This document shows, piece after piece, positions 1-64,000 of a stretch of 64,000 nucleotides of DNA. Under the pieces are notes generated by a model, which saw only the letters and a program-made list of their open reading frames with translations, did not search any database and was not told where the DNA came from. Position numbers and translations under genes: made by a program. Within the stretch, counting starts at the first letter, position 1, and each line of letters begins with the position of its first letter. The DNA is from Fibrobacter sp. (lineage in GTDB: Bacteria > Fibrobacterota > Fibrobacteria > Fibrobacterales > Fibrobacteraceae), in the NCBI GenBank assembly GCA_017412605.1, contig JAFPWY010000010.1, positions 248,001 through 312,000 of the forward strand, written 5' to 3'.

Positions 1-699
1 AATGTTATCGTTCCAGGAAGAATAATAATGCAGAATAATTCCATCTAATAATGTGTTTATATTTCGACCGAACTGAGCATTCCAAGAGTTCGGCAAAAGT
101 TTGAGTATTTCGTTCGATTTGAAAATGGCTTGTTGGAGGGCTGGTTGGTCTATGAATATTCCTTTTTTACAGGAGTCTTGCCAAAGCTTATGCCATTCAT
201 CAATAAAATGGTGAACATTGGGTGTGTCTTTGAAGAAAAGAACTCCGCTATTGATATGGTAATTTGAATTTGTTGAATAGCCTAATTTTTTTAAATTCTC
301 AATTATAAACCATTTTAGAGGGTGCTGTGCTAAAGAGTAGTTTCCGTCAGGAACACCCATGACTTCTTCGGAAAGCAACGATTCGTCTAATGGTGCGGCA
401 AAAACAGTGTCAACGTCAACGTATAAAAAATCGCCTTTAACTAACTTTCTTGTGGATGTTTTGAGCCATCTAGATTTTTGCATTGGAGACAAAGATGAAT
501 CTAGGTCAATGACGATTTTTTCGGATATGTATTCGTTGATAAGACTGCGAGACCCCTTTAATTCGTTATCAGTTGCTCGTTCGGTCAATAATGAAATAGT
601 GCAACTAGGCATTTGGTATTTTGCCGACATCATTGAAATTAATGCCTGCTCGTAATAGAAATCAGAATCGGAACTGACGAGAACATACAAGATTTTCAT
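1..699 (-). CDS. Glycosyltransferase (GT-A fold, nucleotide-sugar transferase type), 3' end beyond window
   Basis: Reading the minus strand from the ATG at 697-699 gives 233 codons without a stop before the window edge, so the gene is incomplete at its C-terminus. The product starts MKILYVLVSSDSDFYYEQAL and carries a DxD-type metal/nucleotide-sugar motif in GDFLYVDVDTVFAAP near residue 95, followed by a 'NSGVLFFKD' segment typical of GT8-like or related nucleotide-diphospho-sugar transferases. It is the last visible gene of an AT-rich minus-strand glycan operon, 16 bases after the methyltransferase. A cytoplasmic enzyme adding a sugar to a surface polysaccharide is the likely role; donor and acceptor cannot be read. 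Family assignment is from motifs only. Confidence 0.8.
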   Translation of the reverse strand, partial: MKILYVLVSSDSDFYYEQALISMMSAKYQMPSCTISLLTERATDNELKGSRSLINEYISEKIVIDLDSSLSPMQKSRWLKTSTRKLVKGDFLYVDVDTVFAAPLDESLLSEEVMGVPDGNYSLAQHPLKWFIIENLKKLGYSTNSNYHINSGVLFFKDTPNVHHFIDEWHKLWQDSCKKGIFIDQPALQQAIFKSNEILKLLPNSWNAQFGRNINTLLDGIILHYYSSWNDNI

Positions 700-715
700 A
701 AGAACTCCAGATAAT

Positions 716-1492
716 CTATTTTCTGCCTACGAATAATATTTCTTTGGGGTTGAGACCGTATTTAGGATACTGGCATTGTAATTTGATTTCCTGTACGTTG
801 AATCCGCAAGATTCAAGCCTGGATTTATAATCCATGCCGAACAATCGAACATGGTCTTTTTGTCCAAATTTTTTTTCTAATATATCCTTGTCTGTAATGG
901 ATGGGTCTGAAATGGTCGTTTCTAGAACTGGCGAGATCGGTACTTGTAAAATGGCTATACCATCTTTTGCAAGTACTCGATAAAGTTCACATATTGCTTT
1001 TTTTTCATCAAAAACGTGCTCAAGGACATGATTGCATATGATTAAATCAAAAGAGTTATCTGCAAAAGGCAAATTTTGAACATCCATATGCTCAACAAAA
1101 TCTCTGGAATAATCTGCGTGTTGTCCCTCTGCATAAAAGTCGCCACAAATATAATTTTTGAAATCATGTGCAATAAATTGATTCGCTATAATCATTTCTG
1201 GGGCAATGTGAAGAACTTTAGTTTTGGGTTTGCTAAAAATGTTTAGTTCTTGTTTCAAATAGGTATAAACAAGTCTTTCGCGATCTGTTGATGCGCATTT
1301 AGGACAGCCCGCATTTCTTTGCCCTGCTCCAATAATTTGATATCTCTTAATGGTTGGGTTGTCTAAGCCAATCGGAAAAAGATCTTTGGAATGAAAACCG
1401 CAGAAAGGACACTTGTATTTTAACCCCCAATGAGAAAGGAGGTTTACATATGCCTGCCTATTTTGTAAAATGCTTTTTTTCATAGCAAACAT
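716..1492 (-). CDS. SAM-dependent methyltransferase with N-terminal zinc-ribbon
   Basis: 258 residues. The N-terminal part has two CxxC pairs (CPFC near residue 29 and CPKC near 60), a zinc-ribbon-like arrangement. The middle is a class I methyltransferase fold: VLHIAPE as the nucleotide-binding strand, then LPFADNSFDLIICNHVLEHV, the hallmark of Methyltransf_11 enzymes. It lies 5 bases after the GT2 gene and 16 before the terminal glycosyltransferase, so it is probably co-transcribed. The role is probably methylation of a sugar or a glycan terminus; the acceptor is unknown. An in-frame ATG three codons later (MKKSIL) is an equally plausible start. Confidence 0.82.
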   Translation of the reverse strand: MFAMKKSILQNRQAYVNLLSHWGLKYKCPFCGFHSKDLFPIGLDNPTIKRYQIIGAGQRNAGCPKCASTDRERLVYTYLKQELNIFSKPKTKVLHIAPEMIIANQFIAHDFKNYICGDFYAEGQHADYSRDFVEHMDVQNLPFADNSFDLIICNHVLEHVFDEKKAICELYRVLAKDGIAILQVPISPVLETTISDPSITDKDILEKKFGQKDHVRLFGMDYKSRLESCGFNVQEIKLQCQYPKYGLNPKEILFVGRK

Positions 1493-1497
1493 CTTTC

Positions 1498-2406
1498 TTA
1501 TTCAATATTTAAAAAAGCCCCTTTTTTCATTGATTCATTTTTATATAGACTGAAACGACGAAGATTAATGATAAATTTTATATAGTACCGGATGCTATAA
1601 ATGAAGCGTTGATGGCTTGTAAAAATTTTCAATAAAGTTTCGTAAGAATAATTCCATAGAATTTCTTTTTTTGAAAATTTAAAGCTTGAAAAATTTGAAA
1701 TCATCGTGCAGAAATCTAGCAGAGCTCGTTTTTGTTCTGAAGTTGGACGATTTTCTCTATCGTGGATTCCTATGGCATTTGAGGCTATGCCAACCTTGAA
1801 GCCTTTTTTCCATGCTCTATCCGCGTAATTATTATCTTCGCCATAGTGGAAAAATGCTGGAGAAAAACCGCCAACATTTATGAGACAATCTCGGCTTATT
1901 AGCCAATGTGCAGCCATGATTCTTGGAATGGACATGACTTCGTTCTTTCTCCCAAAGAATAGGTCCTCATATGCCTTCGTTTCTTTATTCCACTGACTTA
2001 TAATAGCACCGAAATTATAATCAAAGTGCTGCTCGTTCGCTTCTAATTGAATTGGAGATAATATCCCATAATCAGAGTGTCTTTTTTGTGTGAGAATTAT
2101 TTTTTCGAAAGTGTCTTTTTTTACCCAAGCATCTTGATTCAGCAGATAAACATAGTCGTAATTATTATCTATGGCATGTTGTAAACCGATGTTATTGGCT
2201 GCGCCAAATCCTAAATTTTTATTACTGCAAATCAAATGTATGGTTGGAAACTTTTGCTTGATATAATTAGGAGTTTCATCAGTAGATGCGTTATCAACAA
2301 CAACAATATCGGATTGCATGGTTGAGGAAAGTACACTTTGAATGCATTTGTCAATCCATTTCATTCCGTTGAAGGTGACTATGATTGTGAGAATTTTATC
2401 ATTCAT
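1498..2406 (-). CDS. Family 2 glycosyltransferase (rhamnosyltransferase-like)
   Basis: 302 residues. The N-terminus has the GT2 signature: a VTFNGMKWIDKCIQSVL strand/helix, VVVDNASTD (UDP-binding Asp), NLGFGAANNIG, and YLLNQDAW in the place of the DxD motif. This pattern is usual for rhamnosyltransferase-type GT2 enzymes of O-antigen and capsule clusters. The start codon overlaps the stop of the upstream AbiC-like gene by one base, indicating translational coupling. No membrane anchor is evident. Acceptor and donor cannot be deduced. Confidence 0.88.
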   Translation of the reverse strand: MNDKILTIIVTFNGMKWIDKCIQSVLSSTMQSDIVVVDNASTDETPNYIKQKFPTIHLICSNKNLGFGAANNIGLQHAIDNNYDYVYLLNQDAWVKKDTFEKIILTQKRHSDYGILSPIQLEANEQHFDYNFGAIISQWNKETKAYEDLFFGRKNEVMSIPRIMAAHWLISRDCLINVGGFSPAFFHYGEDNNYADRAWKKGFKVGIASNAIGIHDRENRPTSEQKRALLDFCTMISNFSSFKFSKKEILWNYSYETLLKIFTSHQRFIYSIRYYIKFIINLRRFSLYKNESMKKGAFLNIE

Positions 2407-3533
2407 TAAAATTTTGACCCCTCAATTTTTTCTTTTATTATTTCAAATAATGAATCGTTGTTGTCTAGTTTTTTGTAATGTCGGTTTCTTTCCTGCAATT
2501 CGTGAAGAATATCTTCTGGAGAAAAAGCAATACAATCTTTGGGGTTAATGTTGTGTATCATTCGATAATCGGTAAAGAAATGATTCTTTTTAGTTTGCGA
2601 TTTTATTGCATCTTCATTTTCGGATTCTTCCCACTTGCCTCCGCCTAAATCGGAAATCCAATTGTAGAATAAAAGAACTTGTTCCGCGCTTGTTAACTGT
2701 GCTCGAACAATTCTTAAATATTGCCTTTTGTCAGAATAGCTAAATAAATCGTTGTCTGCGTAAACAATGGCTTTTACTAATAGGAATAAATGCCTGTAGT
2801 AGGAATTTAATTGATCGACTCGACCTTGGAATAGTGTATTTATTAATGGTATTAATTTGGAATTTGTTATGGCTATTGTTTTTTTATCACATTTGATTCC
2901 GTTTAGCTCGTTGTTTATTGTGTCGTTTATTTCTCCGTCTCTATGAGCGACATCTTGACCATAGAAGAAAATGTAATATGATTTTTTTAATAGTTTTGGT
3001 TTGGATATGAACTTATGATGTTTCTCTACAATTTCATATATATAATTGAATTCTTCTAACAAGGCTCTTATGAAATCTTGACCGTATATAGAATAATGAC
3101 TGCTTTTTTTATTGTTGTATGCGATTTCTGTTTCCGCACGTAGGTTTTTAACATTTTCGTTGTGTATTTTTAACATTTCGTAAAACTGTCGCTCGGCTTG
3201 TTGCTTTTTATTATCTTGAATTAAATGTTGATTTGTTTGATATTGAATTAAAAAAGCAAGAAATGTAAGTATTGCGGCAGAAACGGCGATGAAGGGGCTC
3301 ATACTTTCAACATTTTTTTCTGTATCGAAAAGGTGAGGGGCGAAAAAAGAAAAAAGTATGAATCCTGCGGCAAGAAGAATTAGAAGAAAAATGATTTTTC
3401 TTTGGTTTGATTCCCAAAATTTATTAATAGAAAATTTTTTAAAATGGGGCTTTAAAATCAAAACAGGAATAATCCATATAAGGAAAAAAGGAATGTAAAG
3501 TGCGAAAAGCAGTAAATCTTGAAAAGACATCAT
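2406..3533 (-). CDS. Membrane protein resembling putative phage abortive infection (AbiC-like) proteins
   Basis: 375 residues with three predicted N-terminal membrane segments (about 8-28, 48-68 and 80-97) and a long soluble domain. After the last segment comes a QAERQFYEMLKIHNENV stretch, then a YYRHLFLLVK segment and RAQLTSAEQVLLFYNWIS. I recall this order from the putative phage abortive infection family (putAbiC); that match is from memory. The gene overlaps the FkbM gene by 4 bases (ATGA) and touches the GT2 start, so it is embedded in the glycan operon. The family name does not prove a defence function here; a role tied to the surface glycan is possible. Confidence 0.6.
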   Translation of the reverse strand: MMSFQDLLLFALYIPFFLIWIIPVLILKPHFKKFSINKFWESNQRKIIFLLILLAAGFILFSFFAPHLFDTEKNVESMSPFIAVSAAILTFLAFLIQYQTNQHLIQDNKKQQAERQFYEMLKIHNENVKNLRAETEIAYNNKKSSHYSIYGQDFIRALLEEFNYIYEIVEKHHKFISKPKLLKKSYYIFFYGQDVAHRDGEINDTINNELNGIKCDKKTIAITNSKLIPLINTLFQGRVDQLNSYYRHLFLLVKAIVYADNDLFSYSDKRQYLRIVRAQLTSAEQVLLFYNWISDLGGGKWEESENEDAIKSQTKKNHFFTDYRMIHNINPKDCIAFSPEDILHELQERNRHYKKLDNNDSLFEIIKEKIEGSKF

Positions 3534-4513
3534 TCCCTCACTCTTGTTGCTCTTATGAGCCCTTTCCTAAAATACGGTGGTTGCTGATTCTTATCCAAGG
3601 GAAATAACATATAACCATTCGAAAATTCAAATGTGTAGCCCAAATCTTTTAGTAGAGACGATATTGTTTCTGCGTGGCGAGCTCTATGATATGTGCAACA
3701 CGCAAGTTTGATTTTATTTTGAGATGTGAGAAACTCTTTGCTTTCTTGGATGACGGATTCTTCGGCTCCCTCAATATCCATTTTTATAAAGAACGACTCA
3801 TTGCTATATTTGTTAAAAAGGCTATTAAGTGTTATTGAGTTCTCGGAAATCTCGCCACTTAGAATTTTTGGAATGATTGTGACTTTATTTTTATACGGGG
3901 CAAATGTTGTCTGTAATGGTTTAAGCCAAATAGTATCAGCTTCCAGTAAGTATATATGTTTGGCTTTTTCAATAGAATCAAGTGCAAAAAGGGCTTCAGC
4001 ACAGCCTGCGTCTACAACAATGTCGTTTTGTTCCACTTGGAAGGAATCTGTTACATATTGGTGTGGTGCTTTTTCTGTATATCCTCCGCCAAGTAAGTTT
4101 TCTCGTTCGATATAATTGCAGTATACTTTACTGGCTAAAGCCGGAGACCAGTTGTCTGGAAAATACAAATGTTTATTTCTGTGGATAACAAAGGGAAGTT
4201 TTTGCTTATCATCATATCCTGAAATGGGTTTATCTATTCGTTTTATTTGGGGGTATGGAAATGGCTCCATAGCTTGTATGCTTTTCAAATAGCAAATCTC
4301 ACTGCGATATTGATTGGCTATATCTTTGTGCGTGTCAAAGTATATTTCAATGATTTCTTTTCTTACGGAAAGGATGTCTTCTTGTAGATTAGAAATAAGC
4401 TTGTTTTGGGCTTGAATTATTTTAATGCAGCTTTGTTCGTTGTTGTATTTGAACATTGTGCGTAGATTTTTGAGAAAATTACATAATGCAATAGGAATAT
4501 CTGAAAAAATCAT
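3530..4513 (-). CDS. FkbM-family methyltransferase
   Basis: 327 residues. The C-terminal half holds the FkbM methyltransferase pattern: DIVVDAGCAEALFAL (SAM-binding loop), YLLEAD, and FFIKMDIEGAEESVIQ, the most diagnostic motif of this family. The first roughly 100 residues are helical and of unknown function. FkbM enzymes in glycan clusters O-methylate sugars. It overlaps the ABC ATPase gene upstream by 4 bases and the AbiC-like gene downstream by 4 bases, which supports the chosen start and a tightly coupled operon. Base composition is AT-rich like its downstream neighbours. Confidence 0.85.
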   Translation of the reverse strand: MIFSDIPIALCNFLKNLRTMFKYNNEQSCIKIIQAQNKLISNLQEDILSVRKEIIEIYFDTHKDIANQYRSEICYLKSIQAMEPFPYPQIKRIDKPISGYDDKQKLPFVIHRNKHLYFPDNWSPALASKVYCNYIERENLLGGGYTEKAPHQYVTDSFQVEQNDIVVDAGCAEALFALDSIEKAKHIYLLEADTIWLKPLQTTFAPYKNKVTIIPKILSGEISENSITLNSLFNKYSNESFFIKMDIEGAEESVIQESKEFLTSQNKIKLACCTYHRARHAETISSLLKDLGYTFEFSNGYMLFPLDKNQQPPYFRKGLIRATRVRE

Positions 4514-5799
4514 TGCTCAATGACCTCGGTTTTGGAGTTAAACATGATTTTCCCCCATACACTATTCCATTGAGATACAGAAATGCTATCACATAGTGTG
4601 GGTTTGGTGATTTTAAATGATAGTATCTTGGATATGATATCAAAATCTGTTTGACAGGTTTGGTAGTTGCCTGTTCCGATAGAAAAGGAAACTTCATAAT
4701 TTCCCATTGCTAATCGGCTGTTTTGTAAAATTAATCTTATTTTTCTATTTTCCTTTTTTTGAATGGAAAAAGTTTCGGTATTTGAAATACTTCCTATTGG
4801 AGTGCCGTCTATAGAAAATATTGTCAGGTTAATTCGGCAGTTTTCTATGGTTTTATTTGCGTAAACACTAAAAATAAAAACAATCTCTTCATCAGTTGCA
4901 AATTCGTTGCAATTTTTTTCGAATTTAACGGATAAGAATTGAACTTCTTTTGCCGGATTAATATGATTTATATCGCAAATTTGTTTTTCACAAACATTGT
5001 TTTCTGATTTGCTATTGACATAATAATCTACAGCATCTTCCACACCGCCATCAAACGCTACTTGCCCCTGATTAAGCACAATTCCGCGCTTACACAGATT
5101 CTTCACCGCGCCCATATTATGGCTCACGAACAGCACGGTCCTACCTTCTCCGCGGCTCACGTCCTGCATCTTGCCGATGGCTTTTTTCTGGAATTCGGCG
5201 TCGCCTACGGCCAGCACTTCATCTACCACCAATATTTCGGGTTCGAGGTGCGCGGCGATGGCGAACCCGAGGCGAACGGTCATGCCGCTGCTGTAGCGTT
5301 TCACGGGGGTGTCCAGGTAGCGTTCGCAGCCGCTGAAGTCCACGATTTCGTCAAGCTTGCGGGTAATCTCGGCGCGGCTCATGCCCATGATGGCGCCGTT
5401 CATGTAGATGTTCTCGCGGCCGGTCATCTCCGGGTGGAATCCGGTGCCCACTTCGAGGAGGCTCGCGATGCGGCCCCGTGCGCGGATGGTGCCGGTGGTG
5501 GGGGCGGTAACGCGGCTCAGCAACTTGAGGAGGGTGCTCTTGCCGGCGCCGTTCCTGCCGATGATGCCAACGACGTCGCCCTGTTCCACCTTGAAGTTGA
5601 TGTCCTTCAGAGCCCACACGTATTCGCTGTCGCCCTTGTGCGCGCGGTCGTTCACCTCACCCACCTTGAGATAGGGGTCTTCGCGGCGCAGCACCTTGGT
5701 CTGCCAGAACCTGTTCAGGTCGTGGCTGAGCGTCCCAGTGCTCACTAGCCCCAGGCGGTACTGCTTGCTGATATTTTCAAACTCAATGGCAGACGACAT
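4510..5799 (-). CDS. Wzt-like polysaccharide ABC transporter ATP-binding protein
   Basis: 429 residues. Residues about 1-260 form an ABC ATPase: Walker A GRNGAGKSTLLK, a TGREN segment, the signature RYSSGMTVRLGFA, Walker B EILVVDEVLAVGD and the switch His in FVSHN. Residues about 275-429 form an added beta-rich domain like the Wzt C-terminal domain that binds the chain end of an O-antigen. It would drive export of the finished glycan across the inner membrane. No permease partner (Wzm) is visible next to it. The DNA encoding the ATPase is GC-rich, but the C-terminal domain (below about 5040) is AT-rich like the following operon, suggesting a recombination junction. Confidence 0.9.
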   Translation of the reverse strand: MSSAIEFENISKQYRLGLVSTGTLSHDLNRFWQTKVLRREDPYLKVGEVNDRAHKGDSEYVWALKDINFKVEQGDVVGIIGRNGAGKSTLLKLLSRVTAPTTGTIRARGRIASLLEVGTGFHPEMTGRENIYMNGAIMGMSRAEITRKLDEIVDFSGCERYLDTPVKRYSSGMTVRLGFAIAAHLEPEILVVDEVLAVGDAEFQKKAIGKMQDVSRGEGRTVLFVSHNMGAVKNLCKRGIVLNQGQVAFDGGVEDAVDYYVNSKSENNVCEKQICDINHINPAKEVQFLSVKFEKNCNEFATDEEIVFIFSVYANKTIENCRINLTIFSIDGTPIGSISNTETFSIQKKENRKIRLILQNSRLAMGNYEVSFSIGTGNYQTCQTDFDIISKILSFKITKPTLCDSISVSQWNSVWGKIMFNSKTEVIEQ

Positions 5800-6062
5800 A
5801 CTATCAAGTAATATAGATATTAGGGGAAAACCTGGAAAACAATTGAGAAAAAATCCGCCTACCTATTGACATCGCCACCCCGCGGAATTATATTTGATAG
5901 TGCACGGATGCGCATTACACATTTGCAAGAACCGATTAAGACCCGCAACCAGAAGCCCATTTGCAGGAAAATCGTGCAAGGCGAATGAAGCACAACCATG
6001 TTTACATGGTTTGTATTTCTGAGCCGTCGTCACGGACGCCCAAGGCGTCAAAGGAGCCGTAA

Positions 6063-6944
6063 ATGAGCGAAAAAGAGACGTTGCCGGTCGCCGACAAGAA
6101 CGAGATCATCGTGTACCAGCCGGAGGGCGGGGAATTCCACATCGAGGTCCGGGTAGAGAACGAGACCGTCTGGCTCACCCAGGCACAGATGGCGGAGCTG
6201 TTCAACAGCACAAGAAACAATGTAACCCTCCATATCAAGAATATTTTCCAAGAACACGAATTGGACGCCAATTCAGTATGTAAGGAATCCTTACTAACTG
6301 CAAATGACGGAAAAAAATACAAAACAAAGATTTACAACCTTGACGTTATCATTTCCGTGGGTTATCGCGTAAAATCCATCCAAGGAACACGTTTTCGTCA
6401 ATGGGCCAACCAAGTCCTCAAAGAGCACATGCTCAAGGGTTTTAGCGTAAACCAAAGGCTCGTTTCCCACGAAAACAGGCTGGAAGACCTTGATTCCCGC
6501 GTCATTTACCTAGAAAGGCAGGTAGATTTCTTCGTGAAGGCGAACCTGCCACCAAGCGAGGGCCTCTTGCCCGCCCATGCGCACTGGAGCGGCTACGAAT
6601 TCGCCGTGCAGCTGGTGCGTTCGGCAAAAAAGGAACTCTTCATCATCGATCCGTATGCCAACGACATGGTCCTTTCGCTCATGGCAAAACGCGCCCAGGG
6701 TGTGGACGCAACAATCTATTCCGCCAGAATCACTCGCACAATGAGGGAGGAAGAAGCGCGCTTGAACCGGCAATTTCCGACAGTCCGTCTGGAAAACATG
6801 CGCGAGGTCCATGACCGTTTCGTCATCGTCGACGACGTGATTTATCATGTGGGCGCATCGCTCAAAGATCTCGGAAACCAGATGACTGCATTTTCTGTAC
6901 TGAACTTCGTCACCAAGGAACAGGTACTTGCAATGGTGAAATAG
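6063..6944 (+). CDS. RhuM-family protein fused to a PLD-like C-terminal domain
   Basis: 293 residues. The N-terminal half (about 12-135) has the RhuM pattern: EVRVENETVWLTQAQMAELF, a helix-turn-helix-like segment, HIKNIFQEHEL, then YNLDVIISVGYRVKS and the RFRQWANQVL motif. The C-terminal half (about 175-290) has FIIDPYAND and a VHDRFVIVDD plus YHVGASLKDLG pair, resembling a phospholipase-D-type phosphodiesterase half. RhuM proteins are common on islands beside restriction and toxin genes; their biochemistry is unclear. The gene is unaccompanied and divergent from the Wzt gene. Base composition is mixed, with an AT-rich centre. Confidence 0.8.
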   Translation: MSEKETLPVADKNEIIVYQPEGGEFHIEVRVENETVWLTQAQMAELFNSTRNNVTLHIKNIFQEHELDANSVCKESLLTANDGKKYKTKIYNLDVIISVGYRVKSIQGTRFRQWANQVLKEHMLKGFSVNQRLVSHENRLEDLDSRVIYLERQVDFFVKANLPPSEGLLPAHAHWSGYEFAVQLVRSAKKELFIIDPYANDMVLSLMAKRAQGVDATIYSARITRTMREEEARLNRQFPTVRLENMREVHDRFVIVDDVIYHVGASLKDLGNQMTAFSVLNFVTKEQVLAMVK

Positions 6945-7306
6945 AAATTGGGAAATCCATCCAGAAAAGAGTCTCTTGTGTAAATTGGACACAAATAAGG
7001 ACACCAATGGGCAAAAGACGAAAATTAATTTTTACGTTTCATTTGAGTGCTAGTTTGTCTCAAAAGAAATAATTTGTTCATGTATAAAACTTTGTCCAGA
7101 TTCCGAAGACATTCTGTTTTCATTAAGGAAAAAAATGAACGACACACTTGATTTTACCGTACAAAACGACTCCGTTGCCGATGTTGATTTGCTGAAAGAC
7201 GGAACCCATCAAAAAATTGCAGACCGGTTATTCGATCTAATGTGAGTTTTTCAACATTGATCCGAATTCTATTCGGAGCACGGAAACTCCCGAAGAAAAC
7301 TCCGAA
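6945..7306. other. Gene-poor stretch between the RhuM gene and the Wzt fragment
   Basis: Apart from a 36-codon reading frame at 7135-7245, I see no gene. The sequence is AT-rich and holds no strong terminator. It joins a host-like GC-rich fragment at about 7310. It looks like decayed or junction DNA in a plastic zone. Confidence 0.5.
7135..7245 (+). pseudogene. Short truncated reading frame, possible gene remnant
   Basis: An ATG at 7135 preceded by TAAGGAAAAAA (a plausible ribosome binding site) opens a 36-residue frame beginning MNDTLDFTVQNDS and ending in RLFDLM. The composition is protein-like and the start is well placed, but the frame stops early and nothing downstream continues it. It may be the 5' remnant of a larger gene cut off when the neighbouring Wzt fragment arrived. 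I do not recognise the family. A short genuine peptide cannot be excluded. Confidence 0.3.
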
Positions 7307-7687
7307 TCATAGCGTTTGTGGGATTTCGTCGAGCTTGCGAGTGATTTCGCCACGGCTCATGCCCATGATGGCGCCGTTACGCCCGATGATTCCCACGACG
7401 TCGCCCTGTTCCACCTTGAAAACCCGATGAGCGAGAGCCGCGGCCAAACTTGTTTGGCCATGGCCGAGCGATAAGGGTTTCTGCAAGTTGATGTCCTTGA
7501 GGGCCCACACGTAGTCGCTGTTGCCTTTGTGCGCACGGTCGTTCGTTTCGCCCACCTTGAGGTAGGGGTCTTCGCGGCGCAGCACCTTGGTCTGCCAGAA
7601 CCTGTTCAGGTCGTGGCTGAGCGTCCCGGTGCTCACTAGCCCCAGGCGGTACTGCTTGCTGATATTTTCGAATTCAATGGCGGTCAT
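7307..7687 (-). pseudogene. Truncated, rearranged copy of the Wzt-like ABC ATPase 5' end
   Basis: The first part is nearly identical to the start of the intact gene at 5799, including the AIEFENISKQYRLGLVSTGT segment, and the AATATAGATATTA stretch just upstream is also shared. Two lesions follow. A 22-residue insert (66 bp) derives from a palindromic repeat placed in frame after ALKDIN. Then 51 codons are missing, including the GKST of Walker A and what follows, with the join at GGCGCCGTT (7370-7378); the intact gene has this 9-mer twice (5392-5400 and 5545-5553). Similarity ends at KLDEI, before the ABC signature and Walker B. The product cannot be a working ATPase. Confidence 0.9.
7420..7485. 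repeat. REP-like palindromic repeat inserted in the ATPase fragment
   Basis: The element is bounded by AAAACCC and GGGTTTCTG, with an inner palindrome around GGCCAAACTTGTTTGGCC. Read on the minus strand it aligns with the element at 30683-30747: CAGAAACCC, CGCTCGG, GCCA, CAAG, TGGC and GGGTTTT recur in the same order. Comparison with the intact gene shows a clean 66-bp gain. Confidence 0.85.
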
Positions 7688-7894
7688 CCTGTTGAGTAAT
7701 ATAGATATTAAGGAAAAAAGTTGGAAACAATAAAATATGTCCCCAACTCATTGACCATATCAATTTACATGTTTCGTTTTAGAGTGCACTGACGGGCATG
7801 TGATTTTTATTCTCCAATAAAAAAAGCTGTTTTTGTAAAATATTTGAAAATTGACGGAGTATTTGATAATATTTTGCAAATAATGGAGTAATTC

Positions 7895-7923
7895 TTGATT
7901 TCTTTCTGAAAATATGCTATATT
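7895..7923 (+). promoter_or_regulatory. Probable promoter of the RloA/RloB-like pair
   Basis: TTGATT at 7895-7900 and TATATT at 7918-7923 are separated by 17 bases, a good sigma-70-type spacing. The -10 box lies 27 bases before the ATG at 7951, with GCGAGG as a weak ribosome binding site between. The same -10 form (TAYATT) recurs at other starts in the window. Confidence 0.6.
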
Positions 7924-7950
7924 AAGTCTGTCTGATAAAGCGAGGCTTTT

Positions 7951-9246
7951 ATGATTTTAGAATTTTCCATCAAAAATACTTTTTCCATCAAAGACGAACA
8001 ATCTATCAGTTTTGAAGCTTCTGACACCATTAACGATGACGAGAATTTGCATTGCGTTAACTTGGGAGGAAAAAAATTTTTAAAGTTGGCGTGCGTTTAT
8101 GGAGCTAACGCCTCAGGAAAAACAAAAATAGCAAAAGCATTTGCGTTTTATATTCATTTTCTAACTAATTCCTTCCTTTCTTTAAAGCCTGATGAAAAAA
8201 TTCATTTTACGCCCTTTCTATTTGACGCAACAACGGCAAACGAACCCGGGGAATTCAAGCTGATCTTTTATGCCAAAGATTTCAATTCTGATAATATAAT
8301 TCGCTATGAATATTATGTAAAGCTGAACAATAATAAAGTTCTCGAAGAATCAATGCATTATTCGCCTAAAGGCCAAAAAAAGCTTGTCTTCGAAAGGTTC
8401 CATGAAGAAACAAAAAAAATAAAGTGGGGAACAAGTGTAACGGGAGCGAAAAAAACAATAGAAGAATTGACGAGAGATAACTGTTCTGTTGTTTCTGCGG
8501 GGGCTCAAGCTGCGCACCCAATTTTTCTTCATGTCTACAATCATTTCAGGGCTCGCTTTAGAGGTATGATTGATGATTCTGGCGAAACCCTTTTCCGTTA
8601 CGCACTAGAGAGAATGGACAAGGATGAAGATTTTAAAAGAAAAATGATACGTCTTCTTTCATTTTCTGATTTCGGAACTATCACCGATATAGATATTACT
8701 GAGCGGAAAATTCCAGAGCATGTAATAAACCTTTTCTCCGAGAAAGTTATAAATCAAATTCTTCCAAAGGGGGAATTGTCAACTGCCAAAGATGTGAACC
8801 TCGTTCATCATTATGGAACGGATTTTTCGCTTCCTTTGCGTTTGGAATCTGCTGGAACTCAAAGAATTATGGAATTGGCAGCTCCGCTGGTTGATATTAC
8901 ACAAAAACCATCTTTTTGTATTATTGATGAACTGGAATCTTCCCTACATCAGGAATTGCAGGAAATGTTTGTTCAACTCTTCCTTGAGTGTTCTGATGAA
9001 TCGCAATTGCTGTTCACAAGCCATAATCAGGAATTACTTGATTCTGGCCTTTTGAGAGATGATGAAATATGGTTTTGCAATAAATCGCCTGCGGGAGGAA
9101 GTGAATACCATTCCATTGTGGAATACACAGGCATACGAAAGAAAACTTCGAGAAAAAAATTGTATCAAGCGGATAAGTTTGGTGCATTACCTAACGTTGA
9201 TTTGAATGCGTTAAAGGAGCTGTTCCGTGCCAAGAAAAATCGCTAA
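7951..9246 (+). CDS. AAA-family ATPase, RloA/AbiLi-like
   Basis: 431 residues. It begins with an SMC-like N-terminal strand (LEFSIKNTFSIKDEQSISFE), Walker A in YGANASGKTKIAKA near residue 52, and a late ATPase half with the signature-like LESAGTQRIMELA, Walker B CIIDELESSLHQEL and FTSHNQELLD. This is the AAA_21/OLD-like arrangement. The next gene encodes an RloB-like TOPRIM protein and overlaps it by 20 bases. That pairing is known as RloA-RloB or AbiL, linked to phage abortive infection. Defence is therefore likely but inferred. The pair is AT-rich and follows a rearranged region, suggesting acquisition. Confidence 0.88.
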   Translation: MILEFSIKNTFSIKDEQSISFEASDTINDDENLHCVNLGGKKFLKLACVYGANASGKTKIAKAFAFYIHFLTNSFLSLKPDEKIHFTPFLFDATTANEPGEFKLIFYAKDFNSDNIIRYEYYVKLNNNKVLEESMHYSPKGQKKLVFERFHEETKKIKWGTSVTGAKKTIEELTRDNCSVVSAGAQAAHPIFLHVYNHFRARFRGMIDDSGETLFRYALERMDKDEDFKRKMIRLLSFSDFGTITDIDITERKIPEHVINLFSEKVINQILPKGELSTAKDVNLVHHYGTDFSLPLRLESAGTQRIMELAAPLVDITQKPSFCIIDELESSLHQELQEMFVQLFLECSDESQLLFTSHNQELLDSGLLRDDEIWFCNKSPAGGSEYHSIVEYTGIRKKTSRKKLYQADKFGALPNVDLNALKELFRAKKNR

Positions 9247-9835
9247 ACTTAAGGCGAATAAAACCGTCCTTCTCGTTGTTGAAGGGCCTACAGAGAGAAC
9301 TTATTTCCTCGATGTAAAGGCGAATACGCGTATTCCTGGGGTTACTGTAATTCCAAAGCTCTCAAAACATAGTGACTTGAGCACCGTTTTGAAAACAGCG
9401 ATAACGGAATTTGACTCTGGAGCGTACGATTCCGTTTGGTGTGTCTTTGATAGGGATACGATAGTTGCAAATGGAATGTCGAAAACGATTGCTAAACAAT
9501 ATGAAGATGCAAAAGATCGGGGAATTCGTTTTGCAGACTCGATGCCTGCGTTTGAAATATGGTTTTTATTGCACTATGATACGCCAAATATGTATTATAG
9601 AACGCAAGACGGGGTTATTGATGATTTAAAAAAGTATATACCGGATTATTCAAAAAACCAGGAATGGTTGTCGTCTGCAAAACTGTATTCAAAATTAAAG
9701 CCTTATTTTGACAATGCGATGAATGGTGCGGAAAATTTAAACAAAAGAATGGCCGAATCTGGAAATCCTAAAGCATCGTCTTGCAACGTCAATAAACTGT
9801 TTGAAGATTTACAAAGGCAGTATGTGCGGTCATGA
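9227..9835 (+). CDS. RloB-like protein (TOPRIM-type nuclease candidate), AbiLii-like
   Basis: 202 residues. The N-terminus has VLLVVEGPTERTYF, matching the first TOPRIM motif (catalytic Glu), and VWCVFDRDT, matching the DxD motif. It continues with SMPAFEIWFLLHYD, which is characteristic of RloB proteins. It overlaps the ATPase gene by 20 bases and has no promoter of its own, so the two proteins are made together. By family analogy the ATPase senses infection and controls this subunit. Whether it cuts DNA or RNA is not known from sequence. Confidence 0.87.
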   Translation: MPRKIAKLKANKTVLLVVEGPTERTYFLDVKANTRIPGVTVIPKLSKHSDLSTVLKTAITEFDSGAYDSVWCVFDRDTIVANGMSKTIAKQYEDAKDRGIRFADSMPAFEIWFLLHYDTPNMYYRTQDGVIDDLKKYIPDYSKNQEWLSSAKLYSKLKPYFDNAMNGAENLNKRMAESGNPKASSCNVNKLFEDLQRQYVRS

Positions 9836-9888
9836 ATCAGGCATTTTAGTTTGAAAAATAGCGTAAAGACCTGATGTAAGGGCCTCTC

Positions 9889-10704
9889 CTACTTGATTTT
9901 TGCGCGTCTGTATCGGCCGAGAAGGTCGAAGTAGCGGGCGCGCGGCGAAATCTTGGCGGGTCGGCGATTGCTTGGGGAGGTTTGCTTCTTCACTGCGAAG
10001 GTGGGCATTTCCGGGACTTCCATGATAAATTCGCGCAGGTATGTGTCGTTGTAGATCGCGACGGAGTATCCCGTAGTCCGTTTCTTGTAGGTTATATTGT
10101 TTGTGAGGGAATCTCCCCTGTACTCCGCGCACCTGAATTCGTCGCCGGGCACGCCAACATAATAGAAAGTCGCGGTTGTCGGGGATCCGTTTGTGTAATC
10201 GTACCGCGTCCTTGACACCAGCGTGTCGTTTCGGAAAAAGTATTCGGCGAAGGTGCGCCTGCCGCTGGTGGGGTCGTAAGCGTCTTCGGATGCGTAGAGG
10301 TCCGTGGTCTTGTGGATAACGGTCTGCACGAGCTTGCCTTCGTTGAACATTTTCTGGAAAAAGTAGACGGTGTCGCCAGCAACGGAGTCCGACAGCAAGA
10401 ACTCTCGACCGCTCCTGGTAAGTACCGATTTGTCTGCAGTCTGATAAATGCGGTTCTCGACGGGGCCGTTTTCCCTGAACTTGAACACGGACCTTTGAAC
10501 CAGGCCGTCCTGGTAGTAGTACTTCTGGTACCACTCATGGAACTCTTCGGGATTGGGCTGCTCCCTGTAGTAGATAGAATCCATGTGCGGAGCGCCCTTT
10601 ATCGTCAAAAAATTGAAGGCGTGAATTTCGTAGTAGGCCTTTGTGCAAGTGTTCGCCGCGGCAAAAGCCACAAATGCAAGCAAGCTAAACAGAACACTTT
10701 TCAT
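9889..10704 (-). CDS. Secreted protein of unknown function
   Basis: 271 residues. It has a clear signal peptide (MKSVLFSLLAFVAFAAANT). The mature part is rich in Tyr, Arg and short repeated beta-strand-like units such as FKFRENGPVENRIY and TRYDYTNGSPTTATFY, recalling MORN-like or YwqK-type repeats, though not convincingly. The last 16 residues (ARYFDLLGRYRRAKIK) resemble the start of a T9SS-type C-terminal sorting tail. A GAGG motif lies 6 bases upstream of the ATG. It is a single gene, convergent with the RloB-like gene. Confidence 0.65.
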   Translation of the reverse strand: MKSVLFSLLAFVAFAAANTCTKAYYEIHAFNFLTIKGAPHMDSIYYREQPNPEEFHEWYQKYYYQDGLVQRSVFKFRENGPVENRIYQTADKSVLTRSGREFLLSDSVAGDTVYFFQKMFNEGKLVQTVIHKTTDLYASEDAYDPTSGRRTFAEYFFRNDTLVSRTRYDYTNGSPTTATFYYVGVPGDEFRCAEYRGDSLTNNITYKKRTTGYSVAIYNDTYLREFIMEVPEMPTFAVKKQTSPSNRRPAKISPRARYFDLLGRYRRAKIK

Positions 10705-10833
10705 CGCGACCTCACGTACCTCGTGGGGAAAGGTAGTAATCTTTTCTGATTTTCAATAGGCTATAAAAAGTGGTGTGCTGTAGCAAATACAGCAGCCTTC
10801 TTTAAGATATATATATATTTATCACATATCTGT

Positions 10834-11280
10834 ATGGCTAGTACGTTGAAGTCGCTTTTTAATCGTTTTCCCCGCAAGTCCTTGTTGGGGCAGTTCCTGC
10901 GTTATCTGGTTACAGGGGGGCTCGCTTTCGTTGTCGATTTCGGCCTGTTCGCCCTGTGCCTTTACGTGTTCGGTTGGCATTACCTGCTTGCGAACTTGGT
11001 GGGCCTGATTGCGGGGCTGGTACTCAATTACGCCCTGAGCATTCTGTGGGTGTTTACCGCCTGCAAGCGCACGTTCGAGAAGAAGAAGGTTGCCGAGTTC
11101 ACGCTGTTCGCGCTGGTGGGGGTCGCGGGCGTGGGCATAAACCAGCTGCTCATGTACGCGATGGTCGACGGTTTTGGCCTGAACGAGATGCTGTCGAAGG
11201 TTGTTGCCGCCGTGCTCGTGCTGATGTGGAACTTCGGGGCGCGCAAGCTGATGCTTTTCAAGAAAAAGAAGGATGTGTAG
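10834..11280 (+). CDS. GtrA-family membrane protein
   Basis: 148 residues with four membrane helices. The N-terminal helix contains [19 protein letters not shown], and the later part [10 protein letters not shown] and [20 protein letters not shown], the usual GtrA landmarks. GtrA proteins are thought to move polyprenyl-linked sugars across the inner membrane or assist cell-surface glycosylation. The next gene, a flavoprotein, starts two bases after this stop, a pairing that suggests a joint role in making or placing a modified sugar. No Shine-Dalgarno sequence is visible before the ATG. Confidence 0.88.
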
Positions 11281-11281
11281 T

Positions 11282-12937
11282 ATGGTAGATGGTAACGGAT
11301 CGGGTAAGAAGGTCGCCGTTATCGCAGGCGCAGGGCCTGCGGGCCTGACTGCGGCGCTGGAATTGTTGCGCACCACGGGCGTGAAGCCGGTCATCTTCGA
11401 GTGCGAAGACGTTGTCGGCGGTATTTCGCGCACGGCCCGCTACAACGGGAACCGCATGGATATCGGCGGGCACCGCTTCTTCAGCAAGAGCGACACGGTG
11501 ATGGACTGGTGGCAGGGAATTCTCCCGCTGCAGGGCACCGCCAGCAAAGACGACCTCGCCATCGGGCGCAGCGTCCCGCTCGTCGCGGGCGGCCCCGACC
11601 CCGAGAAGACGGACTATGTGATGCTCTGCCGCAGCCGTCTCAGCCGCATCCTGTTCCTCCGCAAGCTTTTTGACTACCCGGTGAGCCTGAACGGCGACAC
11701 CATCCGTAACCTCGGGCTATGGCGCATGTTCAAGATCGGCATGAGCTACATCAAGGTGCAGCTGTTGCCCGCCCGCAAGGAGCGTAGCCTCGAAGACTTC
11801 ATGATCAACCGCTTTGGCGTGGAACTCTACCGCACGTTCTTCCGCGACTACACCGAGAAGGTGTGGGGCGTGCCGTGCAGCAAGATCAGCCCGGACTGGG
11901 GCGGCCAGCGCATCAAGGGCCTCTCGATTACGAAGACGGTGATCCATGCGCTCAAGCAGGTTTTCGCGGGCGGCAAGAAGGCTACCGCGGGCTCTGCCGA
12001 TGGCGCCGATATCCGCCAGAAAGATACCGAGACGAGCCTCATCGGCCAGTTCCTTTATCCGAAATTCGGCCCGGGCCAGCTCTGGGAAACGGTCGCCGAG
12101 AAGGTGCAGGAGATGGGCGGTGAAATCCGCATGGATACGAAGGTCGTTGGTGTGAACCGTTCCGCCGATGGCAAGCGCGTCGAAAGCGTTGTCGTCGAAA
12201 GCATGGACAATATGGGCGTCCTTCTGCGCGAGACTGTACCGTGTGACTACTTCCTCAGCACCATGCCGGTCAAGGAACTCGTCGCCGCGATGGATTGCGA
12301 GGCGAACCCCGTGCCCGCCGAGGTCAGGCGTATTGCCGATGGCCTCGTGTATCGCGACTTCATCACCGTGGGCCTCTTGCTCGACAAACTGCTCATCAAA
12401 AACCCGGCGAAGCCCGGCACTCCCGAAAGCAAACTCAAGTTCGTGGCCGACAACTGGATTTACGTGCAGGAATCCGACGTGAAGCTCGGCCGCATCCAGA
12501 TATTCAACAACTGGAGCCCCTACCTGGTGGCCGATCCCGAAAAGGTGTGGATTGGCCTCGAGTACTTCGCCACTGAGGGCGACGAGATGTGGCGCATGCC
12601 CGACGACGAATTCATCAAGTTCGCCATCGCGGAACTCGACAAGATCGACGTGGCGCGTCCCGATGCCGTGCGCGACTCCGTGGTGTTCCACATCAAGAAG
12701 GCATACCCCGCCTACTTCGGCACGTACGGCGAGTTCGGCAAGGTCCGCGAGTACGTGGACCCGATAGAAAATTTGTTCTTGATGGGCCGCAACGGCATGC
12801 ACCGCTACAACAACATGGACCACAGCATGCTCGCCGCCATGGAGGTCGTCAAGTGCATCCGCGAAGGCCGCACCGACAAGACCGCCCTCTGGAACGTGAA
12901 CTCCGAAGAGGAATACCACGAAGACAAAAAGAGCTAA
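11282..12937 (+). CDS. FAD/NAD(P)-dependent oxidoreductase (UDP-galactopyranose mutase/protoporphyrinogen oxidase-like)
   Basis: 551 residues. The N-terminus has a Rossmann fold FAD motif [15 protein letters not shown], followed by [18 protein letters not shown] and [11 protein letters not shown]. This layout is shared by UDP-galactopyranose mutase-like and amine/protoporphyrinogen oxidase-like flavoproteins. The C-terminus has [20 protein letters not shown], the second FAD-contact region. I chose the ATG at 11282 because AAGGA ends 8 bases before it; an in-frame ATG at 11273 lies inside the putative ribosome binding site. Coupled to GtrA, it may process a lipid-linked sugar. The substrate is unknown. 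Confidence 0.82.
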
Positions 12938-13015
12938 ATTGTGCTTTTTTCGTGCGGATTGTCACTTTTTTTGGTACATATATCCGTTTATTTGTAAAAA
13001 AAGTATATTATGCTC

Positions 13016-13705
13016 ATGAACAGGCCTTGTACTAGAATACTCATTTCTTTGTTCGCAATGTGCGCGCTGTTTTGTGCGTGCGGCGGCGATTCGGATGTGT
13101 CGGCCGAAGCCGGCGACAACTACAGCGAGAGGTGCTACGACCAAAAGAACCTCGAGGGCTTCCAGGCGGATTTCGGCAACTATAGGAGGGGGCAGACTAT
13201 TCCCTTCCTGTTCTCGGACGGGCTCATGTTCCCGCTTGCCGTCTCCGACGTAGAGCAGGGCATGGACGAGGTTACCTGCCGCAAATACAAGTTCACGTGG
13301 CTCGAGTCGTCGTTCCCTATATATTCCATCAAGATTTCCGCGTATGCGCCCACGTTCTACTACAACGAAGTGGATAAGCTGTACTCCGATACCTTGCGGG
13401 TGACTTTCGGGCAGTATGTGTTCACGCTGGACAATCCTGAGGTCCACAAGAATTCGACGCGCATAAGACGCTCCAACGGCAGTGATTCGCTTGCCTACAA
13501 TCCCGATTCGCTGTTTGTCGATACGATGATGATCAACGGCGTCAAGTATACGGATGTCGCCGTGAGCTACGGGCGTAAGTACGAGTCCGTCTCCCAGACA
13601 AAGCTTGTCAAGGCGGACGCTAGGTTGTACTACCAGGCCGAAAAGGGAATTTTGAAAATCGATATGGAAGATGGCAGCAGTATCTCCATCAGAGAGGAGG
13701 ACTAA
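13016..13705 (+). CDS. Lipoprotein of unknown function
   Basis: 229 residues. A signal peptide ends in a lipobox (ALFCAC, then GGDSD), so it is probably anchored in a membrane. The rest has many Asp and Tyr and short beta-strand-like segments; I recognise no domain. An ATG also exists at 13010, but a TATATT box at 13004-13009 lies exactly 6 bases before 13016, the geometry seen at other starts here. The stop TAA overlaps the ATG of the next lipoprotein (TAATG), so the two are translationally coupled. Confidence 0.7.
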   Translation: MNRPCTRILISLFAMCALFCACGGDSDVSAEAGDNYSERCYDQKNLEGFQADFGNYRRGQTIPFLFSDGLMFPLAVSDVEQGMDEVTCRKYKFTWLESSFPIYSIKISAYAPTFYYNEVDKLYSDTLRVTFGQYVFTLDNPEVHKNSTRIRRSNGSDSLAYNPDSLFVDTMMINGVKYTDVAVSYGRKYESVSQTKLVKADARLYYQAEKGILKIDMEDGSSISIREED

Positions 13706-14601
13706 TGAAAAAGGTTTTGCTCTTTGCAGCCGGTACGCTCCTTTTTGCAAGTTGCGGTGGCAACGACGATGCTTCCTCTATCGTCATCACCAACGAAATC
13801 ACCAGCGACATGCAACTCATGCTCGACGCCAAGAAGGGCTTCAGCAAGGATACCGTCATTTACCTGACCGACGGCGTCACCTTTGTCGACAAGGTTGCCC
13901 AATCCGCAGAATTCGGTAAAGACGACAAACCCGGATTGACCTATAAGGCTTTGGCGATGTCTTCTGCGATCAACTTTAGCATGAAGGTTCAGCCCGGTTC
14001 CGGTGAACTCGGCAGCATCTGGTTTTCTTGCCATCCGGGCGATAGCGATGGAATCACTTTCCAGGAGCCTGTTTTCCCGTTGGATAGGAATGGCTACAAG
14101 TTGACGTTCATGGATTCTCTCAAGGTCGGCAAATCCGTGTACTACGACGTCCTGAAGTTCGATGTCTCCATGGCTCCCTCTTCTCACTGTAGCGCCTCGG
14201 AGTACTACTATGGCTACCATGACGGGCTGCTCATGGTCGTGAGCAAGAACGGAATCGAAATGAGCCGAGTTTCCGAGAAGGTCTACAAGGAAAATGTGGA
14301 GCGTAGGCTGGAAGAACGCGCCGAGGCGGACTCTATCGCGCAGGCTGTCGCGGATTCTCTTGCGCAGGCGGTTGCGGACTCTATCGCCCAGGCCTTCGCG
14401 GATTCCGTCGCACAGGCTACCGCGGACTCCATCCGCATGGCGAACCCGTCTGCCGAAGAAGACAGTACCGCCAGTACGGGTGACACGACGAAAGTCGAGA
14501 TTCCCCAGGAAGTTCTCGACATGGCCGATTCCATCGCGGACTGCGTCAAGAAGGCTTACCTGTCCGGCTCCCTGTCGGCGATAAAGAACTGCGGAATCTA
14601 G
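13705..14601 (+). CDS. Lipoprotein with an ADSIAQAV octapeptide repeat
   Basis: 298 residues. The signal peptide ends in a lipobox (LLFASC, then GGNDD). The middle is beta-rich and unassigned. Near residues 209-250 an eight-residue unit (ADSIAQAV and variants) is repeated five times, encoded by imperfect 24-bp DNA repeats; it should form a helical rod or coiled coil. The C-terminal segment is short with one Cys pair (DCVKK and NCGI). Coupled to the upstream lipoprotein and ended by a strong terminator, the pair forms a two-gene operon. The function is unknown. Confidence 0.72.
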   Translation: MKKVLLFAAGTLLFASCGGNDDASSIVITNEITSDMQLMLDAKKGFSKDTVIYLTDGVTFVDKVAQSAEFGKDDKPGLTYKALAMSSAINFSMKVQPGSGELGSIWFSCHPGDSDGITFQEPVFPLDRNGYKLTFMDSLKVGKSVYYDVLKFDVSMAPSSHCSASEYYYGYHDGLLMVVSKNGIEMSRVSEKVYKENVERRLEERAEADSIAQAVADSLAQAVADSIAQAFADSVAQATADSIRMANPSAEEDSTASTGDTTKVEIPQEVLDMADSIADCVKKAYLSGSLSAIKNCGI

Positions 14602-14624
14602 GCCGGAACTGTTTTGGATAAAAT

Positions 14625-14653
14625 AAGAACCTCTTTTGCAAAGAGGTTCTTTT
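14625..14653 (+). terminator. Intrinsic terminator after the lipoprotein pair
   Basis: AAGAACCTCTTT, a TGC loop, then AAAGAGGTTCTT followed by Ts. The stem is 12 bp and perfect. It can also serve the convergent HU gene. Confidence 0.85.
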
Positions 14654-14679
14654 AATATGCTTGTTGTGCTGCGGACCCG

Positions 14680-15033
14680 CTACTGCGGCTGCGTTGCATC
14701 GGCGTCCACGGACTGAGGTTCGGCTTCGGCGGTATCGAGGATGGACTCGAGGGAGTTGATCTTGTCCTTGATATCGTTGCTGAACTTGAACGTGGGGACG
14801 AGGCGTTCGTCGATGAGGACGGTTTCGCCCGTGCGGGGATTCCTTGCGGGGCGTGCCTTGCGAGGCTTGCAGGCGAAGGTCCCGAACCCGCGAATCTCGA
14901 TGGTGTTTCCGTCGACTAGCTTTTCGCCGACAAGTTCGAGGAACTGCTCGACGACGGTCTTGATGTCGCCCCGGACGAACCCGGTGGACTTGGCAATTTC
15001 TTGAATAAGACTTTGTTTAGTTATGTTTGGCAC
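14680..15033 (-). CDS. HU/IHF-family DNA-binding protein with C-terminal extension
   Basis: 117 residues when started at the GTG at 15031-15033 (MPNITKQSLIQEIAKSTGF). The HU/IHF fold is clear: helices at the N-terminus, IEIRGFGTFACKPRKARPARNPRTGE forming the beta arm with the Pro that kinks DNA, and a C-terminal helix. About 20 extra acidic residues follow (ILDTAEAEPQSVDADATQPQ), longer than classical HU. The frame is open much further upstream, but that part reads antisense to the dus gene and is not protein-like. It is divergent from dus and shares the AT-rich intergenic region. It should compact and bend DNA. Confidence 0.85.
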   Translation of the reverse strand: MPNITKQSLIQEIAKSTGFVRGDIKTVVEQFLELVGEKLVDGNTIEIRGFGTFACKPRKARPARNPRTGETVLIDERLVPTFKFSNDIKDKINSLESILDTAEAEPQSVDADATQPQ

Positions 15034-15139
15034 GACATAAAATATAGGTATGCAAATAAAAAAAAAGATGGGACGAATAAGAATTAAATATTTTTTTCGG
15101 GCTCTTGTTGCGGAAAATTTGTGAATAGATGTGGTTAAA

Positions 15140-16354
15140 ATGTTGAATAATTTTAAAATTCCAAAAAAGACTTCTTTTAGGCTCCGTTCGCTGGATATTT
15201 TCCCGAATACGATCCTCTCTCCGATGGACGGAGTGACGGATGCGCCCTTCCGCAGGCTTTGCCGAGTGCTTTCGGGTGACCGCATGGGACTCCTCGTGTC
15301 GGAGTTCGTGCCCACGGACGGCGATGCGGTCTTTTGTCTGGAAGGCCACAAGCAACTGAAGTTCTTTCCGGAAGAGCGCCCGTTCGGGGTGCAGATTTTT
15401 GGGCGTTTCCCAGACAAGATGGCCGCTGCGGCCAGGAAAATAGCGGAATCCCTGCATCCGGATTATATAGAAGTGAATGCGGGATGCCCGGCGCCGAAGG
15501 TGGCGGGCAAGGGCAGTGGTTCCGGCCTGCTTAGGGACTTGCCGCGCCTGCAGGAGATTCTGCACGACGTGCGGGCTGCGCTGGACGGGTGCGGTGTGGA
15601 TATGCCGCTCACGCTCAAGTGCCGCATAGGCTGGGATTCCGAAAGCATTAATATAATGGAGACGCTTGCGATTGCCGAGGGCGAGGGGGTCGAGATGCTC
15701 ACGGTGCATGGCCGTACCCGCTTGCAGGGGTACAACGGCCTTGCCGATTGGGATTGGATCGGCAAGGCCGCGGCCGCGGCCAAGATTCCCGTTATCGGTA
15801 ACGGCGACGTGAATAGCGTCGCCCGAGCGTTCGACTGCATAGAGAACTACGGCGTCGCCGGTGTCGCGATTGGCCGCGGTGCCATGCACAACCCCTGGAT
15901 CTTCGGACAGATTGCAGACGCCTGGGAAGGCAAGCCCGCGCGCGTGATTACGGCTGCCGAGGCGCTCGACGTGTTCAAGCTGTACTACGGGTTCAAGATC
16001 GAGGACGGCAGTACCGACAAGGGTGCGGAGGGGAGGCTCAAGCAACTCGCCGCAAGACTCTGCAAAGGATTTAGTCAAAGCCAACCCGGAACTAAAAATT
16101 GTCATTGCGAGGACCGAAGGAGAGCCTGCCGCGAGCGAAGCGTGGCGGAAGCAATCTCCGATGAAGAAAATATTGCGATGCAGGTACGTCAGGCTCTGCT
16201 TTCGAGCAGTTGCGCTGCCGAACTGCTGGATCGAGCACAATCCCTCAAGGAAGGTATCGCAAAAGACCTCGTGTTCGACCCGGACCGCCTGGTGAACTTG
16301 AACGGCGCAAAAGAGACCGAACTCAAGTTCGGCGACCAGTTCAAAGGCCGATAA
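15140..16354 (+). CDS. tRNA-dihydrouridine synthase (DusB/DusC-type), with a repeat-encoded insert
   Basis: 404 residues from the ATG at 15140; a GTG nine bases upstream is an alternative. It is a TIM-barrel FMN enzyme: LSPMDGVTDAPFRR, FGVQIFGR, EVNAGCPAPKV with the catalytic Cys, LKCRIGW, TVHGRTR, PVIGNGDV and GVAIGRGAMHNPWIF. The enzyme reduces uridines in the tRNA D-loop. Near residues 321-345 a hydrophilic stretch (NCHCEDRRRACRERSVAEAI) is encoded by a GTCATTGCGAGG-type intergenic repeat lying in frame within the C-terminal helical domain. The catalytic barrel is intact, so activity may survive. A second Dus paralogue is at 36895. Confidence 0.88.
   Translation: MLNNFKIPKKTSFRLRSLDIFPNTILSPMDGVTDAPFRRLCRVLSGDRMGLLVSEFVPTDGDAVFCLEGHKQLKFFPEERPFGVQIFGRFPDKMAAAARKIAESLHPDYIEVNAGCPAPKVAGKGSGSGLLRDLPRLQEILHDVRAALDGCGVDMPLTLKCRIGWDSESINIMETLAIAEGEGVEMLTVHGRTRLQGYNGLADWDWIGKAAAAAKIPVIGNGDVNSVARAFDCIENYGVAGVAIGRGAMHNPWIFGQIADAWEGKPARVITAAEALDVFKLYYGFKIEDGSTDKGAEGRLKQLAARLCKGFSQSQPGTKNCHCEDRRRACRERSVAEAISDEENIAMQVRQALLSSSCAAELLDRAQSLKEGIAKDLVFDPDRLVNLNGAKETELKFGDQFKGR
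16101..16157 (+). repeat. GTCATTGCGAGG-type repeat inside the dus coding sequence
   Basis: The unit starts GTCATTGCGAGGACCGAAGG and ends GAAGCAATCT, a repeat form usually found between genes in many bacteria. Its inner part CCGCGAGCGAAGCGTGG is partly palindromic. Here it lies within the reading frame and keeps it open. Confidence 0.8.
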
Positions 16355-16369
16355 TCCACAATTTCTAGA

Positions 16370-16436
16370 TGTACTCAAAAAAAATCTCAAAAATTTTGAA
16401 AAGGGTATTGACTTTGAGTCAAATTTTGAGTACATT
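16370..16436 (+). promoter_or_regulatory. Promoter and inverted repeat of module A
   Basis: TTGACT (16408-16413), a 17-base spacer and TACATT (16431-16436) form a near-ideal promoter; the ATG at 16443 is only 6 bases after the -10 box, so the transcript should be leaderless. An 11-bp perfect inverted repeat, TGTACTCAAAA (16370-16380) and TTTTGAGTACA (16424-16434), brackets it, the right arm covering the -10 box. This suggests an operator. Confidence 0.65.
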
Positions 16437-16442
16437 TAGGAC

Positions 16443-17270
16443 ATGGACAAGATTATTGACATATTTCAATTCACAAGTTTCCGCAAGTACCTGGACGAAT
16501 ACCAGGCGGCTCGCGTGCAGACAGACCCTGATTTTACTAGGGCTGGAGCGTGCGTGCTGCTCGGGCTCCCCAAGACTCGCAGTTACTATAACGACATTAT
16601 CAAAGGGAAAAAGCTTTCTACCCGCATGATTCCCAAGTTCGTAGAAGTGCTTGGCCTGAATAAAAAAGAAGCCAAGTATTTCGAGACCATGGTGAACATG
16701 GACCAGGCGAAGACCGCGACGGAACGGAACGCTTTTTTCGAGGAACTGCTGAAGCAGCATCCGGATTCCCACCGTATCTTGAACGAAGACGCCTACGAGT
16801 ATTACAACCACTGGTACAACAGCGTGCTGTTTACGGCGTTGGAAGTCGTGGATGTCTCGGACGACCTTGAACCTATCCAGAAACTGATTTTCCCGAAAGT
16901 TTCCGTGGGTACCCTGAAACGTTCCCTGGAATTGCTGGAACGCCTCGGCTTTGTGCGGAAGAACGAGAATGGGTTCTGGAAGAGTTGCCGCGACGCTGTG
17001 AGCAGCGGTGACTATAATAATAGCGATTTGGTGCGCCAGTACCAGTTGCAGAGCTTTGAACTTTCAAAGCAGGCCCTGCTTGCAAGTGACGGAAGGTCGT
17101 CGGATATGGCTACGTTCACTTTCAGCGTTTCCGATGATGCGTTCAAGGCGATTGCCAAGGAAATCCAGGGCCTGAAGGCCAGGGTGCGTAAGATTATTAT
17201 GCTCGACAAGAAGAAGGCGACTGGCGTTCATCAGTTGAATGTTCATTTATTCACAAATTTGAAAAAATAA
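16443..17270 (+). CDS. TIGR02147/DUF4423-family regulator-like protein (module A)
   Basis: 275 residues. The N-terminal part has an XRE-like helix-turn-helix pattern: ACVLLGLPKTRSYYNDIIKG then LSTRMIPKFVEVLGL and a YFETMV segment. The centre holds the YNHWYNSVLFTAL motif that aligns with YYESW-P-REL in the other three copies, followed by a winged-helix-like VSVGTLKRSLELLERLGFV. Family members are paralogous in Fibrobacter; function is unproven but DNA binding is likely. A lipoprotein gene follows after 18 bases. This copy is the most diverged of the four here. The promoter lies directly at the start codon. Confidence 0.85.
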   Translation: MDKIIDIFQFTSFRKYLDEYQAARVQTDPDFTRAGACVLLGLPKTRSYYNDIIKGKKLSTRMIPKFVEVLGLNKKEAKYFETMVNMDQAKTATERNAFFEELLKQHPDSHRILNEDAYEYYNHWYNSVLFTALEVVDVSDDLEPIQKLIFPKVSVGTLKRSLELLERLGFVRKNENGFWKSCRDAVSSGDYNNSDLVRQYQLQSFELSKQALLASDGRSSDMATFTFSVSDDAFKAIAKEIQGLKARVRKIIMLDKKKATGVHQLNVHLFTNLKK

Positions 17271-17288
17271 GTCTAGGAGGACTCAAAA

Positions 17289-18332
17289 ATGTTTATTAAT
17301 AAGTTGACAAAAACGGGCCTTGCCTTTGCTTTGCTTGGTCTTGGAATGTTCGTTGGTTGTAGCGATGAAGGCTCCAGTACGGCATCGACGCTCAGCGAGA
17401 CGAATACGGGTAATCCGTCGGTTGCAAGTCTGGATACGGCCGATTTTGAAAAGAAATTCGGTGACGGAAAAAGTTCGTGCGTAATAGAAGCCCTTGCGAA
17501 AAAAACTTCCAAAGTTGAAGATGACGAGGAGGAAATCGAATATAAGGTGGATACGCTCACGACATTGGAAGGCTCGCAGGTTATAGGATGGGGTCAATTG
17601 GCATGTGGCGCTGATAACAACATCTATCTGTATGCGGATGTGAAGGGGCGTGTGGTTGATCCGAGCGGGAAACCGTTGGCTAACGCCAAGGTTTATACTG
17701 AAACATCTTGTTCTCCATACGTTGACGATTGCCAGTGGTTTACGACGGATGATGACGGATACTTTTATATGGAAAGTGTGAATTTCTTGACGTATGAAGA
17801 GGGCTTCCCGATTTATGCGGATTCTACTAAAGCAGCGCGTACAAAAGATGGCGAAGCGAAAATGGAACATATTCCCGTATTTAAAAACTCGCCGGCTCGC
17901 ATTATTTCGGATGACAAAAAGTTTGGCACCAATGAAAGCCTTCGCTTTGATGAAGCTTCTATGATTAAAGTGGATGGCCGTAATATTCTTGACGTAGGTA
18001 ATGTGACTCTGGAACCGGCCTTTTCTGTCAATGTGCCTTTGGATTCCATTTATTTTAGAGTCATAGAAGAGCATAATGACGATTGGGATGTTGTCGATGC
18101 TCCTGTGGAAAAGGCTCTGGAGAGAGGCGTGTATTTGAGCATTCACAGCATGGATTGCTATAACGTTAATAAGTGCTATACTTGGACTCCTGACATTAAA
18201 ATTTCGCTTGAGGATGTGGAACGCGGGTATATTACAGTCGATGCGCTTCCGGAAAATACTTATGATCTGATGTTGTATTGTAAGGACTGCGTTGCCGATA
18301 TATATCCCGATACCCTTGTTGTAGAACGCTAG
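17289..18332 (+). CDS. Lipoprotein with carboxypeptidase-regulatory-like domain (module A)
   Basis: 347 residues. The signal peptide ends in a lipobox (GMFVGC, then SDEGSS). Residues about 117-165 look like a carboxypeptidase-regulatory/CarboxypepD-type beta sandwich: VKGRVVDPSGKPLANAKVY then FTTDDDGYFYMESV. The remainder is beta-rich with several Cys. A ribosome binding site AGGAGG lies about 8 bases before the ATG. It follows the TIGR02147 gene closely, so it is probably the regulated partner. It resembles the lipoproteins of the other modules in position more than in sequence. Confidence 0.78.
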   Translation: MFINKLTKTGLAFALLGLGMFVGCSDEGSSTASTLSETNTGNPSVASLDTADFEKKFGDGKSSCVIEALAKKTSKVEDDEEEIEYKVDTLTTLEGSQVIGWGQLACGADNNIYLYADVKGRVVDPSGKPLANAKVYTETSCSPYVDDCQWFTTDDDGYFYMESVNFLTYEEGFPIYADSTKAARTKDGEAKMEHIPVFKNSPARIISDDKKFGTNESLRFDEASMIKVDGRNILDVGNVTLEPAFSVNVPLDSIYFRVIEEHNDDWDVVDAPVEKALERGVYLSIHSMDCYNVNKCYTWTPDIKISLEDVERGYITVDALPENTYDLMLYCKDCVADIYPDTLVVER

Positions 18333-18370
18333 AGTCTTCAATCAACCTTGATTGCTAGGATTCTTATAAG

Positions 18371-18400
18371 GGCTGCCGTGCAAAATGGCAGTCTTTATTG
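18371..18400 (+). terminator. Probable terminator after module A
   Basis: GGCTGCC and GGCAGTC form a short stem around GTGCAAAAT, followed by TTTATTGT. It lies 38 bases after the lipoprotein stop. The T tract is weak. Confidence 0.5.
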
Positions 18401-18435
18401 TATATTCCTAAAAGGTTTATTCCCCTTAGGTATAT

Positions 18436-21378
18436 ATGTTTGGAAATACTGTTGAAAAATATTTGTTTGCCGGAGCCTTGTGCGCAAGTGCAACGGCTGG
18501 TAGCGCACTCGCTGCGCAGAACGTGGTGACCGTTGACGACACGCAGCCGGGCATTGTCATCAACAAGGACCACATGCTGGCGGCTGACCTTGCCATATGG
18601 AATCCGCCGACCCGTTACTTCGATATGGCGCCGGCCTTGGTCGATGGCGGCTACAATGTGTTCCGCTTCCCGAACGGGAGCTTGTCGAACGATTACCATT
18701 GGAACGGTTCGGGCAGCTACGACAACACGGGCCTCTGGACTCCGAGCGAAAAGGAATGGACTCCGGGGTTCCTGGGCGAGACCGTTTACCGCGGGACGAC
18801 CAAGGACAACTGGGGATTTGTCCGCCGCAGCCATTTGGCCGATGGAAACATGGAGACGATGTGGTGGGGCGAAATCCTCGACCCGAACGATCCGCCCTGG
18901 ATTGTCGTGGAGTTTAAGGAAAAGAAGGACTTGGATTCCTTGATTATCGATTGGGGAACGCTTCGTCCGAAGTCTTTCGAATTCTCTTACTGGACCGAAG
19001 ATTATGCGCCTTATCCGGGTGTACACCAGGGCCTGGAAAACAAGCTGAAGGTTGTGGGCACGGTGAAGGTGACGTCGGAACAGTCAAAGTACAAGTTCGC
19101 GCAAATCAAGGCACGCTATGTGGCTATCCGCTTCAAGACTCCGGACTTGCCCAGCAAGGGCGTGCAGGTGCGCGAGATGAAACTTTATAGCGGCAGCGAC
19201 GACCTGCTTGCCGGAAACGAGTACAAGTTCTTCGCGGTGTCCACTCGCAACGGCGACAAGCCGCGTACCGACTGGACGAACATCAAGTGGCATTTCGAAG
19301 AGTTCATGGCGTACATCTCCAAGATTCCGAACGCACAGGCAGTTATCTGCGTGAATGCGGGAACGGGTACGGCCAAGGAAGCTGCCGCATGGGTGAAGTA
19401 TGCGAACGTGAAGAAGAAGTATGGAATCAAGCAGTGGCAAATCGGCAACGAACTCGATGGCGAATGGGAAGAATCCGGCCCGCTGTCGGCAAGGCAGTAT
19501 GCCGCCCGATTTGTCGAGTATGCCCGCGCCATGAAGGCCGTGGACCCCTCCATCATTTTGCACGGGCCGCTGTTCAGTTCGCATAAGATGCAAGAGAAGG
19601 GCGCTGGTTTCGGGGACGGCAAGTTCTGGGTCGCCGAATTCCTGCGCATCGTGGGCGAGGCCGAGAAAAAGGACGGCAAGCGTTACCTGGATGTGTTTGA
19701 CTTGCACACCTACCCGTACTGGGCTCCCGATAACCTGAACGCGAAGGACATGCTCAAGGCGACGATGGATGTCGGGCACAATGCCGATACGCTGGATGCC
19801 TGGATGAAGCGTTATCTGGATGGGGAACGCCGTATTTCGCTTTCGGAATTCAGTACGTCTGTGCTGGGGAGCGAAATTTGGATGGACTACCCGCAGGCTG
19901 CCGGCATTGCGAACATCTTTGCGCAATATGCGGTTCGCTTCGGCAACCGCTTGCAGGCTTTGCCCTGGGATGCTTTCGGTAACGTATTCGAGGGGCCGGA
20001 CCATACGTGGGGTGTTATCAGTATGACGGCTCTTGTCAAGGAAGGTTCCTGGAATAAATTGCAGAGTCTGGAACTCACTGCGGAATACTTTGGCGTGTAC
20101 ATGGCGTTCAAGCGCTTCCTCGAAGACGGCTACTCCGTTGTCCCAGTGAAGAGTTCTACAGAAAGCGTGACTCCGTACGCCATCTGCAAAAATGATAGCT
20201 GCCGAGTCATGCTTATCAATATGACTGATTCCAAGCAAGTCGTCCAGGTGGGCCGTACAAGCGGCGCTTCGGACCAGGTGCGTACGGAAGTCGATGTGTT
20301 CGGTCCGGATCAGTTCAAGTGGGTTGGTGACCAGAAGGATGCATACCCGTATCCGAAAATGGGCCCGAGCGGGCGCCGTATAAACCCGAGCAAGAGCAAG
20401 GATGTCGAAATTCCTGGATTCGGTTTGGCTATTGTGCGAATCAACCCCCGTGTTGTCGGGCTGGATGCCGCTACGAAGGCGAAGGCCGCATTGCCTGAGG
20501 TGCTCGCGGCTGCACTGGAGAAAAAGGTTGTGCTCGCCAGCAATACGCTCGACTTGTTCGTGACGGCCAGGCAAGAAGACGGGCAGTTGACCGGTGGTGT
20601 CGTGAAAATCGATAACTGGGGCAAGGCTGGAACGCTTTCGTTGTATGTCAATCCGGATGACGGCAAGTGGAATTCCTCTATCGAGAGCTTCCATGTGAAA
20701 ATTCCTGTACCTGCTGGAATCTCTACCGGGAAACGTGAAATTCAGGTTGTGCTGCAAGGCCTGGGCAAGAAGGTGACTGTGCTCAAGATCCCGTTCCGCA
20801 TCCGCGGCGCCTACCGCACCACGAGCGTGATGCAGAATTTCGACAATGGAATCGATGCGGTGGACTGGTTCCCCGTTGTCAACGGCGACAATGCGACTTC
20901 GATGGATGGCAAGGTGTATAACGGCAATCCTCCGCTCGGTGGCTACATCCGCCACGACTTCATCGTTGAACAGCCGCCTGACTTGGGCTGGCCCAACTAC
21001 TCCGGCGCCTATTACGTGTTGCCGCCCGAGGTGAAAAAATCGGTGGGTATCGTGTTCGACTATGCCACAACCCACAACAATCCGCAAGGTTATATAGAAT
21101 TGCAGATCATGAGCGAGCAGGTGAAGGACTACGACGAGTTCATGATTCGCCTCAAGAACACACACGGCAACTGGGTCCGCGACACGCTCATCTGGGAAAA
21201 CATGAAGCAGGAAGGCTGGGGCAAGACGATTCCGCAGCTCGACCCGACCCAGATCAAGAACTTCGCATTCCGCGCACGCCACAGCGGCAAGGGCTACATC
21301 AGCCTCGACAACATCTACCTGCTGCAGGAAGACGGCAAGGAAGTCCCGATGCCCAAAGGCCTGAGAAGACTGCGCTAA
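18436..21378 (+). CDS. Secreted clan GH-A glycoside hydrolase (GH51/GH44-like) with nested discoidin-like and CBM11-like domains
   Basis: 980 residues. Signal peptide ends near GSALA (residue 26). A TIM barrel starts about residue 40 (VFRFPNGSLSNDYHW), is interrupted by a discoidin/F5-8C-like domain (about 125-252, with ADGNMETMWWGE and GVQVREMKLYSG), and resumes to about 540. Clan A catalytic residues appear as QIGNE (acid/base Glu339) and LSEFSTS (nucleophile Glu471). A beta-sandwich follows to about 680, an Ig-like part to 790, and a C-terminal CBM11-like module (about 800-970). This resembles Fibrobacter cellulose-binding endoglucanase of family 51, but arabinofuranosidase activity is also possible. 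It should degrade plant cell walls outside the cell. Confidence 0.8.
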   Translation: MFGNTVEKYLFAGALCASATAGSALAAQNVVTVDDTQPGIVINKDHMLAADLAIWNPPTRYFDMAPALVDGGYNVFRFPNGSLSNDYHWNGSGSYDNTGLWTPSEKEWTPGFLGETVYRGTTKDNWGFVRRSHLADGNMETMWWGEILDPNDPPWIVVEFKEKKDLDSLIIDWGTLRPKSFEFSYWTEDYAPYPGVHQGLENKLKVVGTVKVTSEQSKYKFAQIKARYVAIRFKTPDLPSKGVQVREMKLYSGSDDLLAGNEYKFFAVSTRNGDKPRTDWTNIKWHFEEFMAYISKIPNAQAVICVNAGTGTAKEAAAWVKYANVKKKYGIKQWQIGNELDGEWEESGPLSARQYAARFVEYARAMKAVDPSIILHGPLFSSHKMQEKGAGFGDGKFWVAEFLRIVGEAEKKDGKRYLDVFDLHTYPYWAPDNLNAKDMLKATMDVGHNADTLDAWMKRYLDGERRISLSEFSTSVLGSEIWMDYPQAAGIANIFAQYAVRFGNRLQALPWDAFGNVFEGPDHTWGVISMTALVKEGSWNKLQSLELTAEYFGVYMAFKRFLEDGYSVVPVKSSTESVTPYAICKNDSCRVMLINMTDSKQVVQVGRTSGASDQVRTEVDVFGPDQFKWVGDQKDAYPYPKMGPSGRRINPSKSKDVEIPGFGLAIVRINPRVVGLDAATKAKAALPEVLAAALEKKVVLASNTLDLFVTARQEDGQLTGGVVKIDNWGKAGTLSLYVNPDDGKWNSSIESFHVKIPVPAGISTGKREIQVVLQGLGKKVTVLKIPFRIRGAYRTTSVMQNFDNGIDAVDWFPVVNGDNATSMDGKVYNGNPPLGGYIRHDFIVEQPPDLGWPNYSGAYYVLPPEVKKSVGIVFDYATTHNNPQGYIELQIMSEQVKDYDEFMIRLKNTHGNWVRDTLIWENMKQEGWGKTIPQLDPTQIKNFAFRARHSGKGYISLDNIYLLQEDGKEVPMPKGLRRLR

Positions 21379-21400
21379 AAGCGAACCGCGTTATATGTCA

Positions 21401-21427
21401 CCCCCGGCTTGGCCGGGGGTCTCCTTT
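21401..21427 (+). terminator. Intrinsic terminator of the glycosidase gene
   Basis: CCCCCGGC, TT loop, GCCGGGGG, then TCTCCTTTTT. The stem is GC-rich and lies 22 bases after the stop. Confidence 0.88.
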
Positions 21428-21440
21428 TTGAACGTTGTAT

Positions 21441-21477
21441 AAAAAAATCGCCGGCATCTCGCCGGCGACTTTTCTTT
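21441..21477 (-). terminator. Intrinsic terminator of citrate synthase
   Basis: On the minus strand: GTCGCCGGC, GAGAT loop, GCCGGCGAT, then seven Ts. It is placed just after the gltA stop. Confidence 0.88.
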
Positions 21478-21483
21478 TAAAGC

Positions 21484-22773
21484 TTAGCGCTTGTCCCTGT
21501 CGATCCAGGGCCTTGCCGTCTGGCCGGTGTAAATCTGGCGCGGACGGTTAATCTTGCTCTGCGGATCGTCGTGCATTTCCTTCCAGTGGGCAATCCAGCC
21601 GGGGAGACGCCCGATGGCGAACATCACGGTAAGCATGTTCGTCGGGATGCCCATGGCGCGGTAGAGAATGCCCGAGTAGAAGTCCACGTTCGGGTAGAGC
21701 TTGCGCTCGATGAAGTAATCGTCCTTGAGGGCGGCTTCTTCGAGCTTGATGGCGATATCCAGGAGCTGGTCGTGCACGTGTTCGCGTTCGAACACCTGGT
21801 ACATGAGCTTCTTCAGCACCTTGGCGCGCGGGTCGTAGCTCTTGTACACGCGGTGGCCAAAGCCCGAAAGTCTGAACGGGTCGTTCTTGTCTTTTGCCTT
21901 GTCCATCACCTGCTCGATGGTCATGCCGCTCTGCTGGATGCGCAGCAGCGTTTCGAGCACGGCCTGGTTCGCACCGCCATGGAGCGGGCCCCACAGGGCG
22001 CAGATGCCGGCGCAAATGCTCGCATAAAGGTTTGCCTGCGAGCTACCCACCATACGCACCGTCGACGTGGAGCAGTTCTGCTCGTGGTCGGCATGCACGA
22101 TGAGGAGCGTGTTGAGCGCCTTTTCCATAATCGGATCCGGGTGGTACGGGCGAGCCTTACTGCTGAACATCATGTTCAGGAAGTTGCTGCAGTAGCTGCG
22201 TTCCGCTTCCGGGTACACGAACGGTTCGCCGATGCTTGCCTTGTAGGCGAAAGCGGCGATGGTGCGGATCTTGGAAATAAGGCCCGCAGTCGTGAGCTCG
22301 AAAGCGCTCGCGATGTTTTCGTCGTCGTAGAAGCGCGGGGTAAACAGGCCCACGGCATTCACGATGGAACTCAGAATGCCCATCGGGTGCGCGCTCGGCG
22401 GCATCTCGCGGAAAAAGTGCAACAGGTTCTCGTGCAAGAGCGCATTCTCGGTGAGGAGCGTGCGGAAATGCCCGAGCTGTTCCGGAGTCGGGAGCTCTCC
22501 GTAAATCAGGAGCCACGCCGTCTCGGGGAAGGTCGCCTTCTCGGCCAAGTCTTCGATGGAGTAACCTCGGTAGCGGAGAATGCCCTGCTCGCCGTTCACG
22601 TAGGTGATGGCGCTCTTGGTGCTGCCCGTGTTCAGGTAGCCGTAGTCAAGCGTGACAAGTCCCGTTTCCTTGCGGAGGGAACTGACGTCGAGACCATGTT
22701 CGTTCTCGGTGCCTTCAACGACGGGGAGCTCGAAACTCTTTCCGTTGTATTTCAAGGTCGCTTTGTCGGACAT
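21484..22773 (-). CDS. gltA: Citrate synthase
   Basis: 429 residues, the length of the Gram-negative hexameric (type II) enzyme. It condenses oxaloacetate and acetyl-CoA to citrate in the cytoplasm. Active-site residues are visible: His265 in WGPLHGGANQ, His307 in GFGHRVYK and Asp364 in PNVDFYSG, with His227/His230 in the VHADHEQN oxaloacetate region. AAGGAG lies 5 bases before the ATG. The upstream sequence is a tandem heptamer repeat shared with the 3' end of the four-helix gene, so it may be read from the aminotransferase side through that gene. Confidence 0.97.
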   Translation of the reverse strand: MSDKATLKYNGKSFELPVVEGTENEHGLDVSSLRKETGLVTLDYGYLNTGSTKSAITYVNGEQGILRYRGYSIEDLAEKATFPETAWLLIYGELPTPEQLGHFRTLLTENALLHENLLHFFREMPPSAHPMGILSSIVNAVGLFTPRFYDDENIASAFELTTAGLISKIRTIAAFAYKASIGEPFVYPEAERSYCSNFLNMMFSSKARPYHPDPIMEKALNTLLIVHADHEQNCSTSTVRMVGSSQANLYASICAGICALWGPLHGGANQAVLETLLRIQQSGMTIEQVMDKAKDKNDPFRLSGFGHRVYKSYDPRAKVLKKLMYQVFEREHVHDQLLDIAIKLEEAALKDDYFIERKLYPNVDFYSGILYRAMGIPTNMLTVMFAIGRLPGWIAHWKEMHDDPQSKINRPRQIYTGQTARPWIDRDKR

Positions 22774-22782
22774 TTGTTCTCC

Positions 22783-22823
22783 TTAGGGGTTAGGATCTAG
22801 AGATTAGGATCTAGGGGATTGAG
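22783..22823. repeat. Tandem heptamer repeat (YTAGRNN type), left of the four-helix gene
   Basis: GGGGTTAGGATCTAG, AGATTAGGATCTAGG and GGATTGAG run in a 7-base register. The block forms the gltA leader and encodes the last codons (SPRS) of the four-helix gene. It is inverted relative to the block at 23191-23224. Confidence 0.75.
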
Positions 22824-23190
22824 ATTTATGTTGCTTTTTGCTGTTTAGTGTGTAGACCATTGAATTTAGCATTTTGCCAATTTCTTCACAACTAGACTGT
22901 AAAACAACATTCTTCTCCATGTTGCCTAATTTCAGTTGGTTGCATATATGTAATTGCGTCTCAAGTTCTGCCTTTGATCCTCGAGCAATTGATAAGAAGC
23001 GAATGTATTCGGCTGTAGTCATACGTTCGTATCCTTCTGCAATATTTGAAGGAATCGATACTACGGCTCGACGCATTTGATCTGATAGCACATAGGATTC
23101 ATTTTTTGGAAAAGCCTGTATATAGTCATACACTTGCATGACTAATTTTACGGATTTTTTCCAAACAATCAAGTCCTTGTAACTGTGCAT
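22804..23190 (-). CDS. Four-helix bundle protein (23S rRNA intervening-sequence/S23 type)
   Basis: 128 residues matching the TIGR02436 four-helix family: YKDLIVWKKSVKLVMQVYDY, FPKNESYVLSDQMRRAVVSIPSNIAEG (the diagnostic region), then FLSIARGSKAELETQL. These small proteins occur in rRNA intervening sequences, near retroelements and as stand-alone genes; their role is unknown. It sits between the aminotransferase and gltA genes, all on the minus strand. Inverted heptamer repeats touch both its start codon and its last codons, so it looks like a cassette inserted between two housekeeping genes. It is also more AT-rich than either neighbour. Confidence 0.88.
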   Translation of the reverse strand: MHSYKDLIVWKKSVKLVMQVYDYIQAFPKNESYVLSDQMRRAVVSIPSNIAEGYERMTTAEYIRFLSIARGSKAELETQLHICNQLKLGNMEKNVVLQSSCEEIGKMLNSMVYTLNSKKQHKSQSPRS

Positions 23191-23224
23191 TTCTAGATCC
23201 TAGCCTCTAGCCCCTCATCTCTAA
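23191..23224. repeat. Tandem heptamer repeat, right of the four-helix gene
   Basis: TTCTAGATCCTAGCCTCTAG then CCCCTCATCTCTAA, in a 7-base register. Its reverse complement matches the block at 22783-22823. It includes the aminotransferase stop and abuts the four-helix start codon. Confidence 0.75.
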
Positions 23225-24502
23225 TACACAATTATAAATATTTTCAAAAAGTTTGCCGAGCTTGTCGGTCGGGACGGCGCTGAAAGCGACGCGGATGAGG
23301 CCCGATAGCATGATGGTGCCCGTGCTGTAGTCCTTGATGAGCTTCTGGCGCAGTTCTTCGGCGTCCACGCCCTTCGGCTTGATGCACATGAAGTAGCCGC
23401 TGTTGCACGGCATGGGCTCGAAGGCTTCCTTGTATTCCGGGTGCGCAGCGAGTTCATTCTTGATGATGTCGAAGCGCTTCTTGAGCGTTTCGTACTTTTC
23501 CTGCTTCTGCTGCAGGTATTCTTCGCTCTGGAAGGCGGCGAGCAAAATCTTCTGGCTGATGCTCGGGGCGTTAGAGATGTTGCCACGGACCGTACCGGCG
23601 GCCTTGTCTTCGAGGGCCTTGAGCTGTGCAGCGGTGGCACCCTTGAAACCGAAGCTCATGAAACCGACGCGGAAGCCCCAAACGTAGTCTTCTTTGGTCG
23701 GGCCGTCGAGCTTGACAGCGAGCAGGTTTTCGTGGGCGTCGACAATCTTTGTGAAGATGGATTCCTTGGTCACGCCATCTTCGTAGACAAGTCCGAAGTA
23801 GGCGTCATCAAGCAGGGCCACGACCCTGTTGCCGGCGGCGGCGCATTCGGTGAGGATCTTAGCGATTTCGACGGCTTCCTTCTCGGTAGCGGTGTAGCCG
23901 GTCGGGTTGTTCGGGAAGTTCAGGAGCACGACCTTCTTGTCGCTCTTGCTTTCGGCGAGAGCCTTCTTGAGGGCTTCGGTATCGAAACCGCCGTCCTTGA
24001 AGGTGTTGAACGTCTTGATCTTCGCGCCGCAGCTGTTTTCGAACACGAGCTCGTAATTGTCCCAGTACAGGTCGGGGATGATGACTTCGTCACCGGCATC
24101 CAAGAAGAGGTAGCCCGCGCAGCTGATGGCGTGGGTGAGGGCCGCGGTCACGACCGGGTTGCTGAATTCCTTGGTGGCAAGCGTCGGGTTCTTGCGGATA
24201 ATCTGTTCCTTCCAGGCCTTGCGGAGGTCGGGGTTACCGAAGCTCGGGGCATACAGGAACGATGTCTTGGGGAGGTTCAGGCTCTTGAGCACGCAGTCAA
24301 GCACGAGCGGGGAACCGTCGTCTTCGAGGGCGGTACCGATGGTTGCGTTGATGGCGGAACCCTTGGCTTCGGCGCCCTGGCCCAGGATGCCCTTGCGCGG
24401 GAAGAAAATAGCCTTGCCCCTTTCGGAAAGCATGGAGAGAACGTTGCAGCCGTTGGCGGAGAGTTCCGCGTTTGCCTGTTCGGCGAGAGGATTGTAGCTC
24501 AT
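23207..24502 (-). CDS. PLP-dependent class I/II aminotransferase
   Basis: 431 residues of fold type I. Landmarks are ATIGTALEDDG near residue 53, the PLP-phosphate and ring contacts around TAALTHAISCAG and DLYWDNY, the NFPNNPTGY motif, LLDDAYFG with the conserved Asp and Tyr, and the Schiff-base lysine in KLDGPTKEDYVWGFRVGF. The family suggests aspartate, tyrosine or aromatic amino acid transamination in the cytoplasm; substrate cannot be settled. Its last codons lie in heptamer repeat sequence, which hints that the C-terminus was altered by the neighbouring insertion. It heads a minus-strand run with the four-helix gene and gltA. Confidence 0.88.
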   Translation of the reverse strand: MSYNPLAEQANAELSANGCNVLSMLSERGKAIFFPRKGILGQGAEAKGSAINATIGTALEDDGSPLVLDCVLKSLNLPKTSFLYAPSFGNPDLRKAWKEQIIRKNPTLATKEFSNPVVTAALTHAISCAGYLFLDAGDEVIIPDLYWDNYELVFENSCGAKIKTFNTFKDGGFDTEALKKALAESKSDKKVVLLNFPNNPTGYTATEKEAVEIAKILTECAAAGNRVVALLDDAYFGLVYEDGVTKESIFTKIVDAHENLLAVKLDGPTKEDYVWGFRVGFMSFGFKGATAAQLKALEDKAAGTVRGNISNAPSISQKILLAAFQSEEYLQQKQEKYETLKKRFDIIKNELAAHPEYKEAFEPMPCNSGYFMCIKPKGVDAEELRQKLIKDYSTGTIMLSGLIRVAFSAVPTDKLGKLFENIYNCVLEMRG

Positions 24503-24663
24503 CGTTGATGTCCTGTTTGATTGTCCTGGCGCTTGTGGCGCTCTTTTCGGCGCGCAAAAATAGAAAATTTCGGGATGTTTGCCAATTGTTCTATTTTTGA
24601 TTATTTACGAATATCACAAATACATTCTTCCTACATTAAAATTACCGGCAGAAGGCGCAGAAT

Positions 24664-24687
24664 GCCAGCCTTGCGGTTGGCTTTTTT
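24664..24687 (+). terminator. Terminator-like hairpin in the leader of the giant GLUG gene
   Basis: GCCAGCC, TTGC, GGTTGGC then six Ts. It lies on the plus strand, 66 bases before the ATG at 24754, where no plus-strand gene ends (the upstream gene diverges). It may be an attenuator. Confidence 0.55.
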
Positions 24688-24753
24688 CATGTCCGGACTT
24701 TGCTTTTCGGCCCTTTTTATTTATTATTCGGTTATAGTCCCTTGGAGGTTGAG

Positions 24754-27700
24754 ATGTTCCGAAGAATTGGGTTTATTTGTGTATTTGCCTTTTTTGCCGT
24801 GATGGCGAGTGCTGCGGTAACCATAACCCCGAAAAAGCCATCAAAGGTGTCTGGTTGCTACCAGATTTCCGATGCCGAGGAACTTTACGGATTTGCTTCC
24901 ATTGTGAACGGGACCGATGGCTTTAAGAGGGATACGGCTGCGTGCGGCAAGCTGGTTAATGATATCGTGGTGAATGAAAATGTCCTTGACGGGAGCGGAA
25001 ACCTCAATGTGGCCGATACGGCAAATTTTGCCCAATGGAAGCCCATGATGCAATTCAGAGGGAAGTTTGATGGCAACAGCCATACGATTTCGGGACTCTA
25101 TGTTAATGGTAGAGACAGTTTTTCTGCTCTGTTCGGTGTGCTGTATCGGCATGAAGAAGACAGCACTGTCATAATCCGTAACCTGGGTGTTGTTGGTTCT
25201 TACTTTTTTTCGCACTCCTATGTCGGTGCTATTGTCGGATATGCGGATGGCGGGGCGATTGTAAGTATTGAAAATTGTTTCAGCAATTCGCGAGTCGAAT
25301 CAGATGGAAATTATGTTGGTGGTCTTGTAGGCATGTCTGTTGCGACCATTCAGCTCAAGAATGTGTATAACTTGGGAACTGTAATTGCAGGTAGCGTTGC
25401 GGGCGGAATTGCAGGCTATCTGTATGTGGGAGGCGTAAAGGTTATCAATGCCTATAACATGGGGTCGGTATCGATTCCGTCATCTTCTTATCGTGCTGGT
25501 GGTCTTGTTGGTTATGTGAATTCAAATGAGGATGCTTCATTTGAAAATTGCTTCAACATGGGATCCGTTACTGGAGAACTTTATATTGGCGGCATTGTGG
25601 GAGATGTTGGCGGGACCTTTTTATTGATGGATGAAGTTTATAATGCTGGAACAATTGTATCGGAACCAGGTGCTGTGGGGAACTCTATTGCAGGAGGCTT
25701 GGCCGGCTCTGTTGGGGCAAAGGCTAAAATCCAGAACGCTTATAATACGGGTACTGTTTCCGGAGGGACTTTTTTGAGCGGCATAGTTGGCTTAGCTTAT
25801 GCCGATATATCTTTGACAAATGTTTATAATGCGGGAACATTGTTGTCAAATCAATCATTTTCAGATTACGTGAAACCTATTGTATTTGTGGATAATAGCT
25901 TGTATTCATCTAATTGTGAAAATGTGTTCTACTTGAATGAAAGCTATAGCTCTTCTGAATGTGGAAAATCTGTGACAAGTGAGCAATTGGAAGATGGTTC
26001 TATCGCCTATTTGCTGCACAATTCATTTTATGACAGCGTGGATGCGTCTGTTTGGGGACAGGATGTTGGGAATGAGGCGTATCCGAATTTCAGGGGATCC
26101 ATAACGGGAGCTTCGTTAAGTTCTTTTGAAGATTTAATTTTGCACACTTACGATGGGGATGCCACAAATTTACCTGTAAAGTATCTGCCAGGATTCGAAT
26201 TGAGACTACCGGTCGTGACGCAGGATGGACGAGCCTTCTATGGTTGGTTTGACAATGCCGAATACAGCGGGAATGCTGTGAAAGTCATTCCTGCGACGGC
26301 TACGGGAACGCTGGAATTTTGGGCTGGATTTAAAACGGAATACAGCATAACGTATGAAACCGATGGCGGCACTCTTGATAGTGCTGCCGCCAAATCCTAC
26401 ATCTCGGGTGATGGTGTCGCCCTTCTCGATCCATTGCCGCGTGACGGTTATATTTTCCGCGGATGGTATGAATCCGGGGATTTTAGCGGAAATCGAGTAC
26501 GTACAATTGGGACGAAGGAAACCGGTGACAAGACTTTCTATGCCCGCTGGTTTGCGAAGAAAGCTCCTTCGACAGACGGAAGCGGATGCTATGTCATCTC
26601 GGATGCTTCGGATTTGTACGGCTTTGCAGCCATAGTGAATGGCTCCGATGGCTTTACGCAGGATTCGGATGCATGCGGCAAGTTGACAAAGGACATCGTG
26701 GTCAACGAGAACGTTTTAACTGTGAACGGGACGCTCAATGTTGCCGATACGGCGGATTTTATCGAGTGGACTCCGATAATGTACTTCAAAGGAGTCTTTG
26801 ACGGTCAGGGACATACGATTTCGGGACTCTATTTCAACGATGATGATGAATATGCGGATGCTATCGGTTTGTTTGGTCTTGTTCAGAACGCTGAAATAAA
26901 GAACTTGGGAGTTGTTGGCTCGTTCTTTAGGGGCAATTCGTGTCTTGGTGGTGTCGTGGGCCTTTCGGTGGATTCGTTAAAGATGGAAAATGTTTTTAAC
27001 AAGTCCCGTATCGAGGCTGATGCACAGTCGGCGGGTGGCCTTTTGGGTGCTGCTGTGAGCTTAGGATTTGTGGAAATCCGGAATAGCTACAATATGGGCG
27101 CTGTCACCGGGAATGGAGATGTAGGCGGACTAGTCGGTTATGCTAGCGATGTTTCCATGCGCTTTGTCAACGTCTATAATGTGGGCTCGGTTACATGCAA
27201 CAATAACAATCCCTCTTACGCTTATGTAGGCGGCATAGTGGGATATTCTTCAAGCGATATGGAAATTCTGAACGGATTCAATGTGGGTGCTGTTTCTGGA
27301 AGAGAGTATGTGGGCGGAATAGTCGGAATGACTTCGGAAGACTTTATTTTTGTTAACGTCTATAATGCGGGGAGACTCACGATATCCGGAAATGGGAGCT
27401 ACGTTCATGCTATTGTGGGATATGCCTATAGTTATATTCGTGACCATGTTTATAACAATGTATTCTATCAGGACAGTGAGTGGCCCGATACGATTGGTTC
27501 TGCCGTAACCGGCGAAATGGTAGAGAATGGCTCGCTTGCTTACCTGCTGCACAATTTTGTGAGTGACAGCGTAGATGCGACGGTCTGGGGGCAGGATGTG
27601 GGTACAGACGATTATCCGAATTTCAGCGGGAGCGTGATAGGAATTACTTCGGCTGCGTTTGAAGATTTGGTCCTGCATTCCTGTGCCGAAGAAACTTCTG

Positions 27701-29937
27701 AGTTGCCGGACAAGTATGTCCCTGGATATGTTTTCACGCTTCCCAAGCCGGAGTGCGAAAATTATGTGTTCTGGGGATGGTTCGATAATCCGGAATACAC
27801 CGGGGAACCTGTGGAAGACATTCCTGCAACGGCTACGGGAACGCAGGAATTCTGGGGTAAGTTTGGTAGTACATATAACATAACTTACGAAACAAATGGG
27901 GGAACGCTGGATTCCGATGCGGCTGAATTCTATGTCAATGGAGTGAATACGCCGCTTACCAAAAATGTGTATCGTAGCGGATATATTTTCACAGGATGGT
28001 TTGAATCCGATGATTTTAGTGGCGACCGTTTGTTTGAAATCGGTTCGGGAGCGACAGGCGATAAGGTCCTGTATGCCCGGTGGTTCAAGATAAAAAAGCC
28101 TTCGAAAGATGCTGATGGATGCTATGTCATCAAGAATGTTTCGGAACTTTACGGTTTTGCAGCCCTTGTGAATGGAACGTCTAGCACTTTCGGCGAAGAC
28201 GATGCCTGCGCCTCCCTTGACAGCGACATCGTGGTGAACGAGAACGTTACTGACAAGTACGGGGATATCAATGAAGCTGATTCGGCTGGCTTTATGCCAT
28301 GGACTCCGATTAATGGGTTTGCCGGAAAGTTCGACGGTAAGGGTCATGTAATTCGTGGCTTGTATTTCAATGAATCGGAAAGGCCGAGCGACTGCGACGG
28401 TGAATATGGATGCGGATTTTTCGGTTGGCTCGCTGAAGCGCCGAATAAAGATACGATTGTCATTGAGAACGTGGGTATAGAAGATTCCTATTTTGCTTAT
28501 CACGATTATGGCGTGGGCGCCTTGGTCGGGGTTGTACAAGGAGTCAGCTATACAAATAGAATTACGCATGTCAGGATTTCAAACTGCTATAGCACATCTA
28601 CCGTAGTAGGCGATGGCTATGTGGGTGGCATTGTGGGTAAAGTTGTAAGACTCACATCTTCTGTTATTGAGAACTGCTATAACACAGGTAAGATTGTCGC
28701 CCGGGACCATGCTGCCGGGGGATTGGTCGGTGCTGTGGACGTGGACACTGACTTGAAGATGGTGAACAGCTACAATGCGGGCCCAATCATGGTTGCGAGT
28801 TACCGGAAGTCGGGATTGTCCTTGGTTGGACAAGACTATAGCGAGGTGGATGTAGAAAATAGCTACTACTTGAAAGTTTTTGATGATGATGATGAATACT
28901 ACGGGTTCGCAGTGACTCCTGAACAGTTTGAGAACGGGTCCGTGGCAATCGTTTTGCATGACGGTGTGAACGGTTCCATATGGGGACAGGATGTCGGGAA
29001 GGAATCCTTGCCGAATTTCAGCGGGAAGGTCAAGAATCCTACGGCCAAACAATACAATGTAACATTCCACACGTTCGAAGGCGACACGCTGAGCTACTTT
29101 AAAAAGTATGTGGCAGGCTTGCCGAGGACGCTGCCCGATACGGCCTTTAGGGTGGGGTATTTGTTCGAGGGATGGTATGCTGATTCTGCTTTGTTGAATC
29201 CCGTTTCGCTAATCGATACATCTGATCGTGGAGATCTGGATTTCTACGCTATGTGGACGCCAAAACTATATTATATCTGGATTTATAAGAATATCGGTTG
29301 GGGCGGCGAAGTTGTTGGCCAAAGTAGCAACTATAGTTACATGTACGGCGATACCGTGGAATTGGAGGCTGTTCCTAATGAAGGCTTCAAGTTTGGCTAT
29401 TGGGGTGACATCTTGGATAGTGTGAATGCAAAGCGTCAGATTGTCGTTGTTCGCGACTCCATCTTCACCGTGTATTTCAATAGGATCAGTTCGAGCAGTG
29501 TGTCTAGCTCGTCCAGTGCCAAGTCGAGCTCCAGCACCGCCAAGGCTAAGTCAAGTTCTTCTAGTGACAAAGTCAGTTCGAGTAGCAAGAATGGCAAGTC
29601 GAGCTCTAGCAAGGGAGCAAAGTCAAGCTCTTCATGCCGCGGCGACGAGTGCGGGAAAGATATGCCGATTGTAATTGAACTTCTTTGCAACGGCAAGAAG
29701 TGTAGCGATGCCTTGGCTGCGGAGGTTACGATGCCGCAATTCCATGTCACTGTCGTCGGCAGGGACATCCAGGTGATGGAGGCGCGCGTCGGTAGCCCGT
29801 ATGCGCTCTTTGACCTGCAAGGAGGCATTGTCCTTTCGGGCCAGGTCGGGAAAGTTGACTTCACTATTCCGGCTCCGCATTCGGGAAGTTATCTTGTACG
29901 GGTCGGTAATTGGACCAAGCGCGTGACCGTGCGGTAA
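24754..29937 (+). CDS. Very large secreted GLUG/InlB-repeat surface protein with T9SS-like C-terminal tail
   Basis: 1727 residues from the ATG at 24754, preceded by GGAGG; an in-frame ATG at 24700 lacks one. Signal peptide to about residue 20. Three similar modules start near residues 24, 602 and 1115 with GCY-ISDA-ELYGFA, then GLUG-type beta-helix repeats (GGLVGY, YNMGSV, YNAGT forms) and an InlB/Listeria-Bacteroides repeat (GYIFRGWY-SGDFSG...YARWF). A divergent InlB-like repeat follows at about 1505-1575. A Ser/Lys linker spans about 1579-1628, and a C-terminal FDLQGGIVLSG...YLVRVG...VTVR tail resembles T9SS sorting domains. It is probably a surface adhesin; the ligand is unknown. Confidence 0.85.
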   Translation: MFRRIGFICVFAFFAVMASAAVTITPKKPSKVSGCYQISDAEELYGFASIVNGTDGFKRDTAACGKLVNDIVVNENVLDGSGNLNVADTANFAQWKPMMQFRGKFDGNSHTISGLYVNGRDSFSALFGVLYRHEEDSTVIIRNLGVVGSYFFSHSYVGAIVGYADGGAIVSIENCFSNSRVESDGNYVGGLVGMSVATIQLKNVYNLGTVIAGSVAGGIAGYLYVGGVKVINAYNMGSVSIPSSSYRAGGLVGYVNSNEDASFENCFNMGSVTGELYIGGIVGDVGGTFLLMDEVYNAGTIVSEPGAVGNSIAGGLAGSVGAKAKIQNAYNTGTVSGGTFLSGIVGLAYADISLTNVYNAGTLLSNQSFSDYVKPIVFVDNSLYSSNCENVFYLNESYSSSECGKSVTSEQLEDGSIAYLLHNSFYDSVDASVWGQDVGNEAYPNFRGSITGASLSSFEDLILHTYDGDATNLPVKYLPGFELRLPVVTQDGRAFYGWFDNAEYSGNAVKVIPATATGTLEFWAGFKTEYSITYETDGGTLDSAAAKSYISGDGVALLDPLPRDGYIFRGWYESGDFSGNRVRTIGTKETGDKTFYARWFAKKAPSTDGSGCYVISDASDLYGFAAIVNGSDGFTQDSDACGKLTKDIVVNENVLTVNGTLNVADTADFIEWTPIMYFKGVFDGQGHTISGLYFNDDDEYADAIGLFGLVQNAEIKNLGVVGSFFRGNSCLGGVVGLSVDSLKMENVFNKSRIEADAQSAGGLLGAAVSLGFVEIRNSYNMGAVTGNGDVGGLVGYASDVSMRFVNVYNVGSVTCNNNNPSYAYVGGIVGYSSSDMEILNGFNVGAVSGREYVGGIVGMTSEDFIFVNVYNAGRLTISGNGSYVHAIVGYAYSYIRDHVYNNVFYQDSEWPDTIGSAVTGEMVENGSLAYLLHNFVSDSVDATVWGQDVGTDDYPNFSGSVIGITSAAFEDLVLHSCAEETSELPDKYVPGYVFTLPKPECENYVFWGWFDNPEYTGEPVEDIPATATGTQEFWGKFGSTYNITYETNGGTLDSDAAEFYVNGVNTPLTKNVYRSGYIFTGWFESDDFSGDRLFEIGSGATGDKVLYARWFKIKKPSKDADGCYVIKNVSELYGFAALVNGTSSTFGEDDACASLDSDIVVNENVTDKYGDINEADSAGFMPWTPINGFAGKFDGKGHVIRGLYFNESERPSDCDGEYGCGFFGWLAEAPNKDTIVIENVGIEDSYFAYHDYGVGALVGVVQGVSYTNRITHVRISNCYSTSTVVGDGYVGGIVGKVVRLTSSVIENCYNTGKIVARDHAAGGLVGAVDVDTDLKMVNSYNAGPIMVASYRKSGLSLVGQDYSEVDVENSYYLKVFDDDDEYYGFAVTPEQFENGSVAIVLHDGVNGSIWGQDVGKESLPNFSGKVKNPTAKQYNVTFHTFEGDTLSYFKKYVAGLPRTLPDTAFRVGYLFEGWYADSALLNPVSLIDTSDRGDLDFYAMWTPKLYYIWIYKNIGWGGEVVGQSSNYSYMYGDTVELEAVPNEGFKFGYWGDILDSVNAKRQIVVVRDSIFTVYFNRISSSSVSSSSSAKSSSSTAKAKSSSSSDKVSSSSKNGKSSSSKGAKSSSSCRGDECGKDMPIVIELLCNGKKCSDALAAEVTMPQFHVTVVGRDIQVMEARVGSPYALFDLQGGIVLSGQVGKVDFTIPAPHSGSYLVRVGNWTKRVTVR

Positions 29938-30023
29938 AAAATTTTGACCACCTTTGGAGTCCGCTTGACGCTAATTTAATGTATTTTTTTTAAGAAATGT
30001 ATATTCAGTGAAGGAGATTTGCC

Positions 30024-30668
30024 ATGGTTTATACGAAATTCTTGGCTTTAGCCGGTGTGGCTGCGATGCTTGCCGCTTGCGGCGGCGACAGCGATTCAAA
30101 CGCAAAGGGAACTGAACCTGTCGAAGATCTTCCAACAGCAATGTTCGAAGGGCCTCTTACCGACGCCCGTGATGGCCAAACCTATAAGACGGTCACCATT
30201 GGCTTGCAGACGTGGATGGCTCAAAACCTCAATTACGAAATGGCAAACTCATATTGCTACAACAATGAATCGGCCAATTGCCCAACTTATGGGCGCTTCT
30301 ACACATGGGCTGCCGCGATGATGGCATGCCCCACGGGCTGGCACCTGCCGAGCGAGACGGAATGGCAAACCCTGTTCACGGTGGTGGGCGGTAGTACCGT
30401 TGCGGGCATTGTTCTCAAGTCGCAGAGTGGCTGGTCCAAAAACGGGAACGGCATGGATGCCTACGGGTTCTCGGCATTGCCTGCTGGGTATAGGGATTAC
30501 CGTGGGGAATACATCAACGAGGGCTACGGCGCGCACTTCTGGAGTTCTGCTGGGAGCCTTAGTGGTGGCGCGTTCTACATGGTCATGTACAGCGATATCG
30601 ACAATGCGTACCTGTACGACATCAGTAAGAACACTGGGAACTCTGTCCGTTGCGTAAAGGACGAGTAA
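30024..30668 (+). CDS. FISUMP-domain lipoprotein (TIGR02145)
   Basis: 214 residues. Lipobox MLAAC then GGDSD at about residue 19. The rest is one complete Fibrobacter major paralogous domain: DARDGQTYKTVTIGLQTWMA, QNLNYE, a CYN...CPTYGRFYTW segment, CPTGWHLPSETEWQTL, YGFSALPAGYRD, WSSAG and the terminal SVRCVKDE. The domain is shared by dozens of Fibrobacter surface proteins and has a C-type-lectin-like or FGE-like look; the ligand is unknown. AAGGAG lies about 9 bases before the ATG. A palindromic repeat follows directly after the stop. Confidence 0.88.
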   Translation: MVYTKFLALAGVAAMLAACGGDSDSNAKGTEPVEDLPTAMFEGPLTDARDGQTYKTVTIGLQTWMAQNLNYEMANSYCYNNESANCPTYGRFYTWAAAMMACPTGWHLPSETEWQTLFTVVGGSTVAGIVLKSQSGWSKNGNGMDAYGFSALPAGYRDYRGEYINEGYGAHFWSSAGSLSGGAFYMVMYSDIDNAYLYDISKNTGNSVRCVKDE

Positions 30669-30682
30669 GGTCGGGAGTTTTA

Positions 30683-30747
30683 CAGAAACCCGTGACGCTC
30701 GGTCATAGCCATGCAAGCATGGCTGCGACGCTCGCTTACAGGGTTTT
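30683..30747. repeat. REP-like palindromic repeat after the FISUMP gene
   Basis: CAGAAACCC, CGCTCGGTCATAGCCATG, CAAG, CATGGCTGCGACGCTCGC and GGGTTTT in order; the inner part GCCATGCAAGCATGGC is a hairpin. It is the same element as the one at 7420-7485. Confidence 0.85.
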
Positions 30748-30877
30748 AGGGGTGGAGGGCGTTTCTTCCCCCTTTTTTACAAATAAATCGTGCCAAAATC
30801 CCCGCCATAATTGTATTTTTCTGTGCGGTACCGAACGATACCTTTAAAAATGCACAAACTGCAAAAAAGGTTAAATT

Positions 30878-31909
30878 ATGCTTGATTTGAACACTGTCGA
30901 TTGGAAGACGCTCCCCTTCGGTTATTATGACACCGATTACAATGTCCGCTGCTACTACCGCGATGGCAAGTGGGGCAAGGTTGAACTTTCTTCTTCCAAG
31001 GACATTAGCATCCACATGGCCGCGACTTGCTTGCATTACGGCCAGGAAGGTTTCGAAGGCCTCAAGGCTTACACGGGCAAGGACGGCAAGGTCCGTATCT
31101 TCCGCGTCGACGAGAATGCCAAGCGCATGCAGAACACCGCGAACCGCGTGCTCATGGCTGTTCCGCCGGTCGAACTGTTCCGCGAGATGGTCCACACAGT
31201 GGTGAAGGCCAACGCCCGCTTTATTCCGCCTTACGGTCACGGCGCAACGCTCTACATCCGCCCGCTCCTCATCGGTACGAGCCCGGAAGTCGGCGTGAAG
31301 CCCTCCGACGAATACCTGCTGTTGATGTTCGTGACTCCGGTGGGTCCGTACTTCAAGGACGGGTTCAAGCCGGTCGACATGATGATCAGCCGCAACTTCG
31401 ACCGCGCCGCTCCGCAGGGTACGGGTACGGTGAAGGTCGGCGGTAACTACGCTGCCAGCTTGCTTTCCCTCGCCGAAGCCAAGAAACTCGGCTACTCCAG
31501 CACCATCTACCTGGATGCGAAGGAAAAGAAGTACATCGACGAATGCGGTCCGGCAAACTTCTTCGGCATCAAGGGCAAGACCTACGTGACCCCGAAGTCC
31601 GAATCCATTCTGCCGTCCATTACGAACAAGAGTTTGCAGCAGTTGGCTGAATACCTCGGCTACACTGTGGAACGCCGCCAGGTTCCGTTCGAAGAACTCG
31701 CTGAATTCTCCGAAACCGCCGAATGCGGTACCGCTGCCGTGATTACCCCGATCAAGAAGATTGTGGATCCGGTTGCCGGCAAGGAATTCACCTACGGTGA
31801 CGGTAAGAATCCGGGTCCGGTCTGCACGGAACTCTTCACGAAGTACACCGCTATCCAGTTCGGCGAAGCGGAAGATCCGTTCGGCTGGACTGAAGTGGTC
31901 GACGTGTAA
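30878..31909 (+). CDS. ilvE: Branched-chain amino acid aminotransferase
   Basis: 343 residues, class IV PLP fold. Landmarks are CLHYGQEGFEGLKAY, YIRPLLIGT, the PLP lysine in GTVKVGGNYAASL (Lys186), YLDAKEKKYIDECGPANFFG and the late TAECGTAAVITPI. The length and the ECGPANFF motif fit the second bacterial BCAT subgroup. It interconverts leucine, isoleucine and valine with their keto acids in the cytoplasm. AAAAAGG precedes the ATG by about 7 bases. It is monocistronic, with a strong terminator after it. Confidence 0.95.
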   Translation: MLDLNTVDWKTLPFGYYDTDYNVRCYYRDGKWGKVELSSSKDISIHMAATCLHYGQEGFEGLKAYTGKDGKVRIFRVDENAKRMQNTANRVLMAVPPVELFREMVHTVVKANARFIPPYGHGATLYIRPLLIGTSPEVGVKPSDEYLLLMFVTPVGPYFKDGFKPVDMMISRNFDRAAPQGTGTVKVGGNYAASLLSLAEAKKLGYSSTIYLDAKEKKYIDECGPANFFGIKGKTYVTPKSESILPSITNKSLQQLAEYLGYTVERRQVPFEELAEFSETAECGTAAVITPIKKIVDPVAGKEFTYGDGKNPGPVCTELFTKYTAIQFGEAEDPFGWTEVVDV

Positions 31910-31952
31910 GAGCTACGAGGCCGCTCGTCTCTGACTCTCTATGAGTTTAAAA

Positions 31953-31984
31953 GGGCTTTCGGATTGTTCCGAAAGCCTTTTTTT
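31953..31984 (+). terminator. Intrinsic terminator of ilvE
   Basis: GGCTTTCGGA, TTGT loop, TCCGAAAGCC, then seven Ts; a perfect 10-bp stem. Confidence 0.92.
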
Positions 31985-31993
31985 GTGATAAAT

Positions 31994-32055
31994 TCCTCTT
32001 GAGCCCCGAGCCTTGAGCCTCGCACCTCATACCTCATAGCTCACCGCTCATTGCT
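31994..32055. repeat. Degenerate tandem heptamer array (CTCATAC type)
   Basis: About nine 7-base units: CTTGAGC, CCCGAGC, CTTGAGC, CTCGCAC, CTCATAC, CTCATAG, CTCACCG, CTCATTG, CTAAAG. The consensus differs from the YTAG arrays elsewhere in the window, but the period is the same. It sits just after the ilvE terminator. Confidence 0.75.
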
Positions 32056-32120
32056 AAAGTTGCTTTTTCTATAAATTAATATATATTAAATAAATGTTCT
32101 TCCACTAAAAGGAGTTGGTT

Positions 32121-34439
32121 ATGGCGTATACAAAGTTCTTCCTCTGTATCAGCGTTGTAGTCATGCTCATCGCTTGCGGGGATAACAGCAGTTCTGCTGA
32201 TGCTATTGTGATTGATACATCTTTCGATGTGTCTGAATCCGATATGGTCGTGGCAACCAAAGGTGATTTGCCGGCGTGTACCGACAAACGCGATGGTGCC
32301 ATTGCTTACGTGAAAGACAAAAAGGCTGCCTACATTTGTGACAACGGTAGCTGGGTTCTTGACGACGATGGCAAGTTGTCCTCTAGCAGCAGTAAGACGA
32401 AATCGTCCTCTAGCAGCAGTAAGACGAAATCATCCTCTAGCAGTGGTAAGGCGAAATCATCGTCTAGCAGCGATAAGGCAAAATCATCATCCAGCGGCAA
32501 GAGCTCTTCGTCAGCCAAAGAAAATTCTTCGAGTAGTTCTGAATTCGAGATTAATGACAAGACTATTTCTGGTGTAGCCCAGAAGGGGCCGTTCCTTGCT
32601 CAATCCGTAGTCAAGATTTATGAACTGAACCCAAAGACTTTGGCCAAGACAGGAAAGGTCTTTTCTGGAAAGGTCGATTCAAATGGTGATGGCCGGTTTA
32701 AGGTGCCGAATGTGGAACTATCGAGTTCGTACGCTCTTCTTGAGGTGAAAGGCAAGTTTCGTAATGAGGTGACAGGCGAAGTATCTAGCAATGATATCAC
32801 CCTACACGCTCTCGTCAATCTTGAAGATCGCAAAGAGGTGAACATCAACTTGCTTACGCATTTGACGTATGAACGCATTCTTTACCTGTTTGGAACGGGC
32901 GTTGATTTTGCTAAGGCCAAGAAGCAGGCCGAGTCTGAGTTTTCTAAAGCTTTTTATCTTGGCAGCGAATTTGAAAATTTCGAGGACATGAATATTTTTG
33001 GTGATGGCAAAGAAAGTGCAGCTCTGCTTGCTGTTAGCGTGCTCGTTCTTTATTATGCCAGGACGGATTTGGTTGGGTTCTTGGACACTTTTGTGGATGA
33101 TTTTAGGAAGGATGGTACATGGGACGACGAAACCACTAAATACAAAGTTGGATCCAAATTTGAATATGGGGGGAGTATTTTAGAACGGATTCGTAATAAT
33201 ATTGTGGATTGGAAAATGGGTCCTATTCCTAAATTCGTAATGTACGCGAGTAGGATTGGCTGTAGGCTTCTTGGTGGGTATTGCCATGTAATAGTAACAG
33301 AATGTAATGACGAGGGGGCCTTTATTCCCGAAGGCAATGATTCATGGAATCTTTGCCGAGATAGCATATTGTTTGGCGTTAGTGCTCTTTTTGTGGATAC
33401 GTATGGATGGACTGCAGGAACTGATGGGGAACTGCGGAAGGGCGACTCGACAGAACATTTCTACAAGTATGACGAAGTCTTAAAAGAGTGGAATCATGTA
33501 TCATGGAACGATAGGATCCTTGGACTCAACGGATGTACGGTAAAACGTGAAGGTGAAGTTGGCTTGAGCCCCAAGGATGATTCTTATTATGTTTGCACGC
33601 ATACTGCGGATTTTGAACTAGGATTAGTGCTTTACGTGTGGAAGAAAGCGCAAGAAATAGATTTCATTAGACGCGATGAAAAATGCGAAAGTGAAAACAT
33701 TGGCCGGATTGTTGCCGGAATAGATACCGTTACAAACAAGTATTACTGCTCGACAAATGGTTGGGTGGACTTTATGGCTTGGAGTTTTAGCGTGCCGAAG
33801 GAATTCCGTTTTAACCCGGATATTGATTATGGAACCATGATAGACACTCGCGACGGCAAGAAGTATAGGACTGTGAATATTGGAGAACAGGTATGGATGG
33901 CGGAAAACCTCAATTATGCGGGTGACGGGATCGGACATTGCTACGACGATGTTCCTGAAAACTGCGAAGTGGGTGGACGCCTTTATAAATGGGATGTGGC
34001 AAAGAATGTTTGCCCCGAGGGCTGGCATTTGCCTTCAAAGGAAGAATTCGAAATATTGTTCTCTGCCGTGGAACTCGTATATGACGAATATGACAAGACG
34101 CAATATAGCTTTGCCGATATGTTCAAGGCAACTAGCGGTTGGAAGAACGTTAATTCGAACTGGACTCAAGGCCTGGACAAGGTCGGCTTTTCTGCAGTGC
34201 CCGCAGGGGGAAAACATATTGAAACATATCGTCAGCCAGAATACAATCTTGCAGGCTATCTTGCGTTCTTTTTGACCTCAACCGAATACGATGAAAATTC
34301 TGTGTACATAATGATGTTGGAATCGGATAAGGCTTCTATAGTATTCGGCATTGACATTGACGCACCTGTCGAAGCCACAAAGAATTCGGGGTATTCTGTT
34401 CGCTGCCTCAAGGATGCTGCTAGCTCAGTCGTTCCTTAA
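32121..34439 (+). CDS. Large FISUMP-domain lipoprotein with Ser-rich repeat linker
   Basis: 772 residues from the ATG at 32121; AAGGAG ends 6 bases before it, and the in-frame TTG upstream is rejected. Lipobox MLIAC then GDNSS. Residues about 85-145 are a Ser/Lys linker encoded by 27-bp DNA repeats. Then comes a beta-rich KTISGVAQKGPFLAQSVVKIYEL segment (about 151-300), which recurs in other Fibrobacter lipoproteins as I recall. The C-terminus (about 570-772) is a FISUMP domain: DTRDGKKYRTVNIGEQVWMA, AENLNY, CPEGWHLPSKEEFE, VGFSAVPAG and SVRCLKD. It is probably surface-exposed. The 3' end overlaps the convergent recD2 gene by 20 bases. Confidence 0.85.
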   Translation: MAYTKFFLCISVVVMLIACGDNSSSADAIVIDTSFDVSESDMVVATKGDLPACTDKRDGAIAYVKDKKAAYICDNGSWVLDDDGKLSSSSSKTKSSSSSSKTKSSSSSGKAKSSSSSDKAKSSSSGKSSSSAKENSSSSSEFEINDKTISGVAQKGPFLAQSVVKIYELNPKTLAKTGKVFSGKVDSNGDGRFKVPNVELSSSYALLEVKGKFRNEVTGEVSSNDITLHALVNLEDRKEVNINLLTHLTYERILYLFGTGVDFAKAKKQAESEFSKAFYLGSEFENFEDMNIFGDGKESAALLAVSVLVLYYARTDLVGFLDTFVDDFRKDGTWDDETTKYKVGSKFEYGGSILERIRNNIVDWKMGPIPKFVMYASRIGCRLLGGYCHVIVTECNDEGAFIPEGNDSWNLCRDSILFGVSALFVDTYGWTAGTDGELRKGDSTEHFYKYDEVLKEWNHVSWNDRILGLNGCTVKREGEVGLSPKDDSYYVCTHTADFELGLVLYVWKKAQEIDFIRRDEKCESENIGRIVAGIDTVTNKYYCSTNGWVDFMAWSFSVPKEFRFNPDIDYGTMIDTRDGKKYRTVNIGEQVWMAENLNYAGDGIGHCYDDVPENCEVGGRLYKWDVAKNVCPEGWHLPSKEEFEILFSAVELVYDEYDKTQYSFADMFKATSGWKNVNSNWTQGLDKVGFSAVPAGGKHIETYRQPEYNLAGYLAFFLTSTEYDENSVYIMMLESDKASIVFGIDIDAPVEATKNSGYSVRCLKDAASSVVP
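32379..32486 (+). repeat. Four tandem 27-bp repeats in the lipoprotein linker
   Basis: Units start at 32379, 32406, 32433 and 32460, each TCCTCTAGCAGC or a near form followed by AAGACGAAATC. The first two differ by one base. At nine codons each, loss or gain keeps the frame. Confidence 0.88.
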
Positions 34440-36579
34440 GCCTCGTATACCGCTTTGTACTGCGGTTATTGCGCACGGCCTGGTGGAATGCTCCCGGTGC
34501 CGACAGCACCCACACGTGGCCTTTCGCGCGGGTGATGGCTGTGTAGATGAGGTTCCGCTGTAGCATCATGTAGTGGCTGGAATCGAGAATCACGATGACG
34601 GCGGGGTATTCGCTGCCCTGGCTCTTGTGGATGGTGCAGGCGTAGGCGAGGGCAAGCTGGTCCATTTCGTCGCTTTCGTATTCCACGGTCTTGTCTTCGT
34701 AGAATACCGTTACCTTGTTCGTGCTCTTGCCGATGCGGTAAATGATTCCCGTGTCGCCGTTGAATACGTTCTTGTCGTAGTTGTTGCGGATTTGCATCAC
34801 ACGGTCGCCTTCGCTCCAGCGGATGCCGGCTATTCGGTGGCGCTCGACTCCGGCCCTTGTCGGGGTCCTTTCCGGGTTGAGGATGTCTTGCAAAAAGGTG
34901 TTGAGCTCGAACGTGCCGAGCGGTCCCTTGCGCATCGGGGTGAGCAGCTGCATTTCTGTTTTGAGGTCGACATTGATTTTGCTGCGGACGCCGCTAGCGA
35001 GCAGTTCCCGGACAATCTCTCTTGCCTGCTCTGGCGTTTCGAAGGGGATAAAGTGGAAGTTCGGCCCGTCGATAGGCGCTGGCGTGATGCCTTGGTTGAT
35101 TTTGGCGGCCTTGTCGGCGATGTCGTTTCCGCCGGATTGCCTAAAGATATGCTGCAAGCGGATGTTCGGGATTTGTGGGCATTGGAGCAAATCGTTGAGC
35201 ACGTTGCCCGGGCCCACGCTCGGCAGCTGGTTTGCATCTCCGATGAATACAATGCGGGTTCTCAGCGGTGTCGCCTCGAGAATGGCTGCGGCAAGCCATG
35301 TGTCGACCATGCTGAATTCGTCGATGACGAGCAAATCGCATTCCAGCTGGTTGCCAATATCTTTGTTGAACTTGCCCGTGATGGGGTCCACCTCGAGCAG
35401 GCGGTGGATGGTGCAGGCGTCTTCGCCGCTGCATTCGCTCATGCGTTTGGCGGCGCGCCCCGTGGGGGCGGCAAGGCGTATCTTTTCGCCCATTTTTCGG
35501 GCGAGGTGCAAAATTCCCTTGAGAATCGTCGTCTTGCCCGTGCCCGGTCCGCCGGTGATGACGCTAATCTTGTACGAGATTGCCATCGATATGGCCTGCC
35601 GCTGTATGGGGTCGAATGCGAACTTGTGCTCGCGTTCCCAGTCTACCAGTTTGTTTTCGAAACCGTCAATGGGCAACCGGTTCCCTTGCAGGCGCAGAAG
35701 GATGTTGTCCGCGATGTTCTGCTCGGCGCGGAAGATGGGCGGGAAAAAGCAGTCGTCGTTGACGCGCTTGATGCGTTCCCTGCCGCAGAGTTCCTCGAAC
35801 TTCTCCAGAATGGTGTTATAGGCGTCTTCGTCCTCGTAGGTGAGGCGCAGGTTCTTGGCCGTGCGCTCCAGAAGAGCTCCCTTGGGGAGGAAAACGTGCC
35901 CGTCGCTTGTCGATTCCTGCAAGGTGTAGAGGATTGCAGCTTCGAGCCTGACGGGGCTGTCCTTCGGGAAGCCTATCTTGGTCGCGATTTCGTCCGCCTT
36001 GACAAAGCCGATGCCGTAGACGTCCTCGCAGAGCATGTAGGGGTTGTCCTTGATGCGGCGGATGGTGTCTTGGCCGTACTTGGTCCAAAGCTTTTTGGCG
36101 ATGCTCCCGGTGATGTCGTGCTGGTACAGGAACAGCATGGTTTCCCTGCTGTGGCGGTTCTCTTGCCAGCGGGCGAGGAACAGTTCGGCCTTCTTCGCAG
36201 TCAGTCCCTTGATTTTCGTCTTGCGGAATGTGTCCGGCTCGTTGTCGAGGATGTCGGCTGTCCTGTCCCCGAAAACGGCTACGATGCTGGCTGCCGTCTT
36301 GGGGCCGATTCCCGGAAAAAGCCCGCTAGAGAGGTAAGACTCGATGCTGCTGTCCTCAGGTGCGAGGATTTCGAACCCGGTGCATACGAACTGCGGCCCG
36401 AATTTCGGGTGCCGACCCCAATCCCCCGTAAGTTTCAGCGATTCCCCCGTCGAAAGCTCCGGGAAATTCCCGGTGACCACCACGACCTTTTGGGTCTCGG
36501 CGTCCGTCAGTCGCATGACCGTAAAACCGTTCTGCGGATTGTGGAAGGTGATTGTCTTTATGCTGCCGGTGAGGATCAT
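34420..36579 (-). CDS. recD2: ATP-dependent DNA helicase RecD2
   Basis: 719 residues from the ATG at 36577-36579 (MILTGSIKTITFHNPQNGFT), the usual RecD2 start; the frame is open 23 codons further upstream. It has the N-terminal OB-like domain, a helix-hairpin-helix region (LFPGIGPKTAASIVAVFG), Walker A VITGGPGTGKTTIL, LAAPTGRAAKRM, Walker B LLVIDEFSMVD, the GDANQLPSVGPG motif III, and a UvrD-like C-terminus (YACTIHKSQGSE, TAITRAKGHV). RecD2 works without RecBC as a 5'-3' helicase in repair. It is monocistronic; its last 20 bases overlap the convergent FISUMP lipoprotein gene. Confidence 0.95.
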   Translation of the reverse strand: MILTGSIKTITFHNPQNGFTVMRLTDAETQKVVVVTGNFPELSTGESLKLTGDWGRHPKFGPQFVCTGFEILAPEDSSIESYLSSGLFPGIGPKTAASIVAVFGDRTADILDNEPDTFRKTKIKGLTAKKAELFLARWQENRHSRETMLFLYQHDITGSIAKKLWTKYGQDTIRRIKDNPYMLCEDVYGIGFVKADEIATKIGFPKDSPVRLEAAILYTLQESTSDGHVFLPKGALLERTAKNLRLTYEDEDAYNTILEKFEELCGRERIKRVNDDCFFPPIFRAEQNIADNILLRLQGNRLPIDGFENKLVDWEREHKFAFDPIQRQAISMAISYKISVITGGPGTGKTTILKGILHLARKMGEKIRLAAPTGRAAKRMSECSGEDACTIHRLLEVDPITGKFNKDIGNQLECDLLVIDEFSMVDTWLAAAILEATPLRTRIVFIGDANQLPSVGPGNVLNDLLQCPQIPNIRLQHIFRQSGGNDIADKAAKINQGITPAPIDGPNFHFIPFETPEQAREIVRELLASGVRSKINVDLKTEMQLLTPMRKGPLGTFELNTFLQDILNPERTPTRAGVERHRIAGIRWSEGDRVMQIRNNYDKNVFNGDTGIIYRIGKSTNKVTVFYEDKTVEYESDEMDQLALAYACTIHKSQGSEYPAVIVILDSSHYMMLQRNLIYTAITRAKGHVWVLSAPGAFHQAVRNNRSTKRYTRLKERLS

Positions 36580-36624
36580 TGTTTTGACCGGGGTCCGTGG
36601 ATAGGCGTTGTCGACTATAAACAG

Positions 36625-36653
36625 AAAAAAACGGAGTGTTTTTCGCACTCCGC
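36625..36653 (-). terminator. Intrinsic terminator after the 31-residue gene
   Basis: On the minus strand: CGGAGTG, CGAAAAA loop, CACTCCG and seven Ts. It lies 35 bases after the small gene's stop and just upstream of recD2. Confidence 0.88.
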
Positions 36654-36687
36654 TTTTCAGGAAATTACAAGAAAATGCTAACGGATA

Positions 36688-36783
36688 TTAGCGAAGTTTC
36701 TTTTTCTGGCGGTCACGACGACGGCGTTTTTTACGCTTGTGGGTCGCAATCTTCCTGCGCTTTCTTTTCTTTCCGCAAGGCAT
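36688..36783 (-). CDS. 31-residue AURKAIP1/COX24-domain ribosomal-type protein
   Basis: ATG at 36781-36783, stop at 36688-36690. The product starts MPCGKKRKRRKIATHKRKKR and ends in KKKLR; over half of the residues are Lys or Arg. This is the small bacterial relative of mitochondrial mS38 (COX24 C-terminal domain), found in Bacteroidota and relatives and associated with the small ribosomal subunit. A GGAG precedes the ATG by 7 bases (CGGAGATACAAC). A strong terminator follows. It lies alone between dusA and recD2. It is easy to miss because of its length. Confidence 0.85.
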   Translation of the reverse strand: MPCGKKRKRRKIATHKRKKRRRRDRQKKKLR

Positions 36784-36894
36784 GTTGTATCTCCGTTAAA
36801 GGTTAAACTGAAAATTGTGCTCCCAAATAGAGAAAAATTTGGCCGTTTTGTCAAGGGGGAAAGACCCCCTAAAAACCCCTTTTTTGGCCCGTTT

Positions 36895-37923
36895 TTATTC
36901 TTTTACCTGGTCCATTGCCTGGCGGATCAGGGCGACGGCTTCTCCGCGGCCCCTTGCCTTGGGGGACTCGTTGCTGAGCATTTGGCGATACCTTCGGGCA
37001 CCGGGGAGTCCGGCGAACAGCCCGTAGAGGTGCTTTACGAGAATCGTGGCGGGGCATCCGTCGTCGGTCTGCTTTTCTACGTAGGGGAGGTAGGCTTCCA
37101 GGAGCGCTTTCCGGGTCGCGGGGCGTGCTTTCCCTGCGATAATATCGGCGGGATTGTCGCTTTCGGGGCGGATGTCGCCGAAAATCCGTTCGTCGGCATC
37201 GTGCAGGAACCACGGGTTCTCGTACGCTTCGCGGCCGACCATCACCCCGTCCAGGTCCTTAAGTTGCTCCTCCACTTGGTCGAGCGTCTTGATACCGCCG
37301 TTGATGCTGATGTTCAGGTCCGGCATCTCGGCCTTGAGGCGGTGAACAAAATCGTAGTGCAGCGGCGGGACCTCGCGGTTCTCCTTGGGGCTGAGACCTT
37401 GGAGCCAGGCCTTGCGCGCGTGGATGATGAACACCTTGCAACCCGCGTCGCGGATAGTTTGTATAAAATCAGTAAAGAATTCCCAGCTGTCGAACTCGTC
37501 GACCCCGATGCGGCACTTGATGGACACGGGGATGCTCACCGCATCTTGCATGGCCTTGAAACAGTCGGCGACGATGTTCTTGTCCTTCATGAGGCATGCG
37601 CCGAAGTTCCCGTTCTGCACGCGGTCCGAAGGGCATCCGCAGTTCAGGTTCACTTCCTGGAATCCCGCGGATTCTACGAGCTTGGATGCGCGCGCGAGAT
37701 CTGTTGGGTTGCTGCCTCCGAGCTGTAACACTGCGGGCTGTTCGAGCGGTTCGTGCCCGAGGAATATGTCGGTATTTTCGCAATGCAAGAGCCCGCTTGC
37801 CACGACCATCTCGCTGTAGAGCAGAACGTTCCGCGAAAGCAGACGCAAAAAATAGCGCTCGTGACGGTCGGTGCAGTCAAGCATCGGCGCAATGGAAAGA
37901 CGGCGACAGTGGTCCAGATTCAT
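36895..37923 (-). CDS. dusA: tRNA-dihydrouridine synthase A
   Basis: 342 residues starting at MNLDHCRRLSIAPMLDCTDR; eight codons further upstream another ATG is in frame, but family members start near this point. DusA landmarks are APMLDCTDRHERYF, SEMVVASGLL, VLQLGGSNP, EVNLNCGCPSDRVQ with the catalytic Cys, IKCRIGVDE, FIIHARKAWLQGLSPKENRE, ISINGGI and DGVMVGREAYENPW. It is an FMN enzyme that makes dihydrouridine in the tRNA D-loop. It complements the second Dus enzyme at 15140. It is divergent from module D. Confidence 0.93.
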   Translation of the reverse strand: MNLDHCRRLSIAPMLDCTDRHERYFLRLLSRNVLLYSEMVVASGLLHCENTDIFLGHEPLEQPAVLQLGGSNPTDLARASKLVESAGFQEVNLNCGCPSDRVQNGNFGACLMKDKNIVADCFKAMQDAVSIPVSIKCRIGVDEFDSWEFFTDFIQTIRDAGCKVFIIHARKAWLQGLSPKENREVPPLHYDFVHRLKAEMPDLNISINGGIKTLDQVEEQLKDLDGVMVGREAYENPWFLHDADERIFGDIRPESDNPADIIAGKARPATRKALLEAYLPYVEKQTDDGCPATILVKHLYGLFAGLPGARRYRQMLSNESPKARGRGEAVALIRQAMDQVKE

Positions 37924-37963
37924 GCGGGCAAATGTAGAAAAAATCATATTGTGCCAGCTAGGG

Positions 37964-38076
37964 TGTATAATGATTTTTTGAATTTTTGAAATTATACGTA
38001 AAATTATACAATTTGAATAGAAAAACGCAATTTTTGTATAAAAAATGATTCCATGCGGCTAGGCATGAAATATATT
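37964..38076 (+). promoter_or_regulatory. Promoter and repeat sites of module D
   Basis: TATATT at 38071-38076 sits 6 bases before the ATG at 38083. TGTATAA occurs at 37964-37970 and again at 38035-38041 (71 bases apart), with inverted copies ATTATAC at 37991-37997 and 38003-38009 between. CATGC and GCATG flank GGCTAG at 38052-38067 just before the -10 box. No convincing -35 box is seen, which fits activator dependence. Confidence 0.55.
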
Positions 38077-38082
38077 TAGGGT

Positions 38083-38925
38083 ATGATGAAATCCGTAATT
38101 GAATATGAAGACTATCGTTTGTTTATGAACGACTATTACCGGTGGAAAAAGCAGACTTCCGCTTTTTCCTGGCGTGATTTTACTAAGAAGGGCGGTTTCA
38201 CTTCGCCTAACCATATGAAGTTGGTGTGCGAAGGCAAGAGCGGCCTTTCTAAAACCGGGGTTGAACGTGCCGCCGACGCCATGGACCTTGTGGGGGCCGA
38301 ACGCGAGTATTTTCGACAGTTGGTGAAGTTTGGTCAAGCCAAAAAGGATGCCGACAAAAAGGCTGCCTATACCGAAATGAAGGAAATCGCGTGTGCTCGC
38401 AAAGTCCGTGTTCTGGAAGGCGAATCGATGTCTTTCTACGAGTCATGGAAATTCCCGGTACTTCGCGAACTGGCCCCCATGATGCCGGGCGCAAAACCGC
38501 TCGATATCGCCAGGGCTTGCGGTAATGCTTTTTCGGCAGAAGAGGTTCGCAATGCGCTTGCTTTCCTGACACGGGCGAAATTCCTTAAAAAGACGGCCGA
38601 CGATGTGTATGAACAGGTGAATCGTTCGTTACGGATGTCTGTTGCTGCCATGCCGATGCTTGTCCGCGAGATGCACAAGGAAATGGCCGGCTTCGCAAAG
38701 GACGCTGTTGAAAAGTACCCTGTAGATGAACGCAACTTTACGGGTGTCACTATGGGCATAGATGACGAAGACTATGCCGAGATCTTGAAAGAATTGGAAA
38801 AATGTCGCAAGAGAATCATCTCTATTGCGAGTGCCAAAAAAGGCGGCAATCGCGTGTATCGCTTGAATATGCAGCTATTCCCGCTTACAGATAAAGTTCA
38901 AAAACATGAATCCTCATTAAAGTAA
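38083..38925 (+). CDS. TIGR02147/DUF4423-family regulator-like protein (module D)
   Basis: 280 residues. It opens with the YEDYRLFMNDYYRWKKQ segment, then an HTH-like FSWRDFTKKGGFTSPNHMKL, CEGKSGLSKTGVERAADAM and AEREYFRQLVKFGQAKKDADKKAAY. The conserved FYESWKFPVLRELAPMMPGA motif follows, then a winged-helix-like FSAEEVRNALAFLTRAKFLKK. The C-terminus contains the YRLNMQLFPLT motif shared with copies B and C. A lipoprotein gene follows 11 bases later, its AAGGAG overlapping this stop. DNA binding is inferred from the fold; the target is probably its own upstream repeats. Confidence 0.87.
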   Translation: MMKSVIEYEDYRLFMNDYYRWKKQTSAFSWRDFTKKGGFTSPNHMKLVCEGKSGLSKTGVERAADAMDLVGAEREYFRQLVKFGQAKKDADKKAAYTEMKEIACARKVRVLEGESMSFYESWKFPVLRELAPMMPGAKPLDIARACGNAFSAEEVRNALAFLTRAKFLKKTADDVYEQVNRSLRMSVAAMPMLVREMHKEMAGFAKDAVEKYPVDERNFTGVTMGIDDEDYAEILKELEKCRKRIISIASAKKGGNRVYRLNMQLFPLTDKVQKHESSLK

Positions 38926-38936
38926 GGAGCATAACC

Positions 38937-40163
38937 ATGAATAAGAAAATCATTATTTTTGCCTCGACCTTTGCCGCACTGGTTGCTTGCTCCGAATCGG
39001 AGAAGGTTGCGGGGGGGACTATCGAGGACCAGAATGCCGCTTCGGATAAGCAAGTGAGAGAATGGCTCAATTTCGGTACGGAATGGAATGAATCCTCGTA
39101 TGCTAAATTTGAGGGTGGCAGATCGGCCGTATCGGGCGATGGTAACGGAGGGCGAGTGGAATGCGTTGCCGATAGCGCGTCCCTTGCGATGACGATGCAG
39201 ATTTATAATTCCAGTGCTGTTTCCACCATGAGTGGAAATAGACTTGTGAATTCGTGCGATTCAGTATTTGCGGAATTCAAGGCCGAATGCGACAAGGCGC
39301 CTAATAGCGAGTTCTATACGCCAAGTAATGGCTGTAAGGATGGTGCTTTTGAAGCCGTATGCCTCATGAAACACATTGCGAGCGATTCTGCAAACAAGCA
39401 GGTGTCGGGTTATATCGATATTGCCGTGGAACGTTGTAACGAGATGACGAGGAACGCTCGAAGTTCCTCATGGCTAGGTGGTATGTCTATGTCGTCTTCT
39501 TCAACAGAGTTAGATGGTTCAAGTTCTTCGATCATCATTGAAGAAGTGCCGGAAATAGAGCCTGTTCGCGATACCGCAATAACCGTCAATTACAACAGTA
39601 CTCTAGAAAACTATGTCTTGCAGTTTGCGGAGAATGCAGAACAACTCTCGTTTGACGAACATGTAATTGCGTATAACGGTTCTCCTGACAGGGGGTGCTC
39701 AAATTATGCCCAAAACATTACGAATGAAAATCCGTACGATGTGGTCAGAAATACTCCTATGGTTCAAATGGATACAAGTGATATATGGAAGTGTTTCCCG
39801 ATGACTGCAAAGATTCTGGACGAACACCCGAGGGAAGCGAATTGCCGTTACTTTATGACGCTCGTTGGTGATGGTAGCCAACCCACAGGGCATGTTTTAA
39901 GTCGCATTGCAGGCGATACACTTGAATTTACGTCGGTGAATCCGTCTGCGATTCCGGGTGGATATTGTATGGCAACTTGTATGTTCTTCTCTGTGTTCTT
40001 CTTGATTGAGGACTGCGAGAATGAGTTTAATCCGACGGCTCCAGAAGGTGTTTACAACTCATTCACGAGTGAATTATGGAAATGCGGAGGGGATGATCTT
40101 AGCGGGAGCAGCAATGTAGGTGCTTATGGCGAATGGTTTAATGGAAAATTAATTGAAAATTAA
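38937..40163 (+). CDS. Lipoprotein of module D
   Basis: 408 residues. The signal peptide ends in a lipobox (LVAC, then SESEKV). The N-terminal domain carries the module-type pattern also seen in B and C: NSCDSVFAEFKAEC followed by EAVCLMK, with paired Cys. A Ser-rich linker (MSSSSTELDGSSSS) lies near residue 190. The C-terminal half is beta-rich with several Cys and does not resemble B or C. Translation is closely linked to the regulator gene. It is probably surface-exposed; function unknown. Confidence 0.78.
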   Translation: MNKKIIIFASTFAALVACSESEKVAGGTIEDQNAASDKQVREWLNFGTEWNESSYAKFEGGRSAVSGDGNGGRVECVADSASLAMTMQIYNSSAVSTMSGNRLVNSCDSVFAEFKAECDKAPNSEFYTPSNGCKDGAFEAVCLMKHIASDSANKQVSGYIDIAVERCNEMTRNARSSSWLGGMSMSSSSTELDGSSSSIIIEEVPEIEPVRDTAITVNYNSTLENYVLQFAENAEQLSFDEHVIAYNGSPDRGCSNYAQNITNENPYDVVRNTPMVQMDTSDIWKCFPMTAKILDEHPREANCRYFMTLVGDGSQPTGHVLSRIAGDTLEFTSVNPSAIPGGYCMATCMFFSVFFLIEDCENEFNPTAPEGVYNSFTSELWKCGGDDLSGSSNVGAYGEWFNGKLIEN

Positions 40164-40192
40164 AGAACAGTTCAAAAAGATTTTAATAATTT

Positions 40193-40217
40193 AAAGGGGC
40201 GTATACGCCTCTTTTTT
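40193..40217 (+). terminator. Terminator after module D
   Basis: AGGGGCGTATACGCCTC followed by six Ts. The GGCGTATACGCC core is fully palindromic. Confidence 0.82.
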
Positions 40218-40232
40218 GCTATAATATATTAT

Positions 40233-41144
40233 ATGAGTCAAATACGTAAAATAGTCGTTGCTGGCGGGACGCACGGGAACGAGCGGACGGGTGTTCGCTT
40301 GGTCGAGAAGTGGATGGTGTGCCCCGAATGCTACAGCACGTGCTGCCCCAGCGCCGAAGTTTCTCTGGTGCTTGCGAACCCGGAGGCAGTGCGCCTCAAC
40401 CGGCGTTACCGCGACTTTGATTTGAATCGTTCTTTTTCGCAGACGAGCCTTGATATGAACGCGGAACCGCAGCAGTACGAGTTTCGGCGTGCGCGCGAGC
40501 TGAACCGCATTTACGGCCCGAAGGGTGCGAAAACCAAGACAGACTTGTTGCTCGATGTACACAATACGGGTTCGAACATGGGACTGTGCCTGATTCTTTC
40601 GGCTCGTGACCCGTTCACGATGAAGGCTTCGGCAGTGCTTACGCAGGAATTTGACGATGCCCGCATTTATTACCAGCCGGAGGAACGCTCTGCATCGCCT
40701 TATTTTGGTACCGTCGCGAAGGCGGACGTGTGCGTGGAAATTGGCCCTCAGCAGCACGGCACTCTAGATGCCCGCCTGTTCGAACGGACCGAAAAATTGG
40801 TGAAGCGTTACCTGGAACTTGCGGACGAATGGAACCACGGAGAGCTCCAGAAGCGCTCTCCTATCCAGGTGGAAGTCTATACGCAACTGCGCGATCTCGG
40901 TTACCCGAAGGCATGGGCCGGAGCCCCTATCGAGGCGATGATTCACCCGGATTTGCTGGGACACGATTTCAGTGAACTCAAGAAGGGCGATAAGCTGTTC
41001 CGCACTTTTGACGGGAAGGATATCCTTTACGAAGGCGAGGCGGATGGTCGCGAGAGTGTGTGGCCTATCTTTATTAATGAACCCGCGTATTACGAGAAGG
41101 ACATTGCGATGAGCCTGACTGTAAAGACCGTGGAAATGTGGTAG
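40233..41144 (+). CDS. Aspartoacylase / succinylglutamate desuccinylase-family zinc hydrolase
   Basis: 303 residues. Zinc ligands are visible as GGTHGNERTG near residue 12 (His and Glu) and LLLDVHNTGSN near residue 105 (His), with NRRYRDFDLNRSF as the carboxylate-binding region and CVEIGPQQHG holding the catalytic Glu. This matches aspartoacylases, which split N-acetylaspartate; a different acyl amino acid cannot be excluded. TATAAT at 40220-40225 lies 7 bases before the ATG, again suggesting a leaderless transcript. It is followed 45 bases later by an unrelated gene. Confidence 0.88.
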   Translation: MSQIRKIVVAGGTHGNERTGVRLVEKWMVCPECYSTCCPSAEVSLVLANPEAVRLNRRYRDFDLNRSFSQTSLDMNAEPQQYEFRRARELNRIYGPKGAKTKTDLLLDVHNTGSNMGLCLILSARDPFTMKASAVLTQEFDDARIYYQPEERSASPYFGTVAKADVCVEIGPQQHGTLDARLFERTEKLVKRYLELADEWNHGELQKRSPIQVEVYTQLRDLGYPKAWAGAPIEAMIHPDLLGHDFSELKKGDKLFRTFDGKDILYEGEADGRESVWPIFINEPAYYEKDIAMSLTVKTVEMW

Positions 41145-41189
41145 CGCCTTTGGCGCCCTGTTTGACGATTTGTTATTAGGAATAAGAAA

Positions 41190-41849
41190 ATGACAGAATT
41201 TGACATGAGTGGCGTGCCGGGGGAAGATCTTTCTGTCGTCCCGGGCGAAGAACGCCTGAAAAATTTTTTCGAGCTGATGCAACAGCGCAAGAATGAACCC
41301 TGGACTTCAAGGTTGTTCGACATCCTTGATTCCTTCGAGGACTTCCTGACCATGCGTCCGGAGCCGCCCAGAGAGTGGGTGGAAACGTTCGAGAAAAGTG
41401 GCAAGCAGTTCGACTACTACCAGATTGTCTTGCCCGACGATTTCCAGGACCCTTACGAGGACGATCTGGGAAACATTCGCCGTCTGCGCAATGAGTTCGA
41501 ACGGACCCCGAGTACCATGGCCCTCGAACACGAACTGATTAGCAGAAATTACTTTATCTATGAAAACGGCCATGCCGAACCCATCGCCGCACCCTGCCCG
41601 ATGCTCATGCTCGAAAGCCAGGATCGGGACGACGACCAGGAGGTCCAGGAGGGGGACATCACGTGGGACTGCTGCATCTCCATCTTCCCGGATGGGAGCT
41701 ATATAGCCTATAATTTGGCCAATGACCAGGAGGAAGAGCTCGGTGAGGACTTCAAAACGGTCTTTGACAAGTATATTAAGACCCTTTCGAGGCTACAATT
41801 GGTGATTCCTGTGGAAGGACGTGATTACGGAATCCTAAAAAGTGTATAG
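41190..41849 (+). CDS. Acidic cytoplasmic protein of unknown function
   Basis: 219 residues, no signal peptide or membrane segment. It is rich in Asp and Glu, with a helical N-terminus (EERLKNFFELMQQRKN) and a beta-rich C-terminus (WDCCISIFPDGSYIAYNL). I recognise no domain. It is followed 38 bases later by a secreted protein gene with its own GGAAGGATAAC ribosome binding site. Codon use is like its neighbours and argues that it is real. Confidence 0.65.
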   Translation: MTEFDMSGVPGEDLSVVPGEERLKNFFELMQQRKNEPWTSRLFDILDSFEDFLTMRPEPPREWVETFEKSGKQFDYYQIVLPDDFQDPYEDDLGNIRRLRNEFERTPSTMALEHELISRNYFIYENGHAEPIAAPCPMLMLESQDRDDDQEVQEGDITWDCCISIFPDGSYIAYNLANDQEEELGEDFKTVFDKYIKTLSRLQLVIPVEGRDYGILKSV

Positions 41850-41887
41850 ATTTATATACAGGGAGGTTAATAGAGAGGAAGGATAAC

Positions 41888-43150
41888 ATGGTTCGGTCCG
41901 TACACATATTGTCTATCGCAATGCTTGTGTTTGCGAACTGGGTTTGGGCGTTCGTCCAGGCTCCTGTCCCGCCGTCTACCCAACAGAACTATTTCCTGGA
42001 TGAGGACGAGGATGGCCGGATGGACCATCTTCAGATTCGATTCCTCGGAACCATCTCCCAAGAATATATTGACGAAAAGATGGACAGCCTTGTCGTGAAC
42101 TGGATTGATTCTACGACCCGTCCGACCCGAGTAGTTGTTCCGAAGGAAGATTTTATTCTAGATACGGTAAGCAACCGTAAAATCACTATTGACCTGTCTG
42201 ATAGGCAAAGTTCATTCTACCAGTTGACAGCCTTTTCTGCTCCGAACATTTTTGCGTACAGCTATGGCGCCTCCGAACTGTATCTTTCCGATGGTAATGT
42301 GTATCGTCTTAACATGAAAGACGGTATGGCGCCGACCATAATGTCTTGCCAGCTGAAGTCCCGTCGCGCCGGTGGTACTGATACGCTGAAGGTTCTCTTC
42401 TCTGAAAAAGTGAAGCCGTCTCAGAGCTGCGACGTGTACATGGAGTTCTGGTCGTCCAAGGATTCCATTATTCGGGAACTTGTTCCTAACTCGATTGAGT
42501 GGGGCGTGTTCAACAACGATGCCGCTCTCCTTTTCGATGGGAATGCAGGCTCCGAGCGCTTGTCTGTCAGGGACTCCGTGCGCTTGATGTATTCATGCAT
42601 GAAGGATTCCAGCGGCAATGCTGTAACGAAGCAAACGAAATTCCATCCTGTAGAAGGCTTCTTCCCGTTCGAGCTGTTAAGGCAGAACATTGTGAAAGTT
42701 TCAGAGTCGGAAAATCTCGATGAACCGATATTCGACCTGTCTTTCGAGAGCCTGGAAACCAAGGTGCCGAACGATACAGCGTGGGGCTTTGCCGTAGATG
42801 TCCTTGGCTCTGACTTTGAATCTTCTGTCCGCGAGTTCTTGAAAATGCGGTCTCAGGAAGAATTCGATCCGTCTAAGGTGGTTGTCTACTTCAACTTGAG
42901 AATTTATACCAATCTTGGCTCGTTTGTCGCCAACACCAAGTACAAGATAAAAGGTAACGACAAGCGTTTTGAAAAATCTGCGAAGAGATTGTTCCTTCGC
43001 TGGAACCTGATGGATGCTCATCATCGTCGTGTCGGCAGCGGTGCCTATCTGGCTAATGTCGCTGTGCGGATAAAGTACGATGGCAAGACTGTCTACTACA
43101 GTGATGATGAGGGCATCTCTACGCAGGTGTTCGGAGTCCTCCGTCGCTGA
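41888..43150 (+). CDS. Secreted protein with FlgD/T9SS-like C-terminal fold, unknown function
   Basis: 420 residues. Signal peptide to about residue 21 (ending NWVWA). An Asp-rich LDEDEDGRMDHLQIRF segment, similar to calcium-binding or thrombospondin-type loops, follows at about residue 37. The centre is beta-rich. The C-terminal segment FLRWNLMDAHHRRVGSGAYL resembles the WDG-DA-GR-V-SG-Y motif of FlgD Ig-like domains, common in T9SS-type exported proteins. GGAAGGA lies 5 bases before the ATG. Its TGA overlaps the next ATG (TGATG), coupling it to the HAD gene. Confidence 0.68.
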   Translation: MVRSVHILSIAMLVFANWVWAFVQAPVPPSTQQNYFLDEDEDGRMDHLQIRFLGTISQEYIDEKMDSLVVNWIDSTTRPTRVVVPKEDFILDTVSNRKITIDLSDRQSSFYQLTAFSAPNIFAYSYGASELYLSDGNVYRLNMKDGMAPTIMSCQLKSRRAGGTDTLKVLFSEKVKPSQSCDVYMEFWSSKDSIIRELVPNSIEWGVFNNDAALLFDGNAGSERLSVRDSVRLMYSCMKDSSGNAVTKQTKFHPVEGFFPFELLRQNIVKVSESENLDEPIFDLSFESLETKVPNDTAWGFAVDVLGSDFESSVREFLKMRSQEEFDPSKVVVYFNLRIYTNLGSFVANTKYKIKGNDKRFEKSAKRLFLRWNLMDAHHRRVGSGAYLANVAVRIKYDGKTVYYSDDEGISTQVFGVLRR

Positions 43151-44064
43151 TGGACCGGCTCGAATTACAAATTTACCTTCGATATCAGAAGCTGATTGGC
43201 GAGGCCACCGGGTTGGACCTCGGATGGAGGTCTGACCAAATTAATTCGCATCTTCCACAAGTTGTTACTTTGTCTGAAATTTTGGACGTGTACGATGTTT
43301 TCTGCTTTGACGGCTATGGAACTTTGTACAATCGCGGCCAGTTTGTCTATCCAGGTGCATTGGAATGGTATGCAGCGCTCCGTAAGGCGGGCAAGGAACT
43401 TAGGCTTGTGACGAATGCTGCTTCGGACGTGGATGCGGCGCTGGCGCAGGGCGCTGCGGACCGCGGCTTTGACTTTACCGCAGCGGAGACGATATCGTCG
43501 GGCAGCCTCCTTGCCGCAGCCGCCTCGAAGATCCGTGCGTCTGGAATGTACAACTTGCGCGAGGTGTTCTACATTGGTCGCGAGACTGGGAAGAACGTGC
43601 TCGCCGCCTGCGGCATGGCTGCCGTGGAAAACCCCGCAGAGCCGGTCGTCGCCGTCTCTTCGTCGACTGCGACTCCCGAGATGTTTGAATGCGCGGCTCG
43701 AATCCTTTCTCGCGGAGACGGGCTCCTCTTGGTTCTCAATTCCGACGCCTGGGCCCCGAATATCGATGGCTCGCGCTCTCCGGTTTCCGGCGCGCTGGCC
43801 GAGCGGTTAAGGTTGTGCTCGGGGGCCGAGGCTCTGTATCTGGGCAAGCCGTTCCCGGCGATTTGGGAGCGTGTTCGCGAAACGCTTGCGCCTGAGGCTC
43901 GCGTGCTGATGATCGGAGATACCATTGGTACGGACGTGTACGGCGCCCGGGTCGCCGGCTTTGACAGTGCGCTTGTCGTTGGCAGGAATGTTCCCGAAGC
44001 GGATTTGGCCGCCGACGAGGCCGCCCTCAACATTCGTCCTAATTTTTATTTGGTGCCGGGGTAG
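43150..44064 (+). CDS. HAD-family hydrolase (NagD/HAD-IIA-like) with a D-x-Y-G-T motif
   Basis: 304 residues. After about 45 residues of helical lead comes motif I as CFDGYGTLYN, a TNAASDVDAAL motif II, a Lys in LGKPFPAIWE (motif III) and MIGDTIGTDVYGARVAGFDSALV (motif IV); this order and spacing fit the NagD/HAD-IIA type. In motif I the usual second Asp (DxD) is replaced by Tyr, as in haloacid dehalogenases, so phosphatase activity is questionable. Its start overlaps the previous stop. Its 3' end overlaps a convergent gene by 26 bases. Confidence 0.85.
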   Translation: MDRLELQIYLRYQKLIGEATGLDLGWRSDQINSHLPQVVTLSEILDVYDVFCFDGYGTLYNRGQFVYPGALEWYAALRKAGKELRLVTNAASDVDAALAQGAADRGFDFTAAETISSGSLLAAAASKIRASGMYNLREVFYIGRETGKNVLAACGMAAVENPAEPVVAVSSSTATPEMFECAARILSRGDGLLLVLNSDAWAPNIDGSRSPVSGALAERLRLCSGAEALYLGKPFPAIWERVRETLAPEARVLMIGDTIGTDVYGARVAGFDSALVVGRNVPEADLAADEAALNIRPNFYLVPG

Positions 44065-44566
44065 AGTCTGCCGGTGCCGCATTGGCGGGCTTGTCGGCGA
44101 CGATGACGTACAACGTGTCGTGTACGACAACCGTGTCTTTCACAAAGACCGTGTCGCGCTTGTAGACGGTGTCCTGGGCGCATCCCGCTACCGGTTTCGC
44201 CACAGACTCCTTTGCCTGTATGCTCGATGACGATGAACGTACTGCCTGTGCAGAACTCTTCGGGTTCTTTTCTTCTTCCTTGATTTTCTGAACAAGTCTT
44301 TCACGTTCGGCGCGCAGATTCTCGAGTTCCTTTTTCAGGCGCGATTTGTTGCCGGGCCTGCGTTCCCTGGAATACTGGCCTTCGGTCTTGCTGATCTTGG
44401 AATCCAGTTCCTTGAGTTGATCGTACAGCGGCCCTTCTCCCTCCAGCGTGGGGGATGGGTTAAAGAAGTTGACGAACTTCTGCCACATGGATTTTTCTTC
44501 GGCCGAAGAATTGATTGCAGTGGCCAGGACAATCAGCGGGATGGATAAAGCGAGAATCCGTTTCAT
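44039..44566 (-). CDS. Secreted coiled-coil protein with DTV repeats
   Basis: 175 residues. Signal peptide MKRILALSIPLIVLATAINSS. Residues about 45-97 form a charged coiled coil (LKELDSKISKTEGQYSRERR then ELENLRAERERLVQKI). A short Ser run follows, then a DTVYKRDTVFVKDTVVVHDT repeat of the kind seen in periplasmic or outer membrane proteins of Bacteroidota-like bacteria. The C-terminus is Ala/Pro-rich. A role linking to the cell envelope is possible but unproven. It is convergent with and overlaps the HAD gene by 26 bases. Confidence 0.68.
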   Translation of the reverse strand: MKRILALSIPLIVLATAINSSAEEKSMWQKFVNFFNPSPTLEGEGPLYDQLKELDSKISKTEGQYSRERRPGNKSRLKKELENLRAERERLVQKIKEEEKNPKSSAQAVRSSSSSIQAKESVAKPVAGCAQDTVYKRDTVFVKDTVVVHDTLYVIVADKPANAAPADSTPAPNKN

Positions 44567-44589
44567 GGGTCAAATGATAGAAAAATCCC

Positions 44590-44618
44590 TTTACAATACA
44601 CTACGGTTTTATTACATT
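44590..44618 (+). promoter_or_regulatory. Promoter of tRNA-Gly
   Basis: TTTACA (44590-44595), 17-base spacer, TACATT (44613-44618); the tRNA begins 11 bases after the -10 box. The -10 form matches that of module A. Confidence 0.7.
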
Positions 44619-44628
44619 TGGAATGCTC

Positions 44629-44701
44629 GCGGGAGTAGCTCAGTTGGTAGAGCGCGACCTTCCCAAGGTCGATGTCGAGGGTTCGAAACCCTTTTCCCGC
44701 T
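44629..44701 (+). tRNA. tRNA-Gly (anticodon CCC)
   Basis: 73 bases. Acceptor GCGGGAG pairs with TTCCCGC (one G-U), D-arm AGCTCAGTTGGTAGAGC, anticodon stem CGACC/GGTCG with loop TTCCCAA, hence anticodon CCC for GGG codons. T-arm has GAGGGTTCGAAACCCTT. The discriminator base is T and CCA is not encoded. A terminator follows. Confidence 0.95.
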
Positions 44702-44706
44702 CGAAA

Positions 44707-44734
44707 AAAAACACCCTTGACGGGTGTTTTTTTT
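44707..44734 (+). terminator. Terminator of tRNA-Gly, possibly bidirectional
   Basis: AAAACACCC, TTGAC, GGGTGTTTT and further Ts. A-tract and T-tract on both sides allow it to serve nudC on the minus strand as well. Confidence 0.85.
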
Positions 44735-44752
44735 ATGCTCTTTTTTGCTGCG

Positions 44753-45616
44753 CTAGGGAGTGTATCCGCAGCGGAAATTTTCAATGAGGCAGCAACTGAT
44801 GCTCACGTCGGTTTCGTACTCGGGAATGTCTTCGCGATTCACCCACAGGGCTTCGGAAAGTTCGGAAGCCTGCATGCGAATGGTGTCGTCCCCGTCGAGT
44901 TCGGCTGTGAATCCCGCAATCAGGGAATCGCTGAACGGCCACGGTTGCGAACTGAAGTAACGAACATTCTTCACGCGAAGGCCTGCTTCTTCCATAACTT
45001 CGCGATGCACTGCCTGTTCAAGGCTTTCGCCGACTTCCACAAAACCCGAAATCAAAAAGAGACGCGGGTTCGGGTTGTCGATATTGTGCGCCATCAAAAG
45101 CTTGTCGCCATTGCGGACAGCGACAATCACGACCGGCGAAATGCGCGGATAAACAACGTTCCCGCATTTGGGACAAATGATGGAACGTTCCTTGTCGCCA
45201 CGGATGGTCACGTTCCCGCAACGGCCGCAGAACTTGTTCAGCGATTCCCAGTGCGCAATGTGCGTCGCTGTTGCTCCACCCAAGCGCTCCACGGGGTTCA
45301 TGGTACGGAAGGTGCGGTTGCCCATGTATTCGTAGCCAGCGGGAATGCTTGACGCTGTATCGGCCGACTTCGCGGTAATGCTGTCATCAAGAAAAAAAGC
45401 TGTGTCGTCGATGCTGAAAAGGTAATGGCCTTCGAAATCGGCGAGAGATTTTTTTTCGAGCGCAAGGAGTTCACCAACATGAGGAATCGCGTAACCGCCA
45501 TCCACTTTTTTGAGGAGTGTCTTCGCTCCGTCGTAACGGATAATGAAGTCAGTGGGCTTCGGATCGGCGATTTTGAATTCGTTGTTGAATACGTGCGGCG
45601 CTATTTCATGAATCAT
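44753..45616 (-). CDS. nudC: NADH pyrophosphatase / NAD-cap hydrolase NudC
   Basis: 287 residues from the ATG at 45616; a GTG seven codons upstream is also in frame. AAGG lies 8 bases before the ATG. The N-terminal domain is followed by a four-Cys zinc ribbon (CGRCG...CPKCG), then the Nudix box GFVEVGESLEQAVHREVMEE and the SQPWPFSDSLIAGF motif that defines NudC. The enzyme hydrolyses NADH and removes NAD caps from RNA. It is 28 bases downstream of speA on the same strand, perhaps co-transcribed. Confidence 0.93.
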   Translation of the reverse strand: MIHEIAPHVFNNEFKIADPKPTDFIIRYDGAKTLLKKVDGGYAIPHVGELLALEKKSLADFEGHYLFSIDDTAFFLDDSITAKSADTASSIPAGYEYMGNRTFRTMNPVERLGGATATHIAHWESLNKFCGRCGNVTIRGDKERSIICPKCGNVVYPRISPVVIVAVRNGDKLLMAHNIDNPNPRLFLISGFVEVGESLEQAVHREVMEEAGLRVKNVRYFSSQPWPFSDSLIAGFTAELDGDDTIRMQASELSEALWVNREDIPEYETDVSISCCLIENFRCGYTP

Positions 45617-45644
45617 AGAATTTGCCTTAACCACCAACTACGAA

Positions 45645-47543
45645 TCATTCCAGATACGTGTATCCGTACAGACCGCTGCGGTAGATGTTCAGGAATTCCT
45701 TGCCTTCTTGCAGGCTGATTTTCCCTTCCTTCACGGAGCGGGTCACCCAGTTTTCCATGTTGCGTACCAGGGCCTTGTCGCTGAAGCTCACGTAGTCGAG
45801 CACGTCTTCCACGGATTCGCCGTCGATGACCTTTTCGATTTCGTAACCACCCTGTTCGTCACAGACAATATGGACGGCATTCGTGTCACCGAAGAGGTTG
45901 TGCAGGTCGCCGAGAATTTCCTGGTAGGCACCCACGAGATAAACTGCGATGTAGTAAGGCTCGTTCTTTTTCAGCTTATGCAGCGGGAGTGTGTGGCTCA
46001 CGTCGCCACCACGGATGAACAGGGCAATCTTTCCGTCGGAGTCGCAAGTGACATCCTGGATGGTGGTTTCTACCGTGGGTTCTTCGTCTAGCCGCTGGAT
46101 AGGCATGACCGGGAAAATCTGGTCGATGGCCCAGCTGTCGGGCAGACTCTGGAAAAGGCTGAAGTTTCCGAAATACTTTTCGGCCAAGAGGCGGGGGAGT
46201 TCCGCCAGTTCGTAAGGCGGGTGACGCAGTTCGCTTGCAATCTGGTTTACTTCGCGGGCGATGCTCCAGAAAAGGCGTTCGCTCATGGCGCGGGTGGGCA
46301 AATCGTAGTCGCCCACTTTGAATCCGCTCAGAACGTCGTCGTTCAGCTGCATGGCATCGTGCCAGCTTTCCAGCAGGTTCTTGGGGGAAAGCCCCTTGTA
46401 GATCCCGTAAAGGTCTTTCAGTGCATCGGGTGCATCGTCGCCGATTTCGTGTTCCTCGTCGTCGAAGAAGGCCTGACTTGCAGTTTCCAGAATGTTGAAC
46501 ACTAGGATGGAATGGTGCGCCGAAAGCGCACGGCCCGATTCCGCGATGATGTTCGGGTGCGAAAGCTTTGCCTCTTCGCAGGCTTCGTAGATGGCGTACA
46601 CCACGTCGTTCGCGTATTCCTGGATGGAATAGTTCACGGAACTTGCGTTGGTGCTGCGGGTGCCGTCGTAATCAACGCCCAAGCCGCCGCCCACGTCCAC
46701 GAATTCCAAGTTCATTCCCATCTTGCGAATTTGGATGTAGAACTGCGAAATTTCGCGGAGTCCGTTCTTGATATTGCGGATATGCGTAATCTGGCTACCC
46801 AGGTGGAAATGGATGAGCTTCATGCAGTCTTCCATTTTCTCTTCCTTGATGTAGTCCAGCGCTTCCAAAAGTTCAGAACTGTTCAGGCCGAACTTGCTGT
46901 GGTATCCGCCGGATTCTTCCCACTTGCCGCTGCCGGAGCTTGCAAGCTTGATGCGGATGCCGATGTTCGGGCGCACGCCGATGCGGCGGGAAAGTTTCAC
47001 CACCAGGTGGAGCTCGTTCATCTTCTCGACGACGATGAAAATCTTCTTGCCCATCTTCTGTGCAAGGAGTGCGAGTTCGATGAAGTCTTCGTCCTTGTAG
47101 CCGTTACAGATAATCAGTGCATCGGGGTTGTCCATGTTGGCGAGGACGGCGTGCAGTTCCGGCTTGGAACCGGCCTCGAGTCCGATGTTGAATTTCTTGC
47201 CGTGGCGCACGACTTCTTCCAAGACGGCGCGCTGCTGGTTCACCTTGATGGGGAAGATGCTGTAGTAGCTCCCCTTGAAACCGTATTCCTTGCGGGCCTT
47301 GTTGAAGCACTCGTTGATTTTTTCGATGCGGCTGTCCAGGATATCCGGGAAACGCAACAGCATCGGGGTAGAGACGTCGCGGAGCGCGAGTTCCTGCACC
47401 AGATCGTAGAGGTCAATGTCCGGGCCACCGTCCTTGAGCGGGTGTACCGTCGCATGGCCCTTCTCGTTGATGTCGAAGTAGTTTACACCCCAGCCCTTGA
47501 CGTTGTACAAGTCGCGGGAATCGTCAATGCGCCATTTTTTCAT
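45645..47543 (-). CDS. speA: Biosynthetic arginine decarboxylase
   Basis: 632 residues, the length of SpeA. The PLP lysine is Lys100 in YYSIFPIKVNQQ. Other landmarks are GLEAGSKPELHAVL, IHFHLGSQ, VDVGGGLGVDYDGT and ESGRALSAHHS, with the late VCDEQGGYE near the active site. It converts arginine to agmatine, the first step of polyamine synthesis from arginine. No Shine-Dalgarno sequence is present: the leader before the ATG is a tandem heptamer repeat. The gene upstream on the same strand encodes a carboxynorspermidine-dehydrogenase-like enzyme, supporting a spermidine pathway through carboxyspermidine. Confidence 0.95.
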   Translation of the reverse strand: MKKWRIDDSRDLYNVKGWGVNYFDINEKGHATVHPLKDGGPDIDLYDLVQELALRDVSTPMLLRFPDILDSRIEKINECFNKARKEYGFKGSYYSIFPIKVNQQRAVLEEVVRHGKKFNIGLEAGSKPELHAVLANMDNPDALIICNGYKDEDFIELALLAQKMGKKIFIVVEKMNELHLVVKLSRRIGVRPNIGIRIKLASSGSGKWEESGGYHSKFGLNSSELLEALDYIKEEKMEDCMKLIHFHLGSQITHIRNIKNGLREISQFYIQIRKMGMNLEFVDVGGGLGVDYDGTRSTNASSVNYSIQEYANDVVYAIYEACEEAKLSHPNIIAESGRALSAHHSILVFNILETASQAFFDDEEHEIGDDAPDALKDLYGIYKGLSPKNLLESWHDAMQLNDDVLSGFKVGDYDLPTRAMSERLFWSIAREVNQIASELRHPPYELAELPRLLAEKYFGNFSLFQSLPDSWAIDQIFPVMPIQRLDEEPTVETTIQDVTCDSDGKIALFIRGGDVSHTLPLHKLKKNEPYYIAVYLVGAYQEILGDLHNLFGDTNAVHIVCDEQGGYEIEKVIDGESVEDVLDYVSFSDKALVRNMENWVTRSVKEGKISLQEGKEFLNIYRSGLYGYTYLE

Positions 47544-47690
47544 GTTAGAGTCTAGAGGTTAGAGGTTAGGATTTAGGGATTAGGATCTAGGGGTTAGAAT
47601 CTAGGATCTAGGGATTGGAGAAAAATCAGACGCACGAAGTGCGTGATTCTTATTCACTAGCCTCTAGATTCTAGTCTCTAGCCCCTTTTA
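47544..47690. repeat. Inverted arrays of YTAGRNN heptamers around a hairpin
   Basis: Left block (47544-47618): GTTAGAGTCTAGAGGTTAG and further units such as TTAGGAT, CTAGGGG, TTAGAAT. Right block (47655-47690): CTAGCCTCTAGATTCTAG and CTCTAGCCCC, complementary in sense to the left block. Between them lies the terminator hairpin. Together they could form a long cruciform. Confidence 0.75.
47621..47653 (-). terminator. Hairpin between the two heptamer blocks
   Basis: On the minus strand: AATCACGCAC, TTC, GTGCGTCTGATT followed by TTTTC. It lies 40 bases after the stop of the carboxynorspermidine dehydrogenase-like gene and in the leader of speA. Confidence 0.65.
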
Positions 47691-47692
47691 CT

Positions 47693-48967
47693 CTAGTCAA
47701 CGAGAACAGGGTTAAAGTTTTCCTTCCACGGGAGGCCGTACTTGGTGAGGGCTTCCATGAACGGATCCGGATCGAACTCTTCGACGGTGTGCACACCCGG
47801 CTTGTTCCACTTGCCGGTGAGCACCATCATGGCACCGCACATGGCCGGAACGCCCGTGGTGTAGGCGATAGCCTGGCTGCCGAGTTCCTTGTAGCATTCC
47901 TGGTGGTCGCAAACGTTGTACAGGTAGTAGGTCTTCGGCTTGCCGTCCTTGGTACCCTTGAAGATACAACCGATGTTCGTCTTGCCCACGGTGCGGGGGC
48001 CAAGGCTTGCCGGGTCCGGAAGGAGAGCCTTCAAGAACTGGATAGGCACGATTTCCTGGCCCTGGAACTTGATGGGCTGCGTGCTGAGCATGCCCACGTC
48101 TTCGAGGCAGCGCATGTGGTCGAGGTAGCTCTGGCCGAATGTCATGAAGAAGCGGATGCGCTTGACGCCCGGGATGTTCTGGGCCAGCGATTCGATTTCT
48201 TCGTGGTGCAGCAGGTACATGTCCTTCTTGCCCACTTCGTCAAACACGTATTCGCGCTTGATGCTCATGGCCGGGATTTCAACCCAGTGACCCTTGCCGT
48301 TTTCGTCGGTGTCCCAGTAGCTGCCCGGAGCGGAAACTTCGCGCAGGTTGATTTCGGGGTTGAAGTTCGTTGCGAACTTGTAGCCGTGATCGCCACCGTT
48401 GCAGTCGAGAATGTCGATTTCTTCGATGGTATCGAACTGGTGCTTGAGGGCGTAGGCGCAGTAGGCCTGGGAAACACCCGGATCAAAGCCGGAACCGAGC
48501 AACGCCGTGAGGCCGGCCTTTTCAAACTTTTCCTTGTAAGCCCACTGCCAGCTGTAGTCGAAGTAGGCGCTGAAGCCCTGTTCCTTGCAGCGCTTGTCGT
48601 AGACCTTGCGCCATTCCGGATCGTCGATGTTTTCGGGCTCGTAGTTCGCCGTGTCCATGTAGTTCACACCGCATTCGAGGCAGGCGTCCATGATAGCGAG
48701 GTCCTGGTACGGGAGCGCGATGTTCATCACCAGGTCGGGCTTGTATTCCTTGATGAGCTTTACAACGTTTTCTGCCTTGTCGGCGTCCACGGCGGCAGTC
48801 GTGATGACCGTCTTCGTGTTCGGGCGGAGTTCCTGTGCCAGCTTTTCGCAGTTTTCGCGATGACGGCTCGCAATGCAGATTTCGCTGAAGACTTCGCTGC
48901 AGGTGCAGCACTTCTTGATAGCAACTGTGGCGACGGCGCCACAACCGATAATCAAAGCTCTTGCCAT
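47693..48967 (-). CDS. Carboxynorspermidine dehydrogenase-like (saccharopine dehydrogenase family)
   Basis: 424 residues from the ATG at 48965-48967 (MARALIIGCGAVATVAIKKC), with GAGGA about 11 bases upstream; the frame is open 25 codons further. The Rossmann motif is IIGCGAVAT, followed by FSEICIASRHRENCEKLAQE. Central landmarks are NYMDTANYEPEN and LLGSGFDPGVSQAYCAY. This matches carboxynorspermidine/carboxyspermidine dehydrogenase more than saccharopine dehydrogenase, and the neighbouring speA agrees. It would join aspartate semialdehyde with a diamine using NADPH. The decarboxylase of the last step is not in the window. Confidence 0.85.
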   Translation of the reverse strand: MARALIIGCGAVATVAIKKCCTCSEVFSEICIASRHRENCEKLAQELRPNTKTVITTAAVDADKAENVVKLIKEYKPDLVMNIALPYQDLAIMDACLECGVNYMDTANYEPENIDDPEWRKVYDKRCKEQGFSAYFDYSWQWAYKEKFEKAGLTALLGSGFDPGVSQAYCAYALKHQFDTIEEIDILDCNGGDHGYKFATNFNPEINLREVSAPGSYWDTDENGKGHWVEIPAMSIKREYVFDEVGKKDMYLLHHEEIESLAQNIPGVKRIRFFMTFGQSYLDHMRCLEDVGMLSTQPIKFQGQEIVPIQFLKALLPDPASLGPRTVGKTNIGCIFKGTKDGKPKTYYLYNVCDHQECYKELGSQAIAYTTGVPAMCGAMMVLTGKWNKPGVHTVEEFDPDPFMEALTKYGLPWKENFNPVLVD

Positions 48968-49127
48968 TTTTTGTTTGTTCCTCATTTGTTGAGAGTTAAT
49001 CCATCGGGATGGCGATCCCGGTAGAGTATGTTGATATGACAAATGTAGGAACTTTTGCGTAGGACGAGTGAAGCGGGACTGCTTGCAGGACCCTTTTTGA
49101 GTCTTGGAAAGGAGTTATATTTACGTC

Positions 49128-50147
49128 ATGGAATTTTTCACGAAAACAGATATTTCCGTCCCGGATTGGCGAATAGACTACACCGGGAAATTCGCCTTTA
49201 TCGGCTCCTGCTTTGCCGACAATATTTCGAGACTCTTTACGGAAAGAAAATTCCACGTGCTTTCAAATCCCTTCGGGACTATCTACAATCCGCTTTCGAT
49301 TGCAACCATGCTGAGGAACATCGCCGATGCAAAAAATTACGGGGAAGGGGATGTTTTCCAAGATGCTCGGGCTCCGTTATGGCATTGCTGGGGCGCGCAT
49401 GGCTCGCTCTCGGCGCCGACTCGCGAAGGCTGCATTGCGAACCTGAACGATGCTGCTGCCCGTGCAAGAACATTTCTGCAAAGCTCCGATGCTGTTTTTG
49501 TTACGCTGGGCACTGCGTTTGTCTATTTCTTGAAGCAGACAGGGGAGGTGGTCTCGAATTGCCACCGGCAGGATCCGGGACTGTTTACTCGGGAACTTGT
49601 TTCCGTGGAGCGCACGGTTGCTGCGCTGCGCGACATTGTCGATAACCTGCACAAAATAAGGGATGGGAAAATCCATGTCGTGTTCACGGTGTCTCCGCTC
49701 AGGCATGTGGGAGACGGGATACACAACAATACGCTTTCCAAGGCAACGTTGCAGCTGGCTGTGAACCAGGTCGTTGCAGAATTTGCGTCTGGAATTTCCG
49801 GCGATTCCTCCGGCGATGTCTCTGTCGAATACTTCCCGAGTTACGAAATCGTGATGGACGAGTTGCGCGATTACCGCTTTTATGATGCCGACATGGTGCA
49901 TCTGTCCGAAACGGCCGAGGAATACATTTTTGAACGCATGGCTGAAATCTATTGCGATGCGACGACGCGCGAGAACATCCGCAAGGTGGAAAAGTTCCTG
50001 AAAAGTGCCCGCCACCGTATAAGCGACGCTTCGACACCGGCGGCTGTTGAGTTTGCCAAGAAATGCCTTGCGCAGGCCGCAGAGCTCGAATCGCAGATTC
50101 CCGGGCTTGATTTAAGCGAAGAACGCGAACGGTTCATGGCTCTCTAA
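49128..50147 (+). CDS. GSCFA-domain protein
   Basis: 339 residues from the ATG at 49128. The family motif is visible as FAFIGSCFADNISRLF near residue 24, then LSNPFGTIYNPLSIA, VTLGTAFVYF, FTVSPLRHVGDG and DYRFYDADMVHLSETAEEYIF. GSCFA proteins are SGNH-hydrolase-like and probably esterases or acyl-modifying enzymes; substrate unknown. AAGGAG is present upstream, but a TATATT box at 49116-49121 lies exactly 6 bases before the ATG, so the transcript may be leaderless. It is monocistronic. Confidence 0.9.
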   Translation: MEFFTKTDISVPDWRIDYTGKFAFIGSCFADNISRLFTERKFHVLSNPFGTIYNPLSIATMLRNIADAKNYGEGDVFQDARAPLWHCWGAHGSLSAPTREGCIANLNDAAARARTFLQSSDAVFVTLGTAFVYFLKQTGEVVSNCHRQDPGLFTRELVSVERTVAALRDIVDNLHKIRDGKIHVVFTVSPLRHVGDGIHNNTLSKATLQLAVNQVVAEFASGISGDSSGDVSVEYFPSYEIVMDELRDYRFYDADMVHLSETAEEYIFERMAEIYCDATTRENIRKVEKFLKSARHRISDASTPAAVEFAKKCLAQAAELESQIPGLDLSEERERFMAL

Positions 50148-50154
50148 ACAAGAA

Positions 50155-50176
50155 ATGCCCGGCCGGAGCCGGACAT
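50155..50176 (+). terminator. Weak hairpin after the GSCFA gene
   Basis: ATGCCCGGC, CGGA, GCCGGACAT; stem of 9 bp with one mismatch, but no clear T tract. Confidence 0.4.
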
Positions 50177-50226
50177 GTCAGTGTCAAAAAGACGTTCTTG
50201 CTAAATAGTAGCGCAAAACGACTTGT

Positions 50227-50766
50227 TTAGAAGTTTTCTGCAGTGACTTCGAAGAAGGACTGCGGGTGGGCGCACACCGGGCATGCGGCCGGGGCCTTGG
50301 TGCCCACGACGATGTGACCGCAGTTGCGGCATTCCCATACCTTGACTTCGCTCTTTTCGAACACGGCGGCGGTTTCCACGTTCTTGAGGAGGGCGCGGTA
50401 GCGTTCTTCGTGGCGCTTCTCGATGGCGGCGACCATGCGGAACTTGTTGGCGAGAGCCTTGAAGCCTTCTTCTTCGGCAGTCTTCGCGAAGCTTTCGTAC
50501 ATGTCGGTCCATTCGTAGTTTTCGCCATCGGCGGCGGCTTTCAGGTTTTCGGCAGTGTCGCCGATGCCTTCGAGTTCCTTGAACCACAGCTTGGCGTGTT
50601 CCTTCTCGTTGTCGGCGGTCTTGAGGAAGAGTTCGGCAATCTGCTCGAAACCATCCTTCTTGGCGCGGCTAGCGAAGTAGGTGTACTTGTTGCGGGCCTG
50701 GGATTCGCCTGCGAATGCGGCCTGGAGATTCTTTTCGGTCTGGGTTCCGGCGTATTTGTTTGCCAT
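50227..50766 (-). CDS. rbr: Rubrerythrin
   Basis: 179 residues from the ATG at 50764-50766, with AAGGA about 7 bases before it. The diiron four-helix domain shows [30 protein letters not shown] and [13 protein letters not shown] with the metal-binding Glu and His residues. The C-terminal rubredoxin-like domain has CRNCGH and CPVCAH. Rubrerythrin reduces hydrogen peroxide in anaerobes, matching the lifestyle of Fibrobacter. It is monocistronic and divergent from module B. Confidence 0.95.
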
Positions 50767-50857
50767 ATTGTATCCTTTTTGGTGTTTGGTGTACTTGTCT
50801 TCAATGTAGATTATTTTTCGCTCCAAAAAGTAGTGCTTGGCTCCAAATAATACGAAG

Positions 50858-50974
50858 TGTATAATTTAGAGTTTTAAACTGAAAAAATGTTACTAAAAAG
50901 TGTTGATTTTTGATAAAAATCTTGATTTTTGTATAATTTAGATATTGACTGTCGGTGCCCGGAGAATCTATTTT
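50858..50974 (+). promoter_or_regulatory. Promoter and direct repeat of module B
   Basis: TGTATAATTTAGA occurs at 50858-50870 and 50930-50942, 72 bases apart. TTGACT (50945-50950), an 18-base spacer and TATTTT (50969-50974) form the promoter. The ATG at 50981 is 6 bases after the -10 box, so the transcript should be leaderless. The near repeat abuts the -35 box. Confidence 0.65.
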
Positions 50975-50980
50975 ATAGAC

Positions 50981-51814
50981 ATGAAACCGATACTCGAATA
51001 CAAAGACTACCACCTTTTCATGCAGGACTATTACGATTATCGTAAAAGTCACGGGGCGTTCTCCTGGCGCGAATTCTGCAAGCTTGCCGGATTCAGTTCG
51101 CCGAACTTCCTGAAGCTTGTATGTATGGGTCAGAGCAACCTGAGCATGGTCAAGGTTGAACCGGTCGCGAAGGCGATGGGGCTCGTCGCATACGAGGGCG
51201 AATATTTCAGGCAGCTCGTCATCTTCGGGAATGCCGAGAAGGATTCCGTCAAGAAGGCCGCCCTGCTCGAGATGGAGCGGATTGCGCGGGAACACAAGGC
51301 CCGCGTCGTCGACAGCGATACCTTCCAGTATTACGAATCGTGGAAGTACCCGGTCATTCGCGAACTTGCCCCGATGATGCCTGGCGCACAGCCCCGCAAG
51401 CTCGCTGACGAATGCAAGGAATATGTCTCCGCCGAGGAAGTCCGCGACATTCTCGCCTTTTTGGTGAAAGCGGGTTTCTTGAAGAAGAAAGGCGAGAAAG
51501 TCTATGCGCAAACCGAGAAGTCCGTTACCGGTTCGCCGGAAGCGCTGCCCATTGCCATCCGTGCCATGCACAAGGAGATGGGCAATATGGCTGTGCGAGC
51601 GGTAGACCGCTACAAGGCGAGCGAGCGTTACTTCACGGGCATGACCATTGGCGTGAACGAGGCGAACTACTCGCGCATTGTCGCCGAAATCGACTCCTGC
51701 GCTAGGAAAATTGCTGCCATCGCCAATGAAACGGAGAATTTAAACCAGGTCTACGGACTCAATTTCCAACTTTTCCCATTTACAAATAAGATTGAAGGAG
51801 GAAGCAATGCTTAA
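50981..51814 (+). CDS. TIGR02147/DUF4423-family regulator-like protein (module B)
   Basis: 277 residues from the ATG at 50981; 12 codons upstream the frame is still open but would include the promoter. It begins YKDYHLFMQDYYDYRKS, then HTH-like FSWREFCKLAGFSSPNFLKL, LSMVKVEPVAKAMGL and YFRQLVIFGNAEKDSVKKAAL. The YYESWKYPVIRELAPMMPGA motif and the winged-helix-like VSAEEVRDILAFLVKAGFLKK follow. The DNA for the central part is nearly identical to that of module C, indicating recent duplication or gene conversion. The lipoprotein start overlaps its end by 8 bases. Confidence 0.88.
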   Translation: MKPILEYKDYHLFMQDYYDYRKSHGAFSWREFCKLAGFSSPNFLKLVCMGQSNLSMVKVEPVAKAMGLVAYEGEYFRQLVIFGNAEKDSVKKAALLEMERIAREHKARVVDSDTFQYYESWKYPVIRELAPMMPGAQPRKLADECKEYVSAEEVRDILAFLVKAGFLKKKGEKVYAQTEKSVTGSPEALPIAIRAMHKEMGNMAVRAVDRYKASERYFTGMTIGVNEANYSRIVAEIDSCARKIAAIANETENLNQVYGLNFQLFPFTNKIEGGSNA

Positions 51815-53150
51815 CCTTAAACAGATCTTTTATATCGCTTTTGCCCTTTGTGTGCTGGCCGCTTGCTCCTCGGACGATTCCTCTGTGGCCGGGACCACGA
51901 CGATCCCGAATGCGAGTGCCGAAGTCACCAGTTCCTCGGACAAGGGGAGCAGTACTTCCGGTGATGAGATAACGAATTCTTCGGATGATGTTGTTGAGAG
52001 TTCTTCTGGCAACGAAGTTGTCGGCAGTTCCTCGTCCAAAGGCGATGATGAACTTCAGAGCATTATTTTCTCCACGGAGGCGACATCGAAAAAACCGCTC
52101 CAGCGAGGCGAAGTCTCTGTCTATGCTGCAGAAAATGGTGCCGAAGCGTCGTGTTCTGTAGGCCAAAAGGTTTATACGTTGAGATTCATTATAAATGAAG
52201 ATCGTTCGATGCAAAAAATGCTGTACTTGGATAATTTCGGCAGTGATTGCGATAGCATTTTCGATTTATTCAAACGTTCATGCGTGCGTGGCGTCTGGAG
52301 TGTTGCCTCAGGAGCGGCTTGTAGTGGAAATGGTCGATTGAAAGCTTCTTGCTATATAAACGAAATTGATTCTTTGAGTATGTGTATTACGCCGGGGTGC
52401 TCTTCGGTAAACTCGAATTTTGCGTTTGATTTCGATGCAATTGTCGTTGATTTTGTGCAGGAATCGGACAGCATTTGTAGTGATATTCCTGTAGGCTCGG
52501 GAACGGTGGATTCTTTGGATAATCGCCTCGAGTTGCCTTCGGATTCTGTTGTGGGGGTCGATACTGCAGCAAAACGTTTATTTATTATAAAACCGAATGT
52601 TGATCCTGTGGCAATTTCAGAGAGCGAACAGGCTTTTATGGATAGTCTGGCGTGGTCGTACCGCTCAAAAAGTAGAAGAGATGAATATACTGGCGAAGCA
52701 ATCAGGGTACATGACTATGCACAATACGAATGGACGACGCCAAAAGTGGATTATTTTGTTGAAGACTCGTCATCCCTTAATCGTTGCAATGTGGATTTGT
52801 ATAGTGAAGAACGTGGTTTGGTGCGCTATTTTGATATCTTCACGACGCCCATGTTTGATGGCGAAGCGAATCTTGAATCAACGATTCTTTATAAGGACTC
52901 CATAATCGTGTACTTGGCTTATGGCAAAATTGGCTCTTCTGCGCTTATGCTAAAGGATATATTCCAAGCGGAGTGCGAAGCGACGGGGGGAATATATGTC
53001 GATAATTTTGTGTTCCTGTCCGAAATTCCAATAAGGGTTGCCTTAACGTGTGCGGTCAAAAACTATTCTGATATGTCGTTTGAATCGATTGTTGGCCAAC
53101 AGCGCGACCTGTGCAAAAATGAATATCAATTTTTTGCGGAACCCGATTAG
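51807..53150 (+). CDS. Lipoprotein of module B
   Basis: 447 residues from the ATG at 51807, with AAGGAGG about 7 bases upstream. Lipobox VLAAC then SSDDSS. A Ser-rich linker (about 30-80) precedes the N-terminal module domain with FGSDCDSIFDLFKRSC and ASCYINEIDSLSMCI. A second part (about 250-447) is clearly related to the module C lipoprotein: FIIKPNV, DSIIVYLAYG, CAVKNYSD, ILGQQ/IVGQQ and a final Cys. Upstream and C-terminal portions differ. It is probably surface-exposed and co-expressed with the regulator. Confidence 0.82.
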   Translation: MLNLKQIFYIAFALCVLAACSSDDSSVAGTTTIPNASAEVTSSSDKGSSTSGDEITNSSDDVVESSSGNEVVGSSSSKGDDELQSIIFSTEATSKKPLQRGEVSVYAAENGAEASCSVGQKVYTLRFIINEDRSMQKMLYLDNFGSDCDSIFDLFKRSCVRGVWSVASGAACSGNGRLKASCYINEIDSLSMCITPGCSSVNSNFAFDFDAIVVDFVQESDSICSDIPVGSGTVDSLDNRLELPSDSVVGVDTAAKRLFIIKPNVDPVAISESEQAFMDSLAWSYRSKSRRDEYTGEAIRVHDYAQYEWTTPKVDYFVEDSSSLNRCNVDLYSEERGLVRYFDIFTTPMFDGEANLESTILYKDSIIVYLAYGKIGSSALMLKDIFQAECEATGGIYVDNFVFLSEIPIRVALTCAVKNYSDMSFESIVGQQRDLCKNEYQFFAEPD

Positions 53151-53185
53151 TATCTGAAAAAGGCTTCGGCTTAAAAAATCTAGAA

Positions 53186-53217
53186 AGTTCTCCGTAGAGT
53201 ACGGAGAGCTTTTTTTA
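53186..53217 (+). terminator. Terminator of module B
   Basis: AGTTCTCCGTA, GAG, TACGGAGAGCT followed by seven Ts. Nearly the same stem follows module C. Confidence 0.88.
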
Positions 53218-53231
53218 TTGCTTTTTGCTAA

Positions 53232-53359
53232 AATGATACAGGATGTATCATTCCGACAAAAATATTGAAAAAATATTTATTATTATGTTGATTTTCTTTA
53301 AAAAACTTGGTTTTCGTATCATTCCAAATGTTGCTTTAGGTGGTTCTTTAAGGTATATT
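53232..53359 (+). promoter_or_regulatory. Promoter, palindrome and direct repeat of module C
   Basis: AATGATAC, AGGAT, GTATCATT (53232-53252) is an 8+8 bp palindrome. GTATCATTCC recurs at 53245-53254 and 53316-53325, 71 bases apart. TTGCTT (53331-53336), 17 bases, TATATT (53354-53359) form the promoter, with the ATG 7 bases later. Confidence 0.65.
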
Positions 53360-53366
53360 TATAGAC

Positions 53367-54200
53367 ATGAAACCGATAACTGAATACAAAGACTACCGCA
53401 AGTACATGCAGGATTTCTACGACGAGCGCAAACGTACGGGCGCGTTCTCGTGGAGGGAATTCTCCAAGCTTGCCGGTTTTACTTCCCCAACGTATCTCAA
53501 GTTGGTATGCGAAGGGAAGAGCGGGCTGAGCAAGGTCAAGATGCTGCAGGTTTCCAAGGCGATGGGCCTCACCGGGTACGAAGAGGAATACTTTTCGCTC
53601 CTCGTTCTGCTGGCCAAGGCGACCAAGGATGCCGACAAAAAGGCAACGCTCCTCAAGATGGAGAAAATCGCCCTTGAGCACAAGGCCCGCGTCGTCGACA
53701 GCGATACCTTCCAGTATTACGAATCGTGGAAGTACTCGGTCATTCGCGAACTTGCCCCGATGATGCCGGGCGCCCAGCCCCGCAAACTCGCCGAGGAATG
53801 CAAGGAGTATGTCTCCGCCGAGGAAGTCCGCGACATCTTGGCGTTTCTCGTCAAGGCGGGTTTCCTCAAGAAGGACGGCGAAAAGGTCTTCTCGCAGACC
53901 GAGCGGACCGTCATTGGCTCGCCGGAAGCGCTGCCCATTGCCATCCGTGCCATGCACAAGGAGATGGGAAACATGGCCGTCCGTGCGGTGGACCGTTATG
54001 TGCAGGGCGAACGCTTTTTCAACGGTGTCACGCTCGGCGTAAACGAGGAAGCCTATGGCAGGATCGTCAACGAGATTACGGCTTGCTGCAAGCGTGTGGT
54101 CTCCATCGCCGACGAATACAAGAATTTAAACCAGGTTTATCGAATCAACTTTCAATTTTTCCCTTGCACAAATAAAGTAAAGGAGGAAAGCAATGCTTAA
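53367..54200 (+). CDS. TIGR02147/DUF4423-family regulator-like protein (module C)
   Basis: 277 residues. It begins YKDYRKYMQDFYDERKR, with HTH-like FSWREFSKLAGFTSPTYLKL, CEGKSGLSKVKMLQVSKAMGL and EEYFSLLVLLAKATKDADKKA. The segment HKARVVDSDTFQYYESWKY matches module B almost base for base, and the C-terminus YRINFQFFPCTNK corresponds to YGLNFQLFPFTNK in B. It is in tandem with module B and the same strand. Its first helix region and upstream repeats differ, so the two regulators may recognise different sites. The lipoprotein start overlaps its end by 8 bases, as in module B. Confidence 0.88.
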   Translation: MKPITEYKDYRKYMQDFYDERKRTGAFSWREFSKLAGFTSPTYLKLVCEGKSGLSKVKMLQVSKAMGLTGYEEEYFSLLVLLAKATKDADKKATLLKMEKIALEHKARVVDSDTFQYYESWKYSVIRELAPMMPGAQPRKLAEECKEYVSAEEVRDILAFLVKAGFLKKDGEKVFSQTERTVIGSPEALPIAIRAMHKEMGNMAVRAVDRYVQGERFFNGVTLGVNEEAYGRIVNEITACCKRVVSIADEYKNLNQVYRINFQFFPCTNKVKEESNA

Positions 54201-55653
54201 CAAGAAATTACTCACAGTCGGTTGTGCTGCCGGAAGCATGGCCTTGTTCTCCCTTATCGCCTGTTCTACCGATGCCGACAGTAATAAACTGACCGGTGCG
54301 ACAATCGATCCGGACGCCATTGCGCAGAATTTCAGTTCGTCGAGTCATTCTGGGTCGAGCGACGCGAACAACGCAAATTTTAATTTTCCTGAAATTGCGT
54401 TCAAGACGGCGGCTACATCGATCGTTGCACTGGACGGCGGCGAACTGAAAACGTTCGAAGCAGAAAACGGAGCCTCGGCAGAGTGTACGGGCGATGAAAA
54501 GTCGTATATTTCCAAGATCCAAATAGATGCTGATGGTGTCGTCAAGAATTCGCTGGAGTTAAAGAACTTTGGTAGCGGTTGTGATAGCGTACTTGCGAAA
54601 TTTATCACGTTATGTCACTCCAAGGCTGTTGTCTATAATGGAAAGGATGACAAGAAAACTTGCGATGAAAATGGCAACGTGAAGTCCTATTGCTATGACG
54701 ACAGGGCCGTTCCCATGGCTGTATGTACGGAAAATATGCCTGGTACTTGTACGTCAATTCCTGCGGATTCGACAGTCAATTTCGATGAAATCGTTAGGAA
54801 CTTATCAACGTTCTCGGAAGAACTATGCAATGATGTTTACAAAGACGCAAAAACAAAAACGGGGATATTCTCCACGCTGTCTTCGACATCACGCGATTTC
54901 TCCAGTTCGAGCGGCTTTGTTGAAACGTCACCCGATCCTGTTGACTCCGAATTTGAATGTGACTTGAAAACAGGGAAGAATTGCGATAAAGATGATTTTA
55001 AAATTGATACTTCGTATGTTCCCGTTGTTGATCCTCGTCAGGAACTGCCTTCATCGTCTGCAGAGGGTATCGATGCAAGTGCAAATCGTTCTTTTATCAT
55101 AAAGCCGAATGTCGAAACATTGAATGTCTCTGAAACGGAACGCATTGTATTGGATAGCCTTGCGAGGGCTTTTCCCTCAAAATCTGTAGTAAGTGAACAT
55201 AATGATCTGCGCGTCTATGATGCGGCTCGATACTATGCGTTCGGCTCTTCTTCAGAAAAATATTATGTAGGTCCAGTTTCAACTCGTTGCGATGTCGATG
55301 TGTTCAGGGACAAATTCGGACTAAAGCGTTCTGCAGACTGGTCGACGGATGCTTATGGAGGTTTGGGTATATCTTATCTTTACAATACGATTCTTCAGTA
55401 CTCTGATTCTGTAATTGTTTATTTAGTGGCAGGATCTATGGAGAGTGAAAGTGTGGAAACTTTGTTCAGAACGGAATGTGAATCGGTCGCGGGTTCGTTC
55501 TATAATTATCCTTCAAAGGGAATGGTGAATAATGTAGGGATGGCTTGTGCCGTCAAGAATTTCACGGGTGTCACGCTCGATGCTATTCTCGGCCAGCAGG
55601 CAAGCCTGTGTGAAAATATGTATGTAACCTTAGTCCACCCCGTTCAGGATTAA
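54193..55653 (+). CDS. Lipoprotein of module C
   Basis: 486 residues, with AAGGAGG about 6 bases before the ATG. Lipobox SLIAC then STDADS. The N-terminal module domain has GSGCDSVLAKFITLC and KSYCYDDRAVPMAVC. A Ser-rich linker region (about 230-250) is followed by a C-terminal part related to that of module B: FIIKPNV, DSVIVYLVAG, CAVKNFTGVTLDAILGQQ. The two have diverged more than their regulators. Probably a surface lipoprotein controlled by the upstream regulator. Confidence 0.82.
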   Translation: MLNKKLLTVGCAAGSMALFSLIACSTDADSNKLTGATIDPDAIAQNFSSSSHSGSSDANNANFNFPEIAFKTAATSIVALDGGELKTFEAENGASAECTGDEKSYISKIQIDADGVVKNSLELKNFGSGCDSVLAKFITLCHSKAVVYNGKDDKKTCDENGNVKSYCYDDRAVPMAVCTENMPGTCTSIPADSTVNFDEIVRNLSTFSEELCNDVYKDAKTKTGIFSTLSSTSRDFSSSSGFVETSPDPVDSEFECDLKTGKNCDKDDFKIDTSYVPVVDPRQELPSSSAEGIDASANRSFIIKPNVETLNVSETERIVLDSLARAFPSKSVVSEHNDLRVYDAARYYAFGSSSEKYYVGPVSTRCDVDVFRDKFGLKRSADWSTDAYGGLGISYLYNTILQYSDSVIVYLVAGSMESESVETLFRTECESVAGSFYNYPSKGMVNNVGMACAVKNFTGVTLDAILGQQASLCENMYVTLVHPVQD

Positions 55654-55681
55654 TCAAGTAAATCAAAAAAAATGCTAGATT

Positions 55682-55711
55682 GTTCTCCGTACAGTACGGA
55701 GAACTTTCTTT
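55682..55711 (+). terminator. Terminator of module C, directly before cysK
   Basis: GTTCTCCGTAC, AGTACGGAGAAC then TTTCTTT. Its T tract touches the cysK start codon at 55712, so it could also affect cysK translation or transcription. Confidence 0.8.
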
Positions 55712-56632
55712 ATGGCAATCTACAACAGCATTCTCGAAACCATCGGCAATACACCGCTCGTGCGCATCAACAAGCTCAACAAGGGCGAAGCCGAAGTCTA
55801 TGTGAAACTCGAAATGTTCAACCCGCTCGGCAGCGCGAAAGACCGCGTGGCGTTCAACATGATCGAACGTGCAGAAAAAGAAGGCAAACTCAAGCCGGGT
55901 GCGCTCATCATTGAACCGACGAGCGGTAACACGGGTGTGGGCCTTGCTTATGTCGGTGCCGTCAAGGGCTACAAGGTGGTGCTCACGATGCCCGATTCCA
56001 TGAGCATGGAACGCAGGCTGCTATTGAAGGCGCTTGGGGCCGAGGTCGTGCTGACTGAAGGCGCGAAGGGCATGGCCGGCTGCATCGAGAAGGCAAACGA
56101 GATTGCTGCACAGAACCCCGGGAGCTTTATTCCGCAGCAGTTCGAGAATCCGGCAAACCCGGAAGCGCATTACCTCACGACGGGTCCCGAAATTTGGCGC
56201 GATACCGACGGCAAGGTGGACGTGTTCATCGCGACCGCAGGCACGGGCGGAACCGTGTCGGGCACGGCGAAGTTCCTCAAGGAAAAAAATCCGAACATTT
56301 ATGTCATCGCCATCGAGCCCGATGACTCCCCGATGATATCGAAGGGAGTTGCGGGCCCGCATAAGATCCAGGGCATCGGCGCGAACTTTATCCCGAAAAT
56401 CTACGACCCGAAGGTGGTTGACGAAGTGTACCTGACCAGCACCGAGAAGGCGGGGAAGGCCGCCCGCGATGCTGCCGCGCAGGAAGGCATCTTTGTCGGG
56501 ATTTCTTCCGGTGCCGCACTCGAATGCGCCCTCACGGTGGCGAAGCGCCCCGAATTCAAGGGCAAGCGCATTGTAGCGGTGCTCCCCGATACCGGCGAAC
56601 GCTACCTCAGCACCTGGCTTTGGAACGATTAG
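55712..56632 (+). CDS. cysK: Cysteine synthase A (O-acetylserine sulfhydrylase)
   Basis: 306 residues of fold type II PLP enzyme. The PLP lysine is Lys43 in NPLGSAKDRVAF; IGNTPLVRINKL, EPTSGNTGVGLAY (substrate loop), ATAGTGGTVSGTAKFLKE (phosphate loop) and GISSGAALECAL follow. It makes cysteine from O-acetylserine and sulfide. No ribosome binding site is seen, as the sequence before the ATG is the stem of the module C terminator. It is 28% of a kilobase from glnS but seems separately translated. Confidence 0.95.
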   Translation: MAIYNSILETIGNTPLVRINKLNKGEAEVYVKLEMFNPLGSAKDRVAFNMIERAEKEGKLKPGALIIEPTSGNTGVGLAYVGAVKGYKVVLTMPDSMSMERRLLLKALGAEVVLTEGAKGMAGCIEKANEIAAQNPGSFIPQQFENPANPEAHYLTTGPEIWRDTDGKVDVFIATAGTGGTVSGTAKFLKEKNPNIYVIAIEPDDSPMISKGVAGPHKIQGIGANFIPKIYDPKVVDEVYLTSTEKAGKAARDAAAQEGIFVGISSGAALECALTVAKRPEFKGKRIVAVLPDTGERYLSTWLWND

Positions 56633-56680
56633 GACGAAATTTTCTAAATTTTCGCCGTAAAATTTTCAAAGGATACCACA

Positions 56681-58366
56681 ATGGATATTCCCGAATCTTC
56701 GAATTTTGTGCAGGACATCATCGTCAACGACCTCAAGACGGGCAAGCGCACCAAGGTGCATACCCGTTTCCCGCCGGAGCCGAACGGCTACATCCACATC
56801 GGACATGCGAAGTCCATCTGCCTGAACTTCGGCACGGCAAACAAGTACAAGGATTTTGGCGGCATCACGAACCTGCGCTTCGACGATACGAACCCCACCA
56901 AGGAAGACGTGGAATACGTCGATTCCATCCGCGAAGACGTGAAGTGGCTCGGTTTTGAATGGAAAGGCGGCGAATACTTCGCGAGCGACTACTACGACCA
57001 GATTTACGCCTTTGCCGAAAAGCTGATTGAAATGGGCAAGGCCTACGTGGAAGATTTGACCCGCGACGAGATGCAGGAATACCGCGGCAACGACGCCGGC
57101 AAGCCGAGCCGTCCGAGCCCCTACCGCGATCGCAGCGTTGAAGAGAATATGAAACTCTTCCGCGAGATGCGCGACGGCAAGTATGCCGACGGCGAGAAGT
57201 GCCTCCGTGCGAAGGTGGACCTTTCTAGCCCGAACATGAACATGCGCGATCCGGTCATCTACCGCATCAAGCATTGCACGCACCATCGCACCGGCGACAA
57301 GTGGTGCATCTACCCGATGTACGACTTTGCGCACCCGCTCAGCGACTGGATCGAAGGCATCACGCACTCCATCTGTACGCTCGAATTCGAAGCGCATCGC
57401 CCGCTGTACGACTGGTTCCTGATCGAGCTCGGTCTCGACAACCGTCCGCAGCAGATTGAATTTGCCCGCCTGAACCTGACCTACACCATGATGAGCAAGA
57501 GAAAGCTCCTTGAACTGGTGGAGACGAAGGCCGTGTTGGGCTGGAACGACCCGCGTATGCCGACGGTCTGCGGTTACCGCCGCCGTGGCTTCACGCCGAG
57601 TTCCATCCGCGAGTTCTGCGACCGCATCGGCGTTTCGAAGGCCGATTCCATGGTCGACGTGAACCTCCTGTACTTCTGCATCCGCGAAGAACTGAACAAG
57701 ACGGCGAACCGCGTGATGGCCGTGATTGACCCGGTGAAACTCGTGATTGACAACTGGGAAGACGGCAAGGTCGAGATGATCGAAGTCGAGAACAACCCGA
57801 ACGACGAAACTGCCGGCAAGCGCCAGGTTCCGTTCGGCAAGGAACTCTACATCGAAGCCGATGACTTCATGGAAGAACCGCCGAAGAAGTACTTCCGCCT
57901 GAAGCCGGACGGAGAAGTCCGCCTGAAGGGCGCCTACTTCGTGACCTGCAAGAGTGTTGAGAAGGACGCCAACGGCAAGGTGACGGTCATCCACTGCGAA
58001 TATGACCCGCAGAGCAAGGGTGGCGAGACTCCCGATGGCCGCAAGGTCAAGGGCACCATTCACTGGGTTTCTGCGGCACACGCCGTGGATGCCGAAGTGC
58101 GCCTCATCAATAACCTGTTCACGCTCGAAGATCCGGCTGCGGTTCCCGAGGGCGAAGACTGGCACGATTACCTGAACCCGGAATCCATGGTCGTGAAGCA
58201 GGCCAAGGTGGAACCGAGCCTCGCGAACGCCAAGCTCGAAGACCGCTTCCAGTTCATGCGCCAGGGCTACTTCTGCCTGGACAGCGAAGATTCCAAGCCG
58301 GGCCACCTTGTGTTTAACAGGACTGTCGATCTGAAGGACAGTTTTGCAAAGCAGGTGAATAAGTAA
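56681..58366 (+). CDS. glnS: Glutaminyl-tRNA synthetase
   Basis: 561 residues. The class I synthetase motifs are [15 protein letters not shown] (HIGH at residues 39-42) and MMSKRKL near residue 270 in the KMSKS position. Other GlnRS landmarks are [40 protein letters not shown] and the C-terminal anticodon-binding barrels ([20 protein letters not shown]). It charges tRNA-Gln directly. AAAGGA lies about 7 bases before the ATG. Confidence 0.97.
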
Positions 58367-58368
58367 TT

Positions 58369-58484
58369 CGAATTATAACGCATCGCGATACGGCGTTGCG
58401 CGCCCTCTCACGTACGCTTAGTATGCTACGAGGGCTCGCGCCTTGTCTCGCTCGGTTCTAATTCGAATTATGATCAGGTTGTTT
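58369..58484. repeat. Palindromic intergenic element with AATTCGAATTAT ends
   Basis: AATTCGAATTATAACGCATC at the left and TCGGTTCTAATTCGAATTAT at the right enclose GCGCGCCCTC and GAGGGCTCGCGC arms around a TTAG loop. The whole region forms an imperfect long hairpin. It shares the CTCGCTCGG core with the repeats at 7420 and 30683. Confidence 0.7.
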
Positions 58485-58533
58485 GCTGTAAAGTGTTAAA
58501 ACTTCGCAATGCTGCTTGTTTGAAACAAACTAA

Positions 58534-58556
58534 AGGGTGGCCTTGTGCCACCTTTT
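58534..58556 (+). terminator. Terminator between glnS and the double FISUMP gene
   Basis: AAGGGTGGC, CTT, GTGCCACCTTTT; perfect 8-bp stem with T-rich tail. It lies 40 bases before the FISUMP gene start. Confidence 0.75.
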
Positions 58557-58595
58557 AATATATATTTAGAAAAGAATCGAATAGGGAAATTCTCA

Positions 58596-60053
58596 ATGAA
58601 GGGGCAAATGAATTTTAAGATATTGGCACCGTGTGCGTTTGCTGCGCTGGTGCTGGCGGCGTGTTCCGATGACGGCTCGTCGTCGCTCGATTACCCTGAA
58701 GCGGAATCTAGCAGCTCCGTGGAAAGTTCTTCCGATGAAGCTTCTAGCAGTTCCGTCGTGAAATCGAGTAGTTCTGTGTCTAGCAGTTCTGTATCGAGCA
58801 GTTCGGTAGAAGAATCCAGCAGTTCGCAGGAACCCGAGAGTTCGAGCAGCGAGCAAGTGTTTATCGACGAACGCGATGGACAGGCTTACCGGTACGTGGT
58901 CATCGGGGAACAGACCTGGATGGCGCAGAACCTGAACTACACGGATACTGCCACGAAATATTCGTATAATTATACCCCGGACATTGCCGACCCCACTATA
59001 GGGCGCTACTATTGGGACCAAGATGCGAAAGTCTCGTGCCCCGCGGGTTGGCATCTTCCGAGATTTATGGATTTCAGCAAGCTGGTGACAACTGTTGGCG
59101 GGCCGGATTCTGCGGGCAAGTTGCTGCGGTCAGTCGACGCCTGGTACGATAGGCAGGGCGATACGGACATTTATGGTTTTGCCGCGACTCCCACGGGAAT
59201 GAGATGTAGCGGAGGGTCCAATACGAAAGCCATATACATGTCGGCAGACTATGCCCAGTACGGTGGCCTGTATTCCTTTAACCTGGAAGCAGAAAAACCG
59301 GTGGAATGGAAGGACAATAGCGGTGGCTGCTACATGGCCGTAAGGTGCGTGAAGGATGACGATTTCTATAAGGTGATTCCTGATTCTGCGGATGTCGCGC
59401 AGCAGGAACCTTGCAAGACGCAAGAAGAAGACGACTGCGAATACGGGACACTCAAGGATAGCCGCGACAACCGTGAATACAAGACTGTCGTGATAGGTGA
59501 TCAGACATGGATGGCGGAAAACCTGAGGATTGATTATCCGGAAGGGGCGCTATGCATGAAGGATGACAAGGATACCTGTGCCAAGTACGGATATGGATAT
59601 ACCTGGGCTGCTGCCATGGACTACTTGGGCAAGTATTCCGATGACGCTGTCGGCTGTGGCAATGATTCATATTGCACAAGAGCGAGAGATGTTCGTGGAA
59701 TTTGCCCAGAAGGCTGGCATTTGCCGGATTTGGCTGAATTCCAGACTATGCTCTACGCAGTCAATGAACGGCATTCCGGGAATAGCAACTTGAAGGCGTC
59801 TAACTTGTGGCAGAATGATTCTAGAACCGTTGAAAGTGCTTTCCGTGATAAATACGGATTTTCGCTGATGCCTGGCGGGATGGTTCTGCCACCCGTCTTC
59901 AATAATCAGCAAACAGGCAGTTCCACATGTCTTTGGGCTTCTTACGACGTTTCTCCGCGTTATGCCTACCATTTGTATGTTGACAGGACCTATGCGCTTA
60001 TGGAGAAGAACGAAAAACTTTACGGTTGTTACGTTCGCTGCATAAAGGACTAA
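58596..60053 (+). CDS. Lipoprotein with two FISUMP domains
   Basis: 485 residues from the ATG at 58596; an ATG four codons later (58608, after AAGGGG) is also plausible. Lipobox LVLAAC then SDDGSS. A Ser-rich linker covers about 29-85. The first FISUMP domain (about 88-258) has DERDGQAYRYVVIGEQTWMA, CPAGWHLPRFMDFSKL and MAVRCVKDD. The second (about 285-485) has DSRDNREYKTVVIGDQTWMA, CPEGWHLPDLAEFQTML and YVRCIKD. The two copies are complete but only about half similar, so the duplication is not recent. It is probably a surface carbohydrate- or protein-binding lipoprotein. Convergent with the CotH gene, 8 bases apart. Confidence 0.87.
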   Translation: MKGQMNFKILAPCAFAALVLAACSDDGSSSLDYPEAESSSSVESSSDEASSSSVVKSSSSVSSSSVSSSSVEESSSSQEPESSSSEQVFIDERDGQAYRYVVIGEQTWMAQNLNYTDTATKYSYNYTPDIADPTIGRYYWDQDAKVSCPAGWHLPRFMDFSKLVTTVGGPDSAGKLLRSVDAWYDRQGDTDIYGFAATPTGMRCSGGSNTKAIYMSADYAQYGGLYSFNLEAEKPVEWKDNSGGCYMAVRCVKDDDFYKVIPDSADVAQQEPCKTQEEDDCEYGTLKDSRDNREYKTVVIGDQTWMAENLRIDYPEGALCMKDDKDTCAKYGYGYTWAAAMDYLGKYSDDAVGCGNDSYCTRARDVRGICPEGWHLPDLAEFQTMLYAVNERHSGNSNLKASNLWQNDSRTVESAFRDKYGFSLMPGGMVLPPVFNNQQTGSSTCLWASYDVSPRYAYHLYVDRTYALMEKNEKLYGCYVRCIKD

Positions 60054-60061
60054 CTTTATTT

Positions 60062-61939
60062 TTACCGGCTGATCATCTTGCCGTTCAGTGTAGCGAGCCA
60101 GTGCTGATTGCGTGCTGCGCGCGGAATCTGGAACGACTGCGTTCCGGCGCGGATTTGCTTTTCGAAGAGAACGTTGCCGTTGAAGTCTACGAGCCTGAAC
60201 ATGCCACCTCTTTCGCTCTGGACGGTAATCCTGTTTTCGTTGAGAGTGTAGAAGTTCTGTTTTCTTATTTCCTGATGGCCTATGATGGCGTCTCTCCCAG
60301 GATTTGAGCTGCTTGAAGATGATGAAAACCTTGAATGGCTTGACGGACCCGGACTGCTACTGGATGAACTCGGAGTAGTCGGCTTGTCATCGTCGTCGTT
60401 GTCTTTGTCGTAATAGCCCCAATCGTCGATGATGAGCGCTTCGGTTGCCAAGGGGGAGGCGGGCTCGCTAAAACTCATCTGCTGGTCTATCCATGCGAAT
60501 CTATCCTTGACATATTTGCGCAGATGCTCGATTTCGGCATCCCACGTGGGCTCGTTGTAGTAGTTCATCTTCATGCCCATGCAACCCATGCTCCAGCCGC
60601 CCATGTTCCAGCCGTTGTTGTTCCCGCCGTTGTTGTTCCCGCCATTATTGTTGCCGGATTCCATCGGGTCGGCGTCGCAGGTGCCGCTAGACTGGCCCAG
60701 GTTCGGCCAGCGTTCGAAATTGCGATTGGCCGCATTCTTGAGGACGGTCTTGAGTGAGTCTATGAAGTGGTCGATGTTCTTGGTGTGCCACACGCCACTG
60801 CGGAGCTCTGCCCAACGAGCCTTGTATTTTTGCTGGAAGGTGTTGTTGCTCCAGATGTTCTGGATCCACTTGGCGACAAACCATTCGTTCATGCCAAAAG
60901 CGAAGCCTCCGTCATTTGCACTCTGCGGAATACGCCAACCGTCGGCCTTTTCGCCCCCGACACGCTGGTAGGCGCCGAATGCCAAGTTGAAGTCCCACGG
61001 TGCACCGAGCTGGAGCTTGCCTCCCTTGCTGTCCTTGTCCTTGAACATGTAGAAACTGCAGATGTAGGCGTCGGTGTTGTTGGTGACATCTTCGTGGATG
61101 ATGTAGTCCGTTGCTGCTTCAATATCCAGAATGTCGAGGCAACCGTTGGTGGTGATGTCGCCTTGGTCGCATTTTTGCTCGATGGAGTTGAAGAAGTTTT
61201 GGATATACTGCTGCTGTTCCTTGGTGGTGTTTTCCTTTTTCGGAGAACGCATCACGACAGGGGAGCCGTCCTTGCTCTTGAAACCTTCCTTGTCTAGCCC
61301 CTGCGTAGAGTTGTTGTCCACCTTGTCGACGCTCAGCACGTAACCGCCGGTCACGTCGTCGCCGCTGATATCTTCGTCCTTGAGTTTCGCGATATGCACA
61401 CGGGCTTTAGCACGTTTGATTTTTTCAAGCAACAGGTACACGCCCTTGTATTGCCCGTTCAGGTAGAGTTCAAAAAATTTGAAACGGGAACTGTAGCGAC
61501 CCGTGCGCTGGTAGAGCCAGTAGGCGAGCGCATTGCGGATGAGCGTCTTGTCGACATACGGCCCGTGGAACACCCAGTCGGCGCTCTTGGGCATGCCTAA
61601 AACCTTGAGGCTCGTGTCGTGGCAGGCTGTGTCGGCGACGTTCGTGCAGGGGCGCGCCTTGAGTTCGATTCCGTAACCCTTTTTGGGGAAGTCAGCGGAT
61701 GTCTGCCCGCGGATCTTGATGCCGATGTTGTATTTTTCGCCCTTGGAACTGTCGGCAATGCTGTTCGTGCCTTTGTCCAGAATGCTCATGGTGGCGGGAA
61801 TCTTGTCGGCACCCTTCTGGAGCGCTTGCCCGTTTTGAGTGTTCACGATAACCAGTGGCAGATCATAAGACTGCGCAAAAACCGGAATCGCCATGGCTAG
61901 GACGATGCCATAGAAGAAAATTTTTGATTTGTAGAACAT
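60062..61939 (-). CDS. Secreted CotH-family protein, first of a tandem array
   Basis: 625 residues. Signal peptide ends near VFAQ (residue 22). The CotH-like region (about 60-400) has IKIRGQTSADFPKKGYGIEL, DWVFHGPYVDKTLIRNALAY, YKGVYLLLEKIKR, TGGYVLSVDK and APWDFNLAFG. A Gly/Asn-rich spacer lies at about 426-446 and a Ser-rich linker at about 526-550. The C-terminus (FNGNVLFEKQIRAGTQSFQI...LNGKMISR) resembles T9SS sorting tails. CotH kinases phosphorylate proteins in spore coats, but secreted bacterial members occur near polysaccharidases and their targets are unknown. AAGGAG precedes the ATG. Confidence 0.88.
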   Translation of the reverse strand: MFYKSKIFFYGIVLAMAIPVFAQSYDLPLVIVNTQNGQALQKGADKIPATMSILDKGTNSIADSSKGEKYNIGIKIRGQTSADFPKKGYGIELKARPCTNVADTACHDTSLKVLGMPKSADWVFHGPYVDKTLIRNALAYWLYQRTGRYSSRFKFFELYLNGQYKGVYLLLEKIKRAKARVHIAKLKDEDISGDDVTGGYVLSVDKVDNNSTQGLDKEGFKSKDGSPVVMRSPKKENTTKEQQQYIQNFFNSIEQKCDQGDITTNGCLDILDIEAATDYIIHEDVTNNTDAYICSFYMFKDKDSKGGKLQLGAPWDFNLAFGAYQRVGGEKADGWRIPQSANDGGFAFGMNEWFVAKWIQNIWSNNTFQQKYKARWAELRSGVWHTKNIDHFIDSLKTVLKNAANRNFERWPNLGQSSGTCDADPMESGNNNGGNNNGGNNNGWNMGGWSMGCMGMKMNYYNEPTWDAEIEHLRKYVKDRFAWIDQQMSFSEPASPLATEALIIDDWGYYDKDNDDDDKPTTPSSSSSSPGPSSHSRFSSSSSSSNPGRDAIIGHQEIRKQNFYTLNENRITVQSERGGMFRLVDFNGNVLFEKQIRAGTQSFQIPRAARNQHWLATLNGKMISR

Positions 61940-61980
61940 ATTATACTCCTTAACCTAACTCCATATAATAATCTATATAA
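61940..61980 (-). promoter_or_regulatory. Conserved leader of the first CotH gene
   Basis: TATTATACTCCTT and ATCTATATAATTT recur at 63858-63903 before the second CotH gene, with only a few base changes. On the minus strand this includes AAATTATATAGAT, A/T-rich -10-like sequence, and AAGGAGTATAAT with the ribosome binding site. Confidence 0.6.
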
Positions 61981-62084
61981 TTTAATAGGTGGAGTATGCA
62001 TTTATTACAGATTATGCGCTATAAGCGTTGATTCTTTAACATCCGCCAATTTCTTCAAAAAATGGCGAAATTTTAAGAATTTGG

Positions 62085-63857
62085 CTATCTGTTCAGCATC
62101 TTTCCGTTGAGGGTTGCTATCCAGTGCTTGTTCCTTGCCTTGGACGGAATCTTCAGCGTCGTGAGCCCGGCCTTGATGCGGGTCTTGTATAGAACTGAGC
62201 CGTTCAAATCCATAAGGGCGAAGGAGCCTCCAACGCTTGTGTGGACTTCGAGATGGTCGCCATTTATGGCAAAGAAATTCGTCGGGGAGAGCCTGCTGAA
62301 ATCATCGGAATGGATATGCAGCCAATTTGTATCGCCCATTTCTGCTCGCCAATCGGGTTCATGGATGATGGGCTCGAATACTACAGGGCTTGCAGGTTCC
62401 GTAAAACCGAGCTGCTCGTCCATCCATTTCATTTTTTCTTTCATTTTCGTGCGGACGTGTTCGAATTCGCCGTCCCAGGTGTCTGCATTGTATCCGCCCA
62501 TAGCCATTCTCATTTCTGCTAAATAAGAGGGTCTATTGCAGTATTTTATGGGTTCCGGGTCATCTTCATAGGTTCCGGTAGCTTCTCCTAGATTTGGCCA
62601 GCGTTTGAAGTTTCTGTCGGCGGCGCTTTTGAGGTATGTCTTCATGGAATCCAGGTAGGCGTCTATGGTCTTGGTGTGCCAAACTCCGCTACGGAGCTCC
62701 GCCCACCGCTTTGACACTTCAATCTGGAAAATGCTGTCCTTCCACATCTCAAAAACCCAATTTGACTGATTCCAACTTAAACTAGAAGCATAGATTGCGT
62801 AGAGCTTTTCGATTATCCAGATGTTGTCGTATTGGTATTGGGAACTTTTGGTGGAGTCGGTTCCATTTTTTTCATCGTTGCTACTTTCTGGTGTATGCCA
62901 ATTTTTGAAGGCTAGAGAGAAACCCCATGGTGGACCGAGTGTTATTTTGCCAGTGGTCTTATTGCCTTGATCGTTCGTTTTATCCTTGGGTTTGTACATG
63001 AAGAAATTAGTTATATAGGTATCTATATTTTGGGTGAGTTCTTCAAGTAATATGTAATCTACTGCGGATGCTACATCCACGTAGTTTTCGTATCCGCTCC
63101 CGTTTTTGCCGTCCTTGTATAGAGCTCCAAGTTCGTTCAAATAATTTTGTATGTATTCTTCCTGCTCTTTTGCCACTTTATCTTTTTTGGGATAGCGCAA
63201 GATGACTTTTGTTCCATCAGATGTCTTGAACCCTAATTCTTTGTTTCTGGGGCTCGGATCCTTGTAATCGAATGTCCAAATGTAGCCGCCGGTAAGGTCG
63301 TCGCCTTCGATGTCCGTTTCTTTAAGTTTGCTCACGTTGACGCGGTATTTGCCGCGCTTGATTCTTTCGATAAGCACATAGACACCGCGATAGACCCCGT
63401 TGATGTACAGATCGAAGTGCTTTGTGCGAGGGCTGTAACGGCCTGTTTGCCGAAAGAGCCAGTGGCCAAACGAGTTCCTTACCATGCTTTTATCGACATA
63501 AGGCCCGTGCAAGACCCAGTCGTCGGAGGGTGGGAGGCCTAGAAGGCTCGCATTTATGTCTTTGCCCGTCGAATCGTGGAATTCGATGGTATAGTTTAGC
63601 TTGGGGAAATTCGCCGAAAGTCCCCCGCGGACCTTGATGCCTATTTCGTATGGGGTGGCTTTGGAACTGTCGACTACGTTGTTTGTTTTCCCGTCTAGGA
63701 CTCTTATTGTAGCGGGCAGTTTTTCGGTAACCCTGTTGTCAAGGCATCGTTGTTTGGTATCAATAAATATAATGGGCGAATCGTATGTTTGTGCAAATAC
63801 CGGAATCACCATAGCTAAGATGAAGCCATAGAAAAAACTATTCAATTTGCAGAACAT
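62085..63857 (-). CDS. Secreted CotH-family protein, second of the array
   Basis: 590 residues from the ATG at 63855-63857, preceded by AAGGAG; 21 codons upstream are open but lack a ribosome binding site. Signal peptide ends at PVFAQ. CotH landmarks are VRGGLSANFPKLNYTIEF, DWVLHGPYVDKSMVRNSFGH, YRGVYVLIERIKRGKYRV, TGGYIWTFDY and GPPWGFSLAFKNW. The last (PWGF versus PWDF) differs at an Asp that may matter for metal binding. The Gly/Asn and Ser-rich spacers of the first copy are absent. The C-terminal tail ends in LNGKMLNR, nearly as in the third copy. Confidence 0.87.
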   Translation of the reverse strand: MFCKLNSFFYGFILAMVIPVFAQTYDSPIIFIDTKQRCLDNRVTEKLPATIRVLDGKTNNVVDSSKATPYEIGIKVRGGLSANFPKLNYTIEFHDSTGKDINASLLGLPPSDDWVLHGPYVDKSMVRNSFGHWLFRQTGRYSPRTKHFDLYINGVYRGVYVLIERIKRGKYRVNVSKLKETDIEGDDLTGGYIWTFDYKDPSPRNKELGFKTSDGTKVILRYPKKDKVAKEQEEYIQNYLNELGALYKDGKNGSGYENYVDVASAVDYILLEELTQNIDTYITNFFMYKPKDKTNDQGNKTTGKITLGPPWGFSLAFKNWHTPESSNDEKNGTDSTKSSQYQYDNIWIIEKLYAIYASSLSWNQSNWVFEMWKDSIFQIEVSKRWAELRSGVWHTKTIDAYLDSMKTYLKSAADRNFKRWPNLGEATGTYEDDPEPIKYCNRPSYLAEMRMAMGGYNADTWDGEFEHVRTKMKEKMKWMDEQLGFTEPASPVVFEPIIHEPDWRAEMGDTNWLHIHSDDFSRLSPTNFFAINGDHLEVHTSVGGSFALMDLNGSVLYKTRIKAGLTTLKIPSKARNKHWIATLNGKMLNR

Positions 63858-63903
63858 ATTATACTCCTTGACCAAACCCCATATAAAGAATCTATATAAT
63901 TTT
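63858..63903 (-). promoter_or_regulatory. Conserved leader of the second CotH gene
   Basis: Matches the 61940-61980 leader: ATTATACTCCTTGACC, CCATATAAAGAATC, TATATAATTT. The copy of both gene and leader implies unit duplication. Confidence 0.6.
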
Positions 63904-63918
63904 TGCCGCTGGAATTGC

Positions 63919-63952
63919 AAAAAAGAGGGACTTCCCGTTTTGGGGGAAGTCC
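63919..63952 (-). terminator. Terminator of the third CotH gene
   Basis: On the minus strand: GGACTTCCC, CCAAAAC, GGGAAGTCC then CTCTTTTTT. It lies between the partial third CotH gene and the second one's leader. Confidence 0.82.
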
Positions 63953-63979
63953 TTCTGGTTTGCTCGAATCTAAACTTGG

Positions 63980-64000
63980 CTACCTGTTCAACATCTTGCC
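63980..64000 (-). CDS. Third CotH gene, only the last codons visible
   Basis: The final seven codons read GKMLNR and stop (TAG at 63980-63982), identical to the end of the second CotH protein (NGKMLNR). With the terminator that follows, this shows that the array continues beyond the window. Only the 3' end is present, so length and domains are unknown. Confidence 0.75.
   Translation of the reverse strand, partial: GKMLNR

Follow-up and report, generated by a model that had tools for sequence, protein, structure and literature searches.

TIGR02147 regulators and their partner lipoprotein genes as predicted self-regulated two-gene units in Fibrobacter

Four modules, each formed by a TIGR02147 regulator gene and the lipoprotein gene directly after it, are found in the window, that is, the whole 64,000-nucleotide stretch of Fibrobacter DNA analysed here. 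As judged from the sequence, each module is most probably an autonomous unit, in which the TIGR02147 protein would act as a site-specific autoregulator on half-sites in its own promoter and set the levels of both the regulator and the lipoprotein. Many of the regulators are predicted to recognise a private site in their own promoter, and therefore each unit appears to control itself. The four regulator and four lipoprotein reading frames reported in the first-pass annotation are all present:

16443–17270, forward strand: module A TIGR02147 regulator, 275 aa (TIGR02147 323 bits; DUF4423 match)
17289–18332, forward strand: module A lipoprotein, 347 aa (lipobox FVG/C; SD AGGAGG)
38083–38925, forward strand: module D TIGR02147 regulator, 280 aa (TIGR02147 289 bits)
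38937–40163, forward strand: module D lipoprotein, 408 aa (lipobox LVA/CSESEKVAGGTIEDQNA)
50981–51814, forward strand: module B TIGR02147 regulator, 277 aa (TIGR02147 272 bits)
51807–53150, forward strand: module B lipoprotein, 447 aa (lipobox LAA/CSSDDSSVAGTTTIPNA; SD GAAGGAGG)
53367–54200, forward strand: module C TIGR02147 regulator, 277 aa (TIGR02147 269 bits; AF2 model)
54193–55653, forward strand: module C lipoprotein, 486 aa

The two genes are separated by 18 nt in module A and by 11 nt in module D, and overlap by 8 nt in each of modules B and C. The family assignment of the four regulators holds. They score 269–323 bits against TIGR02147 (Fsuc_second; cut-off 50 bits), spanning nearly the entire model of 272 positions, and 71.6–99.9 bits against PF14394 (DUF4423; gathering cut-off 30 bits). 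The YYxSW..REL motif, previously described as conserved in the regulators, does not extend to the module A regulator, which lacks it (YYNHWYNSVLFTA). When the AF2 regulator model was searched with Foldseek, its N-terminal 60–80 residues were matched to C.BclI, C.AhdI and NHTF at a probability of 0.97–0.98, with E >0.001. The proposed architecture, based on this model, is an N-terminal XRE-type helix-turn-helix followed by a C-terminal winged-helix-like DUF4423 part. Residues 39–47 of regulator C (TSPTYLKLV) form the predicted recognition helix region, with residues 41, 42 and 46 as the specificity residues.

The pairing extends well beyond the window. Of the 33 TIGR02147 genes in the whole 3.5 Mb genome of this fibre-digesting gut bacterium, every one has a same-strand lipoprotein gene directly downstream, at a gap of -14 to +36 nt. 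A close same-strand lipoprotein follower is found at only 22 of 518 background genes (about 4%). The count of 33 and the lipoprotein starts were obtained by ORF-by-ORF reading, as the gene-caller table alone omits 7 regulators and some of those starts. The lipobox pattern was relaxed, because its strict version loses partners in which R, K or Q lies close to the cysteine. Pairing at chance level had been set beforehand as the refuting test, and the comparison of 33/33 with 22/518 gave no refutation. In a phylum-wide sample the pairing is present in 76 of 78, and in genome G051 two regulators lack a lipoprotein partner. The TIGR02147 family was found in 141 of 151 sampled Fibrobacterota genomes, with copy numbers that can reach dozens in a single genome, and a search of genome contigs with a narrower profile gave matches in Fibrobacterota only.

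All 33 partners were called as lipoproteins by pattern and hydrophobicity, each having a signal peptide with a lipobox cysteine. They are presumably located in the envelope and might also be exposed at the surface. Their bodies are unrelated, yet a common motif with the consensus AGG-TETTNAIA lies directly after the lipidated cysteine. A profile of this motif trained outside the genus reached a held-out AUC of 0.955; as a plain regular expression the motif is weak, recovering 14/33 partners. The CDS(I/V)(F/L)-x2-F-x3-C pattern noted earlier in lipoproteins D, B and C is correct. The plain statement that lipoprotein A differs does not stand, because a post-cysteine motif of this kind is also present in A orthologues (e.g. 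CSSDDNVASSFSETNTGKP). Lipoprotein A also has a CarboxypepD_reg-like region scoring under the Pfam cut-off. The C-terminal half of lipoprotein C, beginning near 54912, has been replaced in a near-identical locus, and this half can be exchanged between such loci. The AF2 model of lipoprotein C was poor (pLDDT 55) and was left out of the fold search. The FISUMP/Fib_succ_major domain (TIGR02145), suggested as a cohesin analogue (PMC4704652), is carried by 9 of the 33 partners genome-wide and by none of the four window lipoproteins, so the latter were rejected as FISUMP proteins.

The nearly obligate 1:1 pairing throughout the phylum, and the preservation of the lipid-proximal motif despite unrelated bodies (the held-out performance given above), would also be expected if the lipoprotein were a sensor and the cytoplasmic regulator read its state, such as failed export or the release of its signal peptide. 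In peptide-sensing RNPP systems, pheromones derive from lipoprotein signal peptides. However, the TIGR02147 regulators have neither a TPR domain nor a known peptide pocket, and the motif is positioned past the cleavage site, which makes this explanation rather improbable. Lipoprotein sensing would nevertheless be compatible with autoregulation, as an input to it.

The elements predicted around the genes are as follows:

16371–16433, forward strand: module A predicted operator, inverted half-sites GTACTCAA (16371–16378) and TTGAGTAC (16426–16433), from 18 orthologues
37965–38040, forward strand: module D operator region, beginning with predicted half-site GTATAAT (37965–37971), kept in D orthologues
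37991–38010, forward strand: module D predicted tandem site ATTATAC-N5-ATTATACA, kept in D orthologues and unique in the genome
38031–38040, forward strand: module D predicted half-site TTTTTGTATA, kept in D orthologues
50846–50866, forward strand: module B predicted palindromic operator AATAATAC-gaagt-GTATAATT
50931–50938, forward strand: module B second half-site GTATAATT, directly 5' of the -35 and 72 bp past the palindrome's right arm
50945–50974, forward strand: module B promoter TTGACT-18-TATTTT, with 6 nt between its end and the ATG (leaderless signature)
53182–53214, forward strand: terminator-like hairpin (intrinsic) 3' of module B, 15-pair stem and T-run
53232–53252, forward strand: module C predicted palindromic operator AATGATAC-aggat-GTATCATT, kept in orthologues
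53316–53323, forward strand: module C second half-site GTATCATT, directly 5' of the -35 and 71 bp past the right arm
53331–53359, forward strand: module C promoter TTGCTT-17-TATATT, with 7 nt between its end and the ATG (leaderless signature)
55682–55704, forward strand: terminator-like hairpin (intrinsic) 3' of module C, 10-pair stem and T-run

The leaderless signature stands at 0.90–1.00 in A, C and D orthologues compared with 0.08 in the background, and SD sites stand at 0 in the regulators compared with 0.77 in the partner lipoprotein genes. The regulator genes thus look leaderless, and transcription of the regulator mRNA would start without a leader, whereas the lipoprotein genes have strong ribosome sites.

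In module A, the half-sites flank the -35 (TTGACT, 16408–16413), and the right one overlaps the -10 (TACATT, 16431–16436). Both are kept in the 18 orthologues, with spacers of 47, 36 or 25 bp, i.e. in steps of 11. At B/C-type promoters, the palindrome arm varies together with the second half-site (permutation p 2e-4). Real and shuffled sequence were told apart by a scan for the 8-5-8 palindrome plus second half-site; in a 7-mer inverted-repeat scan, most matches were due to chance. The strict scan assigned B/C-type operators to 8/33 paralogues, A and D were added by alignment, and none was found in the distant subfamilies (1–3, 30–33). Genome-wide scans covered exact matches to the patterns. 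The B/C operator pattern has three matches, all at TIGR02147 promoters and including the module C site; TATNNNACN5GTNNNATA likewise has 3/3 matches at TIGR02147 promoters. The module A pattern occurs once, at its own promoter, and the module D tandem pattern once, at a TIGR02147 promoter. This restriction to TIGR02147 promoters makes it unlikely that the regulators mainly serve a global envelope or adhesion regulon elsewhere, with the adjacent lipoprotein as one target or an accessory sensor, even though regulators in general often adjoin a gene that is also under their control.

A correspondence between the recognition helix and the operator was found across 55 promoters, with the helix residues taken from alignment columns. 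Residue 41 agrees with base 3 in 55/55 cases (none discordant), while residue 42 with base 5 and residue 46 with base 4 each agree in 54/55 (one discordant). On the tree, each change of residue coincides with a base change on the same branch: 4/4 for residue 41 (p 2e-7), 2/2 for residue 42 (p 5e-4) and 3/3 for residue 46 (p 2e-5). Held-out paralogues and loci agree with this code. Paralogue 20 (SSPTYLRLV, half-site GTGTCAT) is an exception to the base-3 rule; a half-site spacing of 60 bp kept it out of the 55-promoter set. The half-site GTATCAT is predicted for several paralogues; therefore cross-talk is possible and insulation incomplete. This shared half-site, together with the number of paralogues, could allow cross-binding and, as envisaged in the first-pass annotation, a mutually exclusive display, in which the modules' regulators repress one another and only a single lipoprotein is produced at any moment. 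Distinct half-site classes favour insulation over general mutual repression, however, and there is little probability of such a scheme. A phase-variable switch, turning modules on and off by promoter inversion or slipped-strand repeats, is scarcely credible: an inverted repeat does lie either side of the module A promoter, but its spacing shifts in 11-bp steps, as for operators, and promoter orientation is identical in 18/18 A orthologues, so an invertible promoter was rejected.

The first-pass annotation had proposed paralogous, self-regulated paired units that act as switches selecting the surface lipoprotein on display, a reading supported in part. The family is borne out by the genome and phylum counts, and self-regulation is strongly supported by the predicted operators, the code and the genome-wide uniqueness of the sites; selection of the displayed lipoprotein would be a further, hypothetical role. 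In the proposed autoregulation, operators and promoter, regulator, lipoprotein and terminator would follow one another in a single two-gene transcription unit. The regulator would bind half-sites in its own promoter that all lie on one DNA face: in B and C a palindrome separated from a half-site by about 7 helical turns, in A two half-sites either side of the promoter, 3–5 turns apart. The bound regulator would probably form a cooperative or looped complex and thereby control the amounts of its leaderless mRNA and of the lipoprotein transcribed with it; translation of the lipoprotein would use a strong ribosome site of its own. For A, repression is the likelier sign because a half-site lies over the -10; for B, C and D either sign is possible. 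Recognition helix and operator would have diverged jointly among paralogues, so that many units may respond to themselves only, while the lipoproteins would have conserved the lipid-proximal motif and diversified their distal domains. More tentatively, the pairs may represent a phylum-defining, self-contained expression platform, in which an evolvable three-residue/three-base code multiplies, insulates and rewires dozens of lipoprotein genes, distal domains are swapped in the manner of cassettes, and a cross-regulating display network arises from overlap between half-site classes.

The control of envelope and adhesion proteins in Fibrobacter is poorly known, and few regulators have been reported in the vicinity of its cellulases (PMC3079729). 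The window regulators all belong to the TIGR02147/DUF4423 (PF14394) family, whose entry carries no function. TIGR02147 was not found by name in the literature searched, and DUF4423 appeared there only for Bd3700, in a Bdellovibrio proteome table. Site-specific autoregulation would give a likely function to a large family annotated merely as paralogous or DUF. For work on the insulation of paralogous regulators, the helix/operator code offers a natural data set, and it yields exact, testable predictions.

The modules may be compared with several known systems. An anti-phage defence system was rejected, as 0/8 proteins match PADLOC models. The Bacteroides capsule loci with UpxY/UpxZ likewise comprise many paralogous surface loci, each headed by its own regulator, but they are not homologous, and the TIGR02147 units have neither an invertible promoter nor an antiterminator. 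The closest functional analogue appears to be the controller (C) proteins of restriction-modification systems. In type II systems, C proteins such as C.PvuII, C.AhdI and C.BclI have a leaderless regulator mRNA and an overlapping downstream effector gene with an obvious ribosome site (PMC2997769), features that the modules share as read from sequence. In both cases a regulator with an XRE helix-turn-helix is encoded first, with an operator upstream of its own promoter (fold and operator both being predicted for the modules), and the TIGR02147 N-terminal fold resembles C.BclI and C.AhdI at the probability and E value given above. The window regulators are not C proteins proper, being 275–280 aa long and followed by lipoprotein genes rather than restriction or methyltransferase genes. 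C proteins are far smaller, with a single HTH domain, whereas the TIGR02147 regulators have about 275 aa and a predicted winged-helix DUF4423 part; the effector of the former is a restriction enzyme, and that of the latter would be an envelope lipoprotein, with dozens of paralogues per genome.

Four pairs of a TIGR02147 regulator gene and a lipoprotein gene directly downstream, here called modules, were found where the first-pass annotation had placed them, and each regulator is a TIGR02147 member that contains DUF4423.

16443-18332: module A, intergenic gap of 18 nt
38083-40163: module D, intergenic gap of 11 nt
50981-53150: module B, the two genes overlapping by 8 nt
53367-55653: module C, the two genes overlapping by 8 nt

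The window spans positions 248001-312000 of contig 10 in a 3.53 Mb genome (G000), most likely of the genus Fibrobacter, judging by TIGR02147 itself and by hits to named Fibrobacterota. The pairing held throughout this genome: each of its 33 TIGR02147 genes is followed by a same-strand lipoprotein gene, at -14 to +36 nt. Partners were called from a signal peptide and lipobox in the downstream product, with starts corrected by hand. By a similar rule, 52 of 518 background genes in 717 kb sampled encode lipoproteins, and 22 of the 518 (4%) have a close same-strand lipoprotein follower. Within the phylum, the family occurs in 141 of 151 sampled genomes, and a lipoprotein partner lies beside 76 of 78 TIGR02147 genes, single-copy genomes included.

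Several individual loci were also recorded. The only two genes of the phylum sample without a partner, L122 and L142, belong to one genome (G051). In G000, four pairs stand in tandem (L062, contig C6:145233-157200; paralogues 17, 12, 9 and 11), with alternating signal peptide types. Paralogue 29 (L071, C11:317870-318577) lacks the first 34 model positions and precedes an intact 780-aa lipoprotein gene; it is probably a decayed regulator. Just 10 of the 41 genomes of the genus have module D. Two of its orthologues (L208, L209) carry one in-frame TAA within the aligned regulator stretch, and no lipoprotein gene was found at L209. Elsewhere in the window, two further pairs of similar sequences were observed.

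4510-5799 and 7307-7687: an ABC-transporter-like ATPase whose N-terminal stretch is present in two nearly identical copies, a partial duplication
60062-61939 and 62085-63857, minus strand: two similar secreted proteins (MFYKSKIFFYGIVLAMAIPVFAQ / MFCKLNSFFYGFILAMVIPVFAQ)

The 33 partner lipoproteins include nine with FISUMP (TIGR02145), nine with a carboxypeptidase-regulatory-like beta-sandwich, and one each with laminin-G, CBM4_9, pectate lyase and beta-helix domains. Their bodies are diverse, but a common motif lies in the first 25 or so residues after the lipidated cysteine (profile consensus CSDDEDDVAGGGTETTNAIA). A profile trained exclusively on partners from outside the genus told the 33 G000 partners apart from 46 other lipoproteins (AUC 0.955). 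A G000 lipoprotein with a partner-type motif (CDDSESTVAGPGSETTPQIA) and no adjoining TIGR02147 gene (L088:17500-18792, C1 near 317500) is possibly an orphan partner. When lipoprotein bodies are similar, the paired regulators tend to be more alike as well (median identity between regulators 50% vs 32%). At loci whose regulators are 98% identical to that of module C, the C-terminal lipoprotein halves differ, being either window-type or an unrelated D-type. In one of them, L170, a D-type half replaces window positions 54912-55671. DNA identity between the two loci is about 90% or more over the promoter, regulator and N-terminal half, is lost after about 54912 and resumes at 55671, 18 nt past the stop codon; the variable part is therefore exchangeable as a cassette.

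Among the A, C and D orthologues, none of which has a Shine-Dalgarno sequence, 90-100% carry a -10-like hexamer 4-9 nt upstream of the regulator ATG; for all own paralogues the frequency is 52%, against 8% of background genes. A strong Shine-Dalgarno sequence precedes 77% of partner genes. A terminator-like hairpin was found after each of the B and C lipoprotein genes, in a scan whose total count was near the shuffled expectation. Given this anatomy, each module appears to be transcribed independently, as a two-gene unit whose regulator is leaderless.

Conserved half-sites were identified in these promoters. In 18 of 18 module A orthologues, GTACTCAA and TTGAGTAC lie on either side of the promoter, with a spacer of 47, 36 or 25 bp, that is, in steps of exactly one helical turn; a sister group has GTTCTCAA, plus TTGAGAAC in members that keep the second arm. 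Module D carries repeated ATTATAC/GTATAAT half-sites. For A and for D, the only genomic copy of the operator is the one at the module's own promoter. Aligning the promoters of B/C-type regulators revealed conserved palindromes, AATAATAC-N5-GTATAATT for module B and AATGATAC-N5-GTATCATT for module C, whose right arm is repeated 70-73 bp downstream, immediately upstream of the -35 element. From one subgroup to the next, arm and second half-site vary in concert (73 of 80 positions in 10 distinct pairs; p 2e-4 by permutation). Operator scores of at least 15 (maximum 16) were obtained for 5 of 33 G000 promoters and 1 of 1320 shuffles. The exact pattern has three genomic sites, upstream of B, C and paralogue 4; a wider pattern also has three, upstream of paralogues 4, 15 and 19, against four chance matches for the reversed control.

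In an AF2 model (pLDDT 84, pTM 0.59), residues 29-35 and 43-48 form helices of an N-terminal HTH, and residues 121-184 a winged-helix-like region. In Foldseek, the N-terminal part resembled XRE-type regulators and the C-terminal part winged helices of the MarR/MecI type; these were matches of single domains only, none with E below 0.001. Where the predicted recognition helix begins, three residues vary with the half-site sequence. If half-site base 3 is A, residue 41 is P, and if it is T or G the residue is S. Base 5 is A or T when residue 42 is N, and C when that residue is T, S, V or G. Base 4 is G when residue 46 is V, and T when it is L. The rules for residues 41 and 42 came from 18 helix/site combinations, and ten more promoters obeyed them. 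The predicted GTATCA half-site was present in 7 of 12 held-out G000 paralogues vs 8 of 413 background promoters, and the module D regulator (N42) has four GTATA[AG] sites. Among 30 further loci found with paralogue 15 as query, SSSS goes with GTTGCAT, SSPS with GTAGCAT and SSPN with GTAGTAT; two weak sites (L279, L283) do not conform. The residue-46 rule came to light in these same loci before being tallied over all the data, and the tally is therefore not an independent held-out test. With sites scoring at least 13 and half-sites 69-73 bp apart, discordant cases numbered 0, 1 and 1 (residues 41, 42 and 46) over 55 promoters, among which those of close species are related. Paralogue 20, with a spacing of 60 bp, is an exception to the base-3 rule. 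On the regulator tree, every change at these residues (4/4, 2/2 and 3/3) coincides with a base change on the same branch (p 2e-7, 5e-4 and 2e-5).

We conclude that TIGR02147 proteins are very probably autoregulators. They would act on helically phased half-sites flanking or near their own promoter. For module A, where a half-site overlies the -10 element, repression would be the likelier sign; for modules B and C, the half-site adjoining -35 would be compatible with activation or a repression loop.

The literature searched contained no mention of TIGR02147 and a single one of DUF4423, in a Bdellovibrio protein that is more abundant when the bacterium grows in prey (PMC12546842). In a proteome study, 40 of 49 quantified lipoproteins were lower on cellulose, some of them with carboxypeptidase-regulatory-like domains (PMC6851124). 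The C proteins of restriction-modification systems come closest as a working analogue of the TIGR02147 modules: the regulator mRNA there is leaderless, C boxes lie upstream and the effector gene overlaps (PMC2997769). TIGR02147 proteins fall outside that group in size, second domain and effector.
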